In this document: one piece after another, positions 1-64,000 of the stretch
Layout of the letters: every line of letters begins with the position of its first letter
Position numbering within the stretch: the first letter of the stretch is position 1
From: Candidatus Omnitrophota bacterium
GTDB taxonomy: Bacteria > Hinthialibacterota > Hinthialibacteria > Hinthialibacterales > JAKPRU01
DNA: 64,000 bases
NCBI GenBank assembly: GCA_029570205.1
Contig: JAKQSI010000084.1
Coordinates: forward strand, 47,046 to 111,045
Reading direction: 5' to 3'
Position numbers and translations under genes: made by a program
The notes under the pieces: model-generated
Told to the model about the DNA's origin: nothing
The model's database searches: none
What the model saw: the letters and a program-made list of their open reading frames with translations, nothing else

Positions 1-1089
1 GATAAGGGACTGCCGGCATTCAGCTCGGCCTGGCGAAACTGGATTCTCCGCAAGGCGGGTGAGCAGGCGAAGCGGCTCGATCCGATTCTGGGGGAGTGTC
101 AGGTTACTCCGGGCATTACGGGCGGACTGCACAACACGCTGAAATTGTTTGTCGCACAGGGAGATCCCGTGGTGGTTCCCGATAAGCGCTGGGAAAACTA
201 CGACAATATAATCGAGATCAACCTGGGAGGCAAACCGGCCGAGTTTCCGTTTTTCAGTGGCGACCGATTCAATATCGACGGGATGTGCGATGCAATTCGT
301 TCGGTTTGGAAACGGCAGGATCGTGCCGTCCTGATCCTCAACTTTCCCAATAATCCCACAGGTTATTCTCCGCCACGCGCCGAGGCGGAAGCGATCAAGA
401 ACAGCCTGCTGGAATTGACGGCGTCGGGAAACAAATGGCTTGTAGTCATTTTTGATGACGCCTACGAGGGATATGTGTATGATCCCGGTGCGGCAAACAG
501 GTCTTTGTTTTACGAAATGCTTCCGCAGAAGGGGCTGGTCACCATCAAGCTGGATGGGATCAGCAAGGAAATGCTCTGGTATGGCGGCAGGGTGGGGACG
601 ATCACGATGGCGTATCCGCCGGATTGGGTCAGTGCCGTGGGGCGGAATGCGTTGGACAAGGAATGGGGCAACAAGTTTGCGGGGATTTCGCGAAGCACGT
701 ATTCCAACTGCTCCATGGTAGCGCAGTCGGTAGCGGCAGCAGCCTTGCAGGATATGGATCAGATTCTCGAGGAGAGGAAGGTGTGTATCGGAATCCTGGC
801 GGAACGCTACCGGATTTTCAAAGAGGAACTTAAGAAGATCGACACCACGCGCCTTCAGTGCAACCCGTTTCAGGGTGGATTTTTCAACTTTTTCGACATT
901 GTTCCGAAAGACGGTCCGTCGGCGGAGGATATGGCGGATCACCTGCTCAAGAAATACAAGACAGGAACCATTCCGGTACATTTCGGCTCATTGAACGGTA
1001 TCCGGGTCGCGTTCTGCAGCGTGGAGGCCGAGGACATTCCGAGGTTGTGCGATAATCTCAACAATGCGGCGAAGGACCTGATGCCGTAG
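1..1089 (+). CDS. Class I/II PLP-dependent aminotransferase, 3' part
   Basis: The reading frame is open from base 1 to the TAG at 1087, so the gene starts outside the window; about 362 residues are visible. Fold type I aminotransferase signatures are present: a glycine-rich TPGITGG turn that contacts the cofactor phosphate, NFPNNPTGY (the Asn-Pro-Thr-Gly substrate/cofactor motif), FDDAYEGYVY (the Asp that binds the pyridine nitrogen) and DGISKEMLWYGGRVG, in which the Lys is the predicted Schiff-base residue and the Arg binds phosphate. It should transfer an amino group between an amino acid and a 2-oxoacid in the cytoplasm. The substrate cannot be read from the sequence; aspartate/aromatic-type enzymes are the nearest class I recognise. 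The next gene follows after 9 bp, so the two are probably co-transcribed. Confidence 0.88.
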   Translation, partial: DKGLPAFSSAWRNWILRKAGEQAKRLDPILGECQVTPGITGGLHNTLKLFVAQGDPVVVPDKRWENYDNIIEINLGGKPAEFPFFSGDRFNIDGMCDAIRSVWKRQDRAVLILNFPNNPTGYSPPRAEAEAIKNSLLELTASGNKWLVVIFDDAYEGYVYDPGAANRSLFYEMLPQKGLVTIKLDGISKEMLWYGGRVGTITMAYPPDWVSAVGRNALDKEWGNKFAGISRSTYSNCSMVAQSVAAAALQDMDQILEERKVCIGILAERYRIFKEELKKIDTTRLQCNPFQGGFFNFFDIVPKDGPSAEDMADHLLKKYKTGTIPVHFGSLNGIRVAFCSVEAEDIPRLCDNLNNAAKDLMP

Positions 1090-1098
1090 AGGATTTCC

Positions 1099-1476
1099 AT
1101 GAAAATTCGCATCATAGTCGGAGAAATCCGCCTGGAAGCCGAGTTGCTCGCCAACGAAACCGCGCAAGCGATCTACCAGGCCTTGCCGATTGAATCCGGG
1201 TTCTCCACGTGGGGGGATGAGATTTATTTTTCCATCCCTGTGAAGCGGGAATTGGAGAAGGGGACAACGGATGTGGAGATGGGCGATTTGGGATATTGGC
1301 CGCCGGGGAAAGCGTTTTGCATTTTTTATGGTCCCACTCCGGCGTCGGATACGGACAAGCCTGTTCCGGCAAGTAAGGTGACCGTGATCGGCAGGGTGAT
1401 CGGCGATGCGACGGTTTTGCGGGATGCCGCCGCGTCCAAGATTCGCCTGGAGCCTGTTTCGGCGGAAAGCGAATGA
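1099..1476 (+). CDS. Cyclophilin-like fold protein (TM1367-like family)
   Basis: A 125-residue protein starting with ATG after a purine-rich GAGGATTTCC spacer, 9 bp behind the aminotransferase. It has the features of the small cyclophilin-like family typified by Thermotoga TM1367: a WGDEIYFSIP strand, a central MGDLGYWPPGKAFCIFYGPTP segment and a closing VIGRVIGD. The family has a cyclophilin beta-barrel, but no prolyl isomerase activity is established for it as far as I know, and the canonical cyclophilin catalytic Arg/His pattern is not evident. No signal peptide, so cytoplasmic. The function is unknown; linkage to the aminotransferase is the only context. Confidence 0.75.
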   Translation: MKIRIIVGEIRLEAELLANETAQAIYQALPIESGFSTWGDEIYFSIPVKRELEKGTTDVEMGDLGYWPPGKAFCIFYGPTPASDTDKPVPASKVTVIGRVIGDATVLRDAAASKIRLEPVSAESE

Positions 1477-1537
1477 CCGTGAGTCGCCCACCCGATTTGT
1501 GCGGCGCGTGAATTAAGCGATGAAGAACAGGGCGGCC

Positions 1538-1567
1538 TTGTATGGACGGATCGGGCCTCTCTATAGT
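1538..1567 (+). promoter_or_regulatory. Probable sigma-70 promoter of the tRNA-Thr gene
   Basis: TTGTAT (1538-1543) and TATAGT (1562-1567) are separated by 18 bp. Transcription would begin near 1574, giving a leader of about 44 nt before the mature tRNA at 1618. The -10 is close to consensus and the -35 matches at four of six positions. Confidence 0.5.
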
Positions 1568-1617
1568 AAGAAAGTGAGTGGCGGAAAGCGAATCGGCTTT
1601 GTTGTTTGATTTTTCAG

Positions 1618-1690
1618 GCCGGCGTAGCTCAGTCGGCAGAGCAGCGGTTTCGTAAACCGCAGGTCACGGGTTCAAGTCCCATCGCCGGCT
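1618..1690 (+). tRNA. tRNA-Thr (anticodon CGT, reads ACG)
   Basis: A 73-nt cloverleaf. The acceptor arm is GCCGGCG (1618-1624) paired with CGCCGGC (1683-1689), discriminator T1690. The D stem is GCTC/GAGC. The anticodon stem is GCGGT/ACCGC with loop TTCGTAA, placing anticodon CGT at 1651-1653. The T loop is TTCAAGT. The T stem (ACGGG against CCCAT) has one C-A mismatch. The 3' CCA is not encoded, so a CCA-adding enzyme is needed. The gene stands alone between the aminotransferase pair and the convergent redox operon. Confidence 0.93.
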
Positions 1691-1926
1691 CGTTGATTTT
1701 GGAACACTTCGACCCATCAGCCCCCGCATTGCCCTCAGATTTTGCCCGAATGTCGCCCAAACTCTCGTTCTCTGTCATTCTGCTTGACACATTCCGTATA
1801 GTCTGCAGTATGGGGAATGAGGAAATAGACGTCTGAACCCTGATTTCGTGGCGGGCGATTTCACACTGCCGAATACATGGACCCACTCGCCGAACTTCGG
1901 ATTCGCAGTCACAATCGCGGACCCTG

Positions 1927-2619
1927 CTATGCCTTCGGTCCCAGACCGGCGATACATTGATCTTCCCGAATAACCTTTCGTGGCCCGCCATCCGAAGCGG
2001 TTGACCAATCATGCGGCTCGGCAATCCGTGCAAATTGTTCAAGAACACCCAAAGCACACGCCCGATCATAAATGAGCTGCCAGGCACAATCTCGCTCAGC
2101 AACAATCTCGCATTTGCCGTCCCGAGATCCGGCGCACGGTCCGTTTAATAAACGTTTCGCACAACGAGTAATGGGGCAAATCCCGACGAATTCGCCCAGC
2201 CTGCAATTACCACAAGCGGCACATTTCTCGGTCCAGACTCCCGGCGCCTCCAGGATACCGATGAACTGCGTGTTCACACCGGGATAGACTGTCGTATTTG
2301 GGAACCGATCGGCTAACGCCTGCACACCGGCTCCGCAACCCAGCGAGCAAATAGCGTCATACGGCTTCACGCGGGGAGCAAGAAGATCAATAAAGGCATT
2401 CTCGCATTGCCGCTCAATCGTACACTCATCTACAACTACATTGCCCCGACCGATAAGACGAAGCGCCATGCGAAGCGCGGAACCCAGGATCCCCGTCTCG
2501 CGTTCTCCACCGGCGAGGCATACCGTAACACAGGTCCCGCAGCCGACAAGCAGAACACGGCTATGGTCCTTTATCATATCCCGAATTTCAGGTACTTTTT
2601 TCCGGTCCGCAACAATCAT
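1927..2619 (-). CDS. metV: MetV: zinc/iron-sulfur subunit of methylene-tetrahydrofolate reductase
   Basis: A 230-residue cysteine-rich protein. It matches the family annotated as methylenetetrahydrofolate reductase C-terminal domain (MetV). It has an N-terminal CGTCVTVC (Cys27/30/34), a DECTIERQCE segment, SLGCGAGVQ, and a C-terminal CAACGNC...CPITRCAKRLLNGPC...GKCE block ending in DCAWQLIY. In acetogens MetV is the obligate partner of a short MetF and links it to iron-sulfur electron carriers. The start overlaps the stop of mvhD by 4 bp (ATGA), so translation is coupled. It is the last gene of the ten-gene operon, while its partner metF lies nine genes upstream. No truncation is seen. Confidence 0.93.
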   Translation of the reverse strand: MIVADRKKVPEIRDMIKDHSRVLLVGCGTCVTVCLAGGERETGILGSALRMALRLIGRGNVVVDECTIERQCENAFIDLLAPRVKPYDAICSLGCGAGVQALADRFPNTTVYPGVNTQFIGILEAPGVWTEKCAACGNCRLGEFVGICPITRCAKRLLNGPCAGSRDGKCEIVAERDCAWQLIYDRACALGVLEQFARIAEPHDWSTASDGGPRKVIREDQCIAGLGPKA

Positions 2620-3101
2620 TTCGTCTCTCCTTGAGGAATCGCCTCCTCTTGTATAATGCGTCCGCCCAATTCCCGCTCCTGGTGCAGCCTGTTCGAGTGC
2701 AACGGGCTGAGTCCCAGCCGGGAAATGCGCTCGGCCATCTCTGTCACAATTTGCGCGAAGCGTCCCCCTTCGCCGGAAGACAGGTTATACATTTCCAGCC
2801 GCTCCGGTTCGAGACCGATTTCCGCCAGTATTTTCTTGGCGCGCTCTACCCGTCGCCGCGCCCGCACATTGCCCTCAAGAAAATGGCATCCCCCCTCCAG
2901 GCAACCGGCAACAATTACCCCGTCCGCTCCATACTCAAATGCCAAAAGCAGATGATTGATCTCTACTCTGCCGGTGCACGGCAAGCGAAGTACCCGAACA
3001 CTCTCCGGGTATTGAATCCGCATGGAGCCTGCCAGGTCGGCCGCTGCATACGCGCAGTAATGGCAGCACAATGCGAGGATAATCGGCTCTCTGTCGGCCA
3101 T
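2616..3101 (-). CDS. mvhD: MvhD-type iron-sulfur electron transfer subunit (copy 1)
   Basis: A 161-residue protein of the hydrogenase delta-subunit (MvhD) family. Cysteines expected to hold a [2Fe-2S] cluster are visible: CCHYC (Cys12/13/16), PCTGRV (Cys42) and GCLEGGCHF (Cys67/72). In MvhD-HdrABC complexes this subunit passes electrons between HdrA and a dehydrogenase or hydrogenase module. No hydrogenase large subunit is encoded in the window, so electrons probably come from or go to NAD(P)H, ferredoxin or another flavin module. It sits 9 bp after hdrA and overlaps metV by 4 bp. A divergent second copy heads the operon. Confidence 0.93.
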   Translation of the reverse strand: MADREPIILALCCHYCAYAAADLAGSMRIQYPESVRVLRLPCTGRVEINHLLLAFEYGADGVIVAGCLEGGCHFLEGNVRARRRVERAKKILAEIGLEPERLEMYNLSSGEGGRFAQIVTEMAERISRLGLSPLHSNRLHQERELGGRIIQEEAIPQGETK

Positions 3102-3110
3102 TTCTCAATC

Positions 3111-6100
3111 CTATTCATTACGCCGGAGCGGTTCCGCCGCCCCGATTTCTTCAAGATAATCAATCGAGCTATCCCACTCACCGGAAGCAACGCGCAGCAG
3201 ACTCTCTACCGCACCAAGGATCTGCGAGTCAAGGTAGTGCCGAAGCTGGACCGCCCTCGCCGGACACTCCGCCGCACAACTTCCGCATCCCATACAGACT
3301 GCCGTCCGGATCTCCGCCTTGTTGAACGAGTTGATTTGCGGGGCCATATACGGGCACACATGCACGCATGTCATACAGGAAATACATTTGTCCGGGTCAA
3401 CCCAGGCGACCTGTCCGCTCACCGCCATTTCTTTATGAGACAAGATCGATGCCGCCCGCGCGGCTACAGCGTTGGCCTGTGAAATTGTTTCGCTGATGAA
3501 TTTTGGCGCCTGCGCTGTGCCGCAGAGGAACACCCCCTCGCTTGCAACATCTACCGGTCGCAACTTTATATGCGCTTCCAGGAAAAATCCGTCCGCATTC
3601 AACGGGACACGAAGCAGATTCGCTATCACCTGCCGATCCGCACGCGGTTCCATGGGGGCCGCGAGGACCAACAGATCGGGCCTCAATTCCAGATAACTGC
3701 CAAGCGACGGTTCCTGTACTCTCACACGAATATCACCGCTCGCCGACACATCCGGCGGGTTATCCGGCTCATAACGTATGAACAAAATACCTTTCTCACG
3801 CGCTTCCCGGTACGCCGCCTCCCGGAAACCGTATGTCCGCATATCCCGATACAAAACAACAATACGCAGATTCGCATAGCGCTCCCGCAGGGCCAAAGCA
3901 TTCTTCACCGCGGTGGTGCAACATACACGGCTGCAATACGGGCGTTCGGCATTCCGCTGCTCTACGCATTGAATCATTACCACAGTCCCGTCGGCGCGAA
4001 GAATTAGAGAATCATTTGCGAGATTCTCTGTGAGCTCCAGTTGCGTCACAATCCTATTGTGCCTGCCGTATCCGAAAGTGTGCGGTTTCATTTCAACAGC
4101 GCCTGTAGCGACCACAATTACGCCGTGCTCAATCTCCCCTTCAGCCCCCTCAATAGCCAATATGGAGCGAAACTCCCCTACATGTCCGCCGACATGTGAA
4201 ACACGAGTATTCAAATGGACCGTGATACGTGGATTGGTCGTTACACGTTCGATGGTCTGAAGAAGAAAAGTCTGTACATTTTCCCCATCCAGAGTCCGAT
4301 GCACACGCAGCGCCGTACCTCCAAGATGCTCACTCTTCTCAATTAAATGCACAGGGAAACCCTGCTCCGCAAGGGAGAGAGCGACGGTCATACCGGCGAT
4401 ACCTCCACCCACCACCAGAGCCGTATTATTCACAGGCACCCTCTCTTCCTGTAGCGGTAACAACTGGGTTGCGCGCCCCACCATCATTCGAACCAGGTCC
4501 ACCGCCTTCTCGGTAGCCTTTTCCGGACGCCCAGAATGAACCCAGGAACATTGGTCACGAATATTGGCCATCTCGAGAAGATACGGATTCAGTCCGGCAT
4601 CCCGCAAGGTATCCCGGAAAATCGGTTCGTGCGTTCGTGGTGTACAGGAAGCGACGACTACACGATTGATACCCCGCTCTCGGATAATCTGTTTCATCTT
4701 GTCCTGGGTGTCATCGGCACAGGTATAGATGTTATGATCCGCATAAACTACATGCGGTAATCGCCGCGCCTCCCCAACGACGGCTTCAATGTCTACAACA
4801 GATGCGATGTTGCTTCCGCAGTGACAAACAAATACACCGACTCTTGGCGGCTCGTCCGTAATGTCTCGCTCGGGCGGATAACTCTTCCTGCGCGTCTCGC
4901 TTCCTCGAGCGGGGGCAAGAAGCGACATCGCCCGCGCTGCCGCAGCGCTTGCCTGTACAACCGTATCTGGAATATCCTTCGGTTCCTGGAACACTCCGCC
5001 GACATAAATACCGTCTCGCGATGAATCCAACGGAGCCAATTCGCGAGTTCTCGCAAATCCCCATTCGTTTAAATCCACTCCCCACTCCTCGGCTTGTCTA
5101 CGAATCGATGAACTCGCCTCCAATCCCACCGACAACACGACCAGATCGAATTCCTCTTCCACCTGCTTCAGATCCGATCCGATATAGGTCAACAAGATGT
5201 TCTTTGTATCGGGCATTTCGTATGTTCGTGAGACAAGAGATCGAATATACCGAATTCCCCGATTTCTTGCCCGCTCATAGTAGCGGTCACACTCCTTACC
5301 GAACGCCCGCAAATCCAGAAAGAACACCGTTACCTCCAAGGCCGGCTCATGTTCCTTCGCAAGAATCGCCTCTTTTGTCGCCGCCATGCAGCACACCGAC
5401 GAGCAGTAATCGTTACCGCATGACGTATCCCGTGATCCGACACATTGAATGAATGCAAGACGTCTCGGCGTGTTTCCGTCTGAAGGTCGAAAGATTCTGC
5501 CCCCTGTCGGTCCGGAAGCGGACAACATGCGTTCAAACTGTACATTTGTTACAACATTCTTTGCAACTCCAAAGCCAAACTCCGCACGACGCGTCGCGTC
5601 AAACGGCTCAAATCCCGGTGTCAACAACACAGCGCCGGCCTGCAACTGGAACGTATGACTACTTTCGCTATGGTTAATCGCCCCCGCTTGACAGGCCTGG
5701 ACACACAACATGCACTCCGAACATCCGGCGCAGTTCAGACAGCGTCGTGCCTCCCGCTGAGCCTCGTCCGCGGTATATGTACATTCTACTTCCCGGAAAT
5801 TCCCAATACGATCTGCAGGGGCAAGTTCCTCCGTATTGACTCGCGGGACGCGGGATATCGTTCTCTTAAGCCGGGCCACATCTTTCTTGCTGAGCGGATT
5901 TGCCTCTCTTTCCGGCAGTCTCAAACCGTCACTTAACGGACGACCTGACAGGTAATTATCAATGGCGCGCGCGGCCCTAGTGCCTTGCGCGATGGCTTCA
6001 ATAACATTGGATGGCCCGGTCACGACATCTCCAGCCGCAAAAATTCCCTCCTTTGATGTAGCCATCGTGATGTTGTCCGTTACAACGGTTCCCAATTCAC

Positions 6101-7637
6101 TGATCTCGAGTTCAAATAATTCCGCCAGTCTTGTGTCGGCGTATTGGCTAATTGCCGGAATCAGCATATCTGCTTCAAAGAAAAACTCCGTGCCCTCGAT
6201 CGGCGCCGGCTCCCATCTCCCGCTTGCATCCCGCTCGCCCAGCTTCATGCGAATACACTGAGCGCCCGTCATTCGCCCATTCTCACTGACAACTCTAATC
6301 GCTGTCGCACCCGCCATGATTTCGATGTTCTCTGCAAGTGCGCCCGCAATTTCCTCCGGCGCGGCAATCATTTCATCGCGACATCGAATCAATATCGTAA
6401 CTGTTTCAGCCCCCAAGCGCCTGGCTACTCTTGCGGCATCGAACGCCGTATTCCCCCCACCGACAACCATTACACGTTTTCCTACCTCTGCCCCTTCATT
6501 CAATGAGAATCGTCTCAGAAACTCTACTCCATAAACGACTCCAGCGCACTGCTCACCGGGGATGCCTAATTTCCGGCTTTCATGGGCGCCGGTCGCGATA
6601 AACACCACATCGAATTCTTTCTCTATCTGCTCTCTCGGAATGTCCTTTCCGACAGAACTTCCCGGTAGGAATGTTACTCCCAGCTTACGAATCGCGGAAA
6701 TGTCCCTCTCCAGAATGTGGCGAGGCAGCCGATACTGTGGAATACCGACCGCCAACATACCGCCCAGAACAGGTAATGCCTCATAGACAATACAGTGATG
6801 CCCGGCGAGAGCTAATGAATGAGCAGCGGCCAGACCCGCCGGCCCGGACCCGATAATGGCTACGGATTTCCCACTCGGCTCAGTCCGGTTCGGCTTGTCC
6901 GATTCGGGAAAGAGATCCATTGCGAATCGTTTCAGTCCGCGTATATTGATCGGCTCATCAATCTCGCGCCGACTGCAGAGAGACTCACACGGATGAAAAC
7001 AGACGCGACCACAAATCGAAGGTAGAGGATTATCCCGACGAATCACATCCGCTGCCTCCTTAATTCTGCCCGCCGCGATCAGAGCCACATACGCCTGAAC
7101 ACTGGAGTCGATGGGGCACCCTGTGCTGCACATTCCGCGACCGTTCTTGCGGATCACGTACGCATTCGGAGCGGCCTGTGCATAGACCCGGTCAATTGCC
7201 TTTCGGGTCCCTATCCCCGCGTCAAAGGTACTCGGCAAGTTAACCGGACAGACAGCCGCGCAATCACCGCACGCCGTGCATTTGTGGATATCAACATAGC
7301 GTGGCCGCCGGCGAACCGTAACCCTAAAGTGCCCGGCTTCTCCTTCAATACGTAACACATCCGAAAGGGTAAATACATCGATATTGATGTCCCGCATACA
7401 TTCCACAAGTTTTGGAGAGATGATGCAGGTAGCGCAATCCCCAGTTGGAAAAGTCTTATCCAGACGGGACATTCCGCCACCCACTGCCGGGCTTTCCTCT
7501 ACCAGGTAAACACGGAATCCGGCAGCGGAGAGATCGAGAGAGGCCTGAATCCCGGCGATTCCCCCGCCGCAGACCAATACCGCACCGCACAAATCGTTCG
7601 ATCCTCCCGAGGCTGAAGGGCAACCGTTCGGATTCAT
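3111..7637 (-). CDS. hdrA: Giant HdrA-type flavoprotein with an inserted GltD-like domain
   Basis: 1508 residues, much longer than a single-module HdrA. Residues 18-135 start an HdrA module (GGGIAGIQ Rossmann motif; CATC; CTACGDCAAVCPV cluster motif). Residues about 140-565 form a complete glutamate-synthase small-subunit-like domain: a cysteine-rich N-part (Cys170, 174, 209, 213, 217, 221), an FAD motif GSGPAGLAAA near 263, an NAD(P) motif GGGNTAFDAA near 393, and AAGDVVTGP near 535. HdrA module 1 then resumes (CAGCSECMLCVQAC near 637-649; IQCVGSRD; CCMAA) to about 910. A second HdrA module spans about 930-1405 (VCHCGSN, GGGIAGMT, IQCVEQR). Two [4Fe-4S] motifs follow (CISCMTCVHVCPY, CMGCGSCAAECPA; 1418-1459). 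It is expected to be the flavin centre of electron bifurcation or confurcation. The start overlaps hdrB by 4 bp. Confidence 0.93.
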   Translation of the reverse strand: MNPNGCPSASGGSNDLCGAVLVCGGGIAGIQASLDLSAAGFRVYLVEESPAVGGGMSRLDKTFPTGDCATCIISPKLVECMRDINIDVFTLSDVLRIEGEAGHFRVTVRRRPRYVDIHKCTACGDCAAVCPVNLPSTFDAGIGTRKAIDRVYAQAAPNAYVIRKNGRGMCSTGCPIDSSVQAYVALIAAGRIKEAADVIRRDNPLPSICGRVCFHPCESLCSRREIDEPINIRGLKRFAMDLFPESDKPNRTEPSGKSVAIIGSGPAGLAAAHSLALAGHHCIVYEALPVLGGMLAVGIPQYRLPRHILERDISAIRKLGVTFLPGSSVGKDIPREQIEKEFDVVFIATGAHESRKLGIPGEQCAGVVYGVEFLRRFSLNEGAEVGKRVMVVGGGNTAFDAARVARRLGAETVTILIRCRDEMIAAPEEIAGALAENIEIMAGATAIRVVSENGRMTGAQCIRMKLGERDASGRWEPAPIEGTEFFFEADMLIPAISQYADTRLAELFELEISELGTVVTDNITMATSKEGIFAAGDVVTGPSNVIEAIAQGTRAARAIDNYLSGRPLSDGLRLPEREANPLSKKDVARLKRTISRVPRVNTEELAPADRIGNFREVECTYTADEAQREARRCLNCAGCSECMLCVQACQAGAINHSESSHTFQLQAGAVLLTPGFEPFDATRRAEFGFGVAKNVVTNVQFERMLSASGPTGGRIFRPSDGNTPRRLAFIQCVGSRDTSCGNDYCSSVCCMAATKEAILAKEHEPALEVTVFFLDLRAFGKECDRYYERARNRGIRYIRSLVSRTYEMPDTKNILLTYIGSDLKQVEEEFDLVVLSVGLEASSSIRRQAEEWGVDLNEWGFARTRELAPLDSSRDGIYVGGVFQEPKDIPDTVVQASAAAARAMSLLAPARGSETRRKSYPPERDITDEPPRVGVFVCHCGSNIASVVDIEAVVGEARRLPHVVYADHNIYTCADDTQDKMKQIIRERGINRVVVASCTPRTHEPIFRDTLRDAGLNPYLLEMANIRDQCSWVHSGRPEKATEKAVDLVRMMVGRATQLLPLQEERVPVNNTALVVGGGIAGMTVALSLAEQGFPVHLIEKSEHLGGTALRVHRTLDGENVQTFLLQTIERVTTNPRITVHLNTRVSHVGGHVGEFRSILAIEGAEGEIEHGVIVVATGAVEMKPHTFGYGRHNRIVTQLELTENLANDSLILRADGTVVMIQCVEQRNAERPYCSRVCCTTAVKNALALRERYANLRIVVLYRDMRTYGFREAAYREAREKGILFIRYEPDNPPDVSASGDIRVRVQEPSLGSYLELRPDLLVLAAPMEPRADRQVIANLLRVPLNADGFFLEAHIKLRPVDVASEGVFLCGTAQAPKFISETISQANAVAARAASILSHKEMAVSGQVAWVDPDKCISCMTCVHVCPYMAPQINSFNKAEIRTAVCMGCGSCAAECPARAVQLRHYLDSQILGAVESLLRVASGEWDSSIDYLEEIGAAEPLRRNE

Positions 7638-8530
7638 GATCGTTTGCCTCCTTCGGCCGGATTCAGAATCCCGTGTTTCGCTAGAAGCGGCATGGCATCA
7701 ACCGCCGGAGCCTCCAGCGCCAATTCATCCACCGACAGCCCCAACGCCAACCCCAGTAGTTGTGTAATGTAAAGAATCGGGATCTCCGGGACCTCACCGA
7801 ACGACTTCCCGATATCCGCCTGGCGAAGGTCAAGATTGGATTGGCAAAGCGGGCACGCAACGGCGATACATTCGGCTCCGGCGCGGTGCGCCATTGAAAG
7901 TAACCTGTACCCGAGTCGTCGGACGACATCCGGATCGGTAATAGAAAGACTTGCCCCGCAACATTCCGTCTTGTATGGCCAATCAATCGCCTCGGCTCCA
8001 ACGACGCGCAGCACTTCCTCCATACAGGTCGGGTATTCCGGATCGTCGAACGCTACTATTTCGGGAGGCCGCGACAGGAGACAGCCGTAATAACAGGCCA
8101 CTTTCAGACCGCCAAGCGGATGTGAGACATTCCTTCGAATTTCCTCTGTTCCCAGATCGTTAGCCAAGACATCCAGGATGTGCTGGACCTGTACAGAACC
8201 GTCATACGGCATGCCCGTGATTCTCTCGGCACGACTGCATTCCGCCGGATCATGCGTGATCTTATAGTTGGCTGTCCGAAGGCGGGAGTAACATGAGGCG
8301 CACGCCGCCATCACGGGCATCCCCATGTCCCGTGCCCTGAGCAAGCTGAACACGGGAAGCGCCACGGCTAACGACGCATTGCTGGCATGTGCCGGTGTGG
8401 AACCACAACAGATCCAGTCGGCTATCTCATGCAACTCCAAGCGGAGGGCGGCGCAAACGGAAAGCGTGGATTTCTTAAAATCCCAAGCCGTTGATTCCAG
8501 GCTGCAACCGGGGAAAAAAGCGTATTTCAC
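7634..8530 (-). CDS. hdrB: HdrB: heterodisulfide-reductase-type subunit with two CCG domains
   Basis: A 298-residue protein with both cysteine-rich CCG motifs of HdrB intact. Motif 1 uses Cys9, Cys41-Cys42 and Cys77/Cys80 (CASC). Motif 2 uses Cys146/150, Cys190-Cys191 and Cys226/229 (CPLC). In methanogen HdrB these bind two non-cubane [4Fe-4S] clusters that reduce a disulfide. In a MetFV context no heterodisulfide is needed and the clusters probably relay electrons. It starts with GTG overlapping the hdrC stop by 4 bp and overlaps hdrA by 4 bp. No membrane segments; cytoplasmic. An unrelated CCG-domain reductase is unlikely given the adjacent HdrA and HdrC. Confidence 0.95.
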   Translation of the reverse strand: MKYAFFPGCSLESTAWDFKKSTLSVCAALRLELHEIADWICCGSTPAHASNASLAVALPVFSLLRARDMGMPVMAACASCYSRLRTANYKITHDPAECSRAERITGMPYDGSVQVQHILDVLANDLGTEEIRRNVSHPLGGLKVACYYGCLLSRPPEIVAFDDPEYPTCMEEVLRVVGAEAIDWPYKTECCGASLSITDPDVVRRLGYRLLSMAHRAGAECIAVACPLCQSNLDLRQADIGKSFGEVPEIPILYITQLLGLALGLSVDELALEAPAVDAMPLLAKHGILNPAEGGKRS

Positions 8531-9087
8531 CGATTTCTTTCCTCCTCATCCGCTCTCTGAAATATCTCTGTAACCTGCGCGACATTAGCCGATCGTGGGG
8601 CTAACACAGAAAGTTTCCTTTTTGCCAATAATTTCCGCGCTTTGTCCAGGTCGGTAAGAAAGTCAAAGCACCGGAATTTGTATGCAGTAAGCATCCCCAG
8701 TTCGAAAATCCGCCCGTGCCTGCGCACGCTCGAAAGAAAAGAACGGTAAAACGTCTCGCCCCGCTTACCGGGAACTCGCAATTTACGTCGGGCCGCGAGG
8801 ATTCGAAGAGTATCCATCACGGTAGCAACGTCGATCCCCATCGGGCAGCGGCTTGTGCAGGCTTCACACGATGCGCAAAGCCAGATCGAGCGACATTTCA
8901 GTACCTCCTCCTCTCCTCCGAGATGGATTAGCCGCATAATTTGGCTTGAAAGAAGATCCATTTCCCGGCCGATGGGACAGCCGGCAGAGCATTTGTGGCA
9001 TTGGACACACGCGCTTACAGGTGTACCGCTGAGTCGCTCAACCTCGCGAAGGAACGCGATGTCTCTCCACTCCAACGTGTCGTTCAT
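8527..9087 (-). CDS. hdrC: HdrC: iron-sulfur electron transfer subunit
   Basis: A 186-residue ferredoxin-type protein with two [4Fe-4S] motifs, C27-C30-C33-C37 (CVQCHKCSAGC) and C71-C74-C77-C81 (CASCEACTSRC), followed by a helical C-terminal region of about 100 residues typical of HdrC. It carries electrons between HdrA and HdrB. It begins with ATG 3 bp after the stop of the amidotransferase gene and overlaps hdrB by 4 bp, so HdrC-HdrB-HdrA are made as one translational unit. Confidence 0.95.
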   Translation of the reverse strand: MNDTLEWRDIAFLREVERLSGTPVSACVQCHKCSAGCPIGREMDLLSSQIMRLIHLGGEEEVLKCRSIWLCASCEACTSRCPMGIDVATVMDTLRILAARRKLRVPGKRGETFYRSFLSSVRRHGRIFELGMLTAYKFRCFDFLTDLDKARKLLAKRKLSVLAPRSANVAQVTEIFQRADEEERNR

Positions 9088-9090
9088 CTC

Positions 9091-11721
9091 TTATTCGTCC
9101 ATTTCATCCAAATCCGGCTCCTTGACCGCATCCTTCACGGGGACTACTTTACGATAAACTTCTGACGGGCTCCGCAGAACCCCGTCTACTGTGAGCAAAT
9201 CGCGCTCCACCTTAACTCCGAATAGCCGCTCGTTCTCGCGAAGATACGGCAGGATTACTTTCCAGTCCGCGCCGTTTACAGTCTGATACACACCACCGTT
9301 CAGCTGCTCATTGACAAGTGTACGGTAAGGGTCTCGAATATAAATCGCGCCCCCGGAGGCTAACGAGAGCAGGTTACTGCCGGGGTAAGGTAAATCCAAT
9401 GGAACCACATTTCCGTCAACATGAAATCGAATTCCATTCACAATCGCAAAACCGCCACCCTGCAAAGGATTGCCCGCCATAAACGACTCGCCCAGAAAAT
9501 CGAGAGCGGTTCCGTTGATAACGACCCTGGGGCGCCCCACCGCATTGATCAGTGGACGACCCGCTGTATTCCCCATCACATAGATTTCCCCTCCTTTTGC
9601 GCCGTACAGGAACGTCTGGCCCACATCCCCATAGATGACTACCTTACCGCGCTTCGCGATCTGGCACAGCTGATCCTGAGCATTACAGTGAACATACACC
9701 TCCAGGCCGTCGATCCCGGAAGCCAGGTAGTCACCGGGATTATCATAACAATCGATGCGCAGCCCGTCCGTATTGGGGCCGAATCCGACTGCATGAAAAC
9801 GGGTTCCACGTGTATTGTAATGAATCAGGTGTCGCCAACCGAGTGTATAGGCTTCGACAGCCAGCCTTGCATCGCATTGTTGCCCCTCCGCGGAGAAACC
9901 GCGCGCATCAATCAACAGCACGGTCTCTCCCGCCAGAGGCCCGCGCAGTTGTCTTCGGGAGTCCCACGTAATTCTTCTACACGCCCCCTCGCGGGAATCA
10001 CCGAGAAACGGTTGTCGTCGAAATAGATGTTCGAGGCCATTGCGGAATACCATGAGAACGGAACTACGTTTCTTGTGCCCTGTCGGGTATCTCCGGTCCA
10101 TACAGGCAGTTAATATGTCGATTCCCAAAAGAGGTAACCTGACCGCCGTCTGTGCGACAATTTCATCAACTATCCAGCGAAGTCGGTTGTAATCCATGTC
10201 CACGACGGAATCCCGCATGTATTGAAATAACTCGTCCGATGAATTTGAGCGAACGGCTTGTTGAATCCTGGAAAGAGCCTCTTTCTTTTCTTCCGGCGGA
10301 TTGACCGCGATGGAGAAATCGCATGACACCTGCCCCGGAGGAACGGTGACCGCTTCGCCAAACTTGTTCGTTACATGAAGGTCGTAGCCGCCATTGTCTC
10401 CCCTGCCGTGTTCATTCGGAACCACATTCATGAGAAACGCGCCGCCGTCGGTATGGCTGCCGCCCCGCGCGTTCCAGTACAGATCGGCGACCGGACAAAA
10501 CCGAGAATCCTCCCCGGCGAGACTTGCCAGCGTTGCATCAATAGCCTGTTTCTCGGAACAGATCAAGCCGATCGACACCTCGCCTTCCTGGAGAGCAAAC
10601 ACTTGCGGGCGGAGCATCGCTGTATCGGTAATTCCCAGCAGTTGAAAACCACCCTTGTTATCAAGAACGCGCGCAATAATGAAGAACCACGGTCCGTCCG
10701 GAGAGCCGTGAATATGCGACGCCTGGATCTGACGATAGATGCGGCGTTTTTCGGCAGGCAGGCGATCAACATCCAGTTCTGCAGTCGGGGCTAATGCTTC
10801 AATAATATATTCGATGGGATACTTGTACACACGGTGAAGCAAATCGAATAAAAGAACGGAGACTTCCGTATCGGTCAGGAATTTCGGAAACAGGTGTCGC
10901 TGTGCAAGGTATTCGGTAACGGAATGGTAATTCGCAAAGTCCCCATTATGCACAAGCGCCTCGTTCATGCCGATGAATGGGTGTGCCCCGCCCGGATGCC
11001 AGACACGGCCCCGAGTCGGATAGCGCTGGTGCGCCAGCCAGACATGCGCCCGCAGTTCTCGCATCTGGTAATATTCCACCGCCGCTTCCGCATACCCGAC
11101 TATTTTGATAATAAACAGATTTCGGGCATGAGACAGCACAAAGGCACGTTTCTCTCCCAGGGAAGAATAAAAACGATCGTTCAGCCGATTGGAATTCTGG
11201 AAAACAAATTCATCCTCACTCTCGCGTTCAGTGAGGCCGATCAGATTCTTTTCCTCGACAAACCGCTCAAGAATAGCCGATTTGACGCGGACAAAATATC
11301 GAGCAACGTCCGGGGGCCTGATCTCGAGCAGAGCAATATCACGATAGTCATCCACAGTGGGGATGATCCCACCCTGCTGCACATCGAAATATGGTTCCAG
11401 GAAAGTTTTCTCTACTTCGCCACGCGCCGTGGAATCCAGCAAGGCAATCTGAAGAATGTAACTTTCCTCGAGTGTTCCTCGCGAAACTCTCAAGTCTTCG
11501 GGAACGAGACCACATGCGGCAATTCCACCTCCTTTACCGTTGCCTCGGTTCCGCATTTGGATTGATGGTTCATAGATGTGTTTGCCGCTTACGGGGATGG
11601 TGCACGCCAATCCGGTAACTCCGCATCCACCTTCGGCTTCGGGGCATTTTCGGAACCAATCAGAAAGTGGCGGACGAAGATCCGACCGAGCCTGAATATA
11701 TTTCCATACCCGTTTATCCAT
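9091..11721 (-). CDS. Glutamine amidotransferase (class II) fused to a glutamate synthase GXGXG domain
   Basis: 876 residues. The N-terminal half is a class II (Ntn) glutaminase. The nucleophile is predicted to be Cys33 in EGGCGVTG, preceded by a 32-residue stretch that would have to be removed, as in glutamate synthase large subunits. Other class II signatures are LAHQRYPT, LVHNGDFANY and TDTEVSVLL. The C-terminal part (about 600-820) is the glutamate synthase GXGXG beta-helix: VVIYGDVGQTFLYGAKGGEIYVMGNTAG-type repeats. The FMN/ammonia-using synthase domain that lies between these two in ordinary GltB is absent here and is encoded by the next upstream gene. ATG follows AAGGATAATCG, a good ribosome binding site. 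The expected role is to release ammonia from glutamine for the FMN domain partner, unless the domain has been repurposed. Confidence 0.88.
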   Translation of the reverse strand: MDKRVWKYIQARSDLRPPLSDWFRKCPEAEGGCGVTGLACTIPVSGKHIYEPSIQMRNRGNGKGGGIAACGLVPEDLRVSRGTLEESYILQIALLDSTARGEVEKTFLEPYFDVQQGGIIPTVDDYRDIALLEIRPPDVARYFVRVKSAILERFVEEKNLIGLTERESEDEFVFQNSNRLNDRFYSSLGEKRAFVLSHARNLFIIKIVGYAEAAVEYYQMRELRAHVWLAHQRYPTRGRVWHPGGAHPFIGMNEALVHNGDFANYHSVTEYLAQRHLFPKFLTDTEVSVLLFDLLHRVYKYPIEYIIEALAPTAELDVDRLPAEKRRIYRQIQASHIHGSPDGPWFFIIARVLDNKGGFQLLGITDTAMLRPQVFALQEGEVSIGLICSEKQAIDATLASLAGEDSRFCPVADLYWNARGGSHTDGGAFLMNVVPNEHGRGDNGGYDLHVTNKFGEAVTVPPGQVSCDFSIAVNPPEEKKEALSRIQQAVRSNSSDELFQYMRDSVVDMDYNRLRWIVDEIVAQTAVRLPLLGIDILTACMDRRYPTGHKKRSSVLMVFRNGLEHLFRRQPFLGDSREGACRRITWDSRRQLRGPLAGETVLLIDARGFSAEGQQCDARLAVEAYTLGWRHLIHYNTRGTRFHAVGFGPNTDGLRIDCYDNPGDYLASGIDGLEVYVHCNAQDQLCQIAKRGKVVIYGDVGQTFLYGAKGGEIYVMGNTAGRPLINAVGRPRVVINGTALDFLGESFMAGNPLQGGGFAIVNGIRFHVDGNVVPLDLPYPGSNLLSLASGGAIYIRDPYRTLVNEQLNGGVYQTVNGADWKVILPYLRENERLFGVKVERDLLTVDGVLRSPSEVYRKVVPVKDAVKEPDLDEMDE

Positions 11722-11743
11722 CGATTATCCTTCGCCGGAATCT

Positions 11744-13288
11744 TCATTCTTCATAGTCAAGATGTCCGAGCAAATCCGTTCGCCCGCGTAAGGCGGTTAC
11801 AGAATCGAGACCCAGGCGATACAGAATGTCGATCAGCATTTCGCGCCAGGCGTTATACATATTCACCAGTCGCTGTGTGCACCAATCGATTGTGACCATT
11901 TCCAGGAGTTCCGTGTCCGTGGTACAGATTCCGCGCGCGCATCCCCGTCCGCTTTCACAGCATCCGCAGCGAACACAGCCGAGGGCCACCAGCTCCGCCG
12001 TCCCAATCACCACACCGTCCGCGCCCAATGCAATGGCCTTGGCCATATCTGCCGGTGTACGAATTCCGCCGCTTGCGATCACATTTATCTCATCCCGAAC
12101 CCCCTCGCCCAGCAAAAACCGATGAACCTGGTTGATCGCATATTCAATCGGCATGGCTATATTCTTCTTCGCGATGTTCGGCGCGGCCCCGGTTCCGCCG
12201 TAGCTGCCGTCAATGTGGACGATATGCGCCCCGGCACAGTACACTCCAACGGCTACCATGTCGATATCCGCCGGAGTAGACACTTTTGCTGAAAGCAAAG
12301 CGCGCGGATTCACGTGCGAAATCCAGTCCAGATGTTTCTTGTGGTCCTCAATCGAGTACACGCTGTGAAACGGAAACGGCGAGAAAAGGGATGTTCCCAC
12401 AACCGCTTCCCGCATCCGCGCGACCTCCGGCGTGTTCTTATCGCCCAGCAGATGTCCGCCGAGGCCGGGTTTTGCCCCCTGCGCGTATTTCAATTCAACG
12501 ATCGGGGCACGTTGGATCGTGTCCTCGCGCACACCGAACAATCCTGTAGCCACTTGTGTAATGATATGGTCGGAGTACGGAATAAGTCTTTCATGATAGC
12601 CGCCTTCGCCCGTAGAGGTAAAGGTATTCCATGCTGTTGCCGAGCGAGACCTGCCCAGTAGAGCGCGGATATTCGTGGATCCGAACGACATCCCCCCGCC
12701 ATACCAGGGCACATCAATCTTTATTTTCGGCCGTGTATCCTTTCGTTTGTTGAGCAGTATCTCTGTCGAAATGTCCTCCCGACGGATATCCGCCGGTGGG
12801 TGGTCAGGGTAACGGAAGTACAGGCGGTCGAATCCCCCGCCTGAATTGCCGATCTCACTTTCCAGGTGGGACGGCGGAATCCGGCCGGTTTCCGCCATGG
12901 CCCACGTAGCGGCAAGCAGATCGCCGGTCCAACGACAGTCCCCAAGGGTATCAAAAGCCGGATTCCTGAGAAGCGAAAGCGCGCCCTGCGGGCAAGCCTC
13001 AATACAGTAATGTTCCGTGTTCGAACAATCGAATCCGATACATCGGTAGTCTTGCGGACGAACAATCAATCCGTCCCCATCCGGGCTGGAATGGACACCG
13101 TACGGACAAATCTCTACACATCTGCGACACCGGATACAGGTTGAGGCACGATGGATACTGAATTTGCCGATTTCATTTCGGTAACGGGACGGAGCCGGGC
13201 GCACTGCCCGGGAGACCTCCGAATAGTCCGGCGTGGGTCGCTTCTTCTCCGTCGGTGTTGAAAGAACGGCGGCTTGTGCAGCATTCAT
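11744..13288 (-). CDS. Glutamate synthase FMN domain with N-terminal ferredoxin (GltB2 type)
   Basis: 514 residues. Two [4Fe-4S] motifs come first (Cys51/54/57/61 in CIRCRRCVEIC, and Cys83/88/95/99). The FMN-binding glutamate synthase barrel follows, with recognisable active-site blocks: VPWYGGGMSFGS, GAKPGLGGHLLG, VKVST-like AKVSTPAD, HIDGSYGGTGAAP, IASGGIRTPADMAKA and ADGVVIGTAELVALGC. The cluster-binding CVRCGCCESGRGC comes near the end. All conserved blocks I know for the synthase domain are present, so it is probably active in converting 2-oxoglutarate plus ammonia to glutamate or the reverse. This resembles stand-alone archaeal-type GltB2. It lies 8 bp after the degenerate paralogue and 22 bp before the amidotransferase gene. 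Confidence 0.9.
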   Translation of the reverse strand: MNAAQAAVLSTPTEKKRPTPDYSEVSRAVRPAPSRYRNEIGKFSIHRASTCIRCRRCVEICPYGVHSSPDGDGLIVRPQDYRCIGFDCSNTEHYCIEACPQGALSLLRNPAFDTLGDCRWTGDLLAATWAMAETGRIPPSHLESEIGNSGGGFDRLYFRYPDHPPADIRREDISTEILLNKRKDTRPKIKIDVPWYGGGMSFGSTNIRALLGRSRSATAWNTFTSTGEGGYHERLIPYSDHIITQVATGLFGVREDTIQRAPIVELKYAQGAKPGLGGHLLGDKNTPEVARMREAVVGTSLFSPFPFHSVYSIEDHKKHLDWISHVNPRALLSAKVSTPADIDMVAVGVYCAGAHIVHIDGSYGGTGAAPNIAKKNIAMPIEYAINQVHRFLLGEGVRDEINVIASGGIRTPADMAKAIALGADGVVIGTAELVALGCVRCGCCESGRGCARGICTTDTELLEMVTIDWCTQRLVNMYNAWREMLIDILYRLGLDSVTALRGRTDLLGHLDYEE

Positions 13289-13296
13289 CGTAGCGA

Positions 13297-14688
13297 TTAC
13301 GCTCCAATCCGGTCTTTCCGTTTGCCGAAAAGTCTGCCGAAGTTGTCTCGCTCTAAATCCTCGAAAAACATACTTCGACCCGTTTCCCCGCGCAACCGGC
13401 GCACTTCCCGGATACCCATTGCGCCGAGCATTTCAAGCATCTGGTTGTACCAGGCTCCCATCAGGTTGACGATGCGTCGAACCGCATATTCCGGTTCGAT
13501 CCGTGCGAGATCGACCGGACAGATTTCCCCGCGTTCGCATTCGCCGCACAACCGGCATTCCAAGGCTACCATGAGAGGAATATCAACGGCTACAAGATTC
13601 GCGCCGCAGATGATCGCCTTCGCCGCATGTTCGGCGAGGGCGATACCGCCGGATGCAATTAACGTAACTTCGTCGCGAATTCCTTCCCGGACAAGAGCGC
13701 CGTGAATCTCGCGCATTACATCGCGAAGGTGTCGCGGATCCGAAGATTCATGTTCCATCCCATGCGGGTCGAAATCGAATTGAATCACCTCTACACCTTC
13801 CCGGGTCAATTCAACGGCTCGTTTGTGGGATTTGGGAGTCGCCGGCGCACGAACAGCGACTATTTGATCGGGATTCTTTTCTTTTAGAGATTTCTGTACA
13901 GAAACAACGTTCGGCGAATCGGCTAACATCACCATCGCAGCGGAATTGTCGGCGGACGTCGGCGCATCTTCCGCGTTTCGATAAAGCGGGATGATATGCC
14001 CGGATTCCGCGGGGATTTCGTCGCCGGGAACAATTGCCATCAAGCCGATTTCCGAGGCCGCCCGGATGACCGAATAGCAGATCGCGCCCTTCTGCCAGGG
14101 TTCCGGGACAACATCGAAAATAACCGGGAAAGGGATTTCGATTAACGTCGGAGGCGAAGCCGTCGGTTGCCCGTCCTGAAAGGAAAGATAAGGCAGGGTT
14201 CGTCCGATATCTACACTGGTGCTGATGTACTCACGCCCGTGAATACCGTCACGAGTGGGGCGGACAATTTCGGACATATCCGTCCACATCGAATCGAATC
14301 CGGGACCGCTGAACGGCCCTCCGTATCCGGAGCCTGAAACAGGAATCTTACCGGTTTCCGCCTGAAACCACGTGGTGAGAATAATATCCGGCGTATAGTA
14401 GGAGTCGCCGAGCTGCATGTATTCGGGATTAACCACGCGCGTCAAAATCCCTTTGGTACAGTTTTGGACGCAGGTTAAACAACCTTTACATTGATATATG
14501 TAGTCCAGGTAACCCGGTTCATCGTGAAGGATATCGGCCTCTTTACGGTAGAAACCGTAAACGCAGCTTTTCTTGACACAATTGTGACAACCGGCGCAAT
14601 CCTCCCTCCAATCCACGATGCCGAGTTTTCCGACAGGACGAAATCGTGGGGGAGCCGGTTCGGTATGGATGTGGTATTTAGCCGGCAC
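13297..14688 (-). CDS. Degenerate glutamate-synthase-like iron-sulfur flavoprotein
   Basis: 463 residues, starting with GTG 2 bp after the metF stop. The architecture mirrors the neighbouring FMN protein: two N-terminal [4Fe-4S] motifs (Cys31/34/37/42 and Cys67/70/73/77), then a synthase-like barrel ending in IASGGIALAEHAAKAI, VALECRLCGECERGEIC and a similar C-terminal helix region (MGAWYNQMLEMLGAMGIREVRRL against MYNAWREMLIDILYRLGLDSVTALRG). It lacks the KPGxGG and GGTGAxP blocks, so it has probably lost the catalytic substrate/FMN site and may serve as a structural or electron-relay paralogue. This loss is seen directly; the role is inferred. Confidence 0.8.
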   Translation of the reverse strand: MPAKYHIHTEPAPPRFRPVGKLGIVDWREDCAGCHNCVKKSCVYGFYRKEADILHDEPGYLDYIYQCKGCLTCVQNCTKGILTRVVNPEYMQLGDSYYTPDIILTTWFQAETGKIPVSGSGYGGPFSGPGFDSMWTDMSEIVRPTRDGIHGREYISTSVDIGRTLPYLSFQDGQPTASPPTLIEIPFPVIFDVVPEPWQKGAICYSVIRAASEIGLMAIVPGDEIPAESGHIIPLYRNAEDAPTSADNSAAMVMLADSPNVVSVQKSLKEKNPDQIVAVRAPATPKSHKRAVELTREGVEVIQFDFDPHGMEHESSDPRHLRDVMREIHGALVREGIRDEVTLIASGGIALAEHAAKAIICGANLVAVDIPLMVALECRLCGECERGEICPVDLARIEPEYAVRRIVNLMGAWYNQMLEMLGAMGIREVRRLRGETGRSMFFEDLERDNFGRLFGKRKDRIGA

Positions 14689-14690
14689 GT

Positions 14691-15608
14691 TCAGTCCACC
14701 CCAAGCCCCGATGTTGCCGTGACTTCCAGAGCGGCGTCGTCATCCCCTGCGCCATCGATTTCAAAACCGCGTACGCCCTCCAGCCCGGAGAGTTCGCGGA
14801 GGGTCTCCAGAGCGATCGCAATTCCCTCAGTCCGCTGCGCATCCGGACCTGATTTCGACGCAAGACGTTGAAGAACAGACTCAGGAACTACCGGATTGGG
14901 GCGTTCCGCCACGAAAAAGTTCGCCTGTTCGACATTTCCCAACACGCGAATCCCCGCAAGAACGGCAACTGTTTCATGTATACGCACACGGACAATTTCT
15001 TTCCACCATGCTTTGAATCGTTCCAAATCAAAGACGGGCTGAGTAATCAGAAAATGGACTCCGGCATTAACCTTCTTAACCAGGCGCATGATCTGCAATT
15101 CCATCGGATCGGCATACGGAGCCGCCACACCACCCAGGCAGAACGGACCGGCGTTGTCGAATCTCTCCTCTCCGACAACGGTTCCATTCTCAGCCAATCC
15201 CGCAATCGCCCGGATCAGTTGGACCGAGTCGAGATCGAAAACATTCCTGGCCGCGCGGCATCGCCCCAGGGTCTGATGGGTTCCGCCGGTGCAGAAAACG
15301 TTGCGAATACCCAGCGCATCGGCTCCCAAGCAATCGGAAATCAACGCAATCCGGTTCCGGTCCCGTGTCACAAGGTGGAGAATCGGCTCGACTCCCTGAG
15401 CCGCAACCAATGACGCCGCCGCAAAAGCAGACATGCAGACTCCGTGCCGATTGTCGCTGATCCCAAGCGCATGAACTTTTCCTGCGTACCGTTTCACTGT
15501 GGCGACCACAACGGAGGAATCGCTGCCGGTTGGAGGGCAGATTTCCGCAAGAAGAATCCGTTTTCCCGATTCGATTCGTTCGTGTAAGGCCGTTTTCTCT
15601 TTTGCCAT
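14691..15608 (-). CDS. metF: Methylene-tetrahydrofolate reductase, MetF
   Basis: 305 residues from the ATG at 15608; an upstream in-frame TTG at 15617 would add three. The family barrel is recognisable from LLAEICPPTGSDSS near the N-terminus, a VHALGISDNRHG segment, EPILHLVTRDRNR, ADALGIRNVFCTGG, GGVAAPYADP and VHFLITQPVFDLERFKAWW. It reduces 5,10-methylene-THF to 5-methyl-THF using FAD. It is the short form, without a regulatory domain, that works with MetV in acetogens. Its presence together with metV, hdrABC and mvhD points to a multi-subunit reductase coupled to a bifurcating flavoprotein rather than to a simple NADH-dependent MetF. Confidence 0.93.
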   Translation of the reverse strand: MAKEKTALHERIESGKRILLAEICPPTGSDSSVVVATVKRYAGKVHALGISDNRHGVCMSAFAAASLVAAQGVEPILHLVTRDRNRIALISDCLGADALGIRNVFCTGGTHQTLGRCRAARNVFDLDSVQLIRAIAGLAENGTVVGEERFDNAGPFCLGGVAAPYADPMELQIMRLVKKVNAGVHFLITQPVFDLERFKAWWKEIVRVRIHETVAVLAGIRVLGNVEQANFFVAERPNPVVPESVLQRLASKSGPDAQRTEGIAIALETLRELSGLEGVRGFEIDGAGDDDAALEVTATSGLGVD

Positions 15609-15638
15609 GGTTTTCAACCGGGGGAACCGGTCGGGAGA

Positions 15639-16103
15639 TCATGCCCGACATTGATAATCCTGCCGTATTGCCTCCTGAAGTGAATTGACACCGAACGGCA
15701 CTGGGCCAAGCCCGCAAATCCGTTCCACCACCGCATGAATTCGCTGCTCAAACGATTCGGGAGATTCCCGAGGGGAAGATTCCAGTATCTGCGCCCGTTC
15801 CGGTTCCAATCCGATCTCGCCCAGCAGGCGCTGTACGGTCTGAACGCGAATCCGGGCACGGTAGTTCCCCTGGGCGAGGTGACATTCGCCCGACGGGCAG
15901 GTCACTACGCAAAAACCATATCCCCCGCCTTCCAGCACATGAAACAAATACTGGATGTCCGTCTTACCACTGCACGGGATTTGCCTGACCTGAACCAGAG
16001 CGCCGTTCAGTCGCCATTGCCGCATCATACGTGTTCCAGGCGGAACGCAGTTGTGGCAGACATACACAATGACATCAGGGCGCATCGGTTCAGGCATTCC
16101 CAT
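15639..16103 (-). CDS. MvhD-type iron-sulfur subunit (copy 2)
   Basis: A 154-residue paralogue of the MvhD protein at the other end of the operon. The conserved blocks are VCHNC (Cys16/19), IPCSGKTD (Cys44) and CPSGECHLAQGNYRAR (Cys69/74). The N-terminal motif is CHNC rather than CCHYC, and PPGTRMMRQW replaces the usual AYxxAD region, so the copy is divergent. The C-terminus is shared in style (RVQTVQRLLGEIGLEPER against RVERAKKILAEIGLEPER). It is the first gene after the predicted promoter. Having two MvhD types suggests two docking partners, for example MetFV on one side and the glutamate synthase proteins on the other. That is inference. Confidence 0.88.
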   Translation of the reverse strand: MGMPEPMRPDVIVYVCHNCVPPGTRMMRQWRLNGALVQVRQIPCSGKTDIQYLFHVLEGGGYGFCVVTCPSGECHLAQGNYRARIRVQTVQRLLGEIGLEPERAQILESSPRESPESFEQRIHAVVERICGLGPVPFGVNSLQEAIRQDYQCRA

Positions 16104-16213
16104 ACCCTAATCGGCCTTCAAAAAAACGTGAAGAAATGGAGTGGATCATCAGGCAAGCGGCAATCCTTTGCGGATCGCGAAACAGCCCATGGAGTCTCAC
16201 TCAAATGCGCCTT

Positions 16214-16243
16214 CTTATACTACCTGAGAAGGGAAGATGTCAA
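16214..16243 (-). promoter_or_regulatory. Sigma-70 promoter of the Hdr-GltS-MetFV operon
   Basis: On the minus strand TTGACA (16238-16243, perfect -35) is followed after 18 bp by TATAAG (16214-16219). Transcription should start near 16207, about 105 nt before the first gene's start at 16103. This is one of the best promoter matches in the window. Confidence 0.65.
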
Positions 16244-16264
16244 CGGTTTCAGCGCCTGAAACCG
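16244..16264 (-). promoter_or_regulatory. Perfect 9-bp inverted repeat abutting the -35 box
   Basis: CGGTTTCAG (16244-16252), three central bases, and CTGAAACCG (16256-16264) form a perfect palindrome that ends at the base next to the -35 hexamer of the operon promoter. It could be an operator or activator site. It also lies 59-79 bp past the stop of the upstream Gfo/Idh gene and could act as a transcription terminator hairpin, but no clear T-run follows on the minus strand. Confidence 0.45.
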
Positions 16265-16322
16265 CTCGGTTTGGGCGGGAAAAAGCCCGGGACAATGTTG
16301 CACATGTCCGCATAACCGTCGC

Positions 16323-17618
16323 CTAAATCTTCCAGGGACGGCGATATCGCCGTTTCAGGAAACGATTCGCCTGATTGTTTCCGACAAACCGCTCCTTGCC
16401 GTCGTCCCAAGTCAGGCTCTCGCCGGTGCGGAATGCAATCAGTCCCAAGTGCAATCCCTTGGCCAGTTGATGGGCATAAAACACATTGCAATCGGGCTGT
16501 TTTCGGCTCTTAATGCAGTCCAAAAACTGGCGAATATGACCGGGGGAGGGTTCCAGCGCCGGGGTATTCCCCAAATCAGGGTTCTCGACTTTCTGGTTGT
16601 CGAGATAGACCTCGTGGGTGTCATAATTGGTTACCACCGTGCCTTTGGTTCCCTGAATCATGCAACCGATGCCGCCCAAATGGAGGAACCCGGGAATCCC
16701 GGTCGGGCTGAGCGTAAACACCAGTGGGACACCGTCATAATCATAGATTACTTCCATGGAGTCCGGGGTTTCGCCGATATCATGGGCGAATTGTTCACCG
16801 CCGACGGCGGCAATCGTGCGTGGCGCTTTCAAATCCAGCGACCAGTAAGCAATATCGCTGATATGACACCAGAAATCGGCGAACATCCCGCCCGAATAAT
16901 CCCAGAAATACCGGAAGTTGAAGTGGCAACGTGCGGGGTTGTAAGGGCGCTTTGGAGCGGGACCCAACCAGAAATCGTAGTCCAGACAGTCCGGCGGATT
17001 CGTATCCGGCGGATAGCCCAAATCGCGAAAACCGGAGGTCCTCCAAACCTGAATTCGGGTGATATCGCCCAGGATTCCCGAACGGACGACGCGCACAACC
17101 TTGCGATAATTCTCGCCCGCATGGATATGGTTGCCCATCTGGGACACCCGCCCGTTTTTGTCGGCAGCCTCGCACATTCTGCGGCCTTCCCAGAGCGAAT
17201 GGCTGAGCGGTTTTTCCACAAAAACATCTTTGCCCGCCTCACAGGCCAGGACAAACGGGATTGCGTGCCAGTGGTCGGGCGTGGTCACACTGACCGCATC
17301 AATATCGTTTCGGTCCAGGATCTCCCGGAAATCCTTGTATAAATCGGGTTTCCGGCCCTTGGCCTCTTCGCAAATCGACGCCGCTGCATCCAGATGCTCC
17401 CGATCCACATCGCAAAGAGCGACAACCTGGGTATCCTCCTGGCGAAGGAACTCTTTCATCCGCCCTGTTCCCATCCCGCCCACACCGATGCAGCCGACCC
17501 GGATGGTTTCGTTCGGTCCGACTCCGGACTGGGCCTTGTGGTTAAGGGCCGACAACACCAACGCCGCCGTACCGGTTGTTTTCAGAAATCCTCTTCGATT
17601 CACTGTGTATGCACTCAT
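16323..17618 (-). CDS. Tat-exported Gfo/Idh/MocA family oxidoreductase
   Basis: 431 residues from the ATG at 17618, chosen because it places the twin-arginine motif NRRGFLK at residues 7-13, followed by a hydrophobic segment; an upstream TTG at 17639 would add seven residues. The Rossmann fold has GVGGMG near 45-50. The catalytic EKP motif is at about 135-137 (VFVEKPLSHS), and PDHWH precedes it. The C-terminal domain contains the family-typical YFWDYSGGMFADFWCHISD block. Members oxidise or epimerise sugars, often with a tightly bound NAD. Tat export fits folding with the cofactor before transport. It is common in polysaccharide-degrading PVC-like bacteria. The sugar substrate is unknown. Confidence 0.88.
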   Translation of the reverse strand: MSAYTVNRRGFLKTTGTAALVLSALNHKAQSGVGPNETIRVGCIGVGGMGTGRMKEFLRQEDTQVVALCDVDREHLDAAASICEEAKGRKPDLYKDFREILDRNDIDAVSVTTPDHWHAIPFVLACEAGKDVFVEKPLSHSLWEGRRMCEAADKNGRVSQMGNHIHAGENYRKVVRVVRSGILGDITRIQVWRTSGFRDLGYPPDTNPPDCLDYDFWLGPAPKRPYNPARCHFNFRYFWDYSGGMFADFWCHISDIAYWSLDLKAPRTIAAVGGEQFAHDIGETPDSMEVIYDYDGVPLVFTLSPTGIPGFLHLGGIGCMIQGTKGTVVTNYDTHEVYLDNQKVENPDLGNTPALEPSPGHIRQFLDCIKSRKQPDCNVFYAHQLAKGLHLGLIAFRTGESLTWDDGKERFVGNNQANRFLKRRYRRPWKI

Positions 17619-17822
17619 TTTCAAAACCTGTTCCGCCAAGTTTGTTTCCCGAACCGCGCCGGGGCAGTCAGGCCATTCGGGCCGGCTGTATCGCGTACCT
17701 TAGCATGGATCACGCTCCTGAGAAAATGTCCGGGCATCCGCCCAGCAACAGGCACAGAGGCCCGTCCCACCAGTCTTTCCAGTAGGCCAGGCGTCCCTGC
17801 CTGGTCAAGAAAGGCAATCCGC

Positions 17823-20252
17823 CTATTCCTGCCAGGAAATCTTCAGTCCCAGATCCTCTGGTGGCTTGGGAATATAATACAAATCGAATTTGCACCACCC
17901 CGCGCCGCCGGGGATATCGTTAAGATACACTTTGGCCGTGAAATTGTTCTTCTCCGACGGCTGCTCCAGAATGAACGGGTGCATTGGACGGGATTCGATG
18001 TCTTTCGGAATCACCGTCACCCGTTCCGCCGGAAGCGGATTGAGGATTTTCGAATCGCTGAAATACATGTTGTCCCAAAGCAAATGCTCGATCTCCATGG
18101 CGCTTCCATGGATGCTTAAAACATCCATGCCGTCAACACGCGCCTCCAGGTGGAGAACGGGCACGGCCTGATCTGCGTATTCCGCAAGCACTTCCGCGTA
18201 TCGTTTCTGCTGCTCCGCGACCGCGATTTCAATTTCCTGACGAGAGGGGGCTTTTGCCAGGCGAGCCTCCGCCTTCTCGTGGTCCACCAGAATCTCATCG
18301 ACATTTTTCAACAACTGCTCGATTCCGAAAAGCTGGTACCGGAATCCGGGAGTACTTTTGAATTGATCCAGCGTACTTTTCAGTTGAACGGAAAGCGACG
18401 ACAGTTTTTCCCGATTCGATTCAACCGGGTCTTCCCGATATTGAAAATAAGCGAAGAACGTTTTCACATAGAGATTATTCGCCTGGATCAGCAGTCTGGT
18501 CAATTCGAGAGAATTGGCGACATTCTCGGCAAACTCCTGATCTTTGACTCGGGCCTGAATCGCCCGATATCGTTCCTGCATCTGTTTCGCGGTGTCCAGA
18601 CCGTAGTCCAGATCGTTCAGGGTCTTGGCGATCCACGGTTTGCAACTCAGATAAATCTTTCGCAGAAATTCGACATGCTCTTTTCCACCGTCGATGCTCG
18701 GATATCCCGGAGCCACAAACATGCCCACACGAATCAGCGGCAGGGAATTGAAAAATCCGTACGCCACCGGCTCGATATACAATCCATATTTATAGGCCAC
18801 CGGCGACATCAGGCAAATTTCCGCCATCTCCTTTGCCGCGTCTCGCCCGAAATAGATCGAGGCAAAATCCTCGGCAATCGTTCTGATATCCTCATTGTGA
18901 TCCCATTCCAGGCGGAACGCTGTGTAGGCAGTCAAGCCTTCGGTATCCCAGGTTTCTTTGCCGGGCATATCGAAACTTGCGCCTTTCAGGTTGCTGTCTT
19001 CCACATCCAGCATGGTTTGCAGACCGGCCTGATAATACGGACCGGGGTATGTCGGAAAGACGTTCCCTCCGGCGTGATAATCCATGGTCTCAAGCACCAC
19101 CATTGTGTTGTGAGGAGTGATATTCACCGTGGGGTTGTATCTCTGATACCACCAGCGGTCATTCTGGGTGAAACTCGGAATCAGGTAGAGATTCCGGGTC
19201 GGCACATCATTTGTAAATGTTCTTCGAAATATATCCGGTTGCGACTGTTGTTCGTAACAATTGGTGTTCCAGGTTCGTTGAAAGAGCAATTTATTGAATT
19301 CTCCGACTACAACATTCGCCAGCATTTTCACATAGGTGCGATACCGCTTCTCCAGACTCCAATCGCAATTCTCTCCCTGGTGCATCGGATCGAATGTTGT
19401 GTAATTTCCCCAGTAGGATTGTTCTTCCCCGGTGAAGCTGCACACACCGTCCAATTCAGGGACGGCCTGGAACAATCGGCGAAACTTGGCCTGCACGGCA
19501 TTCCAGAAACACGGGTCCGAGGGGGAAAGCGTGGCTCCGAATTCCTGAAGTATAGAGGGGTGATAGGTAAACTCCGTCCCGAACGCCAGGATTTTCAAAT
19601 GAACGGAATGGGCATACGCCGCCAATTCCCTTGTCTGTTCACGGAACTTCTCATTTTCCGTTCGTTCCGGTTCGGCATTCCATGGAACCAGTCGCAGGGG
19701 ATTCTCTCCGTAAACCGTATTGAGCCCGTAACGCAGGGCACGGTGGATATCCTCCCTGCTGTTGACCACCCGCCGCGTATATCGAATCTGCATGTCGGGT
19801 TCCTGCACAAGATTCAACTCCGGGATTGTGCCGAGAACACGCAGGCGATCCCAGATCCAATATAGCCCATAGATATCCCCTGGGACGGAACCTCCAGCCA
19901 CCACAACGATTCTCTTGCCGTCGCTCTCAACGGTTGCTATCTGATACCCTTCCGGGTGAATGCCGGTATCAAGCGAAATCAGGCCTTTCTTTGCAAGGGC
20001 CTCCACCTGACGGTTTCGGGAACCGTCGCCGACCAGGATGGTCCTCGGAAATTCCGCATCCTGCTCCTTCCCTTCCTGAAAACGGACTCCATGATTTTTT
20101 CCCAATTCCACAAGGTCCGTAAAAGCCAGTTTAATTCCTTCCTCCCGCCAATTTTCATCGGAGGCAACAATCCGCCATTCCTCCTGCGCCAAGACGGACT
20201 GCACAGATATCGCCAGGAAACACAACAACAACGGAATCCAAAAACGGTTCAT
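17823..20252 (-). CDS. Secreted glycoside-hydrolase-like protein (alpha-glucuronidase/GH20-N style)
   Basis: 809 residues with a signal peptide (hydrophobic residues 5-20, likely cut after VLAQ). The N-terminal 150 residues resemble the small domain found before the barrel in GH67/GH20-type enzymes (RTILVGDG, YQIATVESDGKRIVVVAGG, GDIYGLYWIWDRL). The central region, about 160-480, looks like a TIM barrel, with candidate acidic residues in GVCSFTGEEQSYWG and an aromatic-rich stretch (NDRWWYQRYN). The last 300 residues are helical and then beta-rich. I cannot assign a CAZy family with certainty. It probably acts on acidic or acetylated polysaccharide outside the cytoplasm. It lies about 200 bp upstream of the Tat Gfo/Idh gene on the same strand and may be co-expressed. 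Confidence 0.6.
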   Translation of the reverse strand: MNRFWIPLLLCFLAISVQSVLAQEEWRIVASDENWREEGIKLAFTDLVELGKNHGVRFQEGKEQDAEFPRTILVGDGSRNRQVEALAKKGLISLDTGIHPEGYQIATVESDGKRIVVVAGGSVPGDIYGLYWIWDRLRVLGTIPELNLVQEPDMQIRYTRRVVNSREDIHRALRYGLNTVYGENPLRLVPWNAEPERTENEKFREQTRELAAYAHSVHLKILAFGTEFTYHPSILQEFGATLSPSDPCFWNAVQAKFRRLFQAVPELDGVCSFTGEEQSYWGNYTTFDPMHQGENCDWSLEKRYRTYVKMLANVVVGEFNKLLFQRTWNTNCYEQQSQPDIFRRTFTNDVPTRNLYLIPSFTQNDRWWYQRYNPTVNITPHNTMVVLETMDYHAGGNVFPTYPGPYYQAGLQTMLDVEDSNLKGASFDMPGKETWDTEGLTAYTAFRLEWDHNEDIRTIAEDFASIYFGRDAAKEMAEICLMSPVAYKYGLYIEPVAYGFFNSLPLIRVGMFVAPGYPSIDGGKEHVEFLRKIYLSCKPWIAKTLNDLDYGLDTAKQMQERYRAIQARVKDQEFAENVANSLELTRLLIQANNLYVKTFFAYFQYREDPVESNREKLSSLSVQLKSTLDQFKSTPGFRYQLFGIEQLLKNVDEILVDHEKAEARLAKAPSRQEIEIAVAEQQKRYAEVLAEYADQAVPVLHLEARVDGMDVLSIHGSAMEIEHLLWDNMYFSDSKILNPLPAERVTVIPKDIESRPMHPFILEQPSEKNNFTAKVYLNDIPGGAGWCKFDLYYIPKPPEDLGLKISWQE

Positions 20253-20696
20253 GTGGGCAACCTTTCTGCATAATTGTGATCGGAAGGAGAGCCTCTATTA
20301 TGATTGAACTCACCTGGGGCAAAATCGGGCTATATTATGACAAGATCAGGCACAGGAAGAGGGAAGCGCCCCGAACACCGGATAACCATCTCCCGCAAAG
20401 ATTGCGAGTTGTCCTGAGCCTGTCGAAGGGCCATCCTTTTGAAAATTTCAGAAGCCGGTTTTTCTTGAATATCAGGATCTTCTCCGGTTTTTGACTTCGG
20501 GGTTTCATAATATATTTGAAAACAGCTACTTGTTCTGGGGGGATTCTATATGGCATTTGGAACAGGAAGGTGGTGGTCAAAAGATGATTTCTACGGTGGT
20601 CGCGATCCGGGAACAGGCAGGCGGTATACGGGCATGTATCCCGGCGGTGAACGACATGACCGGTTTTGGCCCCCCCGGAAGCCCCAAGCCGCTTTC
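20253..20696. other. Intergenic region with a short genome repeat
   Basis: No convincing gene. It holds a likely minus-strand promoter for the downstream glycoside-hydrolase-like gene (TTGCCC, 16 bp, TAATAG, ending about 45 bp before the ATG at 20252). It also holds the sequence TTGTCCTGAGCCTGTCGAAGG (20408-20428), a short element seen scattered in many bacterial genomes. A plus-strand ORF beginning at 20550 runs into the antisense of the next gene and is not annotated. Confidence 0.5.
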
Positions 20697-21842
20697 TCAC
20701 ACCTTTTCCCAGCATTTCCTTTCCGCCGAGCGATAAGCGATATCCATCACACGCTGAATTTCCGCTGCTTCCGGGATGGTCGGCGCGGCTTGTGCTTTTC
20801 CGGCGATAGCAGCCAGAAAATTGTGCAGACAGGCCACATGCGCCCGAAGCCAGCCGACATTGAGAGCGGGCGGATTGAACTTCCCGCCGGGATCGGGATA
20901 CCGGCTCACGGTCTCGATTTTTTTGAATCCCCGCATTCCGCCCATCGGTTCCCCCGGATCACGGGTGTCATAGACTTCCAGCCAGTTGGGGTCCATCAGG
21001 TTAAAACGGATGGCCCCCTTCTCTCCGTGGATCTCCACGCGAATCTCATCATTCGCGCCGGTGGCCAGTTTCGTGGCCTCCACCGTTCCAAGGGCCCCTT
21101 CCTGAGTTCGCAGACACATCACTACATGGTCATCTACATTCACAGGGACCATCTCCCCGGTTCGGGGATCGGGGCGTTCCGGGAACGCGATCAGGGTCGC
21201 CACTGCAACCTCCGCAAACGGGCCGATCAGCCAGTCAACCAGGTCCAAAACATGCGATCCAAGGTCGTACAATACTCCTCCGCCGCACTGGGACTTGTCC
21301 AATTTCCATCCCATCGGCTTGTTGGGATTGATGGAGCTCGCATGAAGATAACACGCGCGGAAACTCAGTACCCGTCCCAGAAAGCCCTCCTCCACCAGCA
21401 GCTTGGCGCGCATGGTGCAGGGATAAAAACGATTCTGTAGCGCAACTTGGGTAACCAGCCCCTCTCTGTATGTTTCCAGCGCATTCAGCATCGCCCGGCA
21501 GTCCTCATAGCTCGCCCCCAGCGGCTTATCGCAATACACATGCTTGCCCGCCCGGATCGCCTGGATTACCTGATCCCGGTGCAGAGCATTTGGCGTGCAA
21601 ACATGAATAATGTGGATATCCTCACGGGCAAGGAGTTCGGCATAGTCCGGCGTCGCAAACTCGAAACCGCCGATCCGCATCGCCTCCTCGATACTCTCCT
21701 TCCGACGCACACAAACCCCTTTCAATGTATATCGAAGAGGCGGTTCCGTATAAAAAAAGGGGATAGTCCGATAGGCGTAAGTATGGGTCTTCCCCATGAA
21801 TCCGAAACCGACAATCCCGACTCCATATTCCTGATCGCTCAC
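20697..21842 (-). CDS. Cytoplasmic Gfo/Idh/MocA family oxidoreductase
   Basis: 381 residues from the GTG at 21842, preceded by AAAGGAG at 8 nt; the upstream ATG codons lack a ribosome binding site. There is no Tat signal. The Rossmann motif GFGFMG lies near the N-terminus, and the catalytic motif appears as DKP (HVYCDKPLGAS), an accepted variant of EKP. The C-terminal domain has GGGVLYDLGSHVLDLVDWLIG, which includes the conserved His of family dehydrogenases. It is probably a sugar or inositol dehydrogenase acting with NAD(P). It is divergent from the Tat-exported family member at 22013, with about 170 bp between the two starts. Confidence 0.88.
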   Translation of the reverse strand: MSDQEYGVGIVGFGFMGKTHTYAYRTIPFFYTEPPLRYTLKGVCVRRKESIEEAMRIGGFEFATPDYAELLAREDIHIIHVCTPNALHRDQVIQAIRAGKHVYCDKPLGASYEDCRAMLNALETYREGLVTQVALQNRFYPCTMRAKLLVEEGFLGRVLSFRACYLHASSINPNKPMGWKLDKSQCGGGVLYDLGSHVLDLVDWLIGPFAEVAVATLIAFPERPDPRTGEMVPVNVDDHVVMCLRTQEGALGTVEATKLATGANDEIRVEIHGEKGAIRFNLMDPNWLEVYDTRDPGEPMGGMRGFKKIETVSRYPDPGGKFNPPALNVGWLRAHVACLHNFLAAIAGKAQAAPTIPEAAEIQRVMDIAYRSAERKCWEKV

Positions 21843-22012
21843 CCTGCCTGCTCCTTTCGTGATACCGAATTGAGGGGGTCTGTTCATCATCACAGAAGAC
21901 CGCTGGGACTCAAGGCCCGTTCTATGGTTCCCGTCCTGTGTATGCTATAGTCCTTCGCGTTTGTTGTGAAAAATCTCCGGACTTCAGCGGACAGCCGGTT
22001 CAGGAGCGGACA

Positions 22013-23260
22013 GTGACCAGTCAAAACAACGCGAAACCGGGAGCGAAATGCTCTCGCCGGGATTTTCTGGAACGAAGCGGCGCCGCCTTGGCGACTTCGA
22101 CGTTCGCAACTCGTTCCGCGCTTGCAGCCTATACACCCCCGAATAAGGTGCGGATCGGTGTGGTCGGCGGCGGATTTGGATGCAGTTTCCAATGGCATTT
22201 GCATCCCGATTGCCGGGTTGTGGCCGTTTCCGATCTTCTCCCGGAACGGCGGGAACGCCTGGTGAAGACCTACGGGTGCGACAAGGTCTATAACTCACTG
22301 GCAGAACTTGTGAAGGATAAAGATATCGACGCCGTGGCGATTTTTACGGATGGCCCCCTGCATGTGGAGCATGTGGCCGACGCCATGAAACACGGCAAAC
22401 ATGTTATCAGCGCTGTCCCCGCCGCTTACGGAACGATGGAACAGGCGGAAATGCTGGCGGATACGGTCAAGAAATACGGCTTGACTTACATGATGGCTGA
22501 AACCAGCTATTTCCAGCAGAAAACCATCTCCGTACGCCAGTTCCAGGAAGAAGGTAAATTCGGCGAGATTTTCTATTGCGAATCGGAATACCAGCATGAC
22601 GGCCTGGAAAGTATGTTTTTCGACAAAGACGGGAAAAGAACCTGGCGGTACGGTATGGCTCCCATGCACTATCCCACCCACTGCACGGCCCACCTGATCA
22701 GTGTCACCGGCGAGCGCCTCACCGAGGTGGTCTGCCATGGGTGGGGCGATGACAGCCCCATCCTGAAAGACAACGTATATCACAACCCGTTCTGGACCGG
22801 TTCCGCCATGTTCCGAACGGACCGGGGACACGGGTTCCGCGTCAATGTCTGGTGGAAAGGTGCGCATCGCGGATGCGAACGCGCGCAATGGATCGGAACC
22901 CAAATGAGCTTTTATTCCCCACATCCGAACGGTTACGGCGCCGTGATCATCCGCAAGGGCAATCAGACAGAAAAGGACGACGCGGGCTTTGTCAGGAATC
23001 TGCCGGAGTTTGAGGAATACCGGCAGCCGGAATGGTGGAAAACCGACATGCTGCCGGAACCGCTTCGGATCGAAACGGGCCACGAAGGATCGCACACATT
23101 TCTCACGCACGAATTCATCGAGTCCCTGACCCAGGGACGTCGCCCGAAAGTCGATGTCTATGAGGCGCTTGCCTACACCGTGCCGGGGATCATCGCTCAC
23201 CAATCGGCGCTTCAAGAAGGCGCTCTGTTGAAAATCCCACAGTTTGAACGCCCCGAATGA
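22013..23260 (+). CDS. Tat-exported Gfo/Idh/MocA-like protein lacking the catalytic EKP lysine
   Basis: 415 residues from the GTG at 22013, which has AGGAG six bases upstream and puts SRRDFLER at residues 14-21 as the twin-arginine motif. The Rossmann motif is GGGFG. Where other members have E-K-P, this protein reads HGKHVISAVPAAYG (about residues 127-140), so the catalytic Lys is missing. The rest of the fold is intact (AETSYFQQ, YGMAPMHYPTHCTAHLISVTGE, EGSHTFLTHEFIESL). It may bind a sugar or nucleotide without dehydrogenation, or use another residue, as in the glycosidase-like relatives of the family. A beta-propeller gene follows 20 bp later. Confidence 0.87.
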   Translation: MTSQNNAKPGAKCSRRDFLERSGAALATSTFATRSALAAYTPPNKVRIGVVGGGFGCSFQWHLHPDCRVVAVSDLLPERRERLVKTYGCDKVYNSLAELVKDKDIDAVAIFTDGPLHVEHVADAMKHGKHVISAVPAAYGTMEQAEMLADTVKKYGLTYMMAETSYFQQKTISVRQFQEEGKFGEIFYCESEYQHDGLESMFFDKDGKRTWRYGMAPMHYPTHCTAHLISVTGERLTEVVCHGWGDDSPILKDNVYHNPFWTGSAMFRTDRGHGFRVNVWWKGAHRGCERAQWIGTQMSFYSPHPNGYGAVIIRKGNQTEKDDAGFVRNLPEFEEYRQPEWWKTDMLPEPLRIETGHEGSHTFLTHEFIESLTQGRRPKVDVYEALAYTVPGIIAHQSALQEGALLKIPQFERPE

Positions 23261-23280
23261 TTCTCATAAGGAGATTACCC

Positions 23281-24315
23281 GTGCATACGGTAGTCAGAAT
23301 CTGCATTATCCTGCCTGTTCTTGTCGGCGCCCCTGCTCTTTGGGCACAGGATCAATCGGCTACGGATCTGCTGCGCGAGGTAGCCTTGAAGGGCTGGATC
23401 GCATACAGCGCGCGAAGCGAAAATGGAACATGGGATTTGTTTCTCTCGCGACCGGACGCATCGCATCGCCTGAACATCACCAACACTCCGGACTATGAGG
23501 AAATCGCGGCTCGTTTCTCGCCGGACAGCGCAAAAATCCTGTATCGCCGTCTGCCGAAAGGAACGCCCATCAATCACGACCTGTGGGGATTCGAGGGAGA
23601 ACTGTGCATCTCCGACTCTACCGGAGCCAATCCGCAAATCATCGGTAAAGACAAAGAATTTCCATGGGCATCCTGGTCTCCGGATGGTACGCAAATCCTT
23701 TGCCTGACACGGAAAGCCATTCAGATTGTGGATCTGGCCACGAAAAAGGTACTCCGTGAGTTTCCGCGACAGGGAATCTATCAGCAACTTTTCTGGTCGC
23801 CGGATGGAAAATGGTTTGTCGGCACGGGTAATGTCCAGGGCAAAAACTGGCGTGTCGTTCGAATGAATGCCGAAACAGGGGAACTCAATGTAGTCACCAA
23901 GACCCAGAGCTGTACACCGGACTGGTTTCCCGATTCCCTCCGAATAATTTATTCCACACGCCCCGAAGATCAAAAGAGCAATAACGGGTATGGGTGGACT
24001 CAGCTCTTTTTTGCCGATGGGAGCGGAGAAAATCCGCAGCTGATTTACGCCGAAGAAGGCTATCACATCTATAGTGGGACCGTATCCCCGGATGCCCAAT
24101 ATGTACTGTTCACCAAGTTGCCACAAGACGGCGGTGGAGCGGAAGGCTCCGGAGCTCCGGTGTATCTCATGCGCATGAGCGATGCTCCCACAATTCACGG
24201 CGAAAGCCCGGAACTTCGAAGTCGGTACCCCGACGCTAAGAACGGAACGATTGCACATTTATTCCAAGGATGGGAACCCTGTTGGACATACGCGGAAATC
24301 ATCAAAGAAAAGTAA
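23281..24315 (+). CDS. Exported TolB/WD40-like beta-propeller protein
   Basis: 344 residues from the GTG at 23281, preceded by AAGGAG at 7-8 nt; an upstream ATG at 23257 overlaps the previous gene. The signal peptide is cut near LWAQD. Repeated blades carry the typical SPD motif: FSPDSAKILY, WSPDGTQILCL, WSPDGKWFVGTG, DWFPDSLRIIYS, SPDAQYVLFT. Such propellers bind proteins or saccharides in the periplasm; no catalytic site is seen. It is in one transcription unit with the upstream Gfo/Idh-like gene and overlaps the next lipoprotein gene by 46 bp. Confidence 0.82.
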   Translation: MHTVVRICIILPVLVGAPALWAQDQSATDLLREVALKGWIAYSARSENGTWDLFLSRPDASHRLNITNTPDYEEIAARFSPDSAKILYRRLPKGTPINHDLWGFEGELCISDSTGANPQIIGKDKEFPWASWSPDGTQILCLTRKAIQIVDLATKKVLREFPRQGIYQQLFWSPDGKWFVGTGNVQGKNWRVVRMNAETGELNVVTKTQSCTPDWFPDSLRIIYSTRPEDQKSNNGYGWTQLFFADGSGENPQLIYAEEGYHIYSGTVSPDAQYVLFTKLPQDGGGAEGSGAPVYLMRMSDAPTIHGESPELRSRYPDAKNGTIAHLFQGWEPCWTYAEIIKEK

Positions 24316-24800
24316 CATCCCGAATCGCACAATCCCTGCACCGCTTCTTGACCGGTTGTCTACTTCTTTCCCTGTCACTGGCCCTCCATGGCTGCGGACA
24401 GAAAGCCGATTCCGGCGAAGACGCACAGGTCACCTCAATGGGTAGTTATGAGGTCACGGCAAAATTGTCGGAAATTCGAGGGGAGTTTCCAGATGATCCC
24501 CTGTACGATTACGCATACGTCATGAAATACGAGGTCATGCAGGTGCATCGCGGGACGATCGACTCCAACGTTATTTACGTCGGGCATTACAAACCGCTGA
24601 AACCACGGTCGGCCGTGGCCGATGTCCGTTCCGGCGAGATCGGCGGAAACCTGAAGACCTTCCGTGTCGGAGACACCCACCGGATCGCGCTGGAGGCTCC
24701 CATTGAGGACTATTTTATGGGCGGCATTATGAATCCATACTCCGAGGAATACTCCGGACCTGTGTACTGGGCTGTTTGGACCAACCTTGTGATTCAGTAA
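24270..24800 (+). CDS. Putative lipoprotein of unknown function
   Basis: 176 residues; the hydrophobic segment FLTGCLLLSLSLALHGCG contains a lipobox (LHGC) that would anchor the mature protein through Cys42. The chosen ATG overlaps the preceding propeller gene by 46 bp and lacks a strong ribosome binding site, so the true start may lie slightly downstream. The mature part reads like a small beta domain (YDYAYVMKYEVMQVHRGT, VIYVGHYKPLKPR, FRVGDTHRIALE). It ends 6 bp before the AlgI-like gene. The placement suggests a periplasmic accessory of polysaccharide O-acetylation; that is inference. Confidence 0.7.
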   Translation: MGTLLDIRGNHQRKVTSRIAQSLHRFLTGCLLLSLSLALHGCGQKADSGEDAQVTSMGSYEVTAKLSEIRGEFPDDPLYDYAYVMKYEVMQVHRGTIDSNVIYVGHYKPLKPRSAVADVRSGEIGGNLKTFRVGDTHRIALEAPIEDYFMGGIMNPYSEEYSGPVYWAVWTNLVIQ

Positions 24801-24806
24801 ACTTAC

Positions 24807-26207
24807 ATGATTTTCACATCACACATCTTTATTTTCTATTTCCTTCCGTTCGTTCTCCTGGTCTATTACTCACTTCCGGTGAAACGGAATTTCTTCCTGC
24901 TCGTTCTAAGTTACATTTTCTACGGCTGGTGGGACCCGCGCTTTGTTCTACTGATGTTTCTGGCCACGCTGGTGAACTACATTTGCGGCAGGATCATCGC
25001 CGCCGCGCCGGTAGGATCATCCAAACGGTACTGGGCTGTGTTTGCTTCTGTTGCGATCAGCCTGAGCATGTTGGGATTCTTCAAATACTTCATGTTCGTG
25101 CAGAACAACCTTAATTTCCTCCTGCAAATCCTCGGATCAAAGGTCTTCTCCATCTATCAGGTCACCCTCCCGATCGGAATCTCGTTTTACATTTTTCAGA
25201 GTTTGAGTTACACGGTCGATGTCTATCGCGGAACCTCCCCGCCGGTCCGCACCTTCTGGGACTTCGCCTGTTTTGTCGCGTTGTTTCCACAGTTGATCGC
25301 CGGACCGATTGTTCGATACAACACCATCGCGGATCAGCTGGCCTCCCGTGCGCACACCCTGGACAAATTCACCTCCGGCACCGCCCTCTTTATTCTCGGC
25401 TTTGCGAAAAAACTATTCCTTGCCAACATGATCGGTCAGGCCGCCGACGCGGCGTTCGGCGCCGAAACTCTGTGCGCATCCGATGCCTGGTTCGGCGTGG
25501 TCGCGTATGCCTTTCAAATCTATTTCGATTTCTCCGGCTACTCCGACATGGCTATCGGTCTCGGGCGAATGTTCGGGTTTGAATTCCCCCGGAACTTCGA
25601 TGCCCCCTATCTCGCCGACAGCATCACCGACTTCTGGCGACGATGGCATATTTCGCTATCCAGGTTCTTGCGCGACTACCTCTATATCCCCCTGGGAGGG
25701 AATCGAATCGGACCACGCCGTACCTATGTCAACCTGACTATCGTCATGCTCCTCGGCGGTCTTTGGCACGGCGCCAGCTGGGTATTTGTCATCTGGGGAG
25801 CCTACCACGGCCTTCTTCTTGCGTTTGAACGCTGGCGGGGAAAAGAAAGCCTCTACAACGTCCTGCCGAAACCTTTCCGCATTGCCATTACATTCGTTTT
25901 GGTACTATTCTCCTGGGTTCTGTTCCGGTGCCCCACCCTGGAAGGAGCCGTCCAATTCTTCAAGGCCATGTCCGGAATGGCTACAGCAGAAGGCGGTTCC
26001 GTTCTACTAGCCGGCGAATTATATACCCAGGGCAATTTCCTTATGATGGGATTGTGCGCCATCCTGGCCTTCCAGCCGGTTCAGGCATTCGACTGGGTTA
26101 AGAACCTGACTTGGGCCAGGATGTGTTTCCTGATTGTTCTCTTTTTCTTTACCCTTATGACGATGTCCGCTCAATCCTTCAATCCGTTCCTGTACTACCA
26201 ATTCTAG
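24807..26207 (+). CDS. MBOAT O-acyltransferase, AlgI/DltB-like
   Basis: 466 residues with about ten hydrophobic segments. The start MIFTSHIFIFYFLPF is typical of AlgI-type proteins. The family active-site region is present: DFWRRWHISLSRFLRDYLYIPLGGNR, then LLGGLWHGASWVFVIWGAYHG with the invariant His. It transfers acetyl groups from a cytoplasmic donor across the inner membrane. The next gene encodes the matching AlgJ/AlgX-like periplasmic acetylesterase-fold protein 10 bp downstream, making a two-gene acetylation cassette. No polysaccharide synthase is adjacent, so the polymer (secreted glycan, wall polymer or glycolipid) is unknown. Confidence 0.93.
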   Translation: MIFTSHIFIFYFLPFVLLVYYSLPVKRNFFLLVLSYIFYGWWDPRFVLLMFLATLVNYICGRIIAAAPVGSSKRYWAVFASVAISLSMLGFFKYFMFVQNNLNFLLQILGSKVFSIYQVTLPIGISFYIFQSLSYTVDVYRGTSPPVRTFWDFACFVALFPQLIAGPIVRYNTIADQLASRAHTLDKFTSGTALFILGFAKKLFLANMIGQAADAAFGAETLCASDAWFGVVAYAFQIYFDFSGYSDMAIGLGRMFGFEFPRNFDAPYLADSITDFWRRWHISLSRFLRDYLYIPLGGNRIGPRRTYVNLTIVMLLGGLWHGASWVFVIWGAYHGLLLAFERWRGKESLYNVLPKPFRIAITFVLVLFSWVLFRCPTLEGAVQFFKAMSGMATAEGGSVLLAGELYTQGNFLMMGLCAILAFQPVQAFDWVKNLTWARMCFLIVLFFFTLMTMSAQSFNPFLYYQF

Positions 26208-26217
26208 GAGAACCGAC

Positions 26218-27363
26218 ATGCCGCTGAACCGACCCAAGATGTTCTTCCTGAGTATGTCGTTTCTGCTCATCATTTTCAGCGTGCCGATCATTCAGTCCGT
26301 AATGGAATTGGCCCGTCACGAACGCCCGCAATGTATCGATATTCTGCTCCAGCCTCCTACGGCGGCGAATCTGCGACGATTCGAGAACGACCTGGAAAGA
26401 CTCAGCTGGTTCTCCCGGGAATTGCAGCCTCTCATGCGATACCTTCAATTCATCGTACTCAAAGACGCCGGAGAGAAAGCGCTCCTGGGGAAAGACGGCT
26501 GGTTCTTCTATAAAAGCGGCGTTCGTTACCTGACCGAACCATGGCCTCCCCGCGGGCATTCTTCGCAGAAATATGAAGATCCACTTCCCGCTATCCTCCG
26601 CTTCCGCGATGACCTTCTGGAACGCGGAATCCAGCTGCTCGTAATCCCCGCACCGAACAAATCCAGCATCTACCCTGAACAACTGACCTCACGGGCGAAA
26701 ACTATATCCGCTCCCGTTTACACGCACACCCTGCAGGTTATCGACCTGCTCCGCGCAAACAACGTCGATGTACTCGATTTATTTGATCTGTATTCCTCAC
26801 AGAAAAACGATTTTCTGTGCTACTTGCCGCAAGATACACACTGGTCACCGGAGGGTATGCGTTTCGCGGGAACCACCGTTGCAGAGATGCTTGTGAGCCG
26901 AAGCTGGATTACAAAAGGCGATAGCCAATTCGAACGGAAGATCATCCGCCTCCACCGGTACGGGGATATCCTTCGAATGTTGTCGAATCCCATGATTGAA
27001 CGTCTCTACTCCCCGGAGGAACTGAACTGTACTCAGGTTGTTCAATCGCAGAACGGCCGATTGTTCGCACCTCTACCGGATGCGGAAATTCTTGTAATGG
27101 GTGACAGCTTTCTCAGAATTTATGAACAGGACGAACCGAAATCCGCCGGATTTACAGCGCATCTCGCGTATGAATTGCAGCAACCGATTGCCGCGATCAT
27201 CATTGACGGCGGGGCATCCACGCTCGTTCGACAGCAACTCAGCCGGAAACCCGATCTATTGAAAAACAAGAAGGTCGTGATTTGGGAGTTTGTCGAACGG
27301 GATATCCGCTTCGGCCTTGAGGGCTGGAAAGTCGTTCCTCTACCTCACACCCCGGCTATTTAG
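26218..27363 (+). CDS. AlgJ/AlgX-like SGNH acetyltransferase domain protein
   Basis: 381 residues with an N-terminal membrane anchor (FFLSMSFLLIIFSVPII). Features of the alginate O-acetyltransferase family are LLGKDGWFFYKSG, LLVIPAPNKSSIYPEQL, the catalytic-type LPQDTHWSPEGM (Asp-His pair) and VMGDSFLRIY (nucleophile Ser in GDSF). It would accept acetyl groups from the MBOAT partner and place them on a periplasmic polysaccharide. The ATG follows AGGAGAACCGAC, a good ribosome binding site. Confidence 0.9.
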   Translation: MPLNRPKMFFLSMSFLLIIFSVPIIQSVMELARHERPQCIDILLQPPTAANLRRFENDLERLSWFSRELQPLMRYLQFIVLKDAGEKALLGKDGWFFYKSGVRYLTEPWPPRGHSSQKYEDPLPAILRFRDDLLERGIQLLVIPAPNKSSIYPEQLTSRAKTISAPVYTHTLQVIDLLRANNVDVLDLFDLYSSQKNDFLCYLPQDTHWSPEGMRFAGTTVAEMLVSRSWITKGDSQFERKIIRLHRYGDILRMLSNPMIERLYSPEELNCTQVVQSQNGRLFAPLPDAEILVMGDSFLRIYEQDEPKSAGFTAHLAYELQQPIAAIIIDGGASTLVRQQLSRKPDLLKNKKVVIWEFVERDIRFGLEGWKVVPLPHTPAI

Positions 27364-27806
27364 TTTTTCCGGCACCGTATCGGATGGAGCCATGGTACAT
27401 CGATTTCCTGCCGATTGACTAATTTCAGGAAAGTCGTCCGAATCGGCCTGCCGATCCAAATTGTTTTCGCATCGCCATCCGGGAAGCCGTTCTTTATATC
27501 GGCGACATGGAGTCGAACAAGCCGCCTGCCGGAGCGCAGGCCTTGGAGAAATCTCGGCGATTGAGGGTCGAATTCATACCCCTATCTTTGATTCCTTGAA
27601 GGAGGAACTCAGACCATACAGAATAACCTGTTCCGTGGAATCCGGGACAGGGACAGACAGCCTTGGATTGCGGAAAACTCTGATTATCCCTACTGGACAA
27701 AACGGGTGAACTGTCCTAATTTCCTGTTCGGCGCCATGACACATCAAACAGTGAGTGTGGAAGCCTGTTCGGACTAGAGACAACATTGACAGGAAGGATA
27801 TCGACC
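27364..27806. other. Intergenic region without a recognised gene
   Basis: 443 bp between the acetylation cassette and the isomerase-fold gene. ORFs of up to about 80 codons exist on both strands but have no ribosome binding site and no recognisable sequence. A short GGGACAGGGACAGACAG run (27643-27659) is the only low-complexity feature. The ribosome binding site of the next gene (AGGAAGGA) is at the right edge. Confidence 0.5.
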
Positions 27807-29219
27807 ATGCGAAGGCGCGATTTCATGATTACACTCGGAACAACGGCAGGAAGTATGTCACTCGCAGCACAAACCGCCTTGGGATCGCAGCCGGGAGCGC
27901 CGGGCGTCAAGCCCCCGGCCTTGGTGATGGGCGCGTTTGTATATCCATCCACCGAATCGCTCGACAAAGTGGGCTATTACAGCTGGCCCGGTTCCGGGTT
28001 CAATGCGGAGGGCCGGCAAGCGGAATACATGGGACGGATTCGAAAAATCGAAGAAAAACTGGGAATGCAGATTCGCATGGAGGAAAAGCCGCTTGAGAAT
28101 GAAGAGGATGTTACACGATTTATCCGGGCCGCACAGAAGACTCAGCCGGACGGCCTCCTTTTGATCCTTTTCAAAAAGGGACATTGGAATCACGTCCTGC
28201 GTATCCAACAGGAAACCCAAAAACCGTCCGTCATCCTGGCCGGCCTTGGGATTCTCCTGGTGGATCATATCCGGCAAGTCCATGAGACTCCGGGGATCTA
28301 TCTGATCAATGCATTGGACGATCTGGATGCGGTCGAAAGCGGCATGAACGCGATCCGGACCGCACAATGGATGCGGGAAAGCCGAATTATCAATATCGTG
28401 AAGAAGGAAGCCCAGACAACCAGAGTGCCGCATCTCGGAACGGAAATACGAACTGTTCCCATTGACCGATTTGCCGAGATATTCCAGCGAACCCAAGCCG
28501 TCGGTCCTGTTAAGGAACTGGCCGACGGGTATTTGAAGAATGCTGTCCGAATTGAGGAGCCGACCGAGGCCGATGTTCTCGAAGCCGCCAAAACCTATTT
28601 TGTATTCAAACAAATCCTCCAAGAGGAACAAGGCGATGCCGTGATGATGGATTGCCTCTCGGGTATTTCAAAACCACCGAAACATGTCCCGCCCTGTATG
28701 GGATTCATGAGCTTGCGAGATGAGGGTATTGCCGCCGGTTGCCAGGCAGATCTCAATCCGACTCTTACCATGATGCTGATTCAGCAGTTGTTTAATCGGC
28801 CTTCGTTCCAGCAGAATGCCTCCATGGATACCGAAAATAATCTCTATTTCGGCGCGCACTGCACCTGCCCGACAAAACTATTCGGGCCGGATCTGCCTGC
28901 TGAGCCGTACATCCTGAGAAACCACGCCGAGGCGGGTTGGGGATGTGTGCCCCGTGTTCTCTGGAGACCGGGCGAAGAGGTCACCATGGCCCTTTACCAA
29001 TCCGGTGAAAGTCCGTCCATGATGATTTATTCCGGGAAAGTCAGGAGCTGCCCCAGTGTCCCGCCGACCGGCGGATGCCGCACCAATCTCAAGATGACCG
29101 TCAATGAGGTAAAGGACGTATGCGATGTGAAAGGGATGCATCAGTGCATCTTCTATGGAAATTACACGAAACAACTCAAGACGTTCTGTCGGCTGTTCAA
29201 TATACAGGTCGTGGTTTAG
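27807..29219 (+). CDS. Tat-exported protein with an L-fucose/arabinose isomerase-like fold (copy 1)
   Basis: 470 residues from the ATG at 27807 (AGGAAGGA upstream), which begins MRRRDFMITLG, a twin-arginine signal. The body resembles the C-terminal part of L-fucose isomerase-like proteins: MDCLSGISKPPKHVPPCMGF, then LRDEGIAAGCQADLNPTLTMMLIQQLFNRPSF, an AHCTCPTKLFGP block and a final KGMHQCIFYGNY. The acidic and His residues that would bind metal (Glu in the DEG turn, His in AHCTC) are present but activity is unproven. Cytoplasmic isomerases of this fold are well known; exported ones are not functionally characterised to my knowledge. A paralogue lies at 57493-58896. Confidence 0.78.
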   Translation: MRRRDFMITLGTTAGSMSLAAQTALGSQPGAPGVKPPALVMGAFVYPSTESLDKVGYYSWPGSGFNAEGRQAEYMGRIRKIEEKLGMQIRMEEKPLENEEDVTRFIRAAQKTQPDGLLLILFKKGHWNHVLRIQQETQKPSVILAGLGILLVDHIRQVHETPGIYLINALDDLDAVESGMNAIRTAQWMRESRIINIVKKEAQTTRVPHLGTEIRTVPIDRFAEIFQRTQAVGPVKELADGYLKNAVRIEEPTEADVLEAAKTYFVFKQILQEEQGDAVMMDCLSGISKPPKHVPPCMGFMSLRDEGIAAGCQADLNPTLTMMLIQQLFNRPSFQQNASMDTENNLYFGAHCTCPTKLFGPDLPAEPYILRNHAEAGWGCVPRVLWRPGEEVTMALYQSGESPSMMIYSGKVRSCPSVPPTGGCRTNLKMTVNEVKDVCDVKGMHQCIFYGNYTKQLKTFCRLFNIQVVV

Positions 29220-29233
29220 GGGCAGATAAAAAT

Positions 29234-29291
29234 CCCTCATCCCGACCCTCTCCCGAAAGGAGAGAGAAGACGCGCTCTCCCGCCGTGAGGG
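29234..29291 (+). terminator. Probable terminator / repeat hairpin after the isomerase-fold gene
   Basis: The outer stem is CCCTCA (29234-29239) with TGAGGG (29286-29291), the inner stem CTCTCC-cgaaa-GGAGAG (29248-29264), and the tail CAATTTTATA. It starts 15 bp after the stop codon. The CCCTCATCCCGACCCTCTCC core resembles a dispersed intergenic repeat; a second partial copy (CCCTCTCCCGCCGGGAGAAGG) lies near 32164. A different short repeat-like string, GTCATTCCGGCGCAAGCC, follows at 29343. Confidence 0.5.
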
Positions 29292-29450
29292 CAATTTTAT
29301 AGCGGCAATTCACGCAGGGACCATTCAGGAATTGCCCCTGCCGTCATTCCGGCGCAAGCCAGAATCTACCGTCCACGGAATGGGCGGCACCGGCTTCCAG
29401 CCTGTAGGGCGACAATATAATGGATGAGAATAAAACTCAATCGCAGGACA

Positions 29451-29972
29451 CTAAAACGACTTCCCCTCGTGACGATCATTAAACTTGTAGATGTCGCAGT
29501 TACTGACGATACCGTTCGAGGGATGATAATAACACCATTCGATAGTCAGATTCGGCCCCGGCGAGAACAAGAACCAGTCCCACCCCTCATCCTGGTATCC
29601 GCCCCTTCGGTAGCGTTCGCTTTCGTAGGCTGCCCAGTAGTTGTAATCATGACCGTAAACCGCATCCAGGTTCTGGCCGGTCAGGTGTTTCTTGAATTCA
29701 TCCACCGGAACAGAGGACAGATAGGCCACCGGGCTGGTCAAACGGACAAGGGGACGCGGGGAAGTCGTGTACAAACTCGGCGGGTAGTTGTTGGATTCGA
29801 GACGGTAGGTTTCCAGGGCTGTTTCAATACTCCTCATGTCCGCATAAGCGCGAACGACCCTGGCTTTCATCTGGGCATTGAGAAAATTGGGGACCGCCAC
29901 AGCCGCCAGAATGCCGATAATGGCAACGACAATCAGCAATTCAATCAGCGTGAAACCAGATCGTTCTTTCAC
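29451..29972 (-). CDS. Type IV pilin-like / type II secretion pseudopilin
   Basis: 173 residues with a class III prepilin leader: MKERSG followed by FTLIELLIVVAIIGILAA, so prepilin peptidase would cut before the Phe, and Glu5 of the mature protein is present. The helix continues into VPNFLNAQMKARVVRAYADM. After it comes a pairwise globular region with YDYN-like repeats and GGYQDEGWDWFLFSPGP. This form, with SIETALETYRLESNNYPP, is typical of the many stand-alone pseudopilins in Hydrogenedentota, Sumerlaeota and Planctomycetes. No secretion ATPase or secretin is nearby. Confidence 0.9.
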   Translation of the reverse strand: MKERSGFTLIELLIVVAIIGILAAVAVPNFLNAQMKARVVRAYADMRSIETALETYRLESNNYPPSLYTTSPRPLVRLTSPVAYLSSVPVDEFKKHLTGQNLDAVYGHDYNYWAAYESERYRRGGYQDEGWDWFLFSPGPNLTIEWCYYHPSNGIVSNCDIYKFNDRHEGKSF

Positions 29973-29999
29973 ATCAAGGCCTCTTTCGGAGTGTTTCCC

Positions 30000-30170
30000 T
30001 CAAAACGAAACCAGACAATGCCAGATGTAAATATAGGCCAACTGGTCAATGTCCTCCCATTTCCGACGGACCAGTTCTTCATCACCACGGATCGGCGGAA
30101 GTTCCTTGATTTTTTCTTCCCAGGGAATACAAACACCCGGTTTCCATTTCGGTTCTTTTTTGTCGGACAT
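30000..30170 (-). CDS. Small 56-residue hypothetical protein
   Basis: The ATG at 30170 follows GAGGAGCAGCGACT, with GGAG at a good distance, and lies 12 bp downstream of the methyltransferase-like gene's stop. The product is acidic to neutral and tryptophan-rich: MSDKKEPKWKPG, then VCIPWEEKIKEL, then RRKWEDIDQLAYIYIWHC. There is no signal peptide. The gene is in line with its upstream neighbour and followed 27 bp later by the pseudopilin start, so a three-gene unit is plausible. I do not recognise a family; its reality rests on the ribosome binding site and spacing. Confidence 0.55.
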   Translation of the reverse strand: MSDKKEPKWKPGVCIPWEEKIKELPPIRGDEELVRRKWEDIDQLAYIYIWHCLVSF

Positions 30171-30182
30171 AGTCGCTGCTCC

Positions 30183-31379
30183 TCAATAGACTCCATACTC
30201 GCGGGTGAACTCGGTCATTGCCCGGACATTTTCAACCCGGGCATCGTTCTGGATGATCGCGCCGGCATCCATAATGTAGCCGCCGTCACGGGCTACCTCA
30301 TCGATGACTTTTTTGCAATATGCGCGTACTTCATCCGGCGTGCCGAAACTGAGCAATGTATTTGGAATCCCGCCGCTGATACAGAACTTACGGCCGATTT
30401 TGCGATGAGCCTCGAACGGGTCGGCCTTATCGGCATGATAGATAATACTGGCATCCGGCAGTTCGGCAAATGAATCCAGGTGCGCATTCCAGTCCCCCTC
30501 CGCATAAAAAAGCACCTGATGCCCCCGGGACCAGATTTCCTGAATAATCGGCTTGAGTGTCGGCCAATAGAATCGGTTGAATTGCTGCGGCGAGATGAAA
30601 GGAACACACCCCCGGTGCATCCAGATTGAAATCGGGACGTTCTTTTCGGGATCGGCTCCCCCCAGGGCGATATGAAGCAGATGCGGCATAAGCGCCTCAC
30701 ATGCGGCGAGAACCTTATCGGGACGTTCCAGGATATCCATCGTCAGGCCGATATACCCACGCAGTTTATCGGCAAGAATATCAAACGGCGCTTTGAGAAT
30801 CCCCGAGATGGCTGAAACAGTCCCGGATTCGGCTCTCAGTCGCGCCGCCTGCGTTTCAAACGAACTGAAATAAGACAGCATTGCCATCCCGCCTTTCAAG
30901 AATGAAAGGTTGTTGCGGTACGAGGTGGGCTGCCCCATGGGACTGACATCCTTTGAGACACGCGGAAGCCAGACATTGAACAGGAACTCTGTGGGACTTT
31001 CAATCAGCTGGTCGTACTCATCCGCTCGCATAAACGCCGCCTCTTCCGATGGTTCCAGATATTGAAATCCGGTATCCGGGTCCAGTTCGATTCCCGGCGT
31101 GGCGTAATATCGCAATCCGATGGCTTGAGTTAAAGCAGTCCAAACATAGACCATATTCCCCACCACAGCATCCCAATCGAAATCGGCAGCGCATTTCCGC
31201 ACCGCCGCAAAGGCTTTCTCGTAATCATGCGTGACCTCCTGGCAGGTATACCCGGCATATTTCGCCGTAAACTCAGCGGCAAACGGTCGAATCGGAATCC
31301 GATCCGGTTTTTCATTCCGCATGGCCGTGACATAGCGTTTCAAACGTTCCGCGTACAGCTGTTCCATACCGTGAGCCAT
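30183..31379 (-). CDS. Uroporphyrinogen decarboxylase-family protein (corrinoid methyltransferase-like)
   Basis: 398 residues from the ATG at 31379, with GGAAGG upstream; an earlier start at 31415 would add twelve residues. URO-D fold features are KPDRIPIRPF near the N-terminus, a long central helix region, and a C-terminal GYIMDAGAIIQNDARVENVRAM. The protein differs from haem-pathway HemE and resembles the large family of corrinoid/methyl-acceptor methyltransferases (MtaA/MtbA-like and relatives) common in anaerobes. It may transfer methyl groups to or from a corrinoid protein. It could feed methyl-THF metabolism, but no corrinoid protein is adjacent. Confidence 0.82.
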   Translation of the reverse strand: MAHGMEQLYAERLKRYVTAMRNEKPDRIPIRPFAAEFTAKYAGYTCQEVTHDYEKAFAAVRKCAADFDWDAVVGNMVYVWTALTQAIGLRYYATPGIELDPDTGFQYLEPSEEAAFMRADEYDQLIESPTEFLFNVWLPRVSKDVSPMGQPTSYRNNLSFLKGGMAMLSYFSSFETQAARLRAESGTVSAISGILKAPFDILADKLRGYIGLTMDILERPDKVLAACEALMPHLLHIALGGADPEKNVPISIWMHRGCVPFISPQQFNRFYWPTLKPIIQEIWSRGHQVLFYAEGDWNAHLDSFAELPDASIIYHADKADPFEAHRKIGRKFCISGGIPNTLLSFGTPDEVRAYCKKVIDEVARDGGYIMDAGAIIQNDARVENVRAMTEFTREYGVY

Positions 31380-31642
31380 ATTCAGGACACCTTCCCGGGC
31401 AAAATGAAACCACAACGGGAATCATGGAGGCTGCGGATTCCGATGTCAATAGAGAAGCAGGCAGGCGGTTATTCCGCGACAGTCCAGGCGGAACGGAATC
31501 CGATGAGGTTCCGGCAAATCTCGGGATTGCTTTTGATCTGTTCGGATTGCATATACCGACGCGGTTCGCGTTACCCCATCGGAGCGCACAGAAGCCGATC
31601 GCTGTACTGCCGCACTCCAAGAGTGTGCCTGGAAAAGGGAGT

Positions 31643-32143
31643 TCAGGTTTTCGGGTCTTTTCTGGAGGGCTTGCGCGGAGATTGTCTCGGCTGCGGTGGC
31701 GATTTCTTGACCGCGACAGGCATTTCCACCACTTTCCGTGAAGCGGGCTGATCTTTCGGGCGTTCCCGCGCAAACTCGGATTTCTCGGCCAGAACCAGAA
31801 CCTCCGGCTGCACAACCAGTTCGCCGAAGAAAGTACCTCCTGCCCGGATTTCAAGGCGCTTTCGGGCCAGGAGACTTCCTTCCAGAAGCCCGCCGATCAC
31901 CACATTGACGGCTTCGATATCACCGGTCGTTTCCCCATTAGGGCCGATAGTCAGGACTTCCCCGCATCGCAATGTTCCCCTGAACTTGCCGTCCATTTCG
32001 ATTCCGCCGCCCACTTGAAGATCGCCCTCCATCGCTACATCGGAATCAACCACGGACGGCTGTTTGGCAACACCAGGCCCGAAGAGTTCCGGGTCTTCCG
32101 CCTCAGGTATCCCGCCATTCCAATCGTCGTTTACATCACTCAT
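31643..32143 (-). CDS. Bactofilin (polymer-forming cytoskeletal protein)
   Basis: 166 residues. The central right-handed beta-helix of bactofilins is visible as repeating short strands: VAMEGDLQVGGGIEMDG, FRGTLRCGEVLTIGPNG, GDIEAVNVVIGGLLEGS, ARKRLEIRAGGTFFGEL. A disordered acidic N-terminus and a basic Pro/Lys-rich C-terminal tail (KKSPPQPRQSPRKPSRKD) flank it. Bactofilins polymerise without nucleotide and scaffold envelope proteins. The gene stands alone, with 263 bp to the methyltransferase-like gene downstream on the same strand. Confidence 0.9.
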   Translation of the reverse strand: MSDVNDDWNGGIPEAEDPELFGPGVAKQPSVVDSDVAMEGDLQVGGGIEMDGKFRGTLRCGEVLTIGPNGETTGDIEAVNVVIGGLLEGSLLARKRLEIRAGGTFFGELVVQPEVLVLAEKSEFARERPKDQPASRKVVEMPVAVKKSPPQPRQSPRKPSRKDPKT

Positions 32144-32355
32144 CAGACCGGCTCTGTTCTTTTCCCTCTCCCGCCGGGAGAAGGTTGAAATTCATTCAAT
32201 CATCGTAGTATCCCGGTATCTCTGCCGGACTGTCAACCCACATGGGTCTACTCTTGCCAAGATCTTTATCCACCCTGGCTGCCGGTTTTCCGGAAAGTAA
32301 GGATTTCGCATCTTTGTCGTAATTATTACCGGACGAACGGAAAATTAAAAATGAA

Positions 32356-32407
32356 ACAGGGACCGGTGTTGTAATGCGAGCGGTGGAAACAGTAAACCGG
32401 TCCCTGT
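32356..32407 (-). terminator. Intrinsic terminator, minus strand
   Basis: A perfect 12-bp stem, ACAGGGACCGGT (32356-32367) with ACCGGTCCCTGT (32396-32407), encloses 28 nt. On the minus strand it is followed by TTTCATTTTTAATTTT. No gene ends immediately before it, so it would stop either a long 3' extension of the sigma-54 activator mRNA or a short transcript made within the intergenic region. Confidence 0.6.
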
Positions 32408-32464
32408 CCTGGAGGGGAAGGGGATTAAACCCTGCTATGTGCTATACCTGCCATATCACTATGC

Positions 32465-32563
32465 AATCAAGATGCCAGTTCCGCAAAACACCTGCCGTTG
32501 CAACCGGCCATGACAGATTCCCTGCTTAAACAAAGGTGTCTTGTTTTTGGTAACATCTTGATT
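32465..32563 (-). other. Long imperfect hairpin with a possible 14-codon ORF; candidate small RNA or leader
   Basis: The outer arms AATCAAGATG (32465-32474) and CATCTTGATT (32554-32563) are perfect complements. Inside them AAAACACCT and AGGTGTCTT pair with one mismatch, and GCCG/CGGC close a small loop. On the minus strand an ATG at 32511 has AGGGA seven bases upstream and encodes MAGCNGRCFAELAS, ending at 32467. The element is followed 58 nt later by a strong terminator hairpin, so a discrete short transcript is plausible. Whether it is an RNA, a peptide gene or a repeat cannot be decided from one copy. Confidence 0.3.
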
Positions 32564-32707
32564 CTACAGGAGTTACCTCCGCGAGCCGTTCGTGAATTCA
32601 TATCGCACAAATCCTGCACAAACAAAATATATTGAGTTTCAAGAAGGCATTCGGGAAACCATCACCAGTTGTCAAGCGCTGGCACGGGGAATCAAGATAT
32701 TCTGTAC

Positions 32708-32743
32708 AGTGCAATATGCACAGTGAACAGTGCATATTGCACT
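32708..32743 (-). terminator. Perfect 14-bp inverted repeat after the sigma-54 activator
   Basis: AGTGCAATATGCAC (32708-32721), an 8-nt spacer, and GTGCATATTGCACT (32730-32743). It begins 23 bp past the activator's stop codon. There is no T-run after it on the minus strand, so it may be a weak terminator, an mRNA-stabilising hairpin, or a protein-binding palindrome. Confidence 0.4.
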
Positions 32744-32766
32744 ATAGACTTTTCGGGTCCTTGTCC

Positions 32767-35193
32767 TCAACGAAGGAAGTTCCCCAAACCATGCTTTCGC
32801 ATCCATCGAGCCAGGGTGTTCCGATGGACCCCAATCAGCGAAGCCGCACGAGAACGGTTCCATCCGACCGAATCAAGAACCTCGCGCAGACGATGCGAAT
32901 CCATGGGCTGTCGAGTTTCCACCGGGGTGACAGCCCGCATCGCAGACCCCCGAAACAGCTCCTGGGGAAGGTTGTCCAGGTGGATAATTCCATCCCGGCA
33001 GAGCACAACCGCATGCTCCAGTGCATTTTCCAGTTGTCGGACGTTACCCGGCCATTCGTGGTGCAGAAACAGATCCATGACTTGGGGATCGATAGCCTTG
33101 ATGGTCCTGCCGAATCGCTCTTCAAATCGGAGCATGAAATGGCGAATCAGCAGCGGAACATCTTCCCGCCGGTCGCGAAGAGCCGGAAGCCGCAAGGTAA
33201 AGACATTCAGACGATAATACAGATCGTCCCGAAACAGACCTTGCATGACCAGCTCCGACAGGTTCTTGTTCGTGGCGGCCACAACGCGCACATCGATTTT
33301 AATGGTTCTTCCGGACCCCACCCGTTCGATCGCCCGCTCCTGGAGAACCCTCAGCAACCGCAGCTGAATCCGTGGCGACATGTCCCCGATCTCGTCGAGA
33401 AAAATCGTCCCGCCGTTTGCCATCTCAAATCGACCCAGTTTCTGCTGCGTGGCTCCGGTAAACGCTCCCCGCACATGGCCGAACAGTTCCGTTTCGAGAA
33501 GTGTTTCGGGCAATGCGGCGCAATTCACTTTCACCAGCGGTCCCTTCCGACGGGCGCCGTGATAATGCAGGGCCTCCGCCACCAGCTCCTTGCCGGTTCC
33601 GCTCGGTCCCTGAATAAGCACAGTGGAATCCGTGTCTGCCAGATGGCGAACCATATCGAAGATTCGGACCATGGCCTGGCTTTTCCCGATGATATTCTCA
33701 AATGCAAACCTTCCGGAAACCTCCTGTTCCAGTGCCCGAAGACGACTGATATCGCGGATCACCAGGACTGCCCGCTCTTCAGTCAACCCTTTCAAAGGCG
33801 TCACGCCGATAATATAGGTCCAGGAGCGATCCGCGGTGGTTCCCGTGATCTGGTATTCTCGGATGAATTCTCCGCTTCGGGTGGAGCTCTCCACAAGTTC
33901 GGAAATGGCCTCACGACCGCCCCGACAAAGATCGTGTAACGACTTTCCTACGGCATTGGCGGGCAAGGTTCCCAGAAGAGAACCGGCCGCGCTGTTGATC
34001 GCCAGAACCTTCCCACGACTGTCCACCGTAACAATTCCATCATGCACTGAATTGCGGAGATGTTCCTCCAACATCATCCGTTCTTCCTCCGCGCGCTTCT
34101 GCTCGGTCATATCACGGAGAACCGCAACCACACGCGTGGCTTTCCCCTCCGCCGTCAGGACCGGATAAAACCGGATGTGCAGGCTCTGACTTCCCAGATC
34201 GGGATACCTGTACCGCGTCTCAAATTCCACTGTCTCGCCTTGAAAACAGCGGTCCAACTCCGGCTTGACTGATTTCTCAAACAGGTCCCTCCCCAATACC
34301 TCCTCAACTCGATGCCCGATGATCTCCTCCCGTGTCATGTTTCGGTACTGTAAGAGGGTATCGTTTACGAGACGGTATACATAGTCCTGATCCACCACAC
34401 AGATCAGGTCCTGTGACCCTTCCACCGCCTTTTGATATTCCAGCAGGGTCGCCTCAATTCGCTTTTTCTCTGCGATTTCGGTGCGGAGGCTTTCATTGGT
34501 TTTCGCCAATTCGGCGGTTCGAACCGCAACATGCTGTTCCATCTCAATTCGCGCATCCAAGAGTTCCCGGTTCAACTGGGTCAACGTATGCGTTCGTTCG
34601 GCAATCTGACGCTCCAGGCTCTCCTGGATTCTGCAGAGCGACCGTTCGCCACATTTCCGCTCCTCCAATTCCACCAGGAGTCGCAGATGCCCCTCTATCA
34701 GTTCCTTGGATTGCCGCATCAGGTCTTGATAGACTTGGGAATACTCATGGACCTTGCCGTCAAAAAGGCAGATCGTACCGAAAATCTCTCCATCCGTCCA
34801 CTCCAGGGGAATACCAAAATAGGAAATGATCGGCGGTTCGGAGTCGATAGCCGGTGAATAATCGGGATCTTTCCGCAGGTCAGGGATGAGAAGTGGTCGA
34901 CGGCGTGCCATAGCCCTTTCGCAAAGGAGTTTGCCGTCTCGGTGGAATCTGCTCCCCTGTTCAAACGGATTACCCTCCGTGCAGCTGGTAACAAGTATCT
35001 CCAAATCTTCTGAGAGGATTCGGGTAATTCCGGCAGCGGGAACACCACAGACCTTGGCCAGAAGATCCACCGTTTTCTGCCACCTGGCTATTATCTCTTC
35101 CGGGATTTCCGGTTTCATCCGCAAACCGGACAAAGAGAGGGAAGAGATCGGGCCGGAGATATCGGCTCCAGGACTGTTGTTTTCCTCAGACAT
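32767..35193 (-). CDS. Sigma-54-dependent transcriptional activator with GAF and two PAS domains
   Basis: 808 residues. Residues about 25-175 are a GAF-like sensor (ILVTSCTEGNPF, FGIPLEWTDGEIFGTICLFDG). A coiled-coil of about 85 residues follows, then a PAS domain (about 255-370, ending VAVLRDMTEQKRAEEE) and a second PAS (about 385-490, ending VLVIRDISRLRALEQEV). Next come the AAA+ domain with GPSGTGKE (Walker A), FGHVRGAFTGAT (GAFTGA loop intact, so it should contact sigma-54), GGTIFLDEIGDM (Walker B) and the HEWPGNVRQLENALEHA segment, and a C-terminal Fis-type helix-turn-helix (SRAASLIGVHRNTLARWMRKHGL). No receiver domain, so it is ligand- or redox-sensed. The targets are unknown; no adjacent gene has an evident -24/-12 promoter. 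Confidence 0.93.
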   Translation of the reverse strand: MSEENNSPGADISGPISSLSLSGLRMKPEIPEEIIARWQKTVDLLAKVCGVPAAGITRILSEDLEILVTSCTEGNPFEQGSRFHRDGKLLCERAMARRRPLLIPDLRKDPDYSPAIDSEPPIISYFGIPLEWTDGEIFGTICLFDGKVHEYSQVYQDLMRQSKELIEGHLRLLVELEERKCGERSLCRIQESLERQIAERTHTLTQLNRELLDARIEMEQHVAVRTAELAKTNESLRTEIAEKKRIEATLLEYQKAVEGSQDLICVVDQDYVYRLVNDTLLQYRNMTREEIIGHRVEEVLGRDLFEKSVKPELDRCFQGETVEFETRYRYPDLGSQSLHIRFYPVLTAEGKATRVVAVLRDMTEQKRAEEERMMLEEHLRNSVHDGIVTVDSRGKVLAINSAAGSLLGTLPANAVGKSLHDLCRGGREAISELVESSTRSGEFIREYQITGTTADRSWTYIIGVTPLKGLTEERAVLVIRDISRLRALEQEVSGRFAFENIIGKSQAMVRIFDMVRHLADTDSTVLIQGPSGTGKELVAEALHYHGARRKGPLVKVNCAALPETLLETELFGHVRGAFTGATQQKLGRFEMANGGTIFLDEIGDMSPRIQLRLLRVLQERAIERVGSGRTIKIDVRVVAATNKNLSELVMQGLFRDDLYYRLNVFTLRLPALRDRREDVPLLIRHFMLRFEERFGRTIKAIDPQVMDLFLHHEWPGNVRQLENALEHAVVLCRDGIIHLDNLPQELFRGSAMRAVTPVETRQPMDSHRLREVLDSVGWNRSRAASLIGVHRNTLARWMRKHGLGNFLR

Positions 35194-35340
35194 CCTTCAC
35201 CCCCTCCGACAGTCCACTGCCGGTCGAGTGGTCCCATACAGACAGGCCCGGCGGACTTATCCGCATTGTACCGCTTCCAGGGAATCCCCGGCAACGGATT
35301 TCAAACACGCAAGTCGAGGATCTACAACGGAGACTGCCGA

Positions 35341-36486
35341 TCAAGTTGTCGATCCCAAGTCTTCCCACTTCACAATACGGGGTTCCCATTTCCTTTGTGA
35401 ACGGTCGTACATGGCCATTCCTCCCATGATTCCCATCAGCGTGCCGATCCGAGCCGTCTCCAGGTCAGCCAGCGGTTTCTCGCCATTTTTTATATGGCGC
35501 GCAAATCCTTCAATCTCCGTCGAGGTGCCCGCATCCCAGTCCGCAGCCGGTTCGGTAAGCTGTTGCGGTTCGCCCATGCCGGACCGGGGATAAATCATCG
35601 CCTTGGGCAAATCGACACCGCCTTTTTCGCAATAAACCCAGAGTTTCTCGCCGGTAAACTCCTTGCAGCAATTCATCAGATGGGTATAAGAGAAAACAAC
35701 ATCTCCGGGGAATCGGAAAGCTACTGCGGAGTGATCCTCGGCGCAATGCTCCGGCGCTTTCTCATGCTGTTCGGTAACAGCCCCCATGGCCTCACATTGA
35801 AGCGGTGGCTGCTGCATCACCCACGCCATCGTATCCGTATGATGGCACGCCTGCGCCAGGAACCAGCACCCGGACAAATCCATGTCCAAATACCTTCCAC
35901 CAACACCCCCCTCCCACTGCCACATGCCCTGCAGAAACGTGATCTTTCCCAACTTGCCGTCATGAATATGCTGAATGCACTGTTGAAAGGCGGGGACGTA
36001 ATGACGCTGGAATCCGATCTGATAGATCGTCTTCACACTTCGCGCAACCCGCGTAACCTGGTCGACTTTTTCCACCGTGATCTCGACGGGTTTTTCACAG
36101 AAACAGTGAACACCCGCCTCCATAACCGGAATGGCGCACTTTGCATGGTTGGCCTCCTCCGTGGCGACGATGCAGGCATCCGGTTTCTCCTTTTCCAGCA
36201 TTTCACGAAAATCGAGATACTTCCTCGGTGTCGGTTTGAACTGTGAACAGATCTCCAGCGCAAGGTCCATGCGGTCTTCCACCAGATCGCAGACCGAAAC
36301 CACCTGGAAATCCGGGACATGCGTCACCACCGTCAGCAGGCGGCGTCCGCGACCGCCGGTTCCGATAATCGCTAGGGAAATCTTGTCGTTCGCGCCCAGA
36401 ATTCGCCGGGGAGTGCCCAACGCAAGCGCTGCCACCGAAGTACTTTGAATAAACCGTCTGCGGGAAACAGATTTTTCGCTCATCAT
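35341..36486 (-). CDS. Tat-exported Gfo/Idh/MocA family oxidoreductase
   Basis: 381 residues; the start MMSEKSVSRRRFIQSTS gives a twin-arginine motif within the first 12 residues, and AAGGAAGGTAGG precedes the ATG. The Rossmann motif is GTGGRGRR. The catalytic EKP is in HCFCEKPVEITVEK. The C-terminal domain includes GGRYLDMDLSGCWFLAQACHHTDTMAWVM. It probably oxidises or rearranges a sugar in the periplasm with a tightly held NAD(P). It is monocistronic as far as I can see, with 147 bp to the sigma-54 activator downstream. A weak promoter (TTGACA at 36580-36585, GATCAT at 36557-36562) lies upstream. Confidence 0.88.
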   Translation of the reverse strand: MMSEKSVSRRRFIQSTSVAALALGTPRRILGANDKISLAIIGTGGRGRRLLTVVTHVPDFQVVSVCDLVEDRMDLALEICSQFKPTPRKYLDFREMLEKEKPDACIVATEEANHAKCAIPVMEAGVHCFCEKPVEITVEKVDQVTRVARSVKTIYQIGFQRHYVPAFQQCIQHIHDGKLGKITFLQGMWQWEGGVGGRYLDMDLSGCWFLAQACHHTDTMAWVMQQPPLQCEAMGAVTEQHEKAPEHCAEDHSAVAFRFPGDVVFSYTHLMNCCKEFTGEKLWVYCEKGGVDLPKAMIYPRSGMGEPQQLTEPAADWDAGTSTEIEGFARHIKNGEKPLADLETARIGTLMGIMGGMAMYDRSQRKWEPRIVKWEDLGSTT

Positions 36487-36649
36487 ACCTACCTACCTTC
36501 CTTCCGATCGTTTCTCCATCGCGTACCGATGGAATAAGGTTGCCTTACAGCTGGGGATGATCCATAGAACCCGCGCATCTGTCAAGATAAAGCGCGGAGC
36601 GACATCCCGTGGTTCCCTCCGAATCCTGTACGAACCCGACCTGTCAGAA

Positions 36650-36667
36650 ATAACCGGCAGCGGTTAT
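36650..36667 (-). terminator. Candidate terminator downstream of pbpC
   Basis: ATAACCG (36650-36656), four bases, and CGGTTAT (36661-36667). On the minus strand the stem is followed by TTTCTGAC. It lies 120-137 bp past the pbpC stop, in a 300-bp gap (36487-36786) that otherwise contains only the promoter region of the downstream Gfo/Idh gene. Confidence 0.4.
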
Positions 36668-36786
36668 GGTACAACCTTGATTGCCCGCGACAGGACTTCT
36701 CCCGCCATCCTTTACTGAAAAGCTGTTCGGGAGGGTCCCTGACAACTAACGCTTCCCTGATTCCTCAACACCGCCGATACTCCCAC

Positions 36787-39114
36787 CTATTCGGACACCG
36801 CCAGCGCCGGCCTGCTCCCCGGAAGCGACACAACAAAATGAACCGTTTCCGTCTCCCCTTCCAACGACATACAGGTCAACCGATGCGCCCCCGCCTGCAA
36901 ATCTATATACATGCCTCTGTCCGGTCCCGTATCCCCGATGTATTGGTCATCCAAGTACCAGTGCAAAGGACTATTCTCTACAGAAGCGCGAAGCCGGATT
37001 CTATCGCCATCCGGCTCGCCCGTTAAAACATACTCCGCCCCATCCGATGGTTCCAAAATTTCCAGGTCAATCTGTCGCGCATATACGGGCACGCATGAAT
37101 GTAATCGTACAGGTATTTGCACGGCCGCCAAATCCCACTGACTCGGCGATGCGGGTCGCCGCTCGACTATCTTCACCCCTTCTTTCCCGCTCATCGGCTG
37201 ATGCATTTTGCACGTTCGATGCAGATATTGTGTACGAGGCAAATACACTGTCCGCGTATTTTTGCACCATTGTGAGGCCGGTAAGCCGCTTGCCGCACAC
37301 ACGAGTACCTCATGAAGTTCGCCACCCGTCTCCGGCCATTCCGATGTTGTCTTGAGCGGTAAGGATCGGAATATCTTCCCCGCCGGCGGCAGGGCTGCAC
37401 GAGCGCCGACCAGCAACTCCGATGAACGCGCGTCATTGTTCCCCACCCATACACCGACTACATAATGCGTATTCCACACGAACGCCCACGCATCCCGCAG
37501 TCCCCACGACGTACCTGTTTTCCAACACACACGAGACGGCGAATGAACCGCATTCATATCCCGGTCCAACTCCGACGGCAGCGGCTGTTCCAGCATCTGA
37601 TAAAGCATCAGACAAATACCGGCTGAATAGATCCTTCGCTCCCCATCCCTGCTTGAATCCCGAATGGTTCGTAACGGACGGTATACACCGAGATTCGCAA
37701 TAGTACAGTACGCCGCAATAGCCTCTTCCAGTTTCACTTCGCAACTTCCCAAAGTCAGTCCAAGCCCATAGTAATCCGCCGATTTCGTTAACGTTGTAAA
37801 TCCGATGTCCTTCAAGTGACTCAAGAAGGCCGCCGTGCCGATCCGCCGCTGCACGCTGACCGCAGGGACATTCAGAGACTTTCGGAGGGCATACCCGGCG
37901 GAAATTGTTCCGTTATAGTAGCGATTGAAATTCTCCGGCCTGTAAAGACCGACATCCCACGTATCGTCTATTAACGTTTCCGAGGCATACAAGCTGTTCC
38001 GCTCCATGGCCAGGGCATACAGAAAAGGTTTCAGAGCGGAACCTGGGGAACGGGGAGCATCGCACAAATCCACCTGCCCGCCCGGTACATCATAGAATCC
38101 CGCCGATCCGACCCGCGCAAGAACCTCGGCTGTTTCAACATCGACTACCATCGCCGCCGCGTTTTCCACACCGTTCCCAAGATTCCGAACGCTGCGGCGC
38201 AGGATTTCTTCGCATTTCTCCTGAATGGCCCCGTCAAGTGTAACGGTCATCGGGGAACCGGCGCGAATTGTGCCCTTAACGCGCATCGCCAAATGCGGTG
38301 AGTGTTGCGGAAACTGTGAATATCGCACCTGTATGGGCTGTTCCCTCACGCCAAGAAGTTCCTTCCGGTCGATATACCCTTCCTCGTGCATCCGCCTCAG
38401 CACATAATTCCGCCGCGCCAGTGCCCGACTCGGATGATTCAATGGAGAATAATATCCCGGAGCCTTCGGCAGCCCAGCCAGCAAGGCGGCTTCCGCTATT
38501 GTCAATTCGCCGGCGGGTTTCCCGAAATAACGTCTGGACGCCGCCTCGCAGCCGATTAGATTCCCGCCGTAGGGGGCACGGTTCAAGTACATTTCCAGAA
38601 TGTCATTCCTGGAGAAGTGCAGGGATAATCGAATCGCCTCAACAGCCTGGTAAACCTTGCTACAGGAGCGGTTGTGGGCAGCACACGTCATCTTCACAAC
38701 CTGCATGGGGATTGTGGACGCACCGGAAACAACGCGGTGATGGACAATATCCTGTACCAGGGCGCGAACAATTGCGAAGGGATCGACGCCGATGTGAGAA
38801 TAGAACCGCTGATCCTCCGTACTCACTGTGGCCTGGATCAATCGCGGACTGATTTCCTCTATCCCGCGCTCAACACACCACGAGTCATTCGCATTGAGAT
38901 AGCAATAAAGCAAATTGCCGTGCCGGTCTCGCAGCTCCGGAGAAACGTCGGTTACCCGATAATACTCCTTGTCCGGCGGCCAGGATAAACAAATAATACC
39001 GAACAGAACTAACGCAGAAACACACAATACAACCCGTCGATGAACACCGGCGAGCTTACAGATGGCAGCCCATCCCTGTAGAACTCGGCAGACAGATTCC
39101 CGGTAGTTATTCAT
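36787..39114 (-). CDS. pbpC: Penicillin-binding protein 1C
   Basis: 775 residues: a membrane anchor (about 27-46), a GT51 transglycosylase domain with the catalytic Glu100 in STEDQRFYSHIGVDP and a GASTIPMQVVKM block, a transpeptidase domain with SPGSALKPF (nucleophile Ser and Lys) and KTGTSWGLRDAWAF, and the C-terminal domain of about 90 residues typical of PBP1C (LEILEPSDGAEYVLTGEP). It polymerises lipid II in the periplasm. The start overlaps the stop of the alpha-2-macroglobulin gene by 4 bp, the classical pbpC/yfhM pairing. Confidence 0.95.
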   Translation of the reverse strand: MNNYRESVCRVLQGWAAICKLAGVHRRVVLCVSALVLFGIICLSWPPDKEYYRVTDVSPELRDRHGNLLYCYLNANDSWCVERGIEEISPRLIQATVSTEDQRFYSHIGVDPFAIVRALVQDIVHHRVVSGASTIPMQVVKMTCAAHNRSCSKVYQAVEAIRLSLHFSRNDILEMYLNRAPYGGNLIGCEAASRRYFGKPAGELTIAEAALLAGLPKAPGYYSPLNHPSRALARRNYVLRRMHEEGYIDRKELLGVREQPIQVRYSQFPQHSPHLAMRVKGTIRAGSPMTVTLDGAIQEKCEEILRRSVRNLGNGVENAAAMVVDVETAEVLARVGSAGFYDVPGGQVDLCDAPRSPGSALKPFLYALAMERNSLYASETLIDDTWDVGLYRPENFNRYYNGTISAGYALRKSLNVPAVSVQRRIGTAAFLSHLKDIGFTTLTKSADYYGLGLTLGSCEVKLEEAIAAYCTIANLGVYRPLRTIRDSSRDGERRIYSAGICLMLYQMLEQPLPSELDRDMNAVHSPSRVCWKTGTSWGLRDAWAFVWNTHYVVGVWVGNNDARSSELLVGARAALPPAGKIFRSLPLKTTSEWPETGGELHEVLVCAASGLPASQWCKNTRTVYLPRTQYLHRTCKMHQPMSGKEGVKIVERRPASPSQWDLAAVQIPVRLHSCVPVYARQIDLEILEPSDGAEYVLTGEPDGDRIRLRASVENSPLHWYLDDQYIGDTGPDRGMYIDLQAGAHRLTCMSLEGETETVHFVVSLPGSRPALAVSE

Positions 39115-42100
39115 CTCGATATTTCAATAGTTTCCGGGGCGGAGGATCCTTGAACCAGCGGGTCGTACATACACTCGGCATGGACAGCCGGAACCTGATA
39201 ATTACCCGGAGTAATCGCCCGGACGGCGTAACAATAGTGCCGGCTTCCGCCGGGCAGATCGCGGAATGCAAGGATAATCCGGTCGTCCCGGATATCCGTA
39301 TACGTCGGGGCGATAATGTTCGAAATCACATCCAGCTCGGGTAAGGCATCCGCATCCAGCCGGGGATTCATAATCTCGAAGCCCGCCGGGAGGAGATCCA
39401 CAACAACCACATTCTTGAGATTCTGATCGCAGGAGACATCCAAGCAAATCACGTAATCATCCCCATGCTTAAATCGCCTGGAGTCCTGTAGAACAGCCCG
39501 GTTCGTGAAGTATTGCCGCCCCATGGAAATCCCATTCGACACGGCCTCTCGAATGGGATCTCGGGGAATGCCCTCCATTACGACATTTGCGTAGATATTC
39601 GTATCGCCCGTGTTCTTTACGATGAACTTCGCCCCGCCTCCTTTGTGCTGTTGTTCGCAAATGTCCATTCCCTGTATTCGTGTTGTCAGCGGCTCAACGC
39701 CTGTGGAGTACGAGATTTCGGCCATGGCAGCCGCGGTGTTCACGCCGATCTTCTTCATGTACATTCCCAGGGCTGTTACCGCGAAAGCAGTCTCATGTGT
39801 TATGTAATGCTCCCGGTTTCGCAGATACATAGCAATCCTCTCGGCCCGCTCCGCTAATGTAACCGGATCGGTGTTCATCTGCAAAAGAGAAAGCAACTCC
39901 ACCGCATCATTCCGAATTTCGGAGTTCAGGGTTCCGTCCTGCTCTGCGAACAGATACGGCTCGGACGGCGACTGCGCCATATACATGCGAACCCTGTCGT
40001 ACTCTTTCGTATTGAGCGCCAGGGCCGCCGCAAGCAGATATCGGGCCGCGCGCGGCAACGGAATCGCATCGAATCCGGCAATCCGGCTGATGGCGCCCTC
40101 GTCGCGTGCCAGCGATAGCGTATACAGAGCATAGGCTCGCTGGTACAGGCCGGACTCCGAAGAGTCAGCCGCATTCCCTGCCAGCGTATTGACGTAATTC
40201 TTTAACAGTTTATACGCATTGCCGGGAATCTGTACACTCGAGTCGTCTTTCACAAGCGTCAATAAATGGAACGCGTAAATCGAGCCATAGGGATACGGAT
40301 CGTACCAACTGGGCCAGCTCGCAAGCCCGCCCGACGGAAGTTGCATGGCAAGGAGTTGATCGATCCCTGCTTGCAGATAGGCCGGCGTGTACTCAAGGCG
40401 CCCCGGCCGTTGCTGAATCAGATCCGCACGCTCTTTCAGAACGTACAAAGCCATCAGCCGTGAGGTCACTTGTTCGACACAGCCATAAGGATAGTCCAGG
40501 AGATAGGACAAGGCTTTCTCCAGCTGAATGGCCGGGCTTGCCCCGATACGGACGTTTATCTGGAACCGTTCATCTTCCAGGAAACGGTCATTCACAATCT
40601 CCATCGACTCGGAAGGTTTAACAACGCGAATATCGGCGGCTAGTTGATAGGCAGCAGGCATTTTAACCGGTAATGGAGCGGACTGAGTAACGGTTTCAAC
40701 TAAACCGCCGGCTTCATCATAGACATCCATAGTCCAGTCCAGTTGCCCCTGACCCGACAGGTCTCCCGCGAAAATCGGCGCGGAACAATCCTTCTCTGAA
40801 TTGGCGGGGACCGCAAGTTGCAGTGAACCGGAACTCGCTTTCAACGCACCGGAGGCAATCCACCGGAGCGTTGTCCGGCAAGGTGAGGCCGTCGTATTGA
40901 AAATCACAGCCCGACACTCACAGGAGTCGCCGGGCAGTAAAAAGCGCGGCATACTTGTTCGAAGCATAACAGGGCGGCGGACCGGCAACTCCTGGGCAAG
41001 ACTACCGGCGGCGCGCTCATTCCACCCGACTGCAACGAGGCGCAGCACGCCGTCGAACTCCGGAACGGCTAATCGAACAGTCGCTTTTCCGGATTCATCC
41101 GTGCGCACTTCACCCGACCAGAGAGCGACCGGCTTGATCCAACTCTCCATGGGTGGAGCGACGCGCTTCTCCAAATCCGCCTCCATGTCTCCGCCCGGGG
41201 TAGTTTGTTCATATTGATAGACAACACGGTCATAATAGTGGGCACGGCGAAGATCGGGTTTTCTCGGCCGGCTGAGCCAGGCGTACGGGTCCGGATTCTT
41301 GTAGTCGGTGATCAAATGAATTCCTTCATCCACCGCGGCAAGAGTCAGTTCCGACTGGACGGGATTTCCACTCGAGTCCGTTACCTGGATCGCAATCTCT
41401 GTTTCACGATTCGGGCGAATCTCCGATGGAAGGCCCGGCATGGACAGTGTCAGATCCCGTGTCGCATTGTGGACCGCAATGCTCGCCACGGCGAAACTCA
41501 TGAATGGGTATAGTTGCGCCTTGTCCTTCTCAATCGCGTGGACCACGGTCACTTCGGCCCACAGATTCGGAAACGCCTCTTCGGTGATCGGGATGCGAAT
41601 CTCCCCCGACTGGTTCTCTATGCGAATTGGGATCATCGACCGGATGGTCTGATGCTGCAAGACAACAATTCCGCAGCCGTCAAACGGCGATTCTACTCGG
41701 AGAACCGCGTCCTCGCCGATTTCGTATTTCTCCTTGTCTAATGACAATTTGAGAAGCGTCGGCTGGGCCATATCGGACAACTGACAGCGTCCGTCATAGC
41801 AGTAAAAAGTTCGTGTACTGTTCAGCGCGGTCGCATCGGATTGAACACATACGCGAAAATATCCGTAGCCTTTCGGGTCGAATTCCGTGTGACCGATTCC
41901 ATCCTGGAGAGGAACCGCGCGGGTTTCAATTTCATAAAAATTGTCGGCCCAACTGGGTTCGTCATGAGTATAGTACCTGCGAAGGTAATAGCTCCATTTT
42001 TGCTGCTCCAGAGTCACGGTTACACTGGGCAGGACAGCGGGCGCTTCATCGGGGTGGATGGCGATCACATTGACATCCAGGCCGCTCTTGCCGACCCGCC

Positions 42101-44825
42101 CGGCCATGTGGATACCCAGGAGAATATCGGATGCGCAGAGAATCGCGCGAGCGTGGGCCGGGACAGTCCGCCCGCCGATTTCATGCACATTGGCTGAAAT
42201 GACTGCCTCAATGGGATACGTAATCCCCGGATGAAACGGCGGTGTGTAATGGAATTGGGCCAGACCGTGTTCATCCGTATTCGTTTCGCCGATAGAAAAT
42301 GTCTCGGGTTTATATCCCTTGTCATTCCCGAAATAATACAAAGGAAACTTCCGGCTGGAGAACGTTCCTTTACGGAGATGAATCTTTGCATCGACTTTCC
42401 GATTCACCGCGGGCGGGCCGATCAGTTGTGTCGCGGTAACACTGATTACATAATCATTCCCCATCAGCCAGTTCGCGTCCGAGAGAAACATCTCGGCCTT
42501 CATGCGTTGCGGCACAAATTCCTCTAATCGAAACGAATAGGAGCCGATGGGGGCTTCGCTCCCGGGGACCTTGAGCTGCGCAACATAGTTTCCTGTCGGA
42601 TAGACATCCTGTGTCATAAAATCATATCCGCCTGCTCCTGTAGACGATAATGTAACCGGCTCTCTCAAGAGAGATTCCCCGTTGGGTTTCAGGACGACGA
42701 ATTGAAGGGGCACGTTCGCCGACGCATCCCCGTAATTTGTGCGGACAATCCAGCGCAGATGCACCGTCTCGCCCGGACGGTACAGATCGCGGTCTGCGTA
42801 CAGGAAACCATCGTAAGCATCCGCTCGATAGGACGGCATATCCGAGCGAATCTGCGGGACATTATCCTCGCTGGGCGTCAACTGCAGAAACGTGTAATCC
42901 TCTCCATATTCGGCTACAAGAACTTTCGGATTTCCCCAAGCGGTGTTCATATTTGAAACACGGGCGAGGCCCTCGGCATCGGTGCGGAGTTCCGCCAATA
43001 GCCGGTTCTTTTCCGAATATACCGTAATCTTGGCAAACTCAATGGGAGACAGAGAGTACAGGTCGTGTACAAACACATACAATTCACTGTCGCGCCAATG
43101 GGCAAGCAATCCGATATCGGTAAACAGGACCACTTTCGTTGCTTTAGGCGCCTCTTGTGCGTCGGCTTCCAGGCAGAACACCCCACGCTTGCCGCTACCG
43201 AACAGTTCATCCAGCGGGATCTTCGTTTCGACAAGGGTGGGGCCTTGTCGGTTCACCGAGTAACGTTTCTGCGCCACTTGTTCGCACCAGGAACGGCCGA
43301 ATGACCAACTCCCCCGGCCGTTCTGTGCGTCGTTCAGAGCCACCGCTATGTTCGATGGAAAGAGGCGGTAAAGGGTCAGGTTGGCGGATGACACATTGCG
43401 GCTGCGAAGCGGCAACACCAAGCCGCTCCGCCGGGGAAAGTAAAATTGCTCATCGTAGCCGAAGCCCAGCCATGGGTGGAACGTCTCGGAATGTACAACA
43501 CGATGAATCGGGTCCTTGGAGCGAAAATTGTCCCGGTATTGAATACCGGGAAGGATCGTGATCTGGTATGTCTGCTTTTCCTGCCAGTCGCCGAATAGGT
43601 CAAACTCGGATGTTGACCAGGAGGAGTACTCGGCTTCAAGGCCGGGGACTTCCGGTTCAATCCGAAGATGCGCAAGAAACTCCCTGGGCGAAATATAACG
43701 CTGCAGATTATGATTGAAATTGATGTGCAACGCGGAACCGCGTTCACCGAAATCATTCCAGAATGTGTGTACTATTTGAAGGGGCTGGAATTGGGCTTCC
43801 AGAACCGTTGTATAGGCTCCGGGAAGCGCGGTCCCCATCTCTCCCGGAAGGCCCTCGGCGACGCTGACCTCCAGTCGGATATTGTCGAGACATTGTAAGG
43901 AAATCCGGGCAAGATGATCGAGTGGGAACTCGCCGCGTTCCAAAGTGCAGGGAATTGTCTCACCGGTATGAGTATCTGTGATGGTCAAGTACTTTTGCAG
44001 ATCGGTCGGCTCCACGAGTTTTGTAAAGGAGATCAGGATGCGCTGCAACTCCGGGGTGAAGTCATACCAGTGAACGTCTAAAACCTGGAGAAGATCCCGC
44101 CTGGGATAAGTCTGCACAAAATCTCTCAAACTATGGAACCGTCCGGTTCGATCCGGTAATCCTTTCTTTACCGTCAGTGTAATGGGCCAGTCGCTGAAGT
44201 TACTAATGGTAATGCGCGGAGACTTATCGTTATCTCCGGGAGCGAGTTCATAAGGCACCGACCCGCCGGATTTCGACAGGATCTCCAAGTATTGTTTCAG
44301 TGTCTCTATATCGACAGAATACGGGAGAAACAGCACGAGCAGCACCCCCCCCGGCTGTTCCCGAAGGACCGCAACACGTTTGGGCAGGAACGGTGTGCTT
44401 GCAATAGAGATTTCCCGATGAGCCGGATTGATTTCCAGTCCGTCTGTCGAGCGTAGCGCCGGTCCCATTTGGAGATGGAATATCTGATCCGGCGTTACCT
44501 CGGTGGGCAGGAACGCAACATAGTTCGGACCAAGTTGCAACTGTCCGTCCAGGGGCGGAATAATGGTCAAAACATCCCGGTCCGGTTGCGGAATCGGCTG
44601 AAGAGTGCGGTCGAAGATGATGAGGATCCGATCCTTTACCGCTTCCTCTTCAAGCGGAAGGACCCCGACAACATTGACATGCCGGTCGGACCGGCTTTCA
44701 AGGAGAGACGGCAAATCGCCGAAGGCCGGGATAGAACCGAGAACCATCGCGGCAAAAAGCAACCCGCGCGTAAACTGGGTAAAAAAGGTTCGAAACGGGT
44801 ACAGGGGGGTGGGGTAAGTAAACAT
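39111..44825 (-). CDS. Bacterial alpha-2-macroglobulin with intact thioester
   Basis: 1904 residues from the ATG at 44825, chosen because GGAGG lies six bases upstream and the signal peptide then starts cleanly (FTRGLLFAAMVLGSIPAFG). MG-type beta domains fill the first 1,300 residues, with the segment DRDLYRPGETVHLRWIVR typical of the family. The thioester motif is intact: YPYGCVEQVTSRL, about residue 1,445. The bait region lies upstream of it, around AAVDEGIHLITDYKNPDPY. These proteins trap host or competitor proteases in the periplasm and work with PBP1C, encoded by the overlapping next gene, in defence or repair of the envelope. Confidence 0.94.
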   Translation of the reverse strand: MFTYPTPLYPFRTFFTQFTRGLLFAAMVLGSIPAFGDLPSLLESRSDRHVNVVGVLPLEEEAVKDRILIIFDRTLQPIPQPDRDVLTIIPPLDGQLQLGPNYVAFLPTEVTPDQIFHLQMGPALRSTDGLEINPAHREISIASTPFLPKRVAVLREQPGGVLLVLFLPYSVDIETLKQYLEILSKSGGSVPYELAPGDNDKSPRITISNFSDWPITLTVKKGLPDRTGRFHSLRDFVQTYPRRDLLQVLDVHWYDFTPELQRILISFTKLVEPTDLQKYLTITDTHTGETIPCTLERGEFPLDHLARISLQCLDNIRLEVSVAEGLPGEMGTALPGAYTTVLEAQFQPLQIVHTFWNDFGERGSALHINFNHNLQRYISPREFLAHLRIEPEVPGLEAEYSSWSTSEFDLFGDWQEKQTYQITILPGIQYRDNFRSKDPIHRVVHSETFHPWLGFGYDEQFYFPRRSGLVLPLRSRNVSSANLTLYRLFPSNIAVALNDAQNGRGSWSFGRSWCEQVAQKRYSVNRQGPTLVETKIPLDELFGSGKRGVFCLEADAQEAPKATKVVLFTDIGLLAHWRDSELYVFVHDLYSLSPIEFAKITVYSEKNRLLAELRTDAEGLARVSNMNTAWGNPKVLVAEYGEDYTFLQLTPSEDNVPQIRSDMPSYRADAYDGFLYADRDLYRPGETVHLRWIVRTNYGDASANVPLQFVVLKPNGESLLREPVTLSSTGAGGYDFMTQDVYPTGNYVAQLKVPGSEAPIGSYSFRLEEFVPQRMKAEMFLSDANWLMGNDYVISVTATQLIGPPAVNRKVDAKIHLRKGTFSSRKFPLYYFGNDKGYKPETFSIGETNTDEHGLAQFHYTPPFHPGITYPIEAVISANVHEIGGRTVPAHARAILCASDILLGIHMAGRVGKSGLDVNVIAIHPDEAPAVLPSVTVTLEQQKWSYYLRRYYTHDEPSWADNFYEIETRAVPLQDGIGHTEFDPKGYGYFRVCVQSDATALNSTRTFYCYDGRCQLSDMAQPTLLKLSLDKEKYEIGEDAVLRVESPFDGCGIVVLQHQTIRSMIPIRIENQSGEIRIPITEEAFPNLWAEVTVVHAIEKDKAQLYPFMSFAVASIAVHNATRDLTLSMPGLPSEIRPNRETEIAIQVTDSSGNPVQSELTLAAVDEGIHLITDYKNPDPYAWLSRPRKPDLRRAHYYDRVVYQYEQTTPGGDMEADLEKRVAPPMESWIKPVALWSGEVRTDESGKATVRLAVPEFDGVLRLVAVGWNERAAGSLAQELPVRRPVMLRTSMPRFLLPGDSCECRAVIFNTTASPCRTTLRWIASGALKASSGSLQLAVPANSEKDCSAPIFAGDLSGQGQLDWTMDVYDEAGGLVETVTQSAPLPVKMPAAYQLAADIRVVKPSESMEIVNDRFLEDERFQINVRIGASPAIQLEKALSYLLDYPYGCVEQVTSRLMALYVLKERADLIQQRPGRLEYTPAYLQAGIDQLLAMQLPSGGLASWPSWYDPYPYGSIYAFHLLTLVKDDSSVQIPGNAYKLLKNYVNTLAGNAADSSESGLYQRAYALYTLSLARDEGAISRIAGFDAIPLPRAARYLLAAALALNTKEYDRVRMYMAQSPSEPYLFAEQDGTLNSEIRNDAVELLSLLQMNTDPVTLAERAERIAMYLRNREHYITHETAFAVTALGMYMKKIGVNTAAAMAEISYSTGVEPLTTRIQGMDICEQQHKGGGAKFIVKNTGDTNIYANVVMEGIPRDPIREAVSNGISMGRQYFTNRAVLQDSRRFKHGDDYVICLDVSCDQNLKNVVVVDLLPAGFEIMNPRLDADALPELDVISNIIAPTYTDIRDDRIILAFRDLPGGSRHYCYAVRAITPGNYQVPAVHAECMYDPLVQGSSAPETIEISR

Positions 44826-44984
44826 GGCGGCCTCCGATGCCGGGGGCATTCCGGCATACAACAAACCGATAGGTGAGCTCCAAAACCTGCGCGAATCGAC
44901 TGTTGGCTATTACAATAACGTTTGCGAATCGCGAAAGATACAGCCTGCACCAGAAAAATGTTCCGTGCTGCACGGATTCGAAAA

Positions 44985-46655
44985 TCAGTCCTCCGGGAGT
45001 TCCTGCCCCTTGGTTTCCGGCGCCCAAATCAAGGCGATCATCCCCAATACATAAATAAAGGACATAATTACCGCTGCCGTACGGATGGACATCACCGTGC
45101 TGAGATACCCGAACGCGATCGGAGCCGGCACGGCGAGGTAGCGCACCGTGTTATAGCAGAAGCCGACTCCGGTTCCACGCAGACGAGTCGGGAACAATTC
45201 CGGGAAATAAATCGAGTACCCGCCGAACACGGCCAGCTGGGCGAACCCCATAAGAGGCAGCATCCAATACGCCTGTGTCGCCGTGTCCAGGGAATAGAAA
45301 ACAAAGATTGTTGACAGCAGGCAGAGAATGAACGAACCAAGAAAGGCGATCCGCCGACCGATATACGTCGCGAGCAGCGTAAACGCAAACATGCCGAGGA
45401 ATGACCCCGCATCCTGCAAAAGGGTCCCTTTGGCCCGCACACTGTCGATGTAGCCTTGAACGCCGGCCATGGCGCCCGGAAATTCAGATTCGACCAACAG
45501 CCGGTTCAGGTGAATCAATGAATCCCCTTCGGGATTTTGCTCGATCCGGGTCTGAATGGGCTTGGAGAGTTCCAGGTGGGAAAACCGTTCGGGAGAGTAA
45601 ACCGGTTCTCCCTCAATGATGGCATTTAACCCGGAGACCAGCCGCTCTTTCAATTCCTCGGACGGATCCGTCGAGCCATCATAAGCATCCACCATCGCAA
45701 GGGTATCCTGGGGGAGTCGTCCGCGCAGAAATTGAACAAACGGATCGGAATTGGCCTTGATTTTCTCCACGACCGCCTTGGCATCGGTCAGGTCCTCAAC
45801 CCGGATGGGGGCATCCATCAACGCCATGGTGATCAGTTCGGGGGAGAAGAAACCGATCCCCCATAACCCGATCATGCCGGAGACACCGAGTAAAAGACCG
45901 ACAATCGTATTCCGCCGCCACCGGGGTTCCTTAAACAAATCGACGGGCGATCCAAGTTGTTTTAACACTGCCGCTCCACCTTGGGCCATTTCCGCCTTTT
46001 TCCTCTTCCAGGCTTCCGGTTCACTCAGAATGCCCACAATGGGAATCACCAGTAATGCGGGGACAATTCCCACAAAGAACAGAACTCGCCAACCGGAGAA
46101 ACCAAGGAAAAACTGTTCCGCACTCGGCGGGACAGTGTAGGCAATCCAGGACCCCATCATGTTGCCGATCGCGGAGAGGGTCTGGAGAGACCCCAGGGCC
46201 ATCGACCGGAACCCGGAGGGAACGCTTTCCGCAACCAGTGTCGTCGCCGCGCCGAACATCCCCCCTACTCCCAAGCCCACCAGGAATCGGTAAATCGTAA
46301 AATCCAGCCACGATGTTGCACAGCCCGATAACCCGGTAAACCCGGAATACACCAGCAACGTGCAGATCATGGTTTTTACCCGACCGATCTTGTCGCTCAT
46401 CATACCGAAGACAATCCCCCCCGTGGCCCAGCCGAAGATCATGGATCCGGTGGCCCACCCGATGTATTTCTTAATCGCCAGCTGAGCGGCGGCATCGCTG
46501 CCCAGGACCTCCCGTAATGCCGATTCACGTGCCAGCACAAACAGCCGCTGATCCATGCAATCGAACAGCCAGCCACACGACGCAATAATGACGATGATCC
46601 AATGGTATAGGGTTACACCCTCGAACACATTCAACTTCTGGTTGGTTTGGTTCAC
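44985..46655 (-). CDS. MFS transporter with a large loop insertion
   Basis: 556 residues from the GTG at 46655, with GGAGG eight bases upstream; an earlier start at 46769 has no ribosome binding site. Twelve hydrophobic segments are expected. The loop motif between TM2 and TM3 is GMMSDKIGRVKTM, and RFLVGLGVGGMFGAATTLVAESVPSGFR matches the sugar-porter/organic anion branch. Between TM7 (TIVGLLLGVSGMIGLWGIGFF) and TM8 (GSFLGMFAFTLLATYIGRR) there are about 150 extra hydrophilic residues, which is unusual. The substrate is unknown; relatives carry sugars, sialate or aromatic acids. Confidence 0.88.
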   Translation of the reverse strand: MNQTNQKLNVFEGVTLYHWIIVIIASCGWLFDCMDQRLFVLARESALREVLGSDAAAQLAIKKYIGWATGSMIFGWATGGIVFGMMSDKIGRVKTMICTLLVYSGFTGLSGCATSWLDFTIYRFLVGLGVGGMFGAATTLVAESVPSGFRSMALGSLQTLSAIGNMMGSWIAYTVPPSAEQFFLGFSGWRVLFFVGIVPALLVIPIVGILSEPEAWKRKKAEMAQGGAAVLKQLGSPVDLFKEPRWRRNTIVGLLLGVSGMIGLWGIGFFSPELITMALMDAPIRVEDLTDAKAVVEKIKANSDPFVQFLRGRLPQDTLAMVDAYDGSTDPSEELKERLVSGLNAIIEGEPVYSPERFSHLELSKPIQTRIEQNPEGDSLIHLNRLLVESEFPGAMAGVQGYIDSVRAKGTLLQDAGSFLGMFAFTLLATYIGRRIAFLGSFILCLLSTIFVFYSLDTATQAYWMLPLMGFAQLAVFGGYSIYFPELFPTRLRGTGVGFCYNTVRYLAVPAPIAFGYLSTVMSIRTAAVIMSFIYVLGMIALIWAPETKGQELPED

Positions 46656-46793
46656 AAAACCGTCCTCCAATCCCAGTTTTCCGTGCGCAAATAATAAATC
46701 ACGGTTTTTTTGATTCTCAGGTACAATGCAGCATCTGTCAAGCGGCATCGAGATTCCGCGATTCTGCATACCGAGAAAGCGAAGCGCATTTCC

Positions 46794-49079
46794 TCAAAGC
46801 AAATACTCCAGCAGCCGTTCGGCGCTCTGTTTTCCACGGTCGCCGATCTCCAGCGGCGGACCGACACAGGATGGACATCCGGTTTTACAGGCGCATTTCG
46901 CGATGGCATCTGCCGCCGACCGAAATAACTCCTTGTCGATTTCAAAAATCCGTTGCGCGATTCCGATCCCGCCCGGATAGGCATCGTATAAATAGATAGT
47001 CGGCAAATCGGAAAACGGCGCACGGACCATCGGGGAGCATCGAATATCCCTCGGATCGCACAGCACGAAAATCGGAACCACATTTACCAGCGCTGTCCCC
47101 AGGGCACGCAATCCGCCCCCCAGGTCCACCCCCTCCTCACGCAACGCCTCCACGACCCCCTCGGAAAAATCCACCCAATAAGATTCGGTGTGCATATCCT
47201 GCTGGGAAAGATGAACATCACCGAATCCGACATTCTCATGAGTCTCGAACCGGATTTTCTTGTACTTGGGAACCAGCGTGCTGACCTCTACATCGCCGAA
47301 ATGCCGATAGGCCGCGATATGCGGCAGGCTTTTCTCGGACGGGATTTCTTCCTCGCGGTCCGGTGTCAGGACTTTGATATCCGTTTTCGCAACGGCATCG
47401 GTGTAATAGTCCACATCCACCTCACGGGCGTATGCCGTTCGGCCTTCCCAGTCCAGTTTCTCGATCACATAAGGTTGGCTGAGGTGCAGGTAAATTGCCT
47501 GCTCGTGGATCAGCATGGGGGCGCTGAAAAAGTCCACCTCTCCCAGAACCCGGTTGTTGTCCGACAGGTTGATAATCACAAAGTTCTCGGCAGCAGCGGA
47601 CCGGAGAGAGACCTCCTCGGCGGGATAGGTCTCGCTGGACCAGTACCATCGGTTGCCGGTTTGACGCACAACTCGTTCCTCTTCCAGGTATCGCAGCAAT
47701 CCCTGGCTGTCCGGTCCGAATGACTCATCGCTCTCGAAGGGAAGTTCAAATGCCCCGCATTTGAGATGGCTGATCAGGATCGCCACGTTATCCGGATTGA
47801 TTAACCCGCTCTCCATGTTTGTGCCGAAGAAATATCGGGGATTATTGACAATAAACTGGTCCAGGGGAGCGGAACTGGCCACCAGGACCACGATGGAGGT
47901 GTCCTGTCGCCGTCCGGCGCGTCCGCCCTGCTGCCAGGTTGAGGAAATCGTCCCCGGATACCCTGCCAGAACCGCTGCCTGCAATTGCCCGATATCGATC
48001 CCGAGTTCCAGCGCGTTCGTGCTGACAATCCCCAGGTATTTCCCGGATCGTGTTCCCTCCTCGATCTCCCGCCGCTCCAGCGGAAGATAGCCGCCACGAT
48101 ATCCCGTGATCCGGCTCGGATCCTTTTTCATGCGCTCCATGGCCCGTTTCAAATAAGTGGTCAGAATCTCCACGGTCAGACGGGTTCGTCCGAAAACAAT
48201 CGTTTGGATGCCTTTGGGGATAAATTGCATCGCCCATTTTACCGCCTCGTTGATAACGGATCGCCGAATTCCCAATTCCTCATTCACAACGGGCGGGTTG
48301 TAAAAAATAAGATGCTTTCCTCCCTGTGGTGCGCCGTTGTTATCCACCAGATCGAACGGTCGTCCGACCAGCTGCTCCGCCAGCTCTTTCGGATTGGCAA
48401 TGGTTGCCGAACAACAGATAAACTGCGGATGAGAGCCGTAGAACTTACAAATTCGATGCAGCCTGCGCAGGAGATTCGCTGTATGGCTGCCGAACACCCC
48501 GCGATAATGGTGCAGTTCGTCGATTACCACAAATTTCAGGTTCTCGAAAAGGCACACCCACTGTGTATGCTGTGGGAGAATGCCGGCATGAAGCATATCG
48601 GGGTTGGTGACAACAATGTGTCCGGAGGAACGGATGGTCCGTCTGGCAGTCGCGGGAGTGTCGCCGTCGAAAGTGTAAATCTTCAATGGCCGGCTCAGCT
48701 CCCCGGCAAGCTCGTGCAACTCCAGCATCTGGTCTTGAGACAGAGCTTTAGTCGGGAACAGATACAGTGCCCGTGCATCCGGGTTCCGTTGCAAGTGCGC
48801 CAGCACGGGAAGGTTATAGCAAAGGGTTTTTCCCGATGCCGTGGGAGTGACTACAATCACATTTCGACCGTTCTGAGCGAGACGCACAGCCTCGGACTGG
48901 TGGCTGTATAGATTTTGAATGCCCCGTTTCCGCAGAACGGTACGGAGATCCTCAGAGAGTCCCTCCGGCCAGTCCCCGTACACCGGCGGGCGCGGTTCGA
49001 TCGTGTGCCAGAATGTAATACCATTGCGAAACTCCGGGTTGTTTCGGAGATCGGACAGAATCTCGCCAACGTCGGCCAT
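46794..49079 (-). CDS. DEAD/DEAH helicase of the MrfA/YprA type
   Basis: 761 residues from the ATG at 49079 (GAGGGA just upstream); the ORF extends 55 codons further without conserved sequence. Superfamily 2 helicase motifs are present: TPTASGKTLCYNLP (motif I), LFPTKALSQDQ (Ia), VVIDELHHYRGVFGSH (DELH, motif II), CSATIANP (III), STNALELGIDIGQLQAAV and GGRAGRRQD (V-VI). The C-terminal DUF1998-type region ends in a four-Cys cluster (CACKTGCPSCVGPP). In Bacillus MrfA works with the exonuclease MrfB in repair of mitomycin-type lesions; no mrfB-like gene is adjacent here. Confidence 0.93.
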   Translation of the reverse strand: MADVGEILSDLRNNPEFRNGITFWHTIEPRPPVYGDWPEGLSEDLRTVLRKRGIQNLYSHQSEAVRLAQNGRNVIVVTPTASGKTLCYNLPVLAHLQRNPDARALYLFPTKALSQDQMLELHELAGELSRPLKIYTFDGDTPATARRTIRSSGHIVVTNPDMLHAGILPQHTQWVCLFENLKFVVIDELHHYRGVFGSHTANLLRRLHRICKFYGSHPQFICCSATIANPKELAEQLVGRPFDLVDNNGAPQGGKHLIFYNPPVVNEELGIRRSVINEAVKWAMQFIPKGIQTIVFGRTRLTVEILTTYLKRAMERMKKDPSRITGYRGGYLPLERREIEEGTRSGKYLGIVSTNALELGIDIGQLQAAVLAGYPGTISSTWQQGGRAGRRQDTSIVVLVASSAPLDQFIVNNPRYFFGTNMESGLINPDNVAILISHLKCGAFELPFESDESFGPDSQGLLRYLEEERVVRQTGNRWYWSSETYPAEEVSLRSAAAENFVIINLSDNNRVLGEVDFFSAPMLIHEQAIYLHLSQPYVIEKLDWEGRTAYAREVDVDYYTDAVAKTDIKVLTPDREEEIPSEKSLPHIAAYRHFGDVEVSTLVPKYKKIRFETHENVGFGDVHLSQQDMHTESYWVDFSEGVVEALREEGVDLGGGLRALGTALVNVVPIFVLCDPRDIRCSPMVRAPFSDLPTIYLYDAYPGGIGIAQRIFEIDKELFRSAADAIAKCACKTGCPSCVGPPLEIGDRGKQSAERLLEYLL

Positions 49080-49368
49080 GAGTTCCCTCGATCCGCTGGA
49101 TTGGCCACCCGCATGCAAAATAAAAAACATATACGGACTCATTATCTCATAATTCCATCCCGCACACAGTGCCCGCCCGGATCCTTCCGGACCCCCGTAT
49201 GACATATCGCGCGCGATCGGCCCCATCCGTCCTGTTCGTTTCATTCATTTCACACCACAAGTTGAATAGCGACCCTGATGCCTGTCACAAAACCCATACC
49301 TGAGATTCTATTTATATGATTCTGTGGTTACACTGAGAAACACAGTGGAACGAAACATCGTAGACACC

Positions 49369-49995
49369 ATGACAGAGACACCGCGCATGTTGGTCATGAT
49401 TTCGGGCGGGGGAACCACCCTCCAGAATTTCATTGACCGGATCGACGCCGGACAACTGCCGGTGCGGATTGTGGGCGTGATCTCCAGTCGGGCGGATGCG
49501 TATGGCCTTGTTCGCGCGGAAAAACATGGGATTCCGACAACTCTCGTGGCACGAAAAGAATATGCGACCTGGGAGAAGTTCAATCAAGCGCTTTGTGAAG
49601 CGGTGAATGCTTACGAACCTGATCTTATCGCCATGGCGGGATTCATGTCTCTTTTTCGGATCGGGAAACGTTACGAGAGAAGGATTCTCAACGTACATCC
49701 CGCATTGATTCCCGCTTTTTGCGGAAAGGGGCTATACGGTCATCACGTACATGAGGCCGTGATCGAGTCGGGTGCGAGAATCACCGGCGCAACGGTCCAC
49801 TATGTCGATGAGGAATATGACCATGGTCCGATCATCCTGCAGAAAGCCGTGGAGGTTCTGGATAACGATACGCCGGACACCCTCGCGGAGCGGGTCCAGG
49901 CAGCGGAGCGTGAGATTTACCCGGAAGCAATCCGGCTGCACGTCGCGGGCCGGCTCAAGGTGGAGGGAAGACGGGTGAGGATTTTGCCGTTATGA
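49369..49995 (+). CDS. purN: Phosphoribosylglycinamide formyltransferase, PurN
   Basis: 208 residues from the ATG at 49369; a GTG at 49324 is also in frame, and neither has a strong ribosome binding site. Family motifs are VMISGGGTTLQNF, IVGVISSRADAYGLVRAEKHGIP, LIAMAGFMSLF, LNVHPALIPAF (catalytic Asn-His) and ATVHYVDEEYDHGPIILQ (catalytic Asp). It transfers a formyl group from 10-formyl-THF to GAR in purine synthesis, so it is another consumer of folate C1 units. The next gene overlaps it by 4 bp. Confidence 0.93.
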   Translation: MTETPRMLVMISGGGTTLQNFIDRIDAGQLPVRIVGVISSRADAYGLVRAEKHGIPTTLVARKEYATWEKFNQALCEAVNAYEPDLIAMAGFMSLFRIGKRYERRILNVHPALIPAFCGKGLYGHHVHEAVIESGARITGATVHYVDEEYDHGPIILQKAVEVLDNDTPDTLAERVQAAEREIYPEAIRLHVAGRLKVEGRRVRILPL

Positions 49996-50822
49996 ACGAA
50001 CAGAATGACCGGTCGATCCGATCCGATGAACCGATCTGCTGCACCTGCGGCATGCCGATCGGCACACGGGAAGTGCCGCGCCTGGAAGGAGAACCCTGCT
50101 GTCGGCGATGCCTGGCCGGATTCGCTGCCTCTGTCCGCCGGGCCGGTATGGAAAACTCAACCCAATCGCCCAACCTGATCCCCTGGCTTCGACGCAAAGA
50201 ACTGGGATTTGTTCGGGCGTTCGTACAAACCGTCAGTGATGCCATGTTGCAGCCCACCCGGTTTTTCGGACGACTGCCGACCGTCAGCCCTCCTTGGGCG
50301 CCGCTGCTGTTCGCCGTGGTCTGCACCTTCCTGTTTTATTTTCCGGGGATTCTTATTAATCAGACGCTATTGCTCCCTCTGGTCGCCCAGGAATTGCAAA
50401 AAGTAAAGGCAAACGGGGAACCCGCTGAACCGGTCGATGCGGTCTACGAAAAGATGGCCATCTATTTCTCCAACCGAAGTCCCTCCCGATGGCTGAATTA
50501 TCTCATGCAGTTTCTGATCGTGGAGATTATCCTGGCTTCCTGGATTCAGCAGATTTTCGTGTACTTGGCCGGAGGTCGGCGCGGATTTGAAGTGACTCTT
50601 CAAGTTCGGTGTTACTCATTGGTAGGGATTCTCTTTCTATTGATTCCGTTTGTCGGAATGTTCATCGGGTATTTCTGCTGGATCGCCATGAATGCACTGG
50701 GGCTTCGCGAGGTACACGGCATTTCCGGCTGGTTATCCGTTCTGGCGGCCATTTCACCGTTGCTGGTAGGATTGTTGTTCTTCCTGGCAGCCGCCGGCAG
50801 CGGGGGAGGCGTCCCCGCTTGA
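49992..50822 (+). CDS. YIP1-family membrane protein with N-terminal zinc-ribbon-like cysteines
   Basis: 276 residues. The N-terminal 50 residues carry CCTCGMP and CCRRC, a possible zinc-binding pair, and the rest has about five hydrophobic segments (PPWAPLLFAVVCTFLFYFPG, the helix around LIVEIILASWIQQIFVYLAGG, VGILFLLIPFVGMFIGYFCW, SVLAAISPLLVGLLFFLA) in the Yip1-like arrangement. A conserved segment RCYSLVGILF resembles the family's tyrosine region. Function unknown. The start overlaps purN by 4 bp, so translation is coupled, but no metabolic link is evident. Confidence 0.8.
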   Translation: MNEQNDRSIRSDEPICCTCGMPIGTREVPRLEGEPCCRRCLAGFAASVRRAGMENSTQSPNLIPWLRRKELGFVRAFVQTVSDAMLQPTRFFGRLPTVSPPWAPLLFAVVCTFLFYFPGILINQTLLLPLVAQELQKVKANGEPAEPVDAVYEKMAIYFSNRSPSRWLNYLMQFLIVEIILASWIQQIFVYLAGGRRGFEVTLQVRCYSLVGILFLLIPFVGMFIGYFCWIAMNALGLREVHGISGWLSVLAAISPLLVGLLFFLAAAGSGGGVPA

Positions 50823-50840
50823 TTTCCGTCACGAGGGAGA

Positions 50841-52310
50841 ATGATGCGAATCTTCCTGGGAAATGGTCCCTGGTATAAAGATGGCGCGTATGGCGTCCGC
50901 GCGGGGTCCCGCTGGCCTCACTTTGAGGAATCGTGCAACCGGTACATGCCGTTTCCCTTCTACCTGGCGTATGCAACGACTGTGCTGGAACGTGAGGGTC
51001 ACGATTGCTGCCTGGTGGATGGGGTTGCCGAACGCATCACAGAGCAGGAGTTCCTTTCCCGCATTGAGAAATTCCAACCCGACCTGATTGTACTCGAGGT
51101 CTCCACCGCTTCCATGGGCACGGATTTGCGCCAGGCGCGTGAGGCAAAAAAACGATGTCCGGAATCCTCAATTGTGTTCTGCGGACCGCACTTGGGCATG
51201 TATGAACCGGCTTTTTTCGAGCGCGTGCCGGAAGTCGATTACATTCTTCAGGGCGAATACGAATACATTCTGCGGGACCTGGTTTCCACATTGGAGTCAG
51301 GCGGCAAGATGGAGGCCATTCGTGGGTTGGGGTTTCGCGATTCCGATGGCAAAGGAATTGTTAACCCCCGCGCAGAGGTAATTCGGGATCTCGACAGTCT
51401 CCCGTGGCCATCCCGCAGACATCTGCCGATGCTGGATTACTATGACCAGCCGGGCGCGATTCCCGAACCGACATTACAGATCTGGGCAAGTCGCGGATGC
51501 CCGTTCCAATGCGTCTTCTGTGCATGGCCTCAGATCATGTACGGGAACAATCTCTATCGTACTCGTAATCCCATGGATGTCGTGGACGAAATCGAGGCCA
51601 TGAAGAATGAGTACGGGTTCCGCTCCGTTTATTTCGATGATGACACGTTCAACATCGGAAAGAAGCGGATTCTGGCGCTCTGCGAGGAGATGCGAAAGCG
51701 GAATCTGGGTCTCCCCTGGGCAGCCATGGCCCGCGCCGATACCTCAGACCGCGAGACACTTAAGGCCATGAAAGACGCCGGTCTCGTGGCGATCAAGTAC
51801 GGAGTGGAGTCCGCTTCCCAGGAACTGATTGACCGCGCAAAAAAGGGCCTCGACCTGGACCGCGTAGAGGAAACCGTCCGTATCACTCGTGAACTGGGCA
51901 TCCGGCAACACCTCACCTTCTCGTTCGGATTGCCCGGCGAAACCTGGGAAACCATCCGCAAAACCATCGACCTGTCCAAACGTCTCGACCCGGAAACCGT
52001 TCAATACTCCATCATGACGCCCTATCCCGGCTCATCCTTCTACCAGGATATGCGCAATGCGGGGATGATCGTGACCGAGGACTTTTCCCAATACGATGGC
52101 ATGAGCACCGCTGTTATCCGCACCGAATGCCTCTCACCGGGGGATCTCGAACATGCGCTCAAACAGGCGTACAGGGAATGGGAATGGCACAAACTCATCC
52201 GACCGTTCCGTCACCCACGTCATCTGAAACGCCTGCTGGCACACCCACGAGGGACCTGGAACTCCCTCAAGTTCACTCTGAGCCGTCACCGGCTGTTCTC
52301 CCGTGTGTGA
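50841..52310 (+). CDS. Cobalamin-binding radical SAM protein
   Basis: 489 residues. The N-terminal half is a B12-binding-type domain (IFLGNGPWYKDG, YMPFPFYLAYATTVLEREGH, LIVLEVSTAS, ILQGEYEYILRDLV). The radical SAM core has the cluster motif RGCPFQCVFCAWPQ (Cys-x3-Cys-x2-Cys), YFDDDTFN, GVESASQE and FSFGLPGETWETI. The C-terminal 70 residues are basic and helical. The arrangement is that of class B methyltransferases and related oxidoreductases. It probably modifies a small molecule such as a lipid or natural product; the substrate is not visible. It starts 18 bp after the YIP1-like gene. Confidence 0.9.
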   Translation: MMRIFLGNGPWYKDGAYGVRAGSRWPHFEESCNRYMPFPFYLAYATTVLEREGHDCCLVDGVAERITEQEFLSRIEKFQPDLIVLEVSTASMGTDLRQAREAKKRCPESSIVFCGPHLGMYEPAFFERVPEVDYILQGEYEYILRDLVSTLESGGKMEAIRGLGFRDSDGKGIVNPRAEVIRDLDSLPWPSRRHLPMLDYYDQPGAIPEPTLQIWASRGCPFQCVFCAWPQIMYGNNLYRTRNPMDVVDEIEAMKNEYGFRSVYFDDDTFNIGKKRILALCEEMRKRNLGLPWAAMARADTSDRETLKAMKDAGLVAIKYGVESASQELIDRAKKGLDLDRVEETVRITRELGIRQHLTFSFGLPGETWETIRKTIDLSKRLDPETVQYSIMTPYPGSSFYQDMRNAGMIVTEDFSQYDGMSTAVIRTECLSPGDLEHALKQAYREWEWHKLIRPFRHPRHLKRLLAHPRGTWNSLKFTLSRHRLFSRV

Positions 52311-52428
52311 CCCCCACTCCGCCCTCACGGCGGGACATGATTCGCAGGATTACCGGATGACCATAATTAAAAAAATCAGGGTAATCCCATAATCAAACGA
52401 ATCATGGTTCAGACAAAGAAATCATACT

Positions 52429-53502
52429 TCAAAACGCGATTTCCATCGGCGGTTCGGAAGGATCCAGCACAATCCCCTCGCAGGCCAGATTGACCACGCA
52501 ACGTGCCTGCGGGTGAGCGTGACGGCAATACCGCCGGGTTTCTTCGAGAAGGTTCAGGATTCTCTTGTCCTGATTGGCCGGCTCATGATGGAACATCAGA
52601 AAGTGCCGCACCCCGGCGGCTACAGCGATATCCATCCCGATAATGGAGGAGCTGTGCCCCCACGCCTCCTTGAGCATTGTTTCATGGAAGGTGTATTGCG
52701 AATCAAAAATCAGAATGTCCGCATCTCGGAAGAAGTCGAGACAGGGACGCATCATCGCCTGGCTCAGGTCCTTGTATTCCCCATCGGTCGCATAGACAAA
52801 TGATCCGGTGTCATCCTCAATCCGGTAGGCATACGCCTTTCCGGGATGATGGAGTTCCATGGTACGAATCCGAAGAGACCCGATCGCAAATGATTCACCT
52901 TCTCGAATTTGCCGGAACTCGATTTCGGCGGGCATGGCACTCAAGGGGACCGGAAAGTAAAGAGGATTCTGCTGGATTTCAAATCGCTTTTGCAGCTCAT
53001 CGTGAACCCCATAAACGATAATCCGGTTGCCGCGTACATAAGCCGGCTGGAAAAAGGGGAATCCGATTATATGGTCCCAATGCGTATGGCTCATGAACAG
53101 GTGAACCACGCCCTTCCCTTTGCCGCACGGCCCTTTCATAAGATCCGAACCGAGAGAGCGAATCCCCGTTCCGGCGTCCAGAACGACCGGCTCCTCACCC
53201 TGTCGCACTTCAATGCAGGCCGTATTCCCCCCCACCGTCCCTGTTTGCATCAATGGAAGCGATCGGAGATACTCCATGACTTCCTCTTTCCCCGCAAAAG
53301 CCCGGCCCTGGGTGGTCCAGAGAACATCCGCAATTTTTTCGGCAATCTCCGCCGAGGAAATCGGGGTAGGAATAGACCCGCGCGCACCACGAATGCAGAT
53401 TTTCAACCGATTTTCTCCATCCAATCCAGGCAGCAATTTAATCCGGACAAGCTGTTTTTCCGGTTGTGCTGCCGGGCGGCTCACCGCACCCTGATCGTAC
53501 AA
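52429..53502 (-). CDS. Metallo-beta-lactamase-fold hydrolase
   Basis: 357 residues from a TTG at 53502, which has a GAGGGGGAG ribosome binding site about nine bases upstream; an alternative TTG at 53529 has none. The metal site reads SHTHWDHIIGFP (HxHxDH), with VVLDAGTGIRSLG before it and YATDGEY, DILIFDSQYT and FLMFHHEPANQD supplying the remaining ligands. ICIRGARGSIPTP near the N-terminus and the VGGNTACIEV segment are typical of the PhnP/cyclic-phosphodiesterase-like group. The substrate is unknown. It is transcribed toward the radical SAM gene (tail to tail, 118 bp apart). Confidence 0.86.
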   Translation of the reverse strand: MYDQGAVSRPAAQPEKQLVRIKLLPGLDGENRLKICIRGARGSIPTPISSAEIAEKIADVLWTTQGRAFAGKEEVMEYLRSLPLMQTGTVGGNTACIEVRQGEEPVVLDAGTGIRSLGSDLMKGPCGKGKGVVHLFMSHTHWDHIIGFPFFQPAYVRGNRIIVYGVHDELQKRFEIQQNPLYFPVPLSAMPAEIEFRQIREGESFAIGSLRIRTMELHHPGKAYAYRIEDDTGSFVYATDGEYKDLSQAMMRPCLDFFRDADILIFDSQYTFHETMLKEAWGHSSSIIGMDIAVAAGVRHFLMFHHEPANQDKRILNLLEETRRYCRHAHPQARCVVNLACEGIVLDPSEPPMEIAF

Positions 53503-53569
53503 TCCATATCGCTCCCCCTCCGACGTCAACTGAATGCAATATCATTCATCCGGGGAAAAAAGAGGGAAA

Positions 53570-54178
53570 TTACTCGGTTTCTTTCTTTGTCATCTTCACC
53601 ATGGCCTTGACACTTTCAATGAAAGGTTCCAGCTCCATGGTCCTGGCTCCGGCAAGAACGGGGTCGTTCTCCCCCTGAATCTGATATCCCCGCTTCTTGC
53701 CTATTTTACTGGGCTGAAGCGAAAACAGAACATTCTCCGGCATTCCATTGGTGACCTTTTTCTTGCCTGTCTCTTTGTCGGAATAAATCAGGAATTTCCC
53801 CTGGTTCAATCCCACCGCACTGGTCAGCCCGACCGAACTTGGGGGATACACAAAAAGAAGGACTTCCTCACCCACGTTGAACTTGGGAGTGAATGTGCTC
53901 ACAGTTATCCCCTCGTGGCTCCCACCGATCTGTTTGATCGTTTCGGTCTCTTGAACATCTCCCTTGATCCCCCGTGAGACCTTGAAAGTGATCCATGTGA
54001 CAACAAGTTGGCTCTCCGGGTCCTTACCGCTTTTTATCTCGGTGCACTTGCCGACAAAAATCTTCCCTGCATCTTCCACGATCTGGGGAAGATTCAGCGG
54101 CAGGACTTTGGACGATTGGGCCGCACCCGCAGACAGAAAAATGAGCGCAAGAGAAATAACAACCGTGTGTTTTTTCAT
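53570..54178 (-). CDS. Exported hypothetical protein
   Basis: 202 residues from the ATG at 54178, chosen because the product then begins with a clean signal peptide (KKHTVVISLALIFLSAGAAQS). The mature part has a beta-rich centre (IFVGKCTEIKSG, LVVTWITFKVSRGIKGD, NVGEEVLLFVYPP) and a C-terminal segment with a lysine-rich end. It resembles proteins in which a conserved VGxV...G...TxKxxRxIKGD pattern precedes a FxxGExxLLF block; I have no functional name for it. It is divergent from the ceramidase-like gene, with a 139-bp shared control region. Confidence 0.72.
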   Translation of the reverse strand: MKKHTVVISLALIFLSAGAAQSSKVLPLNLPQIVEDAGKIFVGKCTEIKSGKDPESQLVVTWITFKVSRGIKGDVQETETIKQIGGSHEGITVSTFTPKFNVGEEVLLFVYPPSSVGLTSAVGLNQGKFLIYSDKETGKKKVTNGMPENVLFSLQPSKIGKKRGYQIQGENDPVLAGARTMELEPFIESVKAMVKMTKKETE

Positions 54179-54233
54179 GATCGATTCCGGTTCAAAAACA
54201 AACCGGCAACCACTCCTTTGTGAACTTGTCTTC

Positions 54234-54245
54234 TTACAATTGTAA
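54234..54245. promoter_or_regulatory. Palindrome in the shared control region of a divergent gene pair
   Basis: TTACAATTGTAA is a perfect 12-bp palindrome 56 bp upstream of the exported hypothetical's start and 73 bp upstream of the ceramidase-like start. TATAGGAT-type sequence follows on the plus strand (54249-54256). It is a candidate operator for both genes. Confidence 0.3.
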
Positions 54246-54317
54246 TAGTATAGGATGTATTTTGTCACGTACAACAGCGGCATCATGCCGGACTCAATCC
54301 GAAATGGGAGAAAAAAG

Positions 54318-55652
54318 ATGCAAAAACAAGCGAATCTCCATCAGATACTCGGAACAGGTCTCCTGATTGCCATGGCCGTTTTTCTGTTCGGCTGTCCCGC
54401 TCAGGGGAAATCCGACAGCCCTCCGTTGCTCGCTGGAAGCTCCTCCATCAGCATCACACCGGACCCGAAGGCCCATGATATCCCCCTGGGAGGATACGGC
54501 GACCGAAACGGAAAACCGGCCACGGGTGTGCATGACCCCGTGATGAGCCGTGCCGTGTATCTGGAACAGGGGGACACCAAAGTGGCCCTGGTATCCTGCG
54601 ACCTTCTTTATATCCCGTTCAGCTTGGCGGATGCCGTCCGCAGCCGCCTGAAAGAGGGCGGGAAAGAGGATGTATTCCTGTTCATGGCCGCCACCCACAG
54701 CCATTCTGCGCCGGAGGCCATGGCAATGAACTCAAACAATACGGCCGGGAATGCGGCAATCGGGATTTATGATCCCTGGCTGCTCGACTGGACCGCAAAC
54801 ATTGTCGCCCTGTCCGTGTTCCAGGCAATGGCCGATGCCAAACCGGCTCGGATCGCCTTGGGCACGCTGGAAACCGAAGGGCTGATCCGCAATCGTCGCG
54901 ATGATGGAACTGTGGACAATCGCCTGACTGTTCTCAGTATCAGCGCCGGTGAGGAACAACCTGTCGCCATGATTGTTCATTTCGCCGCCCATCCCACCAT
55001 CCTCGGGGCGGATATGATGGAAATTTCCGCGGACTGGCCCGGCGCGCTCTGCCGAACCCTGGAAAAGAACATCGGCGCGGGGATCACAGTCCTCTATCTC
55101 AATGGCGCACAGGGCGATATCACGACAGTCCGTCCCGAAGGAAGCACCGATCTTGAGAAAATGATCACATTCGGGAAGCAGGTGAGTGAAAAAGCATTGG
55201 TGTGCCTGGACTCCTCCGTCCTCATGGAAAATCCTATTCTCAAAGCGACCGAGTTGACGGTCAAACTCCCCCCGAAAAGCCTGTTCCCCCAATTCGCCGC
55301 GATCGCGGGAGAAGAATACAAGATGGATGAAAAGCGGGCGCTCGCCTTCGTCGAACAGGCGTTCCCCAACGAGGTCACTATTTCAGCGCTGCGGATCGGC
55401 TCCCTGGTGATGGTCGGCATCCCCGGAGAAATGGCTTCGTCATTGGGCACGAAAATCCGAACCGAACTTGAATCCTCCGGCAAGGTAACCGCATTGGTGG
55501 TCGGATTGGTAAACGATGTGGTGGGATACATTCTCCCGCCGGAGGAGTATGACCAGGGCGGATATGAGGCCACGGCTTCATTCTATGGCCGAACTCTGGG
55601 CACCCTGATGACCGAATCCGCGATCAAGGCCGGAAAATCTGTCCTGGAGTAA
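54318..55652 (+). CDS. Neutral/alkaline ceramidase-like lipoprotein
   Basis: 444 residues from the ATG at 54318 (GGGAG at seven bases). A lipobox FLFGC anchors the mature protein. The conserved neutral-ceramidase blocks are present: ATHSHSAPEAM (His pair binding zinc), HFAAHPTILGA, YLNGAQGD and NDVVGYILPPEEYDQGGYEATASF. Ceramidases cleave the amide of ceramide. In bacteria the family is broader, and many members lack demonstrated activity. It is about half the usual length of animal enzymes and lacks their C-terminal Ig-like domain, which is normal for many bacterial members. Confidence 0.86.
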   Translation: MQKQANLHQILGTGLLIAMAVFLFGCPAQGKSDSPPLLAGSSSISITPDPKAHDIPLGGYGDRNGKPATGVHDPVMSRAVYLEQGDTKVALVSCDLLYIPFSLADAVRSRLKEGGKEDVFLFMAATHSHSAPEAMAMNSNNTAGNAAIGIYDPWLLDWTANIVALSVFQAMADAKPARIALGTLETEGLIRNRRDDGTVDNRLTVLSISAGEEQPVAMIVHFAAHPTILGADMMEISADWPGALCRTLEKNIGAGITVLYLNGAQGDITTVRPEGSTDLEKMITFGKQVSEKALVCLDSSVLMENPILKATELTVKLPPKSLFPQFAAIAGEEYKMDEKRALAFVEQAFPNEVTISALRIGSLVMVGIPGEMASSLGTKIRTELESSGKVTALVVGLVNDVVGYILPPEEYDQGGYEATASFYGRTLGTLMTESAIKAGKSVLE

Positions 55653-55737
55653 CAAGAAAAGCGCGCCTCTCTGCGTATCCGCTATCCCCAATCCGGAATT
55701 GGAAGAGGGGCACGGTGCGGTGTGCCTGTATGATAGA

Positions 55738-57237
55738 TCACTCTCTCCCCGCAAAGTCGAAGTAGTGAGAATTCTTCCCTCCGCCTTGTTCGACCGTTGA
55801 ACAACGCAAAATGAATACTCCGTCCGAACTCCGAACAACCTTTGTTTGATATGGAACCGCAAAGGGATGAGGACCGTCCTCAAAAGCCTCCCGAATCACT
55901 CGTCCGTCCATATAGTCCGGCGGTTCGATGCCGACTATCCGACACACAGTTGGCGCAATGTCTACATTTGCAGTTGGAACGGTTGATCGACTGCCGGTGC
56001 GGATCTGGGGTCCACTCATAATCAGCACACTATGAATATCGAACGGGCTGGAGGTTCCATGACCCGCTGTGCCCTCGTTGGCGCTTGTGCCGGGATAGCC
56101 GAATGGTCCTTTCTGATCCGACCAAGCCTTGGAAAACAGAATTGCACCGGCTCCGGGGTGACTCCAGTGGACAGCATCAAACGAGAATGTTCCCGGCACA
56201 CCGCCCAGAAGATTCCCATCTTCTGCATCTGATGACGTGAACACCACACCGACCTGCGGCTGCGATTGAAGAACCTTGCAGATTTTCGCGATGGTTTCTT
56301 TGTCCCCGTTGCGCACATAGATCGCGCCCCCCGTCATGACGATGTTCTTGGCGGGATTACCGTCCAGAACGCCCGGTTCGAAAAGAGCTTTCACGGCATT
56401 CTTACCGCCCGAGTAAGAGGAAAATCCATGGTCCGAGGCAACAATAATCGTTGTCCGCTCCAGGAGGTCCCGTGCCTTCAGGGTATCCAGAATGGTGCGG
56501 AAAAGCGCATCCACCAGGCGAATGGCTCGGAGAGTCTCCGGCGCCCCCACACCGGCGTCATGCTGGGTATGATCCGGGTCCGAAATCCACATCAGGGTCA
56601 CATGCGGCTTGACCACGGGCAGCAGATAGTCCAAATAGGCCCGGACGGCGAAAGCATTTCGAAATTCATTTGGAGCCATTTCGGGGCCGGGTTTCCCGCA
56701 CCGCCGGATAACCTCATCCCAAATTGTCTCGGGATTGGTGTAGTCGTAGTGTACTGTGACTCCCGCACCGTTTGCATCCAGCAGAAACGCCGATCCGGTC
56801 GAGCCGGAACTGGCCACGGCAAACCGCAAGTTTCGATCTTTGAGTACATCCCCCAATGTAGGGCAAGTAAGAATGGACCCGCCGAGCGCCTTCTGATACT
56901 TTTTCAATTCCCCCGCGTCGCCGGTATCCAATTCCCTGTCTTCATACACTTCGGGCGCATAAATGCTATTCCCCAGAATCCCGTTTGTGCCCGGATAGCA
57001 GCCGGTGGCAACCGCCGCCGAGTTCACGCGCGTCACTGTGGGAAAAACCGAATGGTGATTATCGAATACCATCCCGGATTCGGCAAACTCCCACAATGTC
57101 GGTGTCGTCTCCGGTGTAACCAGATCCGGGCGAAGCCCATCCCAAACCATCACCAGCGCCATCTGTTCGGGATATTCATCCTGAGAATACACCGGAAAAC
57201 AAACAACCAATGCAAGCAGAACGACAAACAAGCGCAT
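55738..57237 (-). CDS. Secreted nucleotide pyrophosphatase/phosphodiesterase (alkaline phosphatase superfamily)
   Basis: 499 residues from the ATG at 57237, with GGAGA seven bases upstream; a GTG directly before it is also in frame. The signal peptide is cut near VYSQ. The catalytic block HSVFPTVTRVNSAAVATGCYPGTNG contains the Thr nucleophile; metal ligands lie in VMVWDGLRPDL, WISDPDHTQHDAG and VASDHGFSSYSGG, with the last His in GTAGHGT. Family enzymes hydrolyse nucleotide or lipid phosphodiesters outside the cytoplasm. The gene is tail to tail with the ceramidase-like gene. Confidence 0.9.
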   Translation of the reverse strand: MRLFVVLLALVVCFPVYSQDEYPEQMALVMVWDGLRPDLVTPETTPTLWEFAESGMVFDNHHSVFPTVTRVNSAAVATGCYPGTNGILGNSIYAPEVYEDRELDTGDAGELKKYQKALGGSILTCPTLGDVLKDRNLRFAVASSGSTGSAFLLDANGAGVTVHYDYTNPETIWDEVIRRCGKPGPEMAPNEFRNAFAVRAYLDYLLPVVKPHVTLMWISDPDHTQHDAGVGAPETLRAIRLVDALFRTILDTLKARDLLERTTIIVASDHGFSSYSGGKNAVKALFEPGVLDGNPAKNIVMTGGAIYVRNGDKETIAKICKVLQSQPQVGVVFTSSDAEDGNLLGGVPGTFSFDAVHWSHPGAGAILFSKAWSDQKGPFGYPGTSANEGTAGHGTSSPFDIHSVLIMSGPQIRTGSRSTVPTANVDIAPTVCRIVGIEPPDYMDGRVIREAFEDGPHPFAVPYQTKVVRSSDGVFILRCSTVEQGGGKNSHYFDFAGRE

Positions 57238-57443
57238 CACGTGTCTCCACTCATAAGTCGATTGTGTGAAACAGCCTTTTCCTTTTGTAATACCATGCCA
57301 CAGGCTGAAAGCTTGCGCTCCCTTTCTCCATCCCTGACGCCCCGGCTAAAAATCGTCACCGCTTTTTACGGCCCCAAACTGTTTCACAGCTTTTACCGGG
57401 CCGTCAAACTTTGGGGCAAGATGGAACAAAGAGAAAAGGAAAA

Positions 57444-57468
57444 AGGCGGGAGCAAAATACCCCCGCCT
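57444..57468 (-). terminator. Intrinsic terminator of the second isomerase-fold gene
   Basis: The stem AGGCGGG (57444-57450) pairs with CCCGCCT (57462-57468). On the minus strand it is followed by TTTTTCCTTTTCTC. It lies 25 bp past the stop at 57493, an ideal position. The rest of the 57238-57492 gap holds two overlapping, mutually exclusive inverted repeats (GCCCCAAA/TTTGGGGC and ACGGCCC/GGGCCGT, 57368-57417) upstream of the phosphodiesterase gene. Confidence 0.75.
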
Positions 57469-57492
57469 GCCTGATTCGAATACTCCTCGATT

Positions 57493-58896
57493 CTAACACT
57501 CCTCGATGACTTTGAAGTTCAGGAAGTGCGAGAGACGGTAAACGTCCTGAACGTGGTCGCCATAAAAGATAACCCGATGCAAACCGCCGGTGTATTGGTA
57601 CAGCATCTTGCGCGCATCCGCAACTTTCGTGGTAATCTTGGTACGGCAGCCTCGGTCGCTCTCAGGAACATCGACGATTTCGCCCGTGGAAATCATCATG
57701 GCCTCCGTATCGAGATACCGTGCCATGGTGATCTTCTGGCCGATGTCCATAAATACCTGCATGGCCGCGCCTTTGTCATCCTCCATGTGGCTTCGAATGG
57801 CATACGCACACGGCTTGCTGTCCGGCCCACCCATCTTTGTTGCACAGACGCAATGGGCATGGATGACCGCGTCCTTGGAAGTGTCGATGACCGGGTCGCT
57901 GATGAATCCCGGACGTTCCACGAGGTAGGCGAAGGTGAGCATGGTCAGGGTCGAGTAGAGGTCCCCCTCGCAGGCTCCCACGAGGCCATCATCGTTCATG
58001 CGGGAGAACCCCAGGCACGGATACGCGGGCAGTTTGCCTTCACGGAACATGCCGAGGCAATTGATGGTGATGGCCTGAGCGCCTGCCTCCCGGAGCATAT
58101 TCTGCATGGCCAGGTAAAACCGGGTAGATTTTTCGATTTCTTCGTTGGAGGGTTCGACGACTTTTTTCGCTTTCGAGGACATCTCTTTGGCAAGGGTGGC
58201 CGCCTCGGTTTTGTCGGCGGCCTCGTAAGCGGCCATCATCTGATCGCCGGAGATGGGGAGGATCTGCGTGCCGAATTTCTCTACAACTTGTTGAGCAAAC
58301 TTATCGGAGGACACATCGCCGGTCCACAGGATTTTCGAGTCGCGAAGGCGGCGGACCGTGCGGAATGTGCGCAGGCCGGGAGCCAGTTCGTTGAAATCGC
58401 TGGTCGCCATAACATCAATCCGCTTTCCCTCTTTCTGCATATCGGCAATGGTGGACCAGTCATGACCGCTGTACGGCTGCGAGAACAGAAACGTGGGGAT
58501 GTTGTAGTCAGTGATCCCGTTCAGAAGACGGCCGACCGTTGATGTAAGGTTGAACACGATGATGCCATCGATGCCCTCCATTGTGCCCTTGAGTTTTTCG
58601 AGATCCTCGGCGACTCGGAGAAGGTCTCCGCCCACCAGTTCGATATCGGGGACCTGTTTCGCGACTCTGCGCAGCTCGGTATCGACTCGTTTGCATTCCG
58701 CCTGGACATCCAGGTATGGGGTGGGCCAGGTCGGGACCGGCTTGGCGAGAAAGATAACGCGAACACGAACCGGCCGTTGGGGACTTTGAGCGGCGGAAAC
58801 CATTACGTTTGAGGTCAGCCCGCCGAAAGTGGAAAGGGCAATCGCACCGGCAGCGCCGGCTTCCATGAATTCACGGCGTGTACATTTTGTGCACAT
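57493..58896 (-). CDS. Tat-exported protein with an L-fucose/arabinose isomerase-like fold (copy 2)
   Basis: 467 residues starting MCTKCTRREFMEAGAAGAIALSTFGG, a twin-arginine signal with an unusual pair of N-terminal cysteines. Downstream the fold follows that of copy 1: GDLLRVAEDLEKLKG, IDGIIVFNL, TINCLGMFREGKLPAYPCLGFSRMNDDGLVGACEGDLYSTLTMLTFAYLVERPGF, IHAHCVCATKMGG, then RGCRTKITTKVADA and LHRVIFYGDHV. The conserved positions (the ACEGD acidic turn and the AHCxC motif) are shared with the other copy. The function is unknown; it may isomerise or bind sugars in the periplasm. It is monocistronic, with a strong terminator. Confidence 0.78.
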   Translation of the reverse strand: MCTKCTRREFMEAGAAGAIALSTFGGLTSNVMVSAAQSPQRPVRVRVIFLAKPVPTWPTPYLDVQAECKRVDTELRRVAKQVPDIELVGGDLLRVAEDLEKLKGTMEGIDGIIVFNLTSTVGRLLNGITDYNIPTFLFSQPYSGHDWSTIADMQKEGKRIDVMATSDFNELAPGLRTFRTVRRLRDSKILWTGDVSSDKFAQQVVEKFGTQILPISGDQMMAAYEAADKTEAATLAKEMSSKAKKVVEPSNEEIEKSTRFYLAMQNMLREAGAQAITINCLGMFREGKLPAYPCLGFSRMNDDGLVGACEGDLYSTLTMLTFAYLVERPGFISDPVIDTSKDAVIHAHCVCATKMGGPDSKPCAYAIRSHMEDDKGAAMQVFMDIGQKITMARYLDTEAMMISTGEIVDVPESDRGCRTKITTKVADARKMLYQYTGGLHRVIFYGDHVQDVYRLSHFLNFKVIEEC

Positions 58897-59020
58897 TTAT
58901 GGTTCTCCTTTGGGGACGAGAATTGTTGATATGATGGCAGAAAGAGGAAGGAGGCGCAATGAGAGAATGAAAAATCAAGAATTAAAAAGGAAGAAAAGAA
59001 GAGACGGAGGCATATAAGAG

Positions 59021-61315
59021 TCAGTTTTTCAAGAGGCGGAGTTCCCAGGGATCGAGAAGGATGGAGCTTCCTGGTGTGGGTTGGAATGTGATGGGGGTGG
59101 GAGTCCGGTTCAAAATCATTTCACCGGGGCCGATGCCGGTTACAAAGAGGCCATTTACCGCGCCATCGCCACGAACTCCCTGGCCGAACTTTCGTGCAAG
59201 GATGGCAGGGTTCTGCGCAATCGCCGTAAGGAGTTCTATGTAAGCCTGCGGATATTGCGCAGCGGAGGGAACGTACAAAGTGAATCCCTGCCCCACCTCC
59301 TTGCCCCATCGCGCGCGGAGATCGCTGAACGACGATAAGAGATCGACAGTGCGCATCTGTTGCGAAACCGGTCTGAGAGTCCCATCGCGGCGCATCTCCA
59401 AGGGGAACAGAATGGGCATGATCTCCGCATTACCGGATAAATCGGCGAGGATGTGATCCCCGGCACATACGAAGAGATTTCCAAGTCGCACCCATTCATT
59501 CAAGCCCATCAGGCTTTCTTTCGTCCATACCTCACCGCCGAGATGGAGCAGGAGCTTGTATTTTGACAGCGAGGATGGATCGGACAGGTCGCGCTCATCG
59601 ACCAAGTCAACGGGCACGGCATCGCGGAGTTGGGCGAACCATTCTATGAAATGGTTTTTCTTGCCGAGTTCCATTGAAGTTCGGGGATACAGGGCTGCGA
59701 CAGGATATATCCGGGGCCTGTTTCGGAACTGCTGAACAAGGGACTTGAATCGCTCCGGTGTCACCTGGAGGGCAATCTGATCCTCAGAGACGGTGAGACC
59801 AGTTCCGCCGCTTTCGGAAAGGGCGAAAATCGCCGCAGGGACCGCACCCGAATCGGAACATTCAATATCCAGGGAGACCGGCACACCGGTTTTTTGTGCG
59901 GCAGCAGCCCACAAATGCCATCCCGGATCGGTTATGGGATTGCCCTCCTTGTAGATAAGTTGGATTGTCGCCTTGTAATTTCGCGCGACTCGGCAGACTT
60001 CAGTCGGTTCAGACGTGCCCCATCCGATTCCGCAAGGAATCCGAACATAAATTGAATATTCACCCATCTGGGAACGCCATATCCTCAAGACCTCGTTCAG
60101 ATAATCCACCTGGCGTTTTCGGAGCCAGCTATTCGCAAACTGCGCGGCCTCTTGAGATGGAGCGTTTTCAAGTCGGAATGGGACAACCTGGTCCGATCCA
60201 CGGTAAGTCACGCCCCATTGAGCATTCACCCTGGACAGGAAACCGATTTCATTACGGACCGTGTTCTGAAAGTCCTGCCGCACAATGGGAGAATTGAGCG
60301 CAAGGTCCAGCTGGGTATCGGGAACCATCCCTGCAAGATCCTCCAGGCACAAGACCACGCCATGCAGCCAGTGTCCCGATGAGGCGAGAGAAACCGCTTT
60401 CACAGCAAGTTCCCATCGCTCGAATTCTCCGCGATCCCACAACGATGGAAGCGTATCCTCGGAAGCGGAGACTGGAATCTCCAGGAGAATTGGCGCCGAT
60501 TGATCCTGGAAAAGAGAATGCCATTGAGTGATCGGTGAATCCCGGTACGACCTCCCGCTCAACAATTCCGAGCGGTTTATGGAAACGGCGACTGCCTTTG
60601 CTCCCCAAGAGGCATACAGATCGAATAATTGTATTCGTTCGGAAAGATCGCCGAACAGCCGCTCCCTGTTTGTAGGACGAACCATGATTTCAAGGGACTC
60701 CGGCGGCCTCACAACTTCCCGCGCGGCGCTGAGCGGCCGGACCCGGTCCACCTCTCCCAGGGGAATCCGAGAGAGAAAAACTCGTCGGATGGGAGTCTCC
60801 GGCGGGATCAGGCGAAAATCGGCCCCATAAGGCAGATTCTGAGTAAGCCGGGCGTCTGTGATTGCGAGATTCTCCCGTTGCCAGCGTTTTGTGCCGCCGG
60901 TGTAAAACCGTTTGGTTTGTATGTTTTCCACAGTGGAGGTGGCCGATTCGGTATCGAGGGCATATTCCACAAGGAATGTCCCGTTTTTCGCATCCCAGTA
61001 CTCTACTCCAAGATAAAACGTGCCGGTGGGCTGGAGGAGGAAACCGGGAGCTACGCGGAGGTAAATGGACGGATCAGGGCTGCTTTTCGCAGGAAGGATT
61101 CCCTCTGAGCCTAAATGTTTTTCCCACCGGACGGGGACCGCATCGGTTACGCACAGAATGAGACCCCACCCCATGGGCTGAGTTCCCAGATCAAGCCACG
61201 CCGATCGAACTCCCACAGGAAGGGGCGGCACAAATCCCTGCCCTTGTGCCGGAGAAGAATAGAGCACAAGAGAGGCAAGGAAAACTGCGAACGGAGAATA
61301 CGATACGGACTTCAT
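59021..61315 (-). CDS. Secreted glycoside-hydrolase-like protein (GH42-like architecture)
   Basis: 764 residues with a signal peptide (SYSPFAVFLASLVLYSSPAQGQ). The first 230 residues are beta-rich and may bind carbohydrate. A TIM-barrel-like region covers about 230-540; NSWLRKRQVDYLNEVLRIWRSQM and SIYVRIPCGIGWGTSEPTEVCRVARN recall beta-galactosidase-type enzymes. A Rossmann/amidotransferase-like domain follows (YKLLLHLGGEVWTKESLMGLNEWVRLGNLFVCAGDHILADL), as in GH42. I cannot identify both catalytic glutamates with certainty, so activity is open. A single gene. Confidence 0.55.
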   Translation of the reverse strand: MKSVSYSPFAVFLASLVLYSSPAQGQGFVPPLPVGVRSAWLDLGTQPMGWGLILCVTDAVPVRWEKHLGSEGILPAKSSPDPSIYLRVAPGFLLQPTGTFYLGVEYWDAKNGTFLVEYALDTESATSTVENIQTKRFYTGGTKRWQRENLAITDARLTQNLPYGADFRLIPPETPIRRVFLSRIPLGEVDRVRPLSAAREVVRPPESLEIMVRPTNRERLFGDLSERIQLFDLYASWGAKAVAVSINRSELLSGRSYRDSPITQWHSLFQDQSAPILLEIPVSASEDTLPSLWDRGEFERWELAVKAVSLASSGHWLHGVVLCLEDLAGMVPDTQLDLALNSPIVRQDFQNTVRNEIGFLSRVNAQWGVTYRGSDQVVPFRLENAPSQEAAQFANSWLRKRQVDYLNEVLRIWRSQMGEYSIYVRIPCGIGWGTSEPTEVCRVARNYKATIQLIYKEGNPITDPGWHLWAAAAQKTGVPVSLDIECSDSGAVPAAIFALSESGGTGLTVSEDQIALQVTPERFKSLVQQFRNRPRIYPVAALYPRTSMELGKKNHFIEWFAQLRDAVPVDLVDERDLSDPSSLSKYKLLLHLGGEVWTKESLMGLNEWVRLGNLFVCAGDHILADLSGNAEIMPILFPLEMRRDGTLRPVSQQMRTVDLLSSFSDLRARWGKEVGQGFTLYVPSAAQYPQAYIELLTAIAQNPAILARKFGQGVRGDGAVNGLFVTGIGPGEMILNRTPTPITFQPTPGSSILLDPWELRLLKN

Positions 61316-61448
61316 CAAAATGTGAGTTTGCGGCGGAGAGAGAAGGTTTGGAAGTGAGGCAGGGACAAATTAAAAATTAAGAATTAAAAACAAAAGGAAG
61401 AAACGGAAAGACAGGGTAGATGCCGCGCTACCTTTAATTTCCCTCGCT

Positions 61449-62135
61449 CTAATAATGTCCAGACTCGGGAGAAGATTCGGGGGAAGTGGGCAACGGCATA
61501 AGGGGAACGAAGACGACCGAGAGGAGGGTTTCCCGCTGGAACTGATCTTCGCCGGTTCGTTTCAATCGAATCAGATCCTGCGCATTGGGATGGCCGACCG
61601 GCATGACCAGCCGTCCTCCGATAGCGAGCTGGCGCTTAAGAGGTTCCGGAACCTGGTCTGCCATTGCGGTGACGAGAATGGCATCAAACGGGGCATACTG
61701 CTCCAATCCCAACCGTCCGTCGCCGCAGATTACGGTGACGTTGTTGTATCCGAGCGCTTTAAGGCGATCTTCGGCCAATCGGCAAAGGGATGGATAACGT
61801 TCAATGGTGTATACCTCTCGGCAGAGGCGGGATAGCACGGCGGCCTGGTATCCTGAGCCTGTGCCGATTTCCAGGACTCGCTCGGTTCCAACCAGCTGGA
61901 GAGCATCTGTCATGTAAGCAACAATGTAAGGCTGGGAAATAGTGGCTTGCGGCTCCTCCAAAGGCAGGGGGTGGTCTTGATAAGCCTCCTCGATGGATTC
62001 CGGGGGAACGAACAGGTGTCGTGGGACCTCCCGCATGGCAGAGAGAACCGCCGGGTTGAGAATCCCCCTGGCCTTGATCTGTTCATCGACCATCCGGCTT
62101 CGTTCCGCCGCGTATTCATCGTGGAAGAGATTCAT
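61449..62135 (-). CDS. pcm: Protein-L-isoaspartate O-methyltransferase
   Basis: 228 residues. Conserved blocks are DHPLPLEEPQATISQPYIVAYM (which includes the substrate-binding QATISQP), VLEIGTGSGYQAAVLS (SAM-binding motif I), VYTIERYP and DAILVTAMADQVPEPLKRQL. The enzyme methylates isoaspartyl residues so that damaged proteins can be repaired. It is divergent from the small lipoprotein gene with 74 bp between starts. The C-terminal tail (PTSPESSPESGHY) is short and polar. Confidence 0.94.
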   Translation of the reverse strand: MNLFHDEYAAERSRMVDEQIKARGILNPAVLSAMREVPRHLFVPPESIEEAYQDHPLPLEEPQATISQPYIVAYMTDALQLVGTERVLEIGTGSGYQAAVLSRLCREVYTIERYPSLCRLAEDRLKALGYNNVTVICGDGRLGLEQYAPFDAILVTAMADQVPEPLKRQLAIGGRLVMPVGHPNAQDLIRLKRTGEDQFQRETLLSVVFVPLMPLPTSPESSPESGHY

Positions 62136-62209
62136 GGGTGTACGGCCTCTATGACACTTGGAGCAAGTTTAAGATACACTACTATCAAATCACAAGGAGG
62201 AACAACACA

Positions 62210-62440
62210 TTGCGTGTTTCCCGATATTGGTCACTGATTTTTGCGGCGGTGATGCTGCTGGCCACCTTTTCGGGCTGTTCCACGGTGAACCGGGTTGTGA
62301 ATTTGCCGTTCAAAACGGCGAATAACGTGCTGAATACCACCGAGAACATTGCCACCAATCCGAATGGGCTTTCGCGGAGTATCAACAAAGGAATCGATTC
62401 GGCCTCTCGTTTGCAATCGTCATCGGTGCGGGGGTATTGA
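62210..62440 (+). CDS. Small lipoprotein
   Basis: 76 residues from a TTG at 62210, selected because AAGGAGG is placed eight to nine bases upstream; an ATG at 62138 lies outside the signal-like region and has no ribosome binding site. The precursor reads MRVSRYWSLIFAAVMLLATFSGCSTVN, with a lipobox FSGC. The mature part is about 55 residues, polar and helical (FKTANNVLNTTENIATNPNGLSRSINKGIDSA). No known family; size and location suggest a minor outer-membrane lipoprotein. Confidence 0.75.
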   Translation: MRVSRYWSLIFAAVMLLATFSGCSTVNRVVNLPFKTANNVLNTTENIATNPNGLSRSINKGIDSASRLQSSSVRGY

Positions 62441-62447
62441 GGCGACG

Positions 62448-62471
62448 CGGGGGAAAGATGTCCCTCCCCCG
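62448..62471 (+). terminator. Possible terminator after the small lipoprotein gene
   Basis: The stem CGGGGGA (62448-62454) pairs with TCCCCCG (62465-62471) around a 10-nt loop, 8 bp past the stop codon. The downstream T-content is only moderate (AGGATTGTTTGGG), so efficiency is uncertain. Confidence 0.4.
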
Positions 62472-62650
62472 AGGATTGTTTGGGTCGGAGACATAGGAAA
62501 CAGGTGTTCGGGGACATGGGTAACACATCAGGCACAAATCCCGACACTCTTACACAAATCCCCGCCCCCGACCACTTTTTTTTGATTAAAATTGCTCCCC
62601 TGCTGTGATGTTTTTGCCTCTCGAACGTCTCTTATATACGAGGGAATGTA

Positions 62651-63214
62651 ATGGAGACTGGGGAAAACAGGCTGATCGAGGCGATACTCCAGGGGAATCC
62701 GGGGAGCCGTGGTGAGGTTTTGCGCCTGTATGGGCCGGAAGTTTACTGGCTCGCTTATTCACGTTTGTGGAATATGGAGGAAGCAAGGGATGTTCTCCAG
62801 GAATGTATATTTCACCTTATGGAAGAGGTCCGCAACGGGCAATTTCGTGCGGGCAGCGGCTCGATCCGCGCATTTTTGCGCACCACAGCAGGCAACCTGT
62901 GTATTGACCGAATTCGAAGCAAGGACCGATTCCGCTTGCGGAAGGATGAAATCCGGGATTTCGAAGTGTTACGGCGGAATGCGAAGAATCCCGGTGATGT
63001 GGCCGAAGAAAACGATATCCAGGAGGCAATACGGGGCGGTTTGCCGCAGCTGACGGAACTTCAGCGCGCGGCCTTTGTTCTTCATTACCTGGACGGGGTA
63101 TCCGTCGCGGAAATCGCCGAACGGCTGGGCCTGTCGGAAAACAACGTGCGAAACCACCTCTGGCGGGCACGACAAATAATGCGCGTGATCCTTGCGCGGT
63201 TTGTGGAGGAATGA
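62651..63214 (+). CDS. ECF-type RNA polymerase sigma factor
   Basis: 187 residues; GAGGGAATGTA precedes the ATG. Region 2 is GPEVYWLAYSRLWNMEEARDVLQECIFHLMEEV followed by FRAGSGSIRAFLRTTAGNLCIDRIRS; region 4 is LTELQRAAFVLHYLDGVSVAEIAERLGLSENNVRNHLWRARQIM, with a helix-turn-helix. There is no region 1.1 or 3. The sigma factor should be controlled by an anti-sigma factor; the next reading frame, two bases downstream, is broken (see next entry). Confidence 0.93.
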   Translation: METGENRLIEAILQGNPGSRGEVLRLYGPEVYWLAYSRLWNMEEARDVLQECIFHLMEEVRNGQFRAGSGSIRAFLRTTAGNLCIDRIRSKDRFRLRKDEIRDFEVLRRNAKNPGDVAEENDIQEAIRGGLPQLTELQRAAFVLHYLDGVSVAEIAERLGLSENNVRNHLWRARQIMRVILARFVEE

Positions 63215-63216
63215 CG

Positions 63217-63838
63217 ATGAACGATCTTACCGAAAAACGGGAATCCCCATACAAATCCCTTGGAGGGACGATTATGAAAAGGATCTTCTTACTCAGATTG
63301 TAGCAACAAAGAAGGAGAACCTCCTGATACGCAACTTCTTCGCGAGGAGCTGCTCAACGCGCCGCACATTCGATCAATTGGGGAGGTGACCAGCATCCAG
63401 GGAGTCCCTATCGCTGATCTGACAAACCGTGAGCGAGGAACGAGGAAGAGAGCAACCGATAGGTTGCTTGGGATTTATGGAACGAGAAGGGGAGAATGGA
63501 CACCTCTGAACATCCCCGAAGCGGACGCAGAGACGCTGTTTCAGATCGTCCTTCAAACAGCAGCGGAGTCAGAAAATTATAAGAAGGGAGATACGGAGAA
63601 AACAAGAACCGTTTGCCGTCTCCGTGCCTATTTCGTTTGTAGTGATCTCTGTCGGGACTTCCTCAGCAGAATTGACCAAAAAAGGCCCCTGGCGTACGTA
63701 CTGAGTAACTGCATACGTTTTGATCAGGTTCCCCATGTTGCGGCATATTTGAGGGAATTCGCGTATCATGAGATCGGGAGTGCAGCAAGTCTTACAGAAA
63801 CACGTGGCGTTCGTGTTATTACTCCAAACTCGAAATAG
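63217..63838 (+). pseudogene. Frameshifted gene behind the ECF sigma factor (possible anti-sigma or partner)
   Basis: The frame starting at 63217 (ATG two bases after the sigma stop, with GAGGAATGACG upstream) encodes MNDLTEKRESPYKS and then stops at 63301. The same strand one base back continues as PWRDDYEKDLLTQIVATKKEN (from about 63258), and from about 63314 a third frame gives EPPDTQLLREELLNAPHIRSIGEV and runs open to 63838. Joined, the three pieces make a sensible protein of about 205 residues with two single-base deletions. Either the gene has decayed or the sequence has two errors. The last 150 residues (63386-63838) could also be a separate hypothetical gene. An insertion-sequence end lies just downstream. 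Confidence 0.4.
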
Positions 63839-63861
63839 TAGGCATACTGTAGTAATGTCGC

Positions 63862-64000
63862 TTACTCCATCGCGTAGCGAACCGAAGGTGCGTGAAAGAA
63901 ATTTCGGACGACGTCGGGCCGTTTCTGTGTACTCCGGAGATAGCCGCGCACATTGGCCACCATATCCTCGCGGCTGGAGGCACGCCGGCGGCCCACCGCG
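63862..64000 (-). mobile_element. 3' end of an IS630-like transposase, cut by the window edge
   Basis: On the minus strand the frame is open from the right edge to a TAA at 63862. The 45 visible residues read SREDMVANVRGYLRST, then QKRPDVVRNFFHAPSVRYA and ME. This matches my recollection of the C-terminus of IS630-type DDE transposases (an arginine-rich helix and a final HPxVRYA-like end). The left terminal repeat should lie in 63839-63861 (TAGGCATACTGTAGTAATGTCGC); it cannot be confirmed without the other end. Confidence 0.6.

Follow-up and report, generated by a model that had tools for sequence, protein, structure and literature searches.

One of the closest described relatives of the locus reported here is the MetVF-HdrCBA-MvhD system of Moorella thermoacetica and Sporomusa ovata. 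In Moorella, MetFV-HdrABC-MvhD is the composition proposed for the Hdr-type methylene-THF reductase (MTHFR), NADH is oxidised by HdrA, and a GltD insert is already present in this HdrA (PMC9430772). Pull-downs in Sporomusa ovata have revealed contacts between MetVF and Hdr and between MvhD and Hdr (PMC9430772). The window analysed in this study, a stretch of 64,000 nucleotides from a Candidatus Omnitrophota bacterium, contains the gene set of the Moorella-type enzyme, with metF, metV, hdrA, hdrB, hdrC and mvhD in one operon and a tandem HdrA that carries GltD. An earlier note on this DNA had claimed that these genes, with two copies of mvhD, form a tight minus-strand operon with three glutamate-synthase-derived genes, and both the ORF map and the domain calls agree. 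The run comprises ten minus-strand ORFs between positions 1927 and 16103, with all gaps at most 22 nt and 4-nt overlaps at three junctions, and the Pfam and NCBIfam domains found over them are FlpD/MvhD (twice), MTHFR, Glu_synthase (twice), GATase_6 with GXGXG, HdrC, HdrB, HdrA with a GltD-type insert, and MetV (Table 1).

Table 1. Genes of the ten-gene operon in the window, listed in the direction of transcription.
Gene and product	Position	Strand	Domain evidence
mvhD1 (FlpD/MvhD, 154 aa)	15639..16103	-	Pfam FlpD 5.2e-23
metF-like (308 aa, TTG start)	14691..15617	-	Pfam MTHFR 1.4e-20
gltB2x (463 aa, GTG start)	13297..14688	-	Pfam Fer4_9 + Glu_synthase
gltFMN (514 aa)	11744..13288	-	Pfam Glu_synthase 5.9e-87
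gatgx (876 aa), fusion of a class II glutaminase domain and a GXGXG beta-helix	9091..11721	-	GATase_6 + GXGXG (PF01493 3.4e-08)
hdrC (186 aa), two [4Fe-4S] motifs	8527..9087	-	TIGR03290 2.8e-17
hdrB (298 aa, GTG start)	7634..8530	-	PF02754 in two stretches; TIGR03288 2.1e-52
hdrA::gltD (1508 aa), tandem HdrA carrying a GltD NAD(P)H/FAD module as an insert	3111..7637	-	NF040770 8.4e-291; PRK12771 2.4e-160
mvhD2 (161 aa), canonical HdrA partner MvhD	2616..3101	-	FlpD 5.7e-49
metV (230 aa), Zn/Fe-S protein	1927..2619	-	PF12225 (DUF5981) 1.9e-33

The linkage of Glt, Met and Hdr genes is not accidental, and the operon is one conserved multi-gene unit found far beyond the source genome. The ten-gene set occurs with its order unchanged in anaerobes of many unrelated lineages, Hydrogenedentes, Armatimonadetes, Sumerlaeota, Planctomycetes, Geobacteraceae and Myxococcota among them, the order is also kept in two further genomes of the window's genus, and a related form of the operon without Hdr genes is likewise widespread. 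Of the 49 loci with enough flank, all have GltB2x and GltFMN upstream of GATGX and 48 have MvhD there; HdrABC, MetF, MetV and MvhD are all present in 18 of the 31 loci with both flanks complete. The case that would speak against the linkage, namely met/hdr and glutamate synthase genes lying unlinked in relatives, is not what these genomes contain, and chance or an annotation artefact as its source is ruled out by an order kept across so many lineages. A different objection is that the Hdr-Met and Glt proteins are merely co-regulated and sit in no common complex, as the commonness of the Hdr-less form and the failure of Sporomusa ovata HdrCBA-MvhD to co-purify with MetVF (PMC9430772) might suggest. 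We consider this quite unlikely in view of the exact gene order over many phyla, a GltB2x::GltFMN gene fusion in one genome (G053) and an additional MvhD found specifically at the operon's Glt end. The latter, mvhD1, has four Cys conserved in 22/22 within its clade and is predicted to be a [2Fe-2S] electron-transfer subunit and an operon-specific paralogue.

The MetF encoded in the operon is probably not a working methylene-THF reductase. It has Thr at the position of E. coli Asp120, the catalytic Asp of MTHFRs, and an HMMER alignment to 6fnu likewise sets this Thr opposite Asp. The residue is absent from 20/20 of the MetFs encoded in slot 2 of the operon in the window's clade, with T, S, N, A or K as replacements, and in E. 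coli the Asp120Asn substitution alone lowers MTHFR kcat to 0.3% (PMC11094777). MetF is also the least conserved subunit, with a MetF/GATGX identity ratio of 0.80 in the window's clade versus 1.01 in the Hdr-less group, and a separate further MTHFR is encoded in 23/23 hosts checked. All of this speaks against the view that the operon encodes an Hdr-type methylene-THF reductase, in which the electrons of NAD(P)H would be bifurcated between methylene-THF and an acceptor of low potential, and the Glt parts would be either a second acceptor or an accessory conduit. Such a view can draw on the Moorella-like composition, on the full conservation of MetV, which is the most conserved subunit in the window's clade (median identity 76% versus 55% for MetF) and has 13 Cys conserved in nearly all of 53 sequences, and on Glu28 and Gln183, which the window's MetF keeps as E and Q. 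We nevertheless judge it improbable, also for the distribution of acetyl-CoA synthase (ACS) described below. The two retained residues, together with a normal MetF that adjoins the operon in three loci (L043, L044 and L055), suggest that some folate link may persist. Both were counted against reading the operon as a glutamate synthase (GOGAT), as was the Asp-less MetF of five ACS-bearing hosts.

ACS is encoded by 7 of 24 ten-gene hosts, as against 20 of 22 hosts of the related operon group that bears Asp120 (Fisher p 2e-5), and the MetF of five ACS-bearing ten-gene hosts lacks the Asp too. ACS (PF03598) was not found in the window's genome, a 93% complete MAG, or in the other two genomes of its genus, and a Wood-Ljungdahl role of the operon in the source host was rejected, with the completeness of the MAG as a caveat. 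Annotators should accordingly not read metF-hdr clusters in many MAGs as signs of a methylene-THF reductase of the Wood-Ljungdahl pathway; the two kinds can be told apart by the Asp120 column.

In HdrA, the GltD module spans approximately residues 165-637 and is inserted between residues 290 and 292 of the 5odc HdrA; the HdrA segments map to 5odc 146-290, 292-500, 2-167 and 467-651, which makes the protein a tandem HdrA. The module had been taken for a fourth glutamate synthase part, and this does not hold: the known Moorella-type HdrA has it as its NAD(P)H module. Its recruitment for the operon is ruled out by the architecture of Moorella HdrA, by twelve sister operons that have a NuoEFG-like NADH module instead of GltD at the same HdrA position, and by a locus (L035) from which the GltD module is missing. 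GltD and NuoEFG-type inserts are both NAD(P)H modules, interchangeable at one place. For the coenzyme motif of GltD, the window has GGGNTA...IRCRDE, its clade relatives YRR and a divergent clade CLE, which weakly suggests NADP(H) for the window's operon and NAD(H) for the divergent clade. The features expected of HdrABC flavin-based electron-bifurcating complexes are present, including the FAD site and Fe-S clusters of HdrA, an HdrB with two non-cubane clusters (both CCG motifs intact, their Cys invariant in 33/33) and an HdrC with eight Cys invariant in 35/35.

Judged by its residues, the glutamate synthase trio appears intact, with invariant glutaminase residues and Fe-S ligands and with the core synthase residues kept. 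In GATGX, the glutaminase and GXGXG parts form a single fused gene, the nucleophile Cys33 is preceded by a 32-residue propeptide-like leader, and C33, R233, N259, G260, D261 and D284 of the class II glutaminase site are invariant, the catalytic residues being unchanged across 87 sequences. Because a GATGX profile gave no match against PDB sequences, its structure was predicted: the AF2 model (pLDDT 81.2) aligns to GltS alpha with Z 26.6, places residue 33 on GltS Cys1 and continues in alignment through residue 869, the GXGXG domain included. GltFMN combines two 4Fe-4S motifs with the FMN/3Fe-4S synthase domain and keeps E. coli Q934, K937, R957, E978, C1102, C1108 and C1113. Relative to canonical synthase positions, 68 are kept and 44 changed, with family-specific changes of E. 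coli R914, P945, H971 and D973 to L, L, F and S near the synthase site. GltB2x, encoded upstream of it, has two N-terminal 4Fe-4S motifs, with all Fe-S Cys invariant, followed by an FMN-type barrel of glutamate synthase that is without the canonical AQGAKPG segment but retains its cluster Cys and its fold (AF2 model, pLDDT 78.6; Z 21.1 to GltS 782-1160). GltFMN is taken as the catalytic FMN domain, and GltB2x as a paralogue with a predicted role in structure or electron relay.

Relatives encode GlnA, Amt, PII, CarA and CarB beside the trio; one genome (G179) has the arrangement GlnA-Amt-PII-MvhD-trio with no Met genes within the stretch read, and another (G282) has the trio with a separate GltD. 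Next to the ten-gene form itself, nitrogen genes are few, with CarA/CarB at L037 and Amt at L053. The source genome also encodes a canonical full-length GltB, so a second GOGAT would be dispensable for growth. These last two observations and the changes at the synthase site were counted against the GOGAT reading. The same redundancy and substitutions, with an altered MetF pterin site that keeps Glu28 and Gln183, would also fit an enzyme in which glutamine-derived ammonia and FMN electrons act on a different keto acid, imine or pterin, and in which MetF binds a substrate other than methylene-THF. This seems to us very unlikely, given the recurrence of glutamine synthetase, Amt, PII and CarAB beside close relatives of the trio and the conserved synthase core.

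We propose, with about even confidence, that the operon encodes an NAD(P)H-fed GOGAT linked within one complex to an HdrABC-MvhD-MetV module of the Moorella type, possibly electron-bifurcating, and not a methylene-THF reductase. NAD(P)H would enter through the GltD domain within HdrA, and electrons would pass from the HdrA flavin through the clusters of HdrBC, MvhD and MetV, reach the ferredoxin domains that GltB2x and GltFMN carry, and go on to FMN, which would reduce 2-iminoglutarate formed from 2-oxoglutarate and the ammonia freed by the glutaminase subunit. MetF would have lost folate catalysis and been retained as a structural or electron-relay subunit. Since glutamate formation with NAD(P)H is strongly exergonic, bifurcation at the HdrA flavin is quite plausible, with glutamate formed on the high-potential branch and ferredoxin reduced on the low-potential one. 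That all ten proteins assemble into one complex, that electrons flow in this direction, that ferredoxin is the second acceptor and that bifurcation takes place are inferences of ours. The Hdr module might instead be an electron conduit only, in a plain NAD(P)H-dependent glutamate synthase that does not bifurcate, which would fit the intact residues of the trio and the electrons provided by the GltD or NuoEFG modules; this is unlikely, as subunits of the GltBD type would suffice for it, a canonical GltB is already in the host, and the tandem HdrA and HdrBC with all Fe-S ligands retained suggest energy coupling. Of the supercomplex suggested in the earlier note, a conserved unit that would suit a single complex and electron transfer by flavins is supported, and the coupling of methylene-THF reduction to glutamine, 2-oxoglutarate and glutamate is not, with Asp120 lost, ACS mostly absent and another MTHFR in every host checked.

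More tentatively, and with the balance tilted against it, NAD(P)H oxidation by 2-oxoglutarate and glutamine may drive ferredoxin reduction via the HdrA of our proposed complex, and the sister complex of Wood-Ljungdahl hosts may instead tie glutamate synthesis to methyl-THF/methylene-THF by an intact MetFV. If the bifurcating reading is true, nitrogen assimilation would regain low-potential electrons from a redox drop that is lost in ordinary GOGAT. The sister Hdr-less operon offers a concrete, testable connection of glutamate synthesis with one-carbon oxidation in sulfate reducers and their relatives. No description of a Glt-Met-Hdr complex was found in the open-access full-text literature. 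On the evidence of that literature, the proposed complex, if real, would be the first in which a glutamate synthase is linked to HdrABC, and it would connect flavin-based electron bifurcation with the central assimilation of nitrogen.

The operon shares features with several known systems and differs from each of them. With the Hdr-type MTHFR of Moorella and Sporomusa it has in common HdrC, HdrB, the tandem HdrA (with the GltD insert in Moorella), MvhD, MetV and MetF, but it adds an MvhD and three glutamate-synthase proteins, its MetF is without the catalytic Asp, and most ten-gene hosts are without ACS. Like GltBD of E. coli and Azospirillum and the split archaeal-type enzyme, it has a class II glutaminase with an N-terminal Cys behind a leader, an FMN/3Fe-4S synthase domain, a GXGXG domain and a GltD-type NAD(P)H module. 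In the window, however, these domains are split and reshuffled, with GATase fused to GXGXG, an FMN domain with its own 2x[4Fe-4S], the extra AQGAKPG-less paralogue GltB2x, and a GltD-type module found only inside HdrA. HdrL of Desulfobacterium autotrophicum and the type III HdrA proteins (HdrA9-11) of ANME-1 and Bathyarchaeota also have a GltD/NfnB-like insertion in HdrA, but no glutamate-synthase core genes are described with them, and the HdrA of the window is a tandem one. Finally, methanogens and ANME have putative F420-dependent glutamate synthases (FGltS, FrhB10 clusters) that likewise combine a split synthase with an exchanged electron-input module, which is FrhB/F420 in those clusters and MvhD-MetV-HdrABC in the window.

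The earlier note's claim of a tight minus-strand operon of ten genes is borne out, since the ten ORFs in the window are separated by gaps of at most 22 nt, with three 4-nt overlaps, and every gene name is backed by Pfam and NCBIfam profiles. The operon lies well within its contig, not at its edge, in a host MAG of 4.39 Mb and 93% completeness, and it also occurs in both further genomes of its genus that were searched, where contig ends cut it. Its presence in the genus and absence from all 11 other genomes of the phylum examined points to lateral transfer. Genus-mates of the host are deposited as Candidatus Omnitrophota, and the nearest relatives of the operon are mostly from Hydrogenedentes; individual MAG lineage labels may be erroneous. 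When one genome per species was scanned with GATGX, the 876-aa glutaminase-GXGXG protein, at least 572 relatives came up. Of these, the top 80 were fetched together with their flanking sequence (L loci) and, being picked by similarity to the window, do not give unbiased frequencies, while a separate, less biased sample of 386 genomes (G numbers) gave 15 matches, 12 of them outside the genus. The order GltB2x-GltFMN-GATGX (the trio) is kept in 49/49 fetched loci with enough upstream sequence, 48 of which also have MvhD. Conserved co-localisation of all ten genes, proposed in the earlier note as a check, was found in the lineages tabulated, in further ones and in the sample genome G203. The tree clade holding the window operon (clade A) comprises 29 rows with an SH-aLRT of 100.

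Positions of the features and occurrence of the ten-gene order
Feature	Locus or lineage	Position	Strand	Remark
mvhD1, metF, gltB2x, gltFMN, gatgx, hdrC, hdrB, hdrA::gltD, mvhD2, metV	window	1927-16103	minus	ORF reading
PLP aminotransferase (sequence reading), cyclophilin-like protein (PF04126)	window	1-1476	plus	convergent with operon
BiPBP_C-domain penicillin-binding protein adjoining 1917-aa bacterial alpha-2-macroglobulin	window	36787-44864
DEAD helicase, MrfA/HRQ1-type, with MZB domain	window	46794-49244
Amt-PII-GlnA-GlcD-like Fe-S flavoprotein-trio-CarB-CarA	L067, ANME-1 GoMg2 archaeon	1339-16743
Split HdrA: HdrA-N::NuoE, NuoF, NuoG-like::HdrA-C genes	L042 and 11 other loci	14056-20164 (L042)		NADH-dehydrogenase module instead of GltD insert
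Tandem HdrA without GltD or Nuo insert	L035	12482-15739		operon otherwise complete
Complete ten-gene order	Hydrogenedentes (L033, L035)
Complete ten-gene order	Deltaproteobacteria (L037, L038)
Complete ten-gene order	Geobacteraceae (L042, L047)
Complete ten-gene order	Planctomycetes (L041, L051, L073, L089, L105)
Complete ten-gene order	Sumerlaeota (L050)
Ten-gene order	Armatimonadetes (L036)			metV cut
Complete ten-gene order	Anaeromyxobacter (L090)

Judged from residues and models, the trio looks catalytically intact. In GATGX, C33, R233, N259-G260-D261 and D284 are invariant across 87 sequences, and its AlphaFold model (pLDDT 81) matches glutamate synthase alpha with Z 26.6 and 3.5 A over 584 residues, the alignment starting with model residue 33 upon Cys1 of the mature enzyme. 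Of the positions that do not vary among E. coli GltB, the host's GltB and an archaeal-type GltB, GltFMN keeps 68, including the three cluster Cys and Q934, K937, R957 and E978, whose Synechocystis equivalents (Q969, K972, R992 and E1013) we take to line the synthase site. A further 44 such positions are changed, some adjoining kept motifs (R914L, H971F, D973S), and an acceptor other than 2-oxoglutarate is a rival to glutamate synthesis. GltB2x shares the barrel of GltFMN (Z 21.1 to GltS 782-1160 in model comparison) and has invariant Fe-S Cys; lacking the AQGAKPG segment, it is probably a non-catalytic relay. The two subunits belong together, as directly evidenced by their fusion into one 998-aa protein in G053. 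The trio also occurs in an Hdr-less sister operon, MvhD-MetV-MetF-GltB2x-GltFMN-GATGX, found in many Desulfobacterota and others among the fetched loci and in seven sample genomes (G037, G053, G055, G230, G368, G316, G344). It follows GlnA-Amt-PII-MvhD in G179, without Met genes in the stretch read, is accompanied by a separate GltD gene in G282, and in L067 stands beside a GlcD-like flavoprotein that may be its electron input. These varied partners and the recurrent non-core neighbours of the fetched loci (CarA 11, Amt 8, GlnA 8, CarB 7, PII 5) assign the trio to nitrogen assimilation and show a core whose electron-input modules are interchangeable. L037, a Deltaproteobacteria MAG with nine MTHFR matches, carries both operon types in tandem, followed by carAB.

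The earlier note had the operon coupled to methylene-THF reduction, and here the evidence went against it. Asp120 of E. coli MTHFR is described as invariant and catalytically essential (PMC9900621), its Asn mutant retaining 0.3% of kcat (PMC11094777). The window MetF has Thr at this position; MetFs at the second operon position in clade A have Asp in 0/20 (T, S, N, A or K instead), those of the divergent ten-gene clade Y, A or D, and those of the Hdr-less group always Asp (Fisher p 4e-7 for all Hdr-linked versus Hdr-less MetFs, related sequences not being independent). At least one additional MTHFR is encoded in 23/23 ten-gene hosts searched. Acetyl-CoA synthase (PF03598) occurs in 7/24 ten-gene hosts versus 20/22 hosts with Asp-bearing MetF (p 2e-5), the latter mostly Hdr-less, though a distant Hdr set accompanies four Syntrophorhabdaceae-type loci among them; in the 386-genome sample the counts are 0/4 versus 6/7 MetVF-trio hosts. 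From Hdr-less to ten-gene clades, the MetF/GATGX identity ratio goes from 1.01 to 0.80 and 0.67, and the MetV/GATGX ratio from 0.91 to 1.09 and 1.01. Taken together, these sequence comparisons indicate that the ten-gene complex has largely departed from the Wood-Ljungdahl context, MetF losing and MetV gaining constraint. A folate role remains a rival explanation. Three clade A loci (L043, L044, L055) are without the degenerate MetF and have a normal Asp-bearing one next to the operon. L066, L072 and L094, of Syntrophorhabdaceae type, have two Asp-bearing MetF, two MetV, the trio, and distant HdrCB and HdrA::GltD.

The window HdrA is a tandem HdrA whose first ferredoxin domain is split by a GltD module. 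The insertion noted earlier therefore stands, but not its reading as a fourth glutamate synthase part, since the NADH-oxidising HdrA of Moorella has the same architecture (PMC9430772). Related insertions are known from HdrL (PMC2702500) and from type III HdrA or HdrA9-11 (PMC12054007; PMC9012536). In 12 sister operons, NuoE-, NuoF- and NuoG-like domains stand where the GltD stretch sits; that this one site holds either of two unrelated modules using NAD(P)H speaks for it as the entry point of NAD(P)H. L035 may draw on such a module in trans or have none. HdrB, HdrC and MetV show no variation in their Fe-S ligands, single exceptions aside. Textbook potentials are about -320 mV for NAD(P)H, about -130 mV for 2-oxoglutarate plus ammonia to glutamate, and about -420 mV or lower for ferredoxin. 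On these values, glutamate synthesis could take up one of the two bifurcated electrons and thereby pay for ferredoxin reduction, a scheme in keeping with an HdrABC module encoded next to an intact glutamate synthase. We infer the electron direction, the second acceptor and the formation of a complex; the rivals are a plain electron conduit, with the Hdr module working without bifurcation, and mere co-regulation of the Hdr-Met and Glt genes.

Each part of the operon is already known, and we found no description of the Glt-Met-Hdr union as a conserved operon in an open-access library of 5.39 million papers. We class it with the HdrABC-linked complexes, as a variant whose core is a glutamate synthase, rather than as a methylene-THF reductase.
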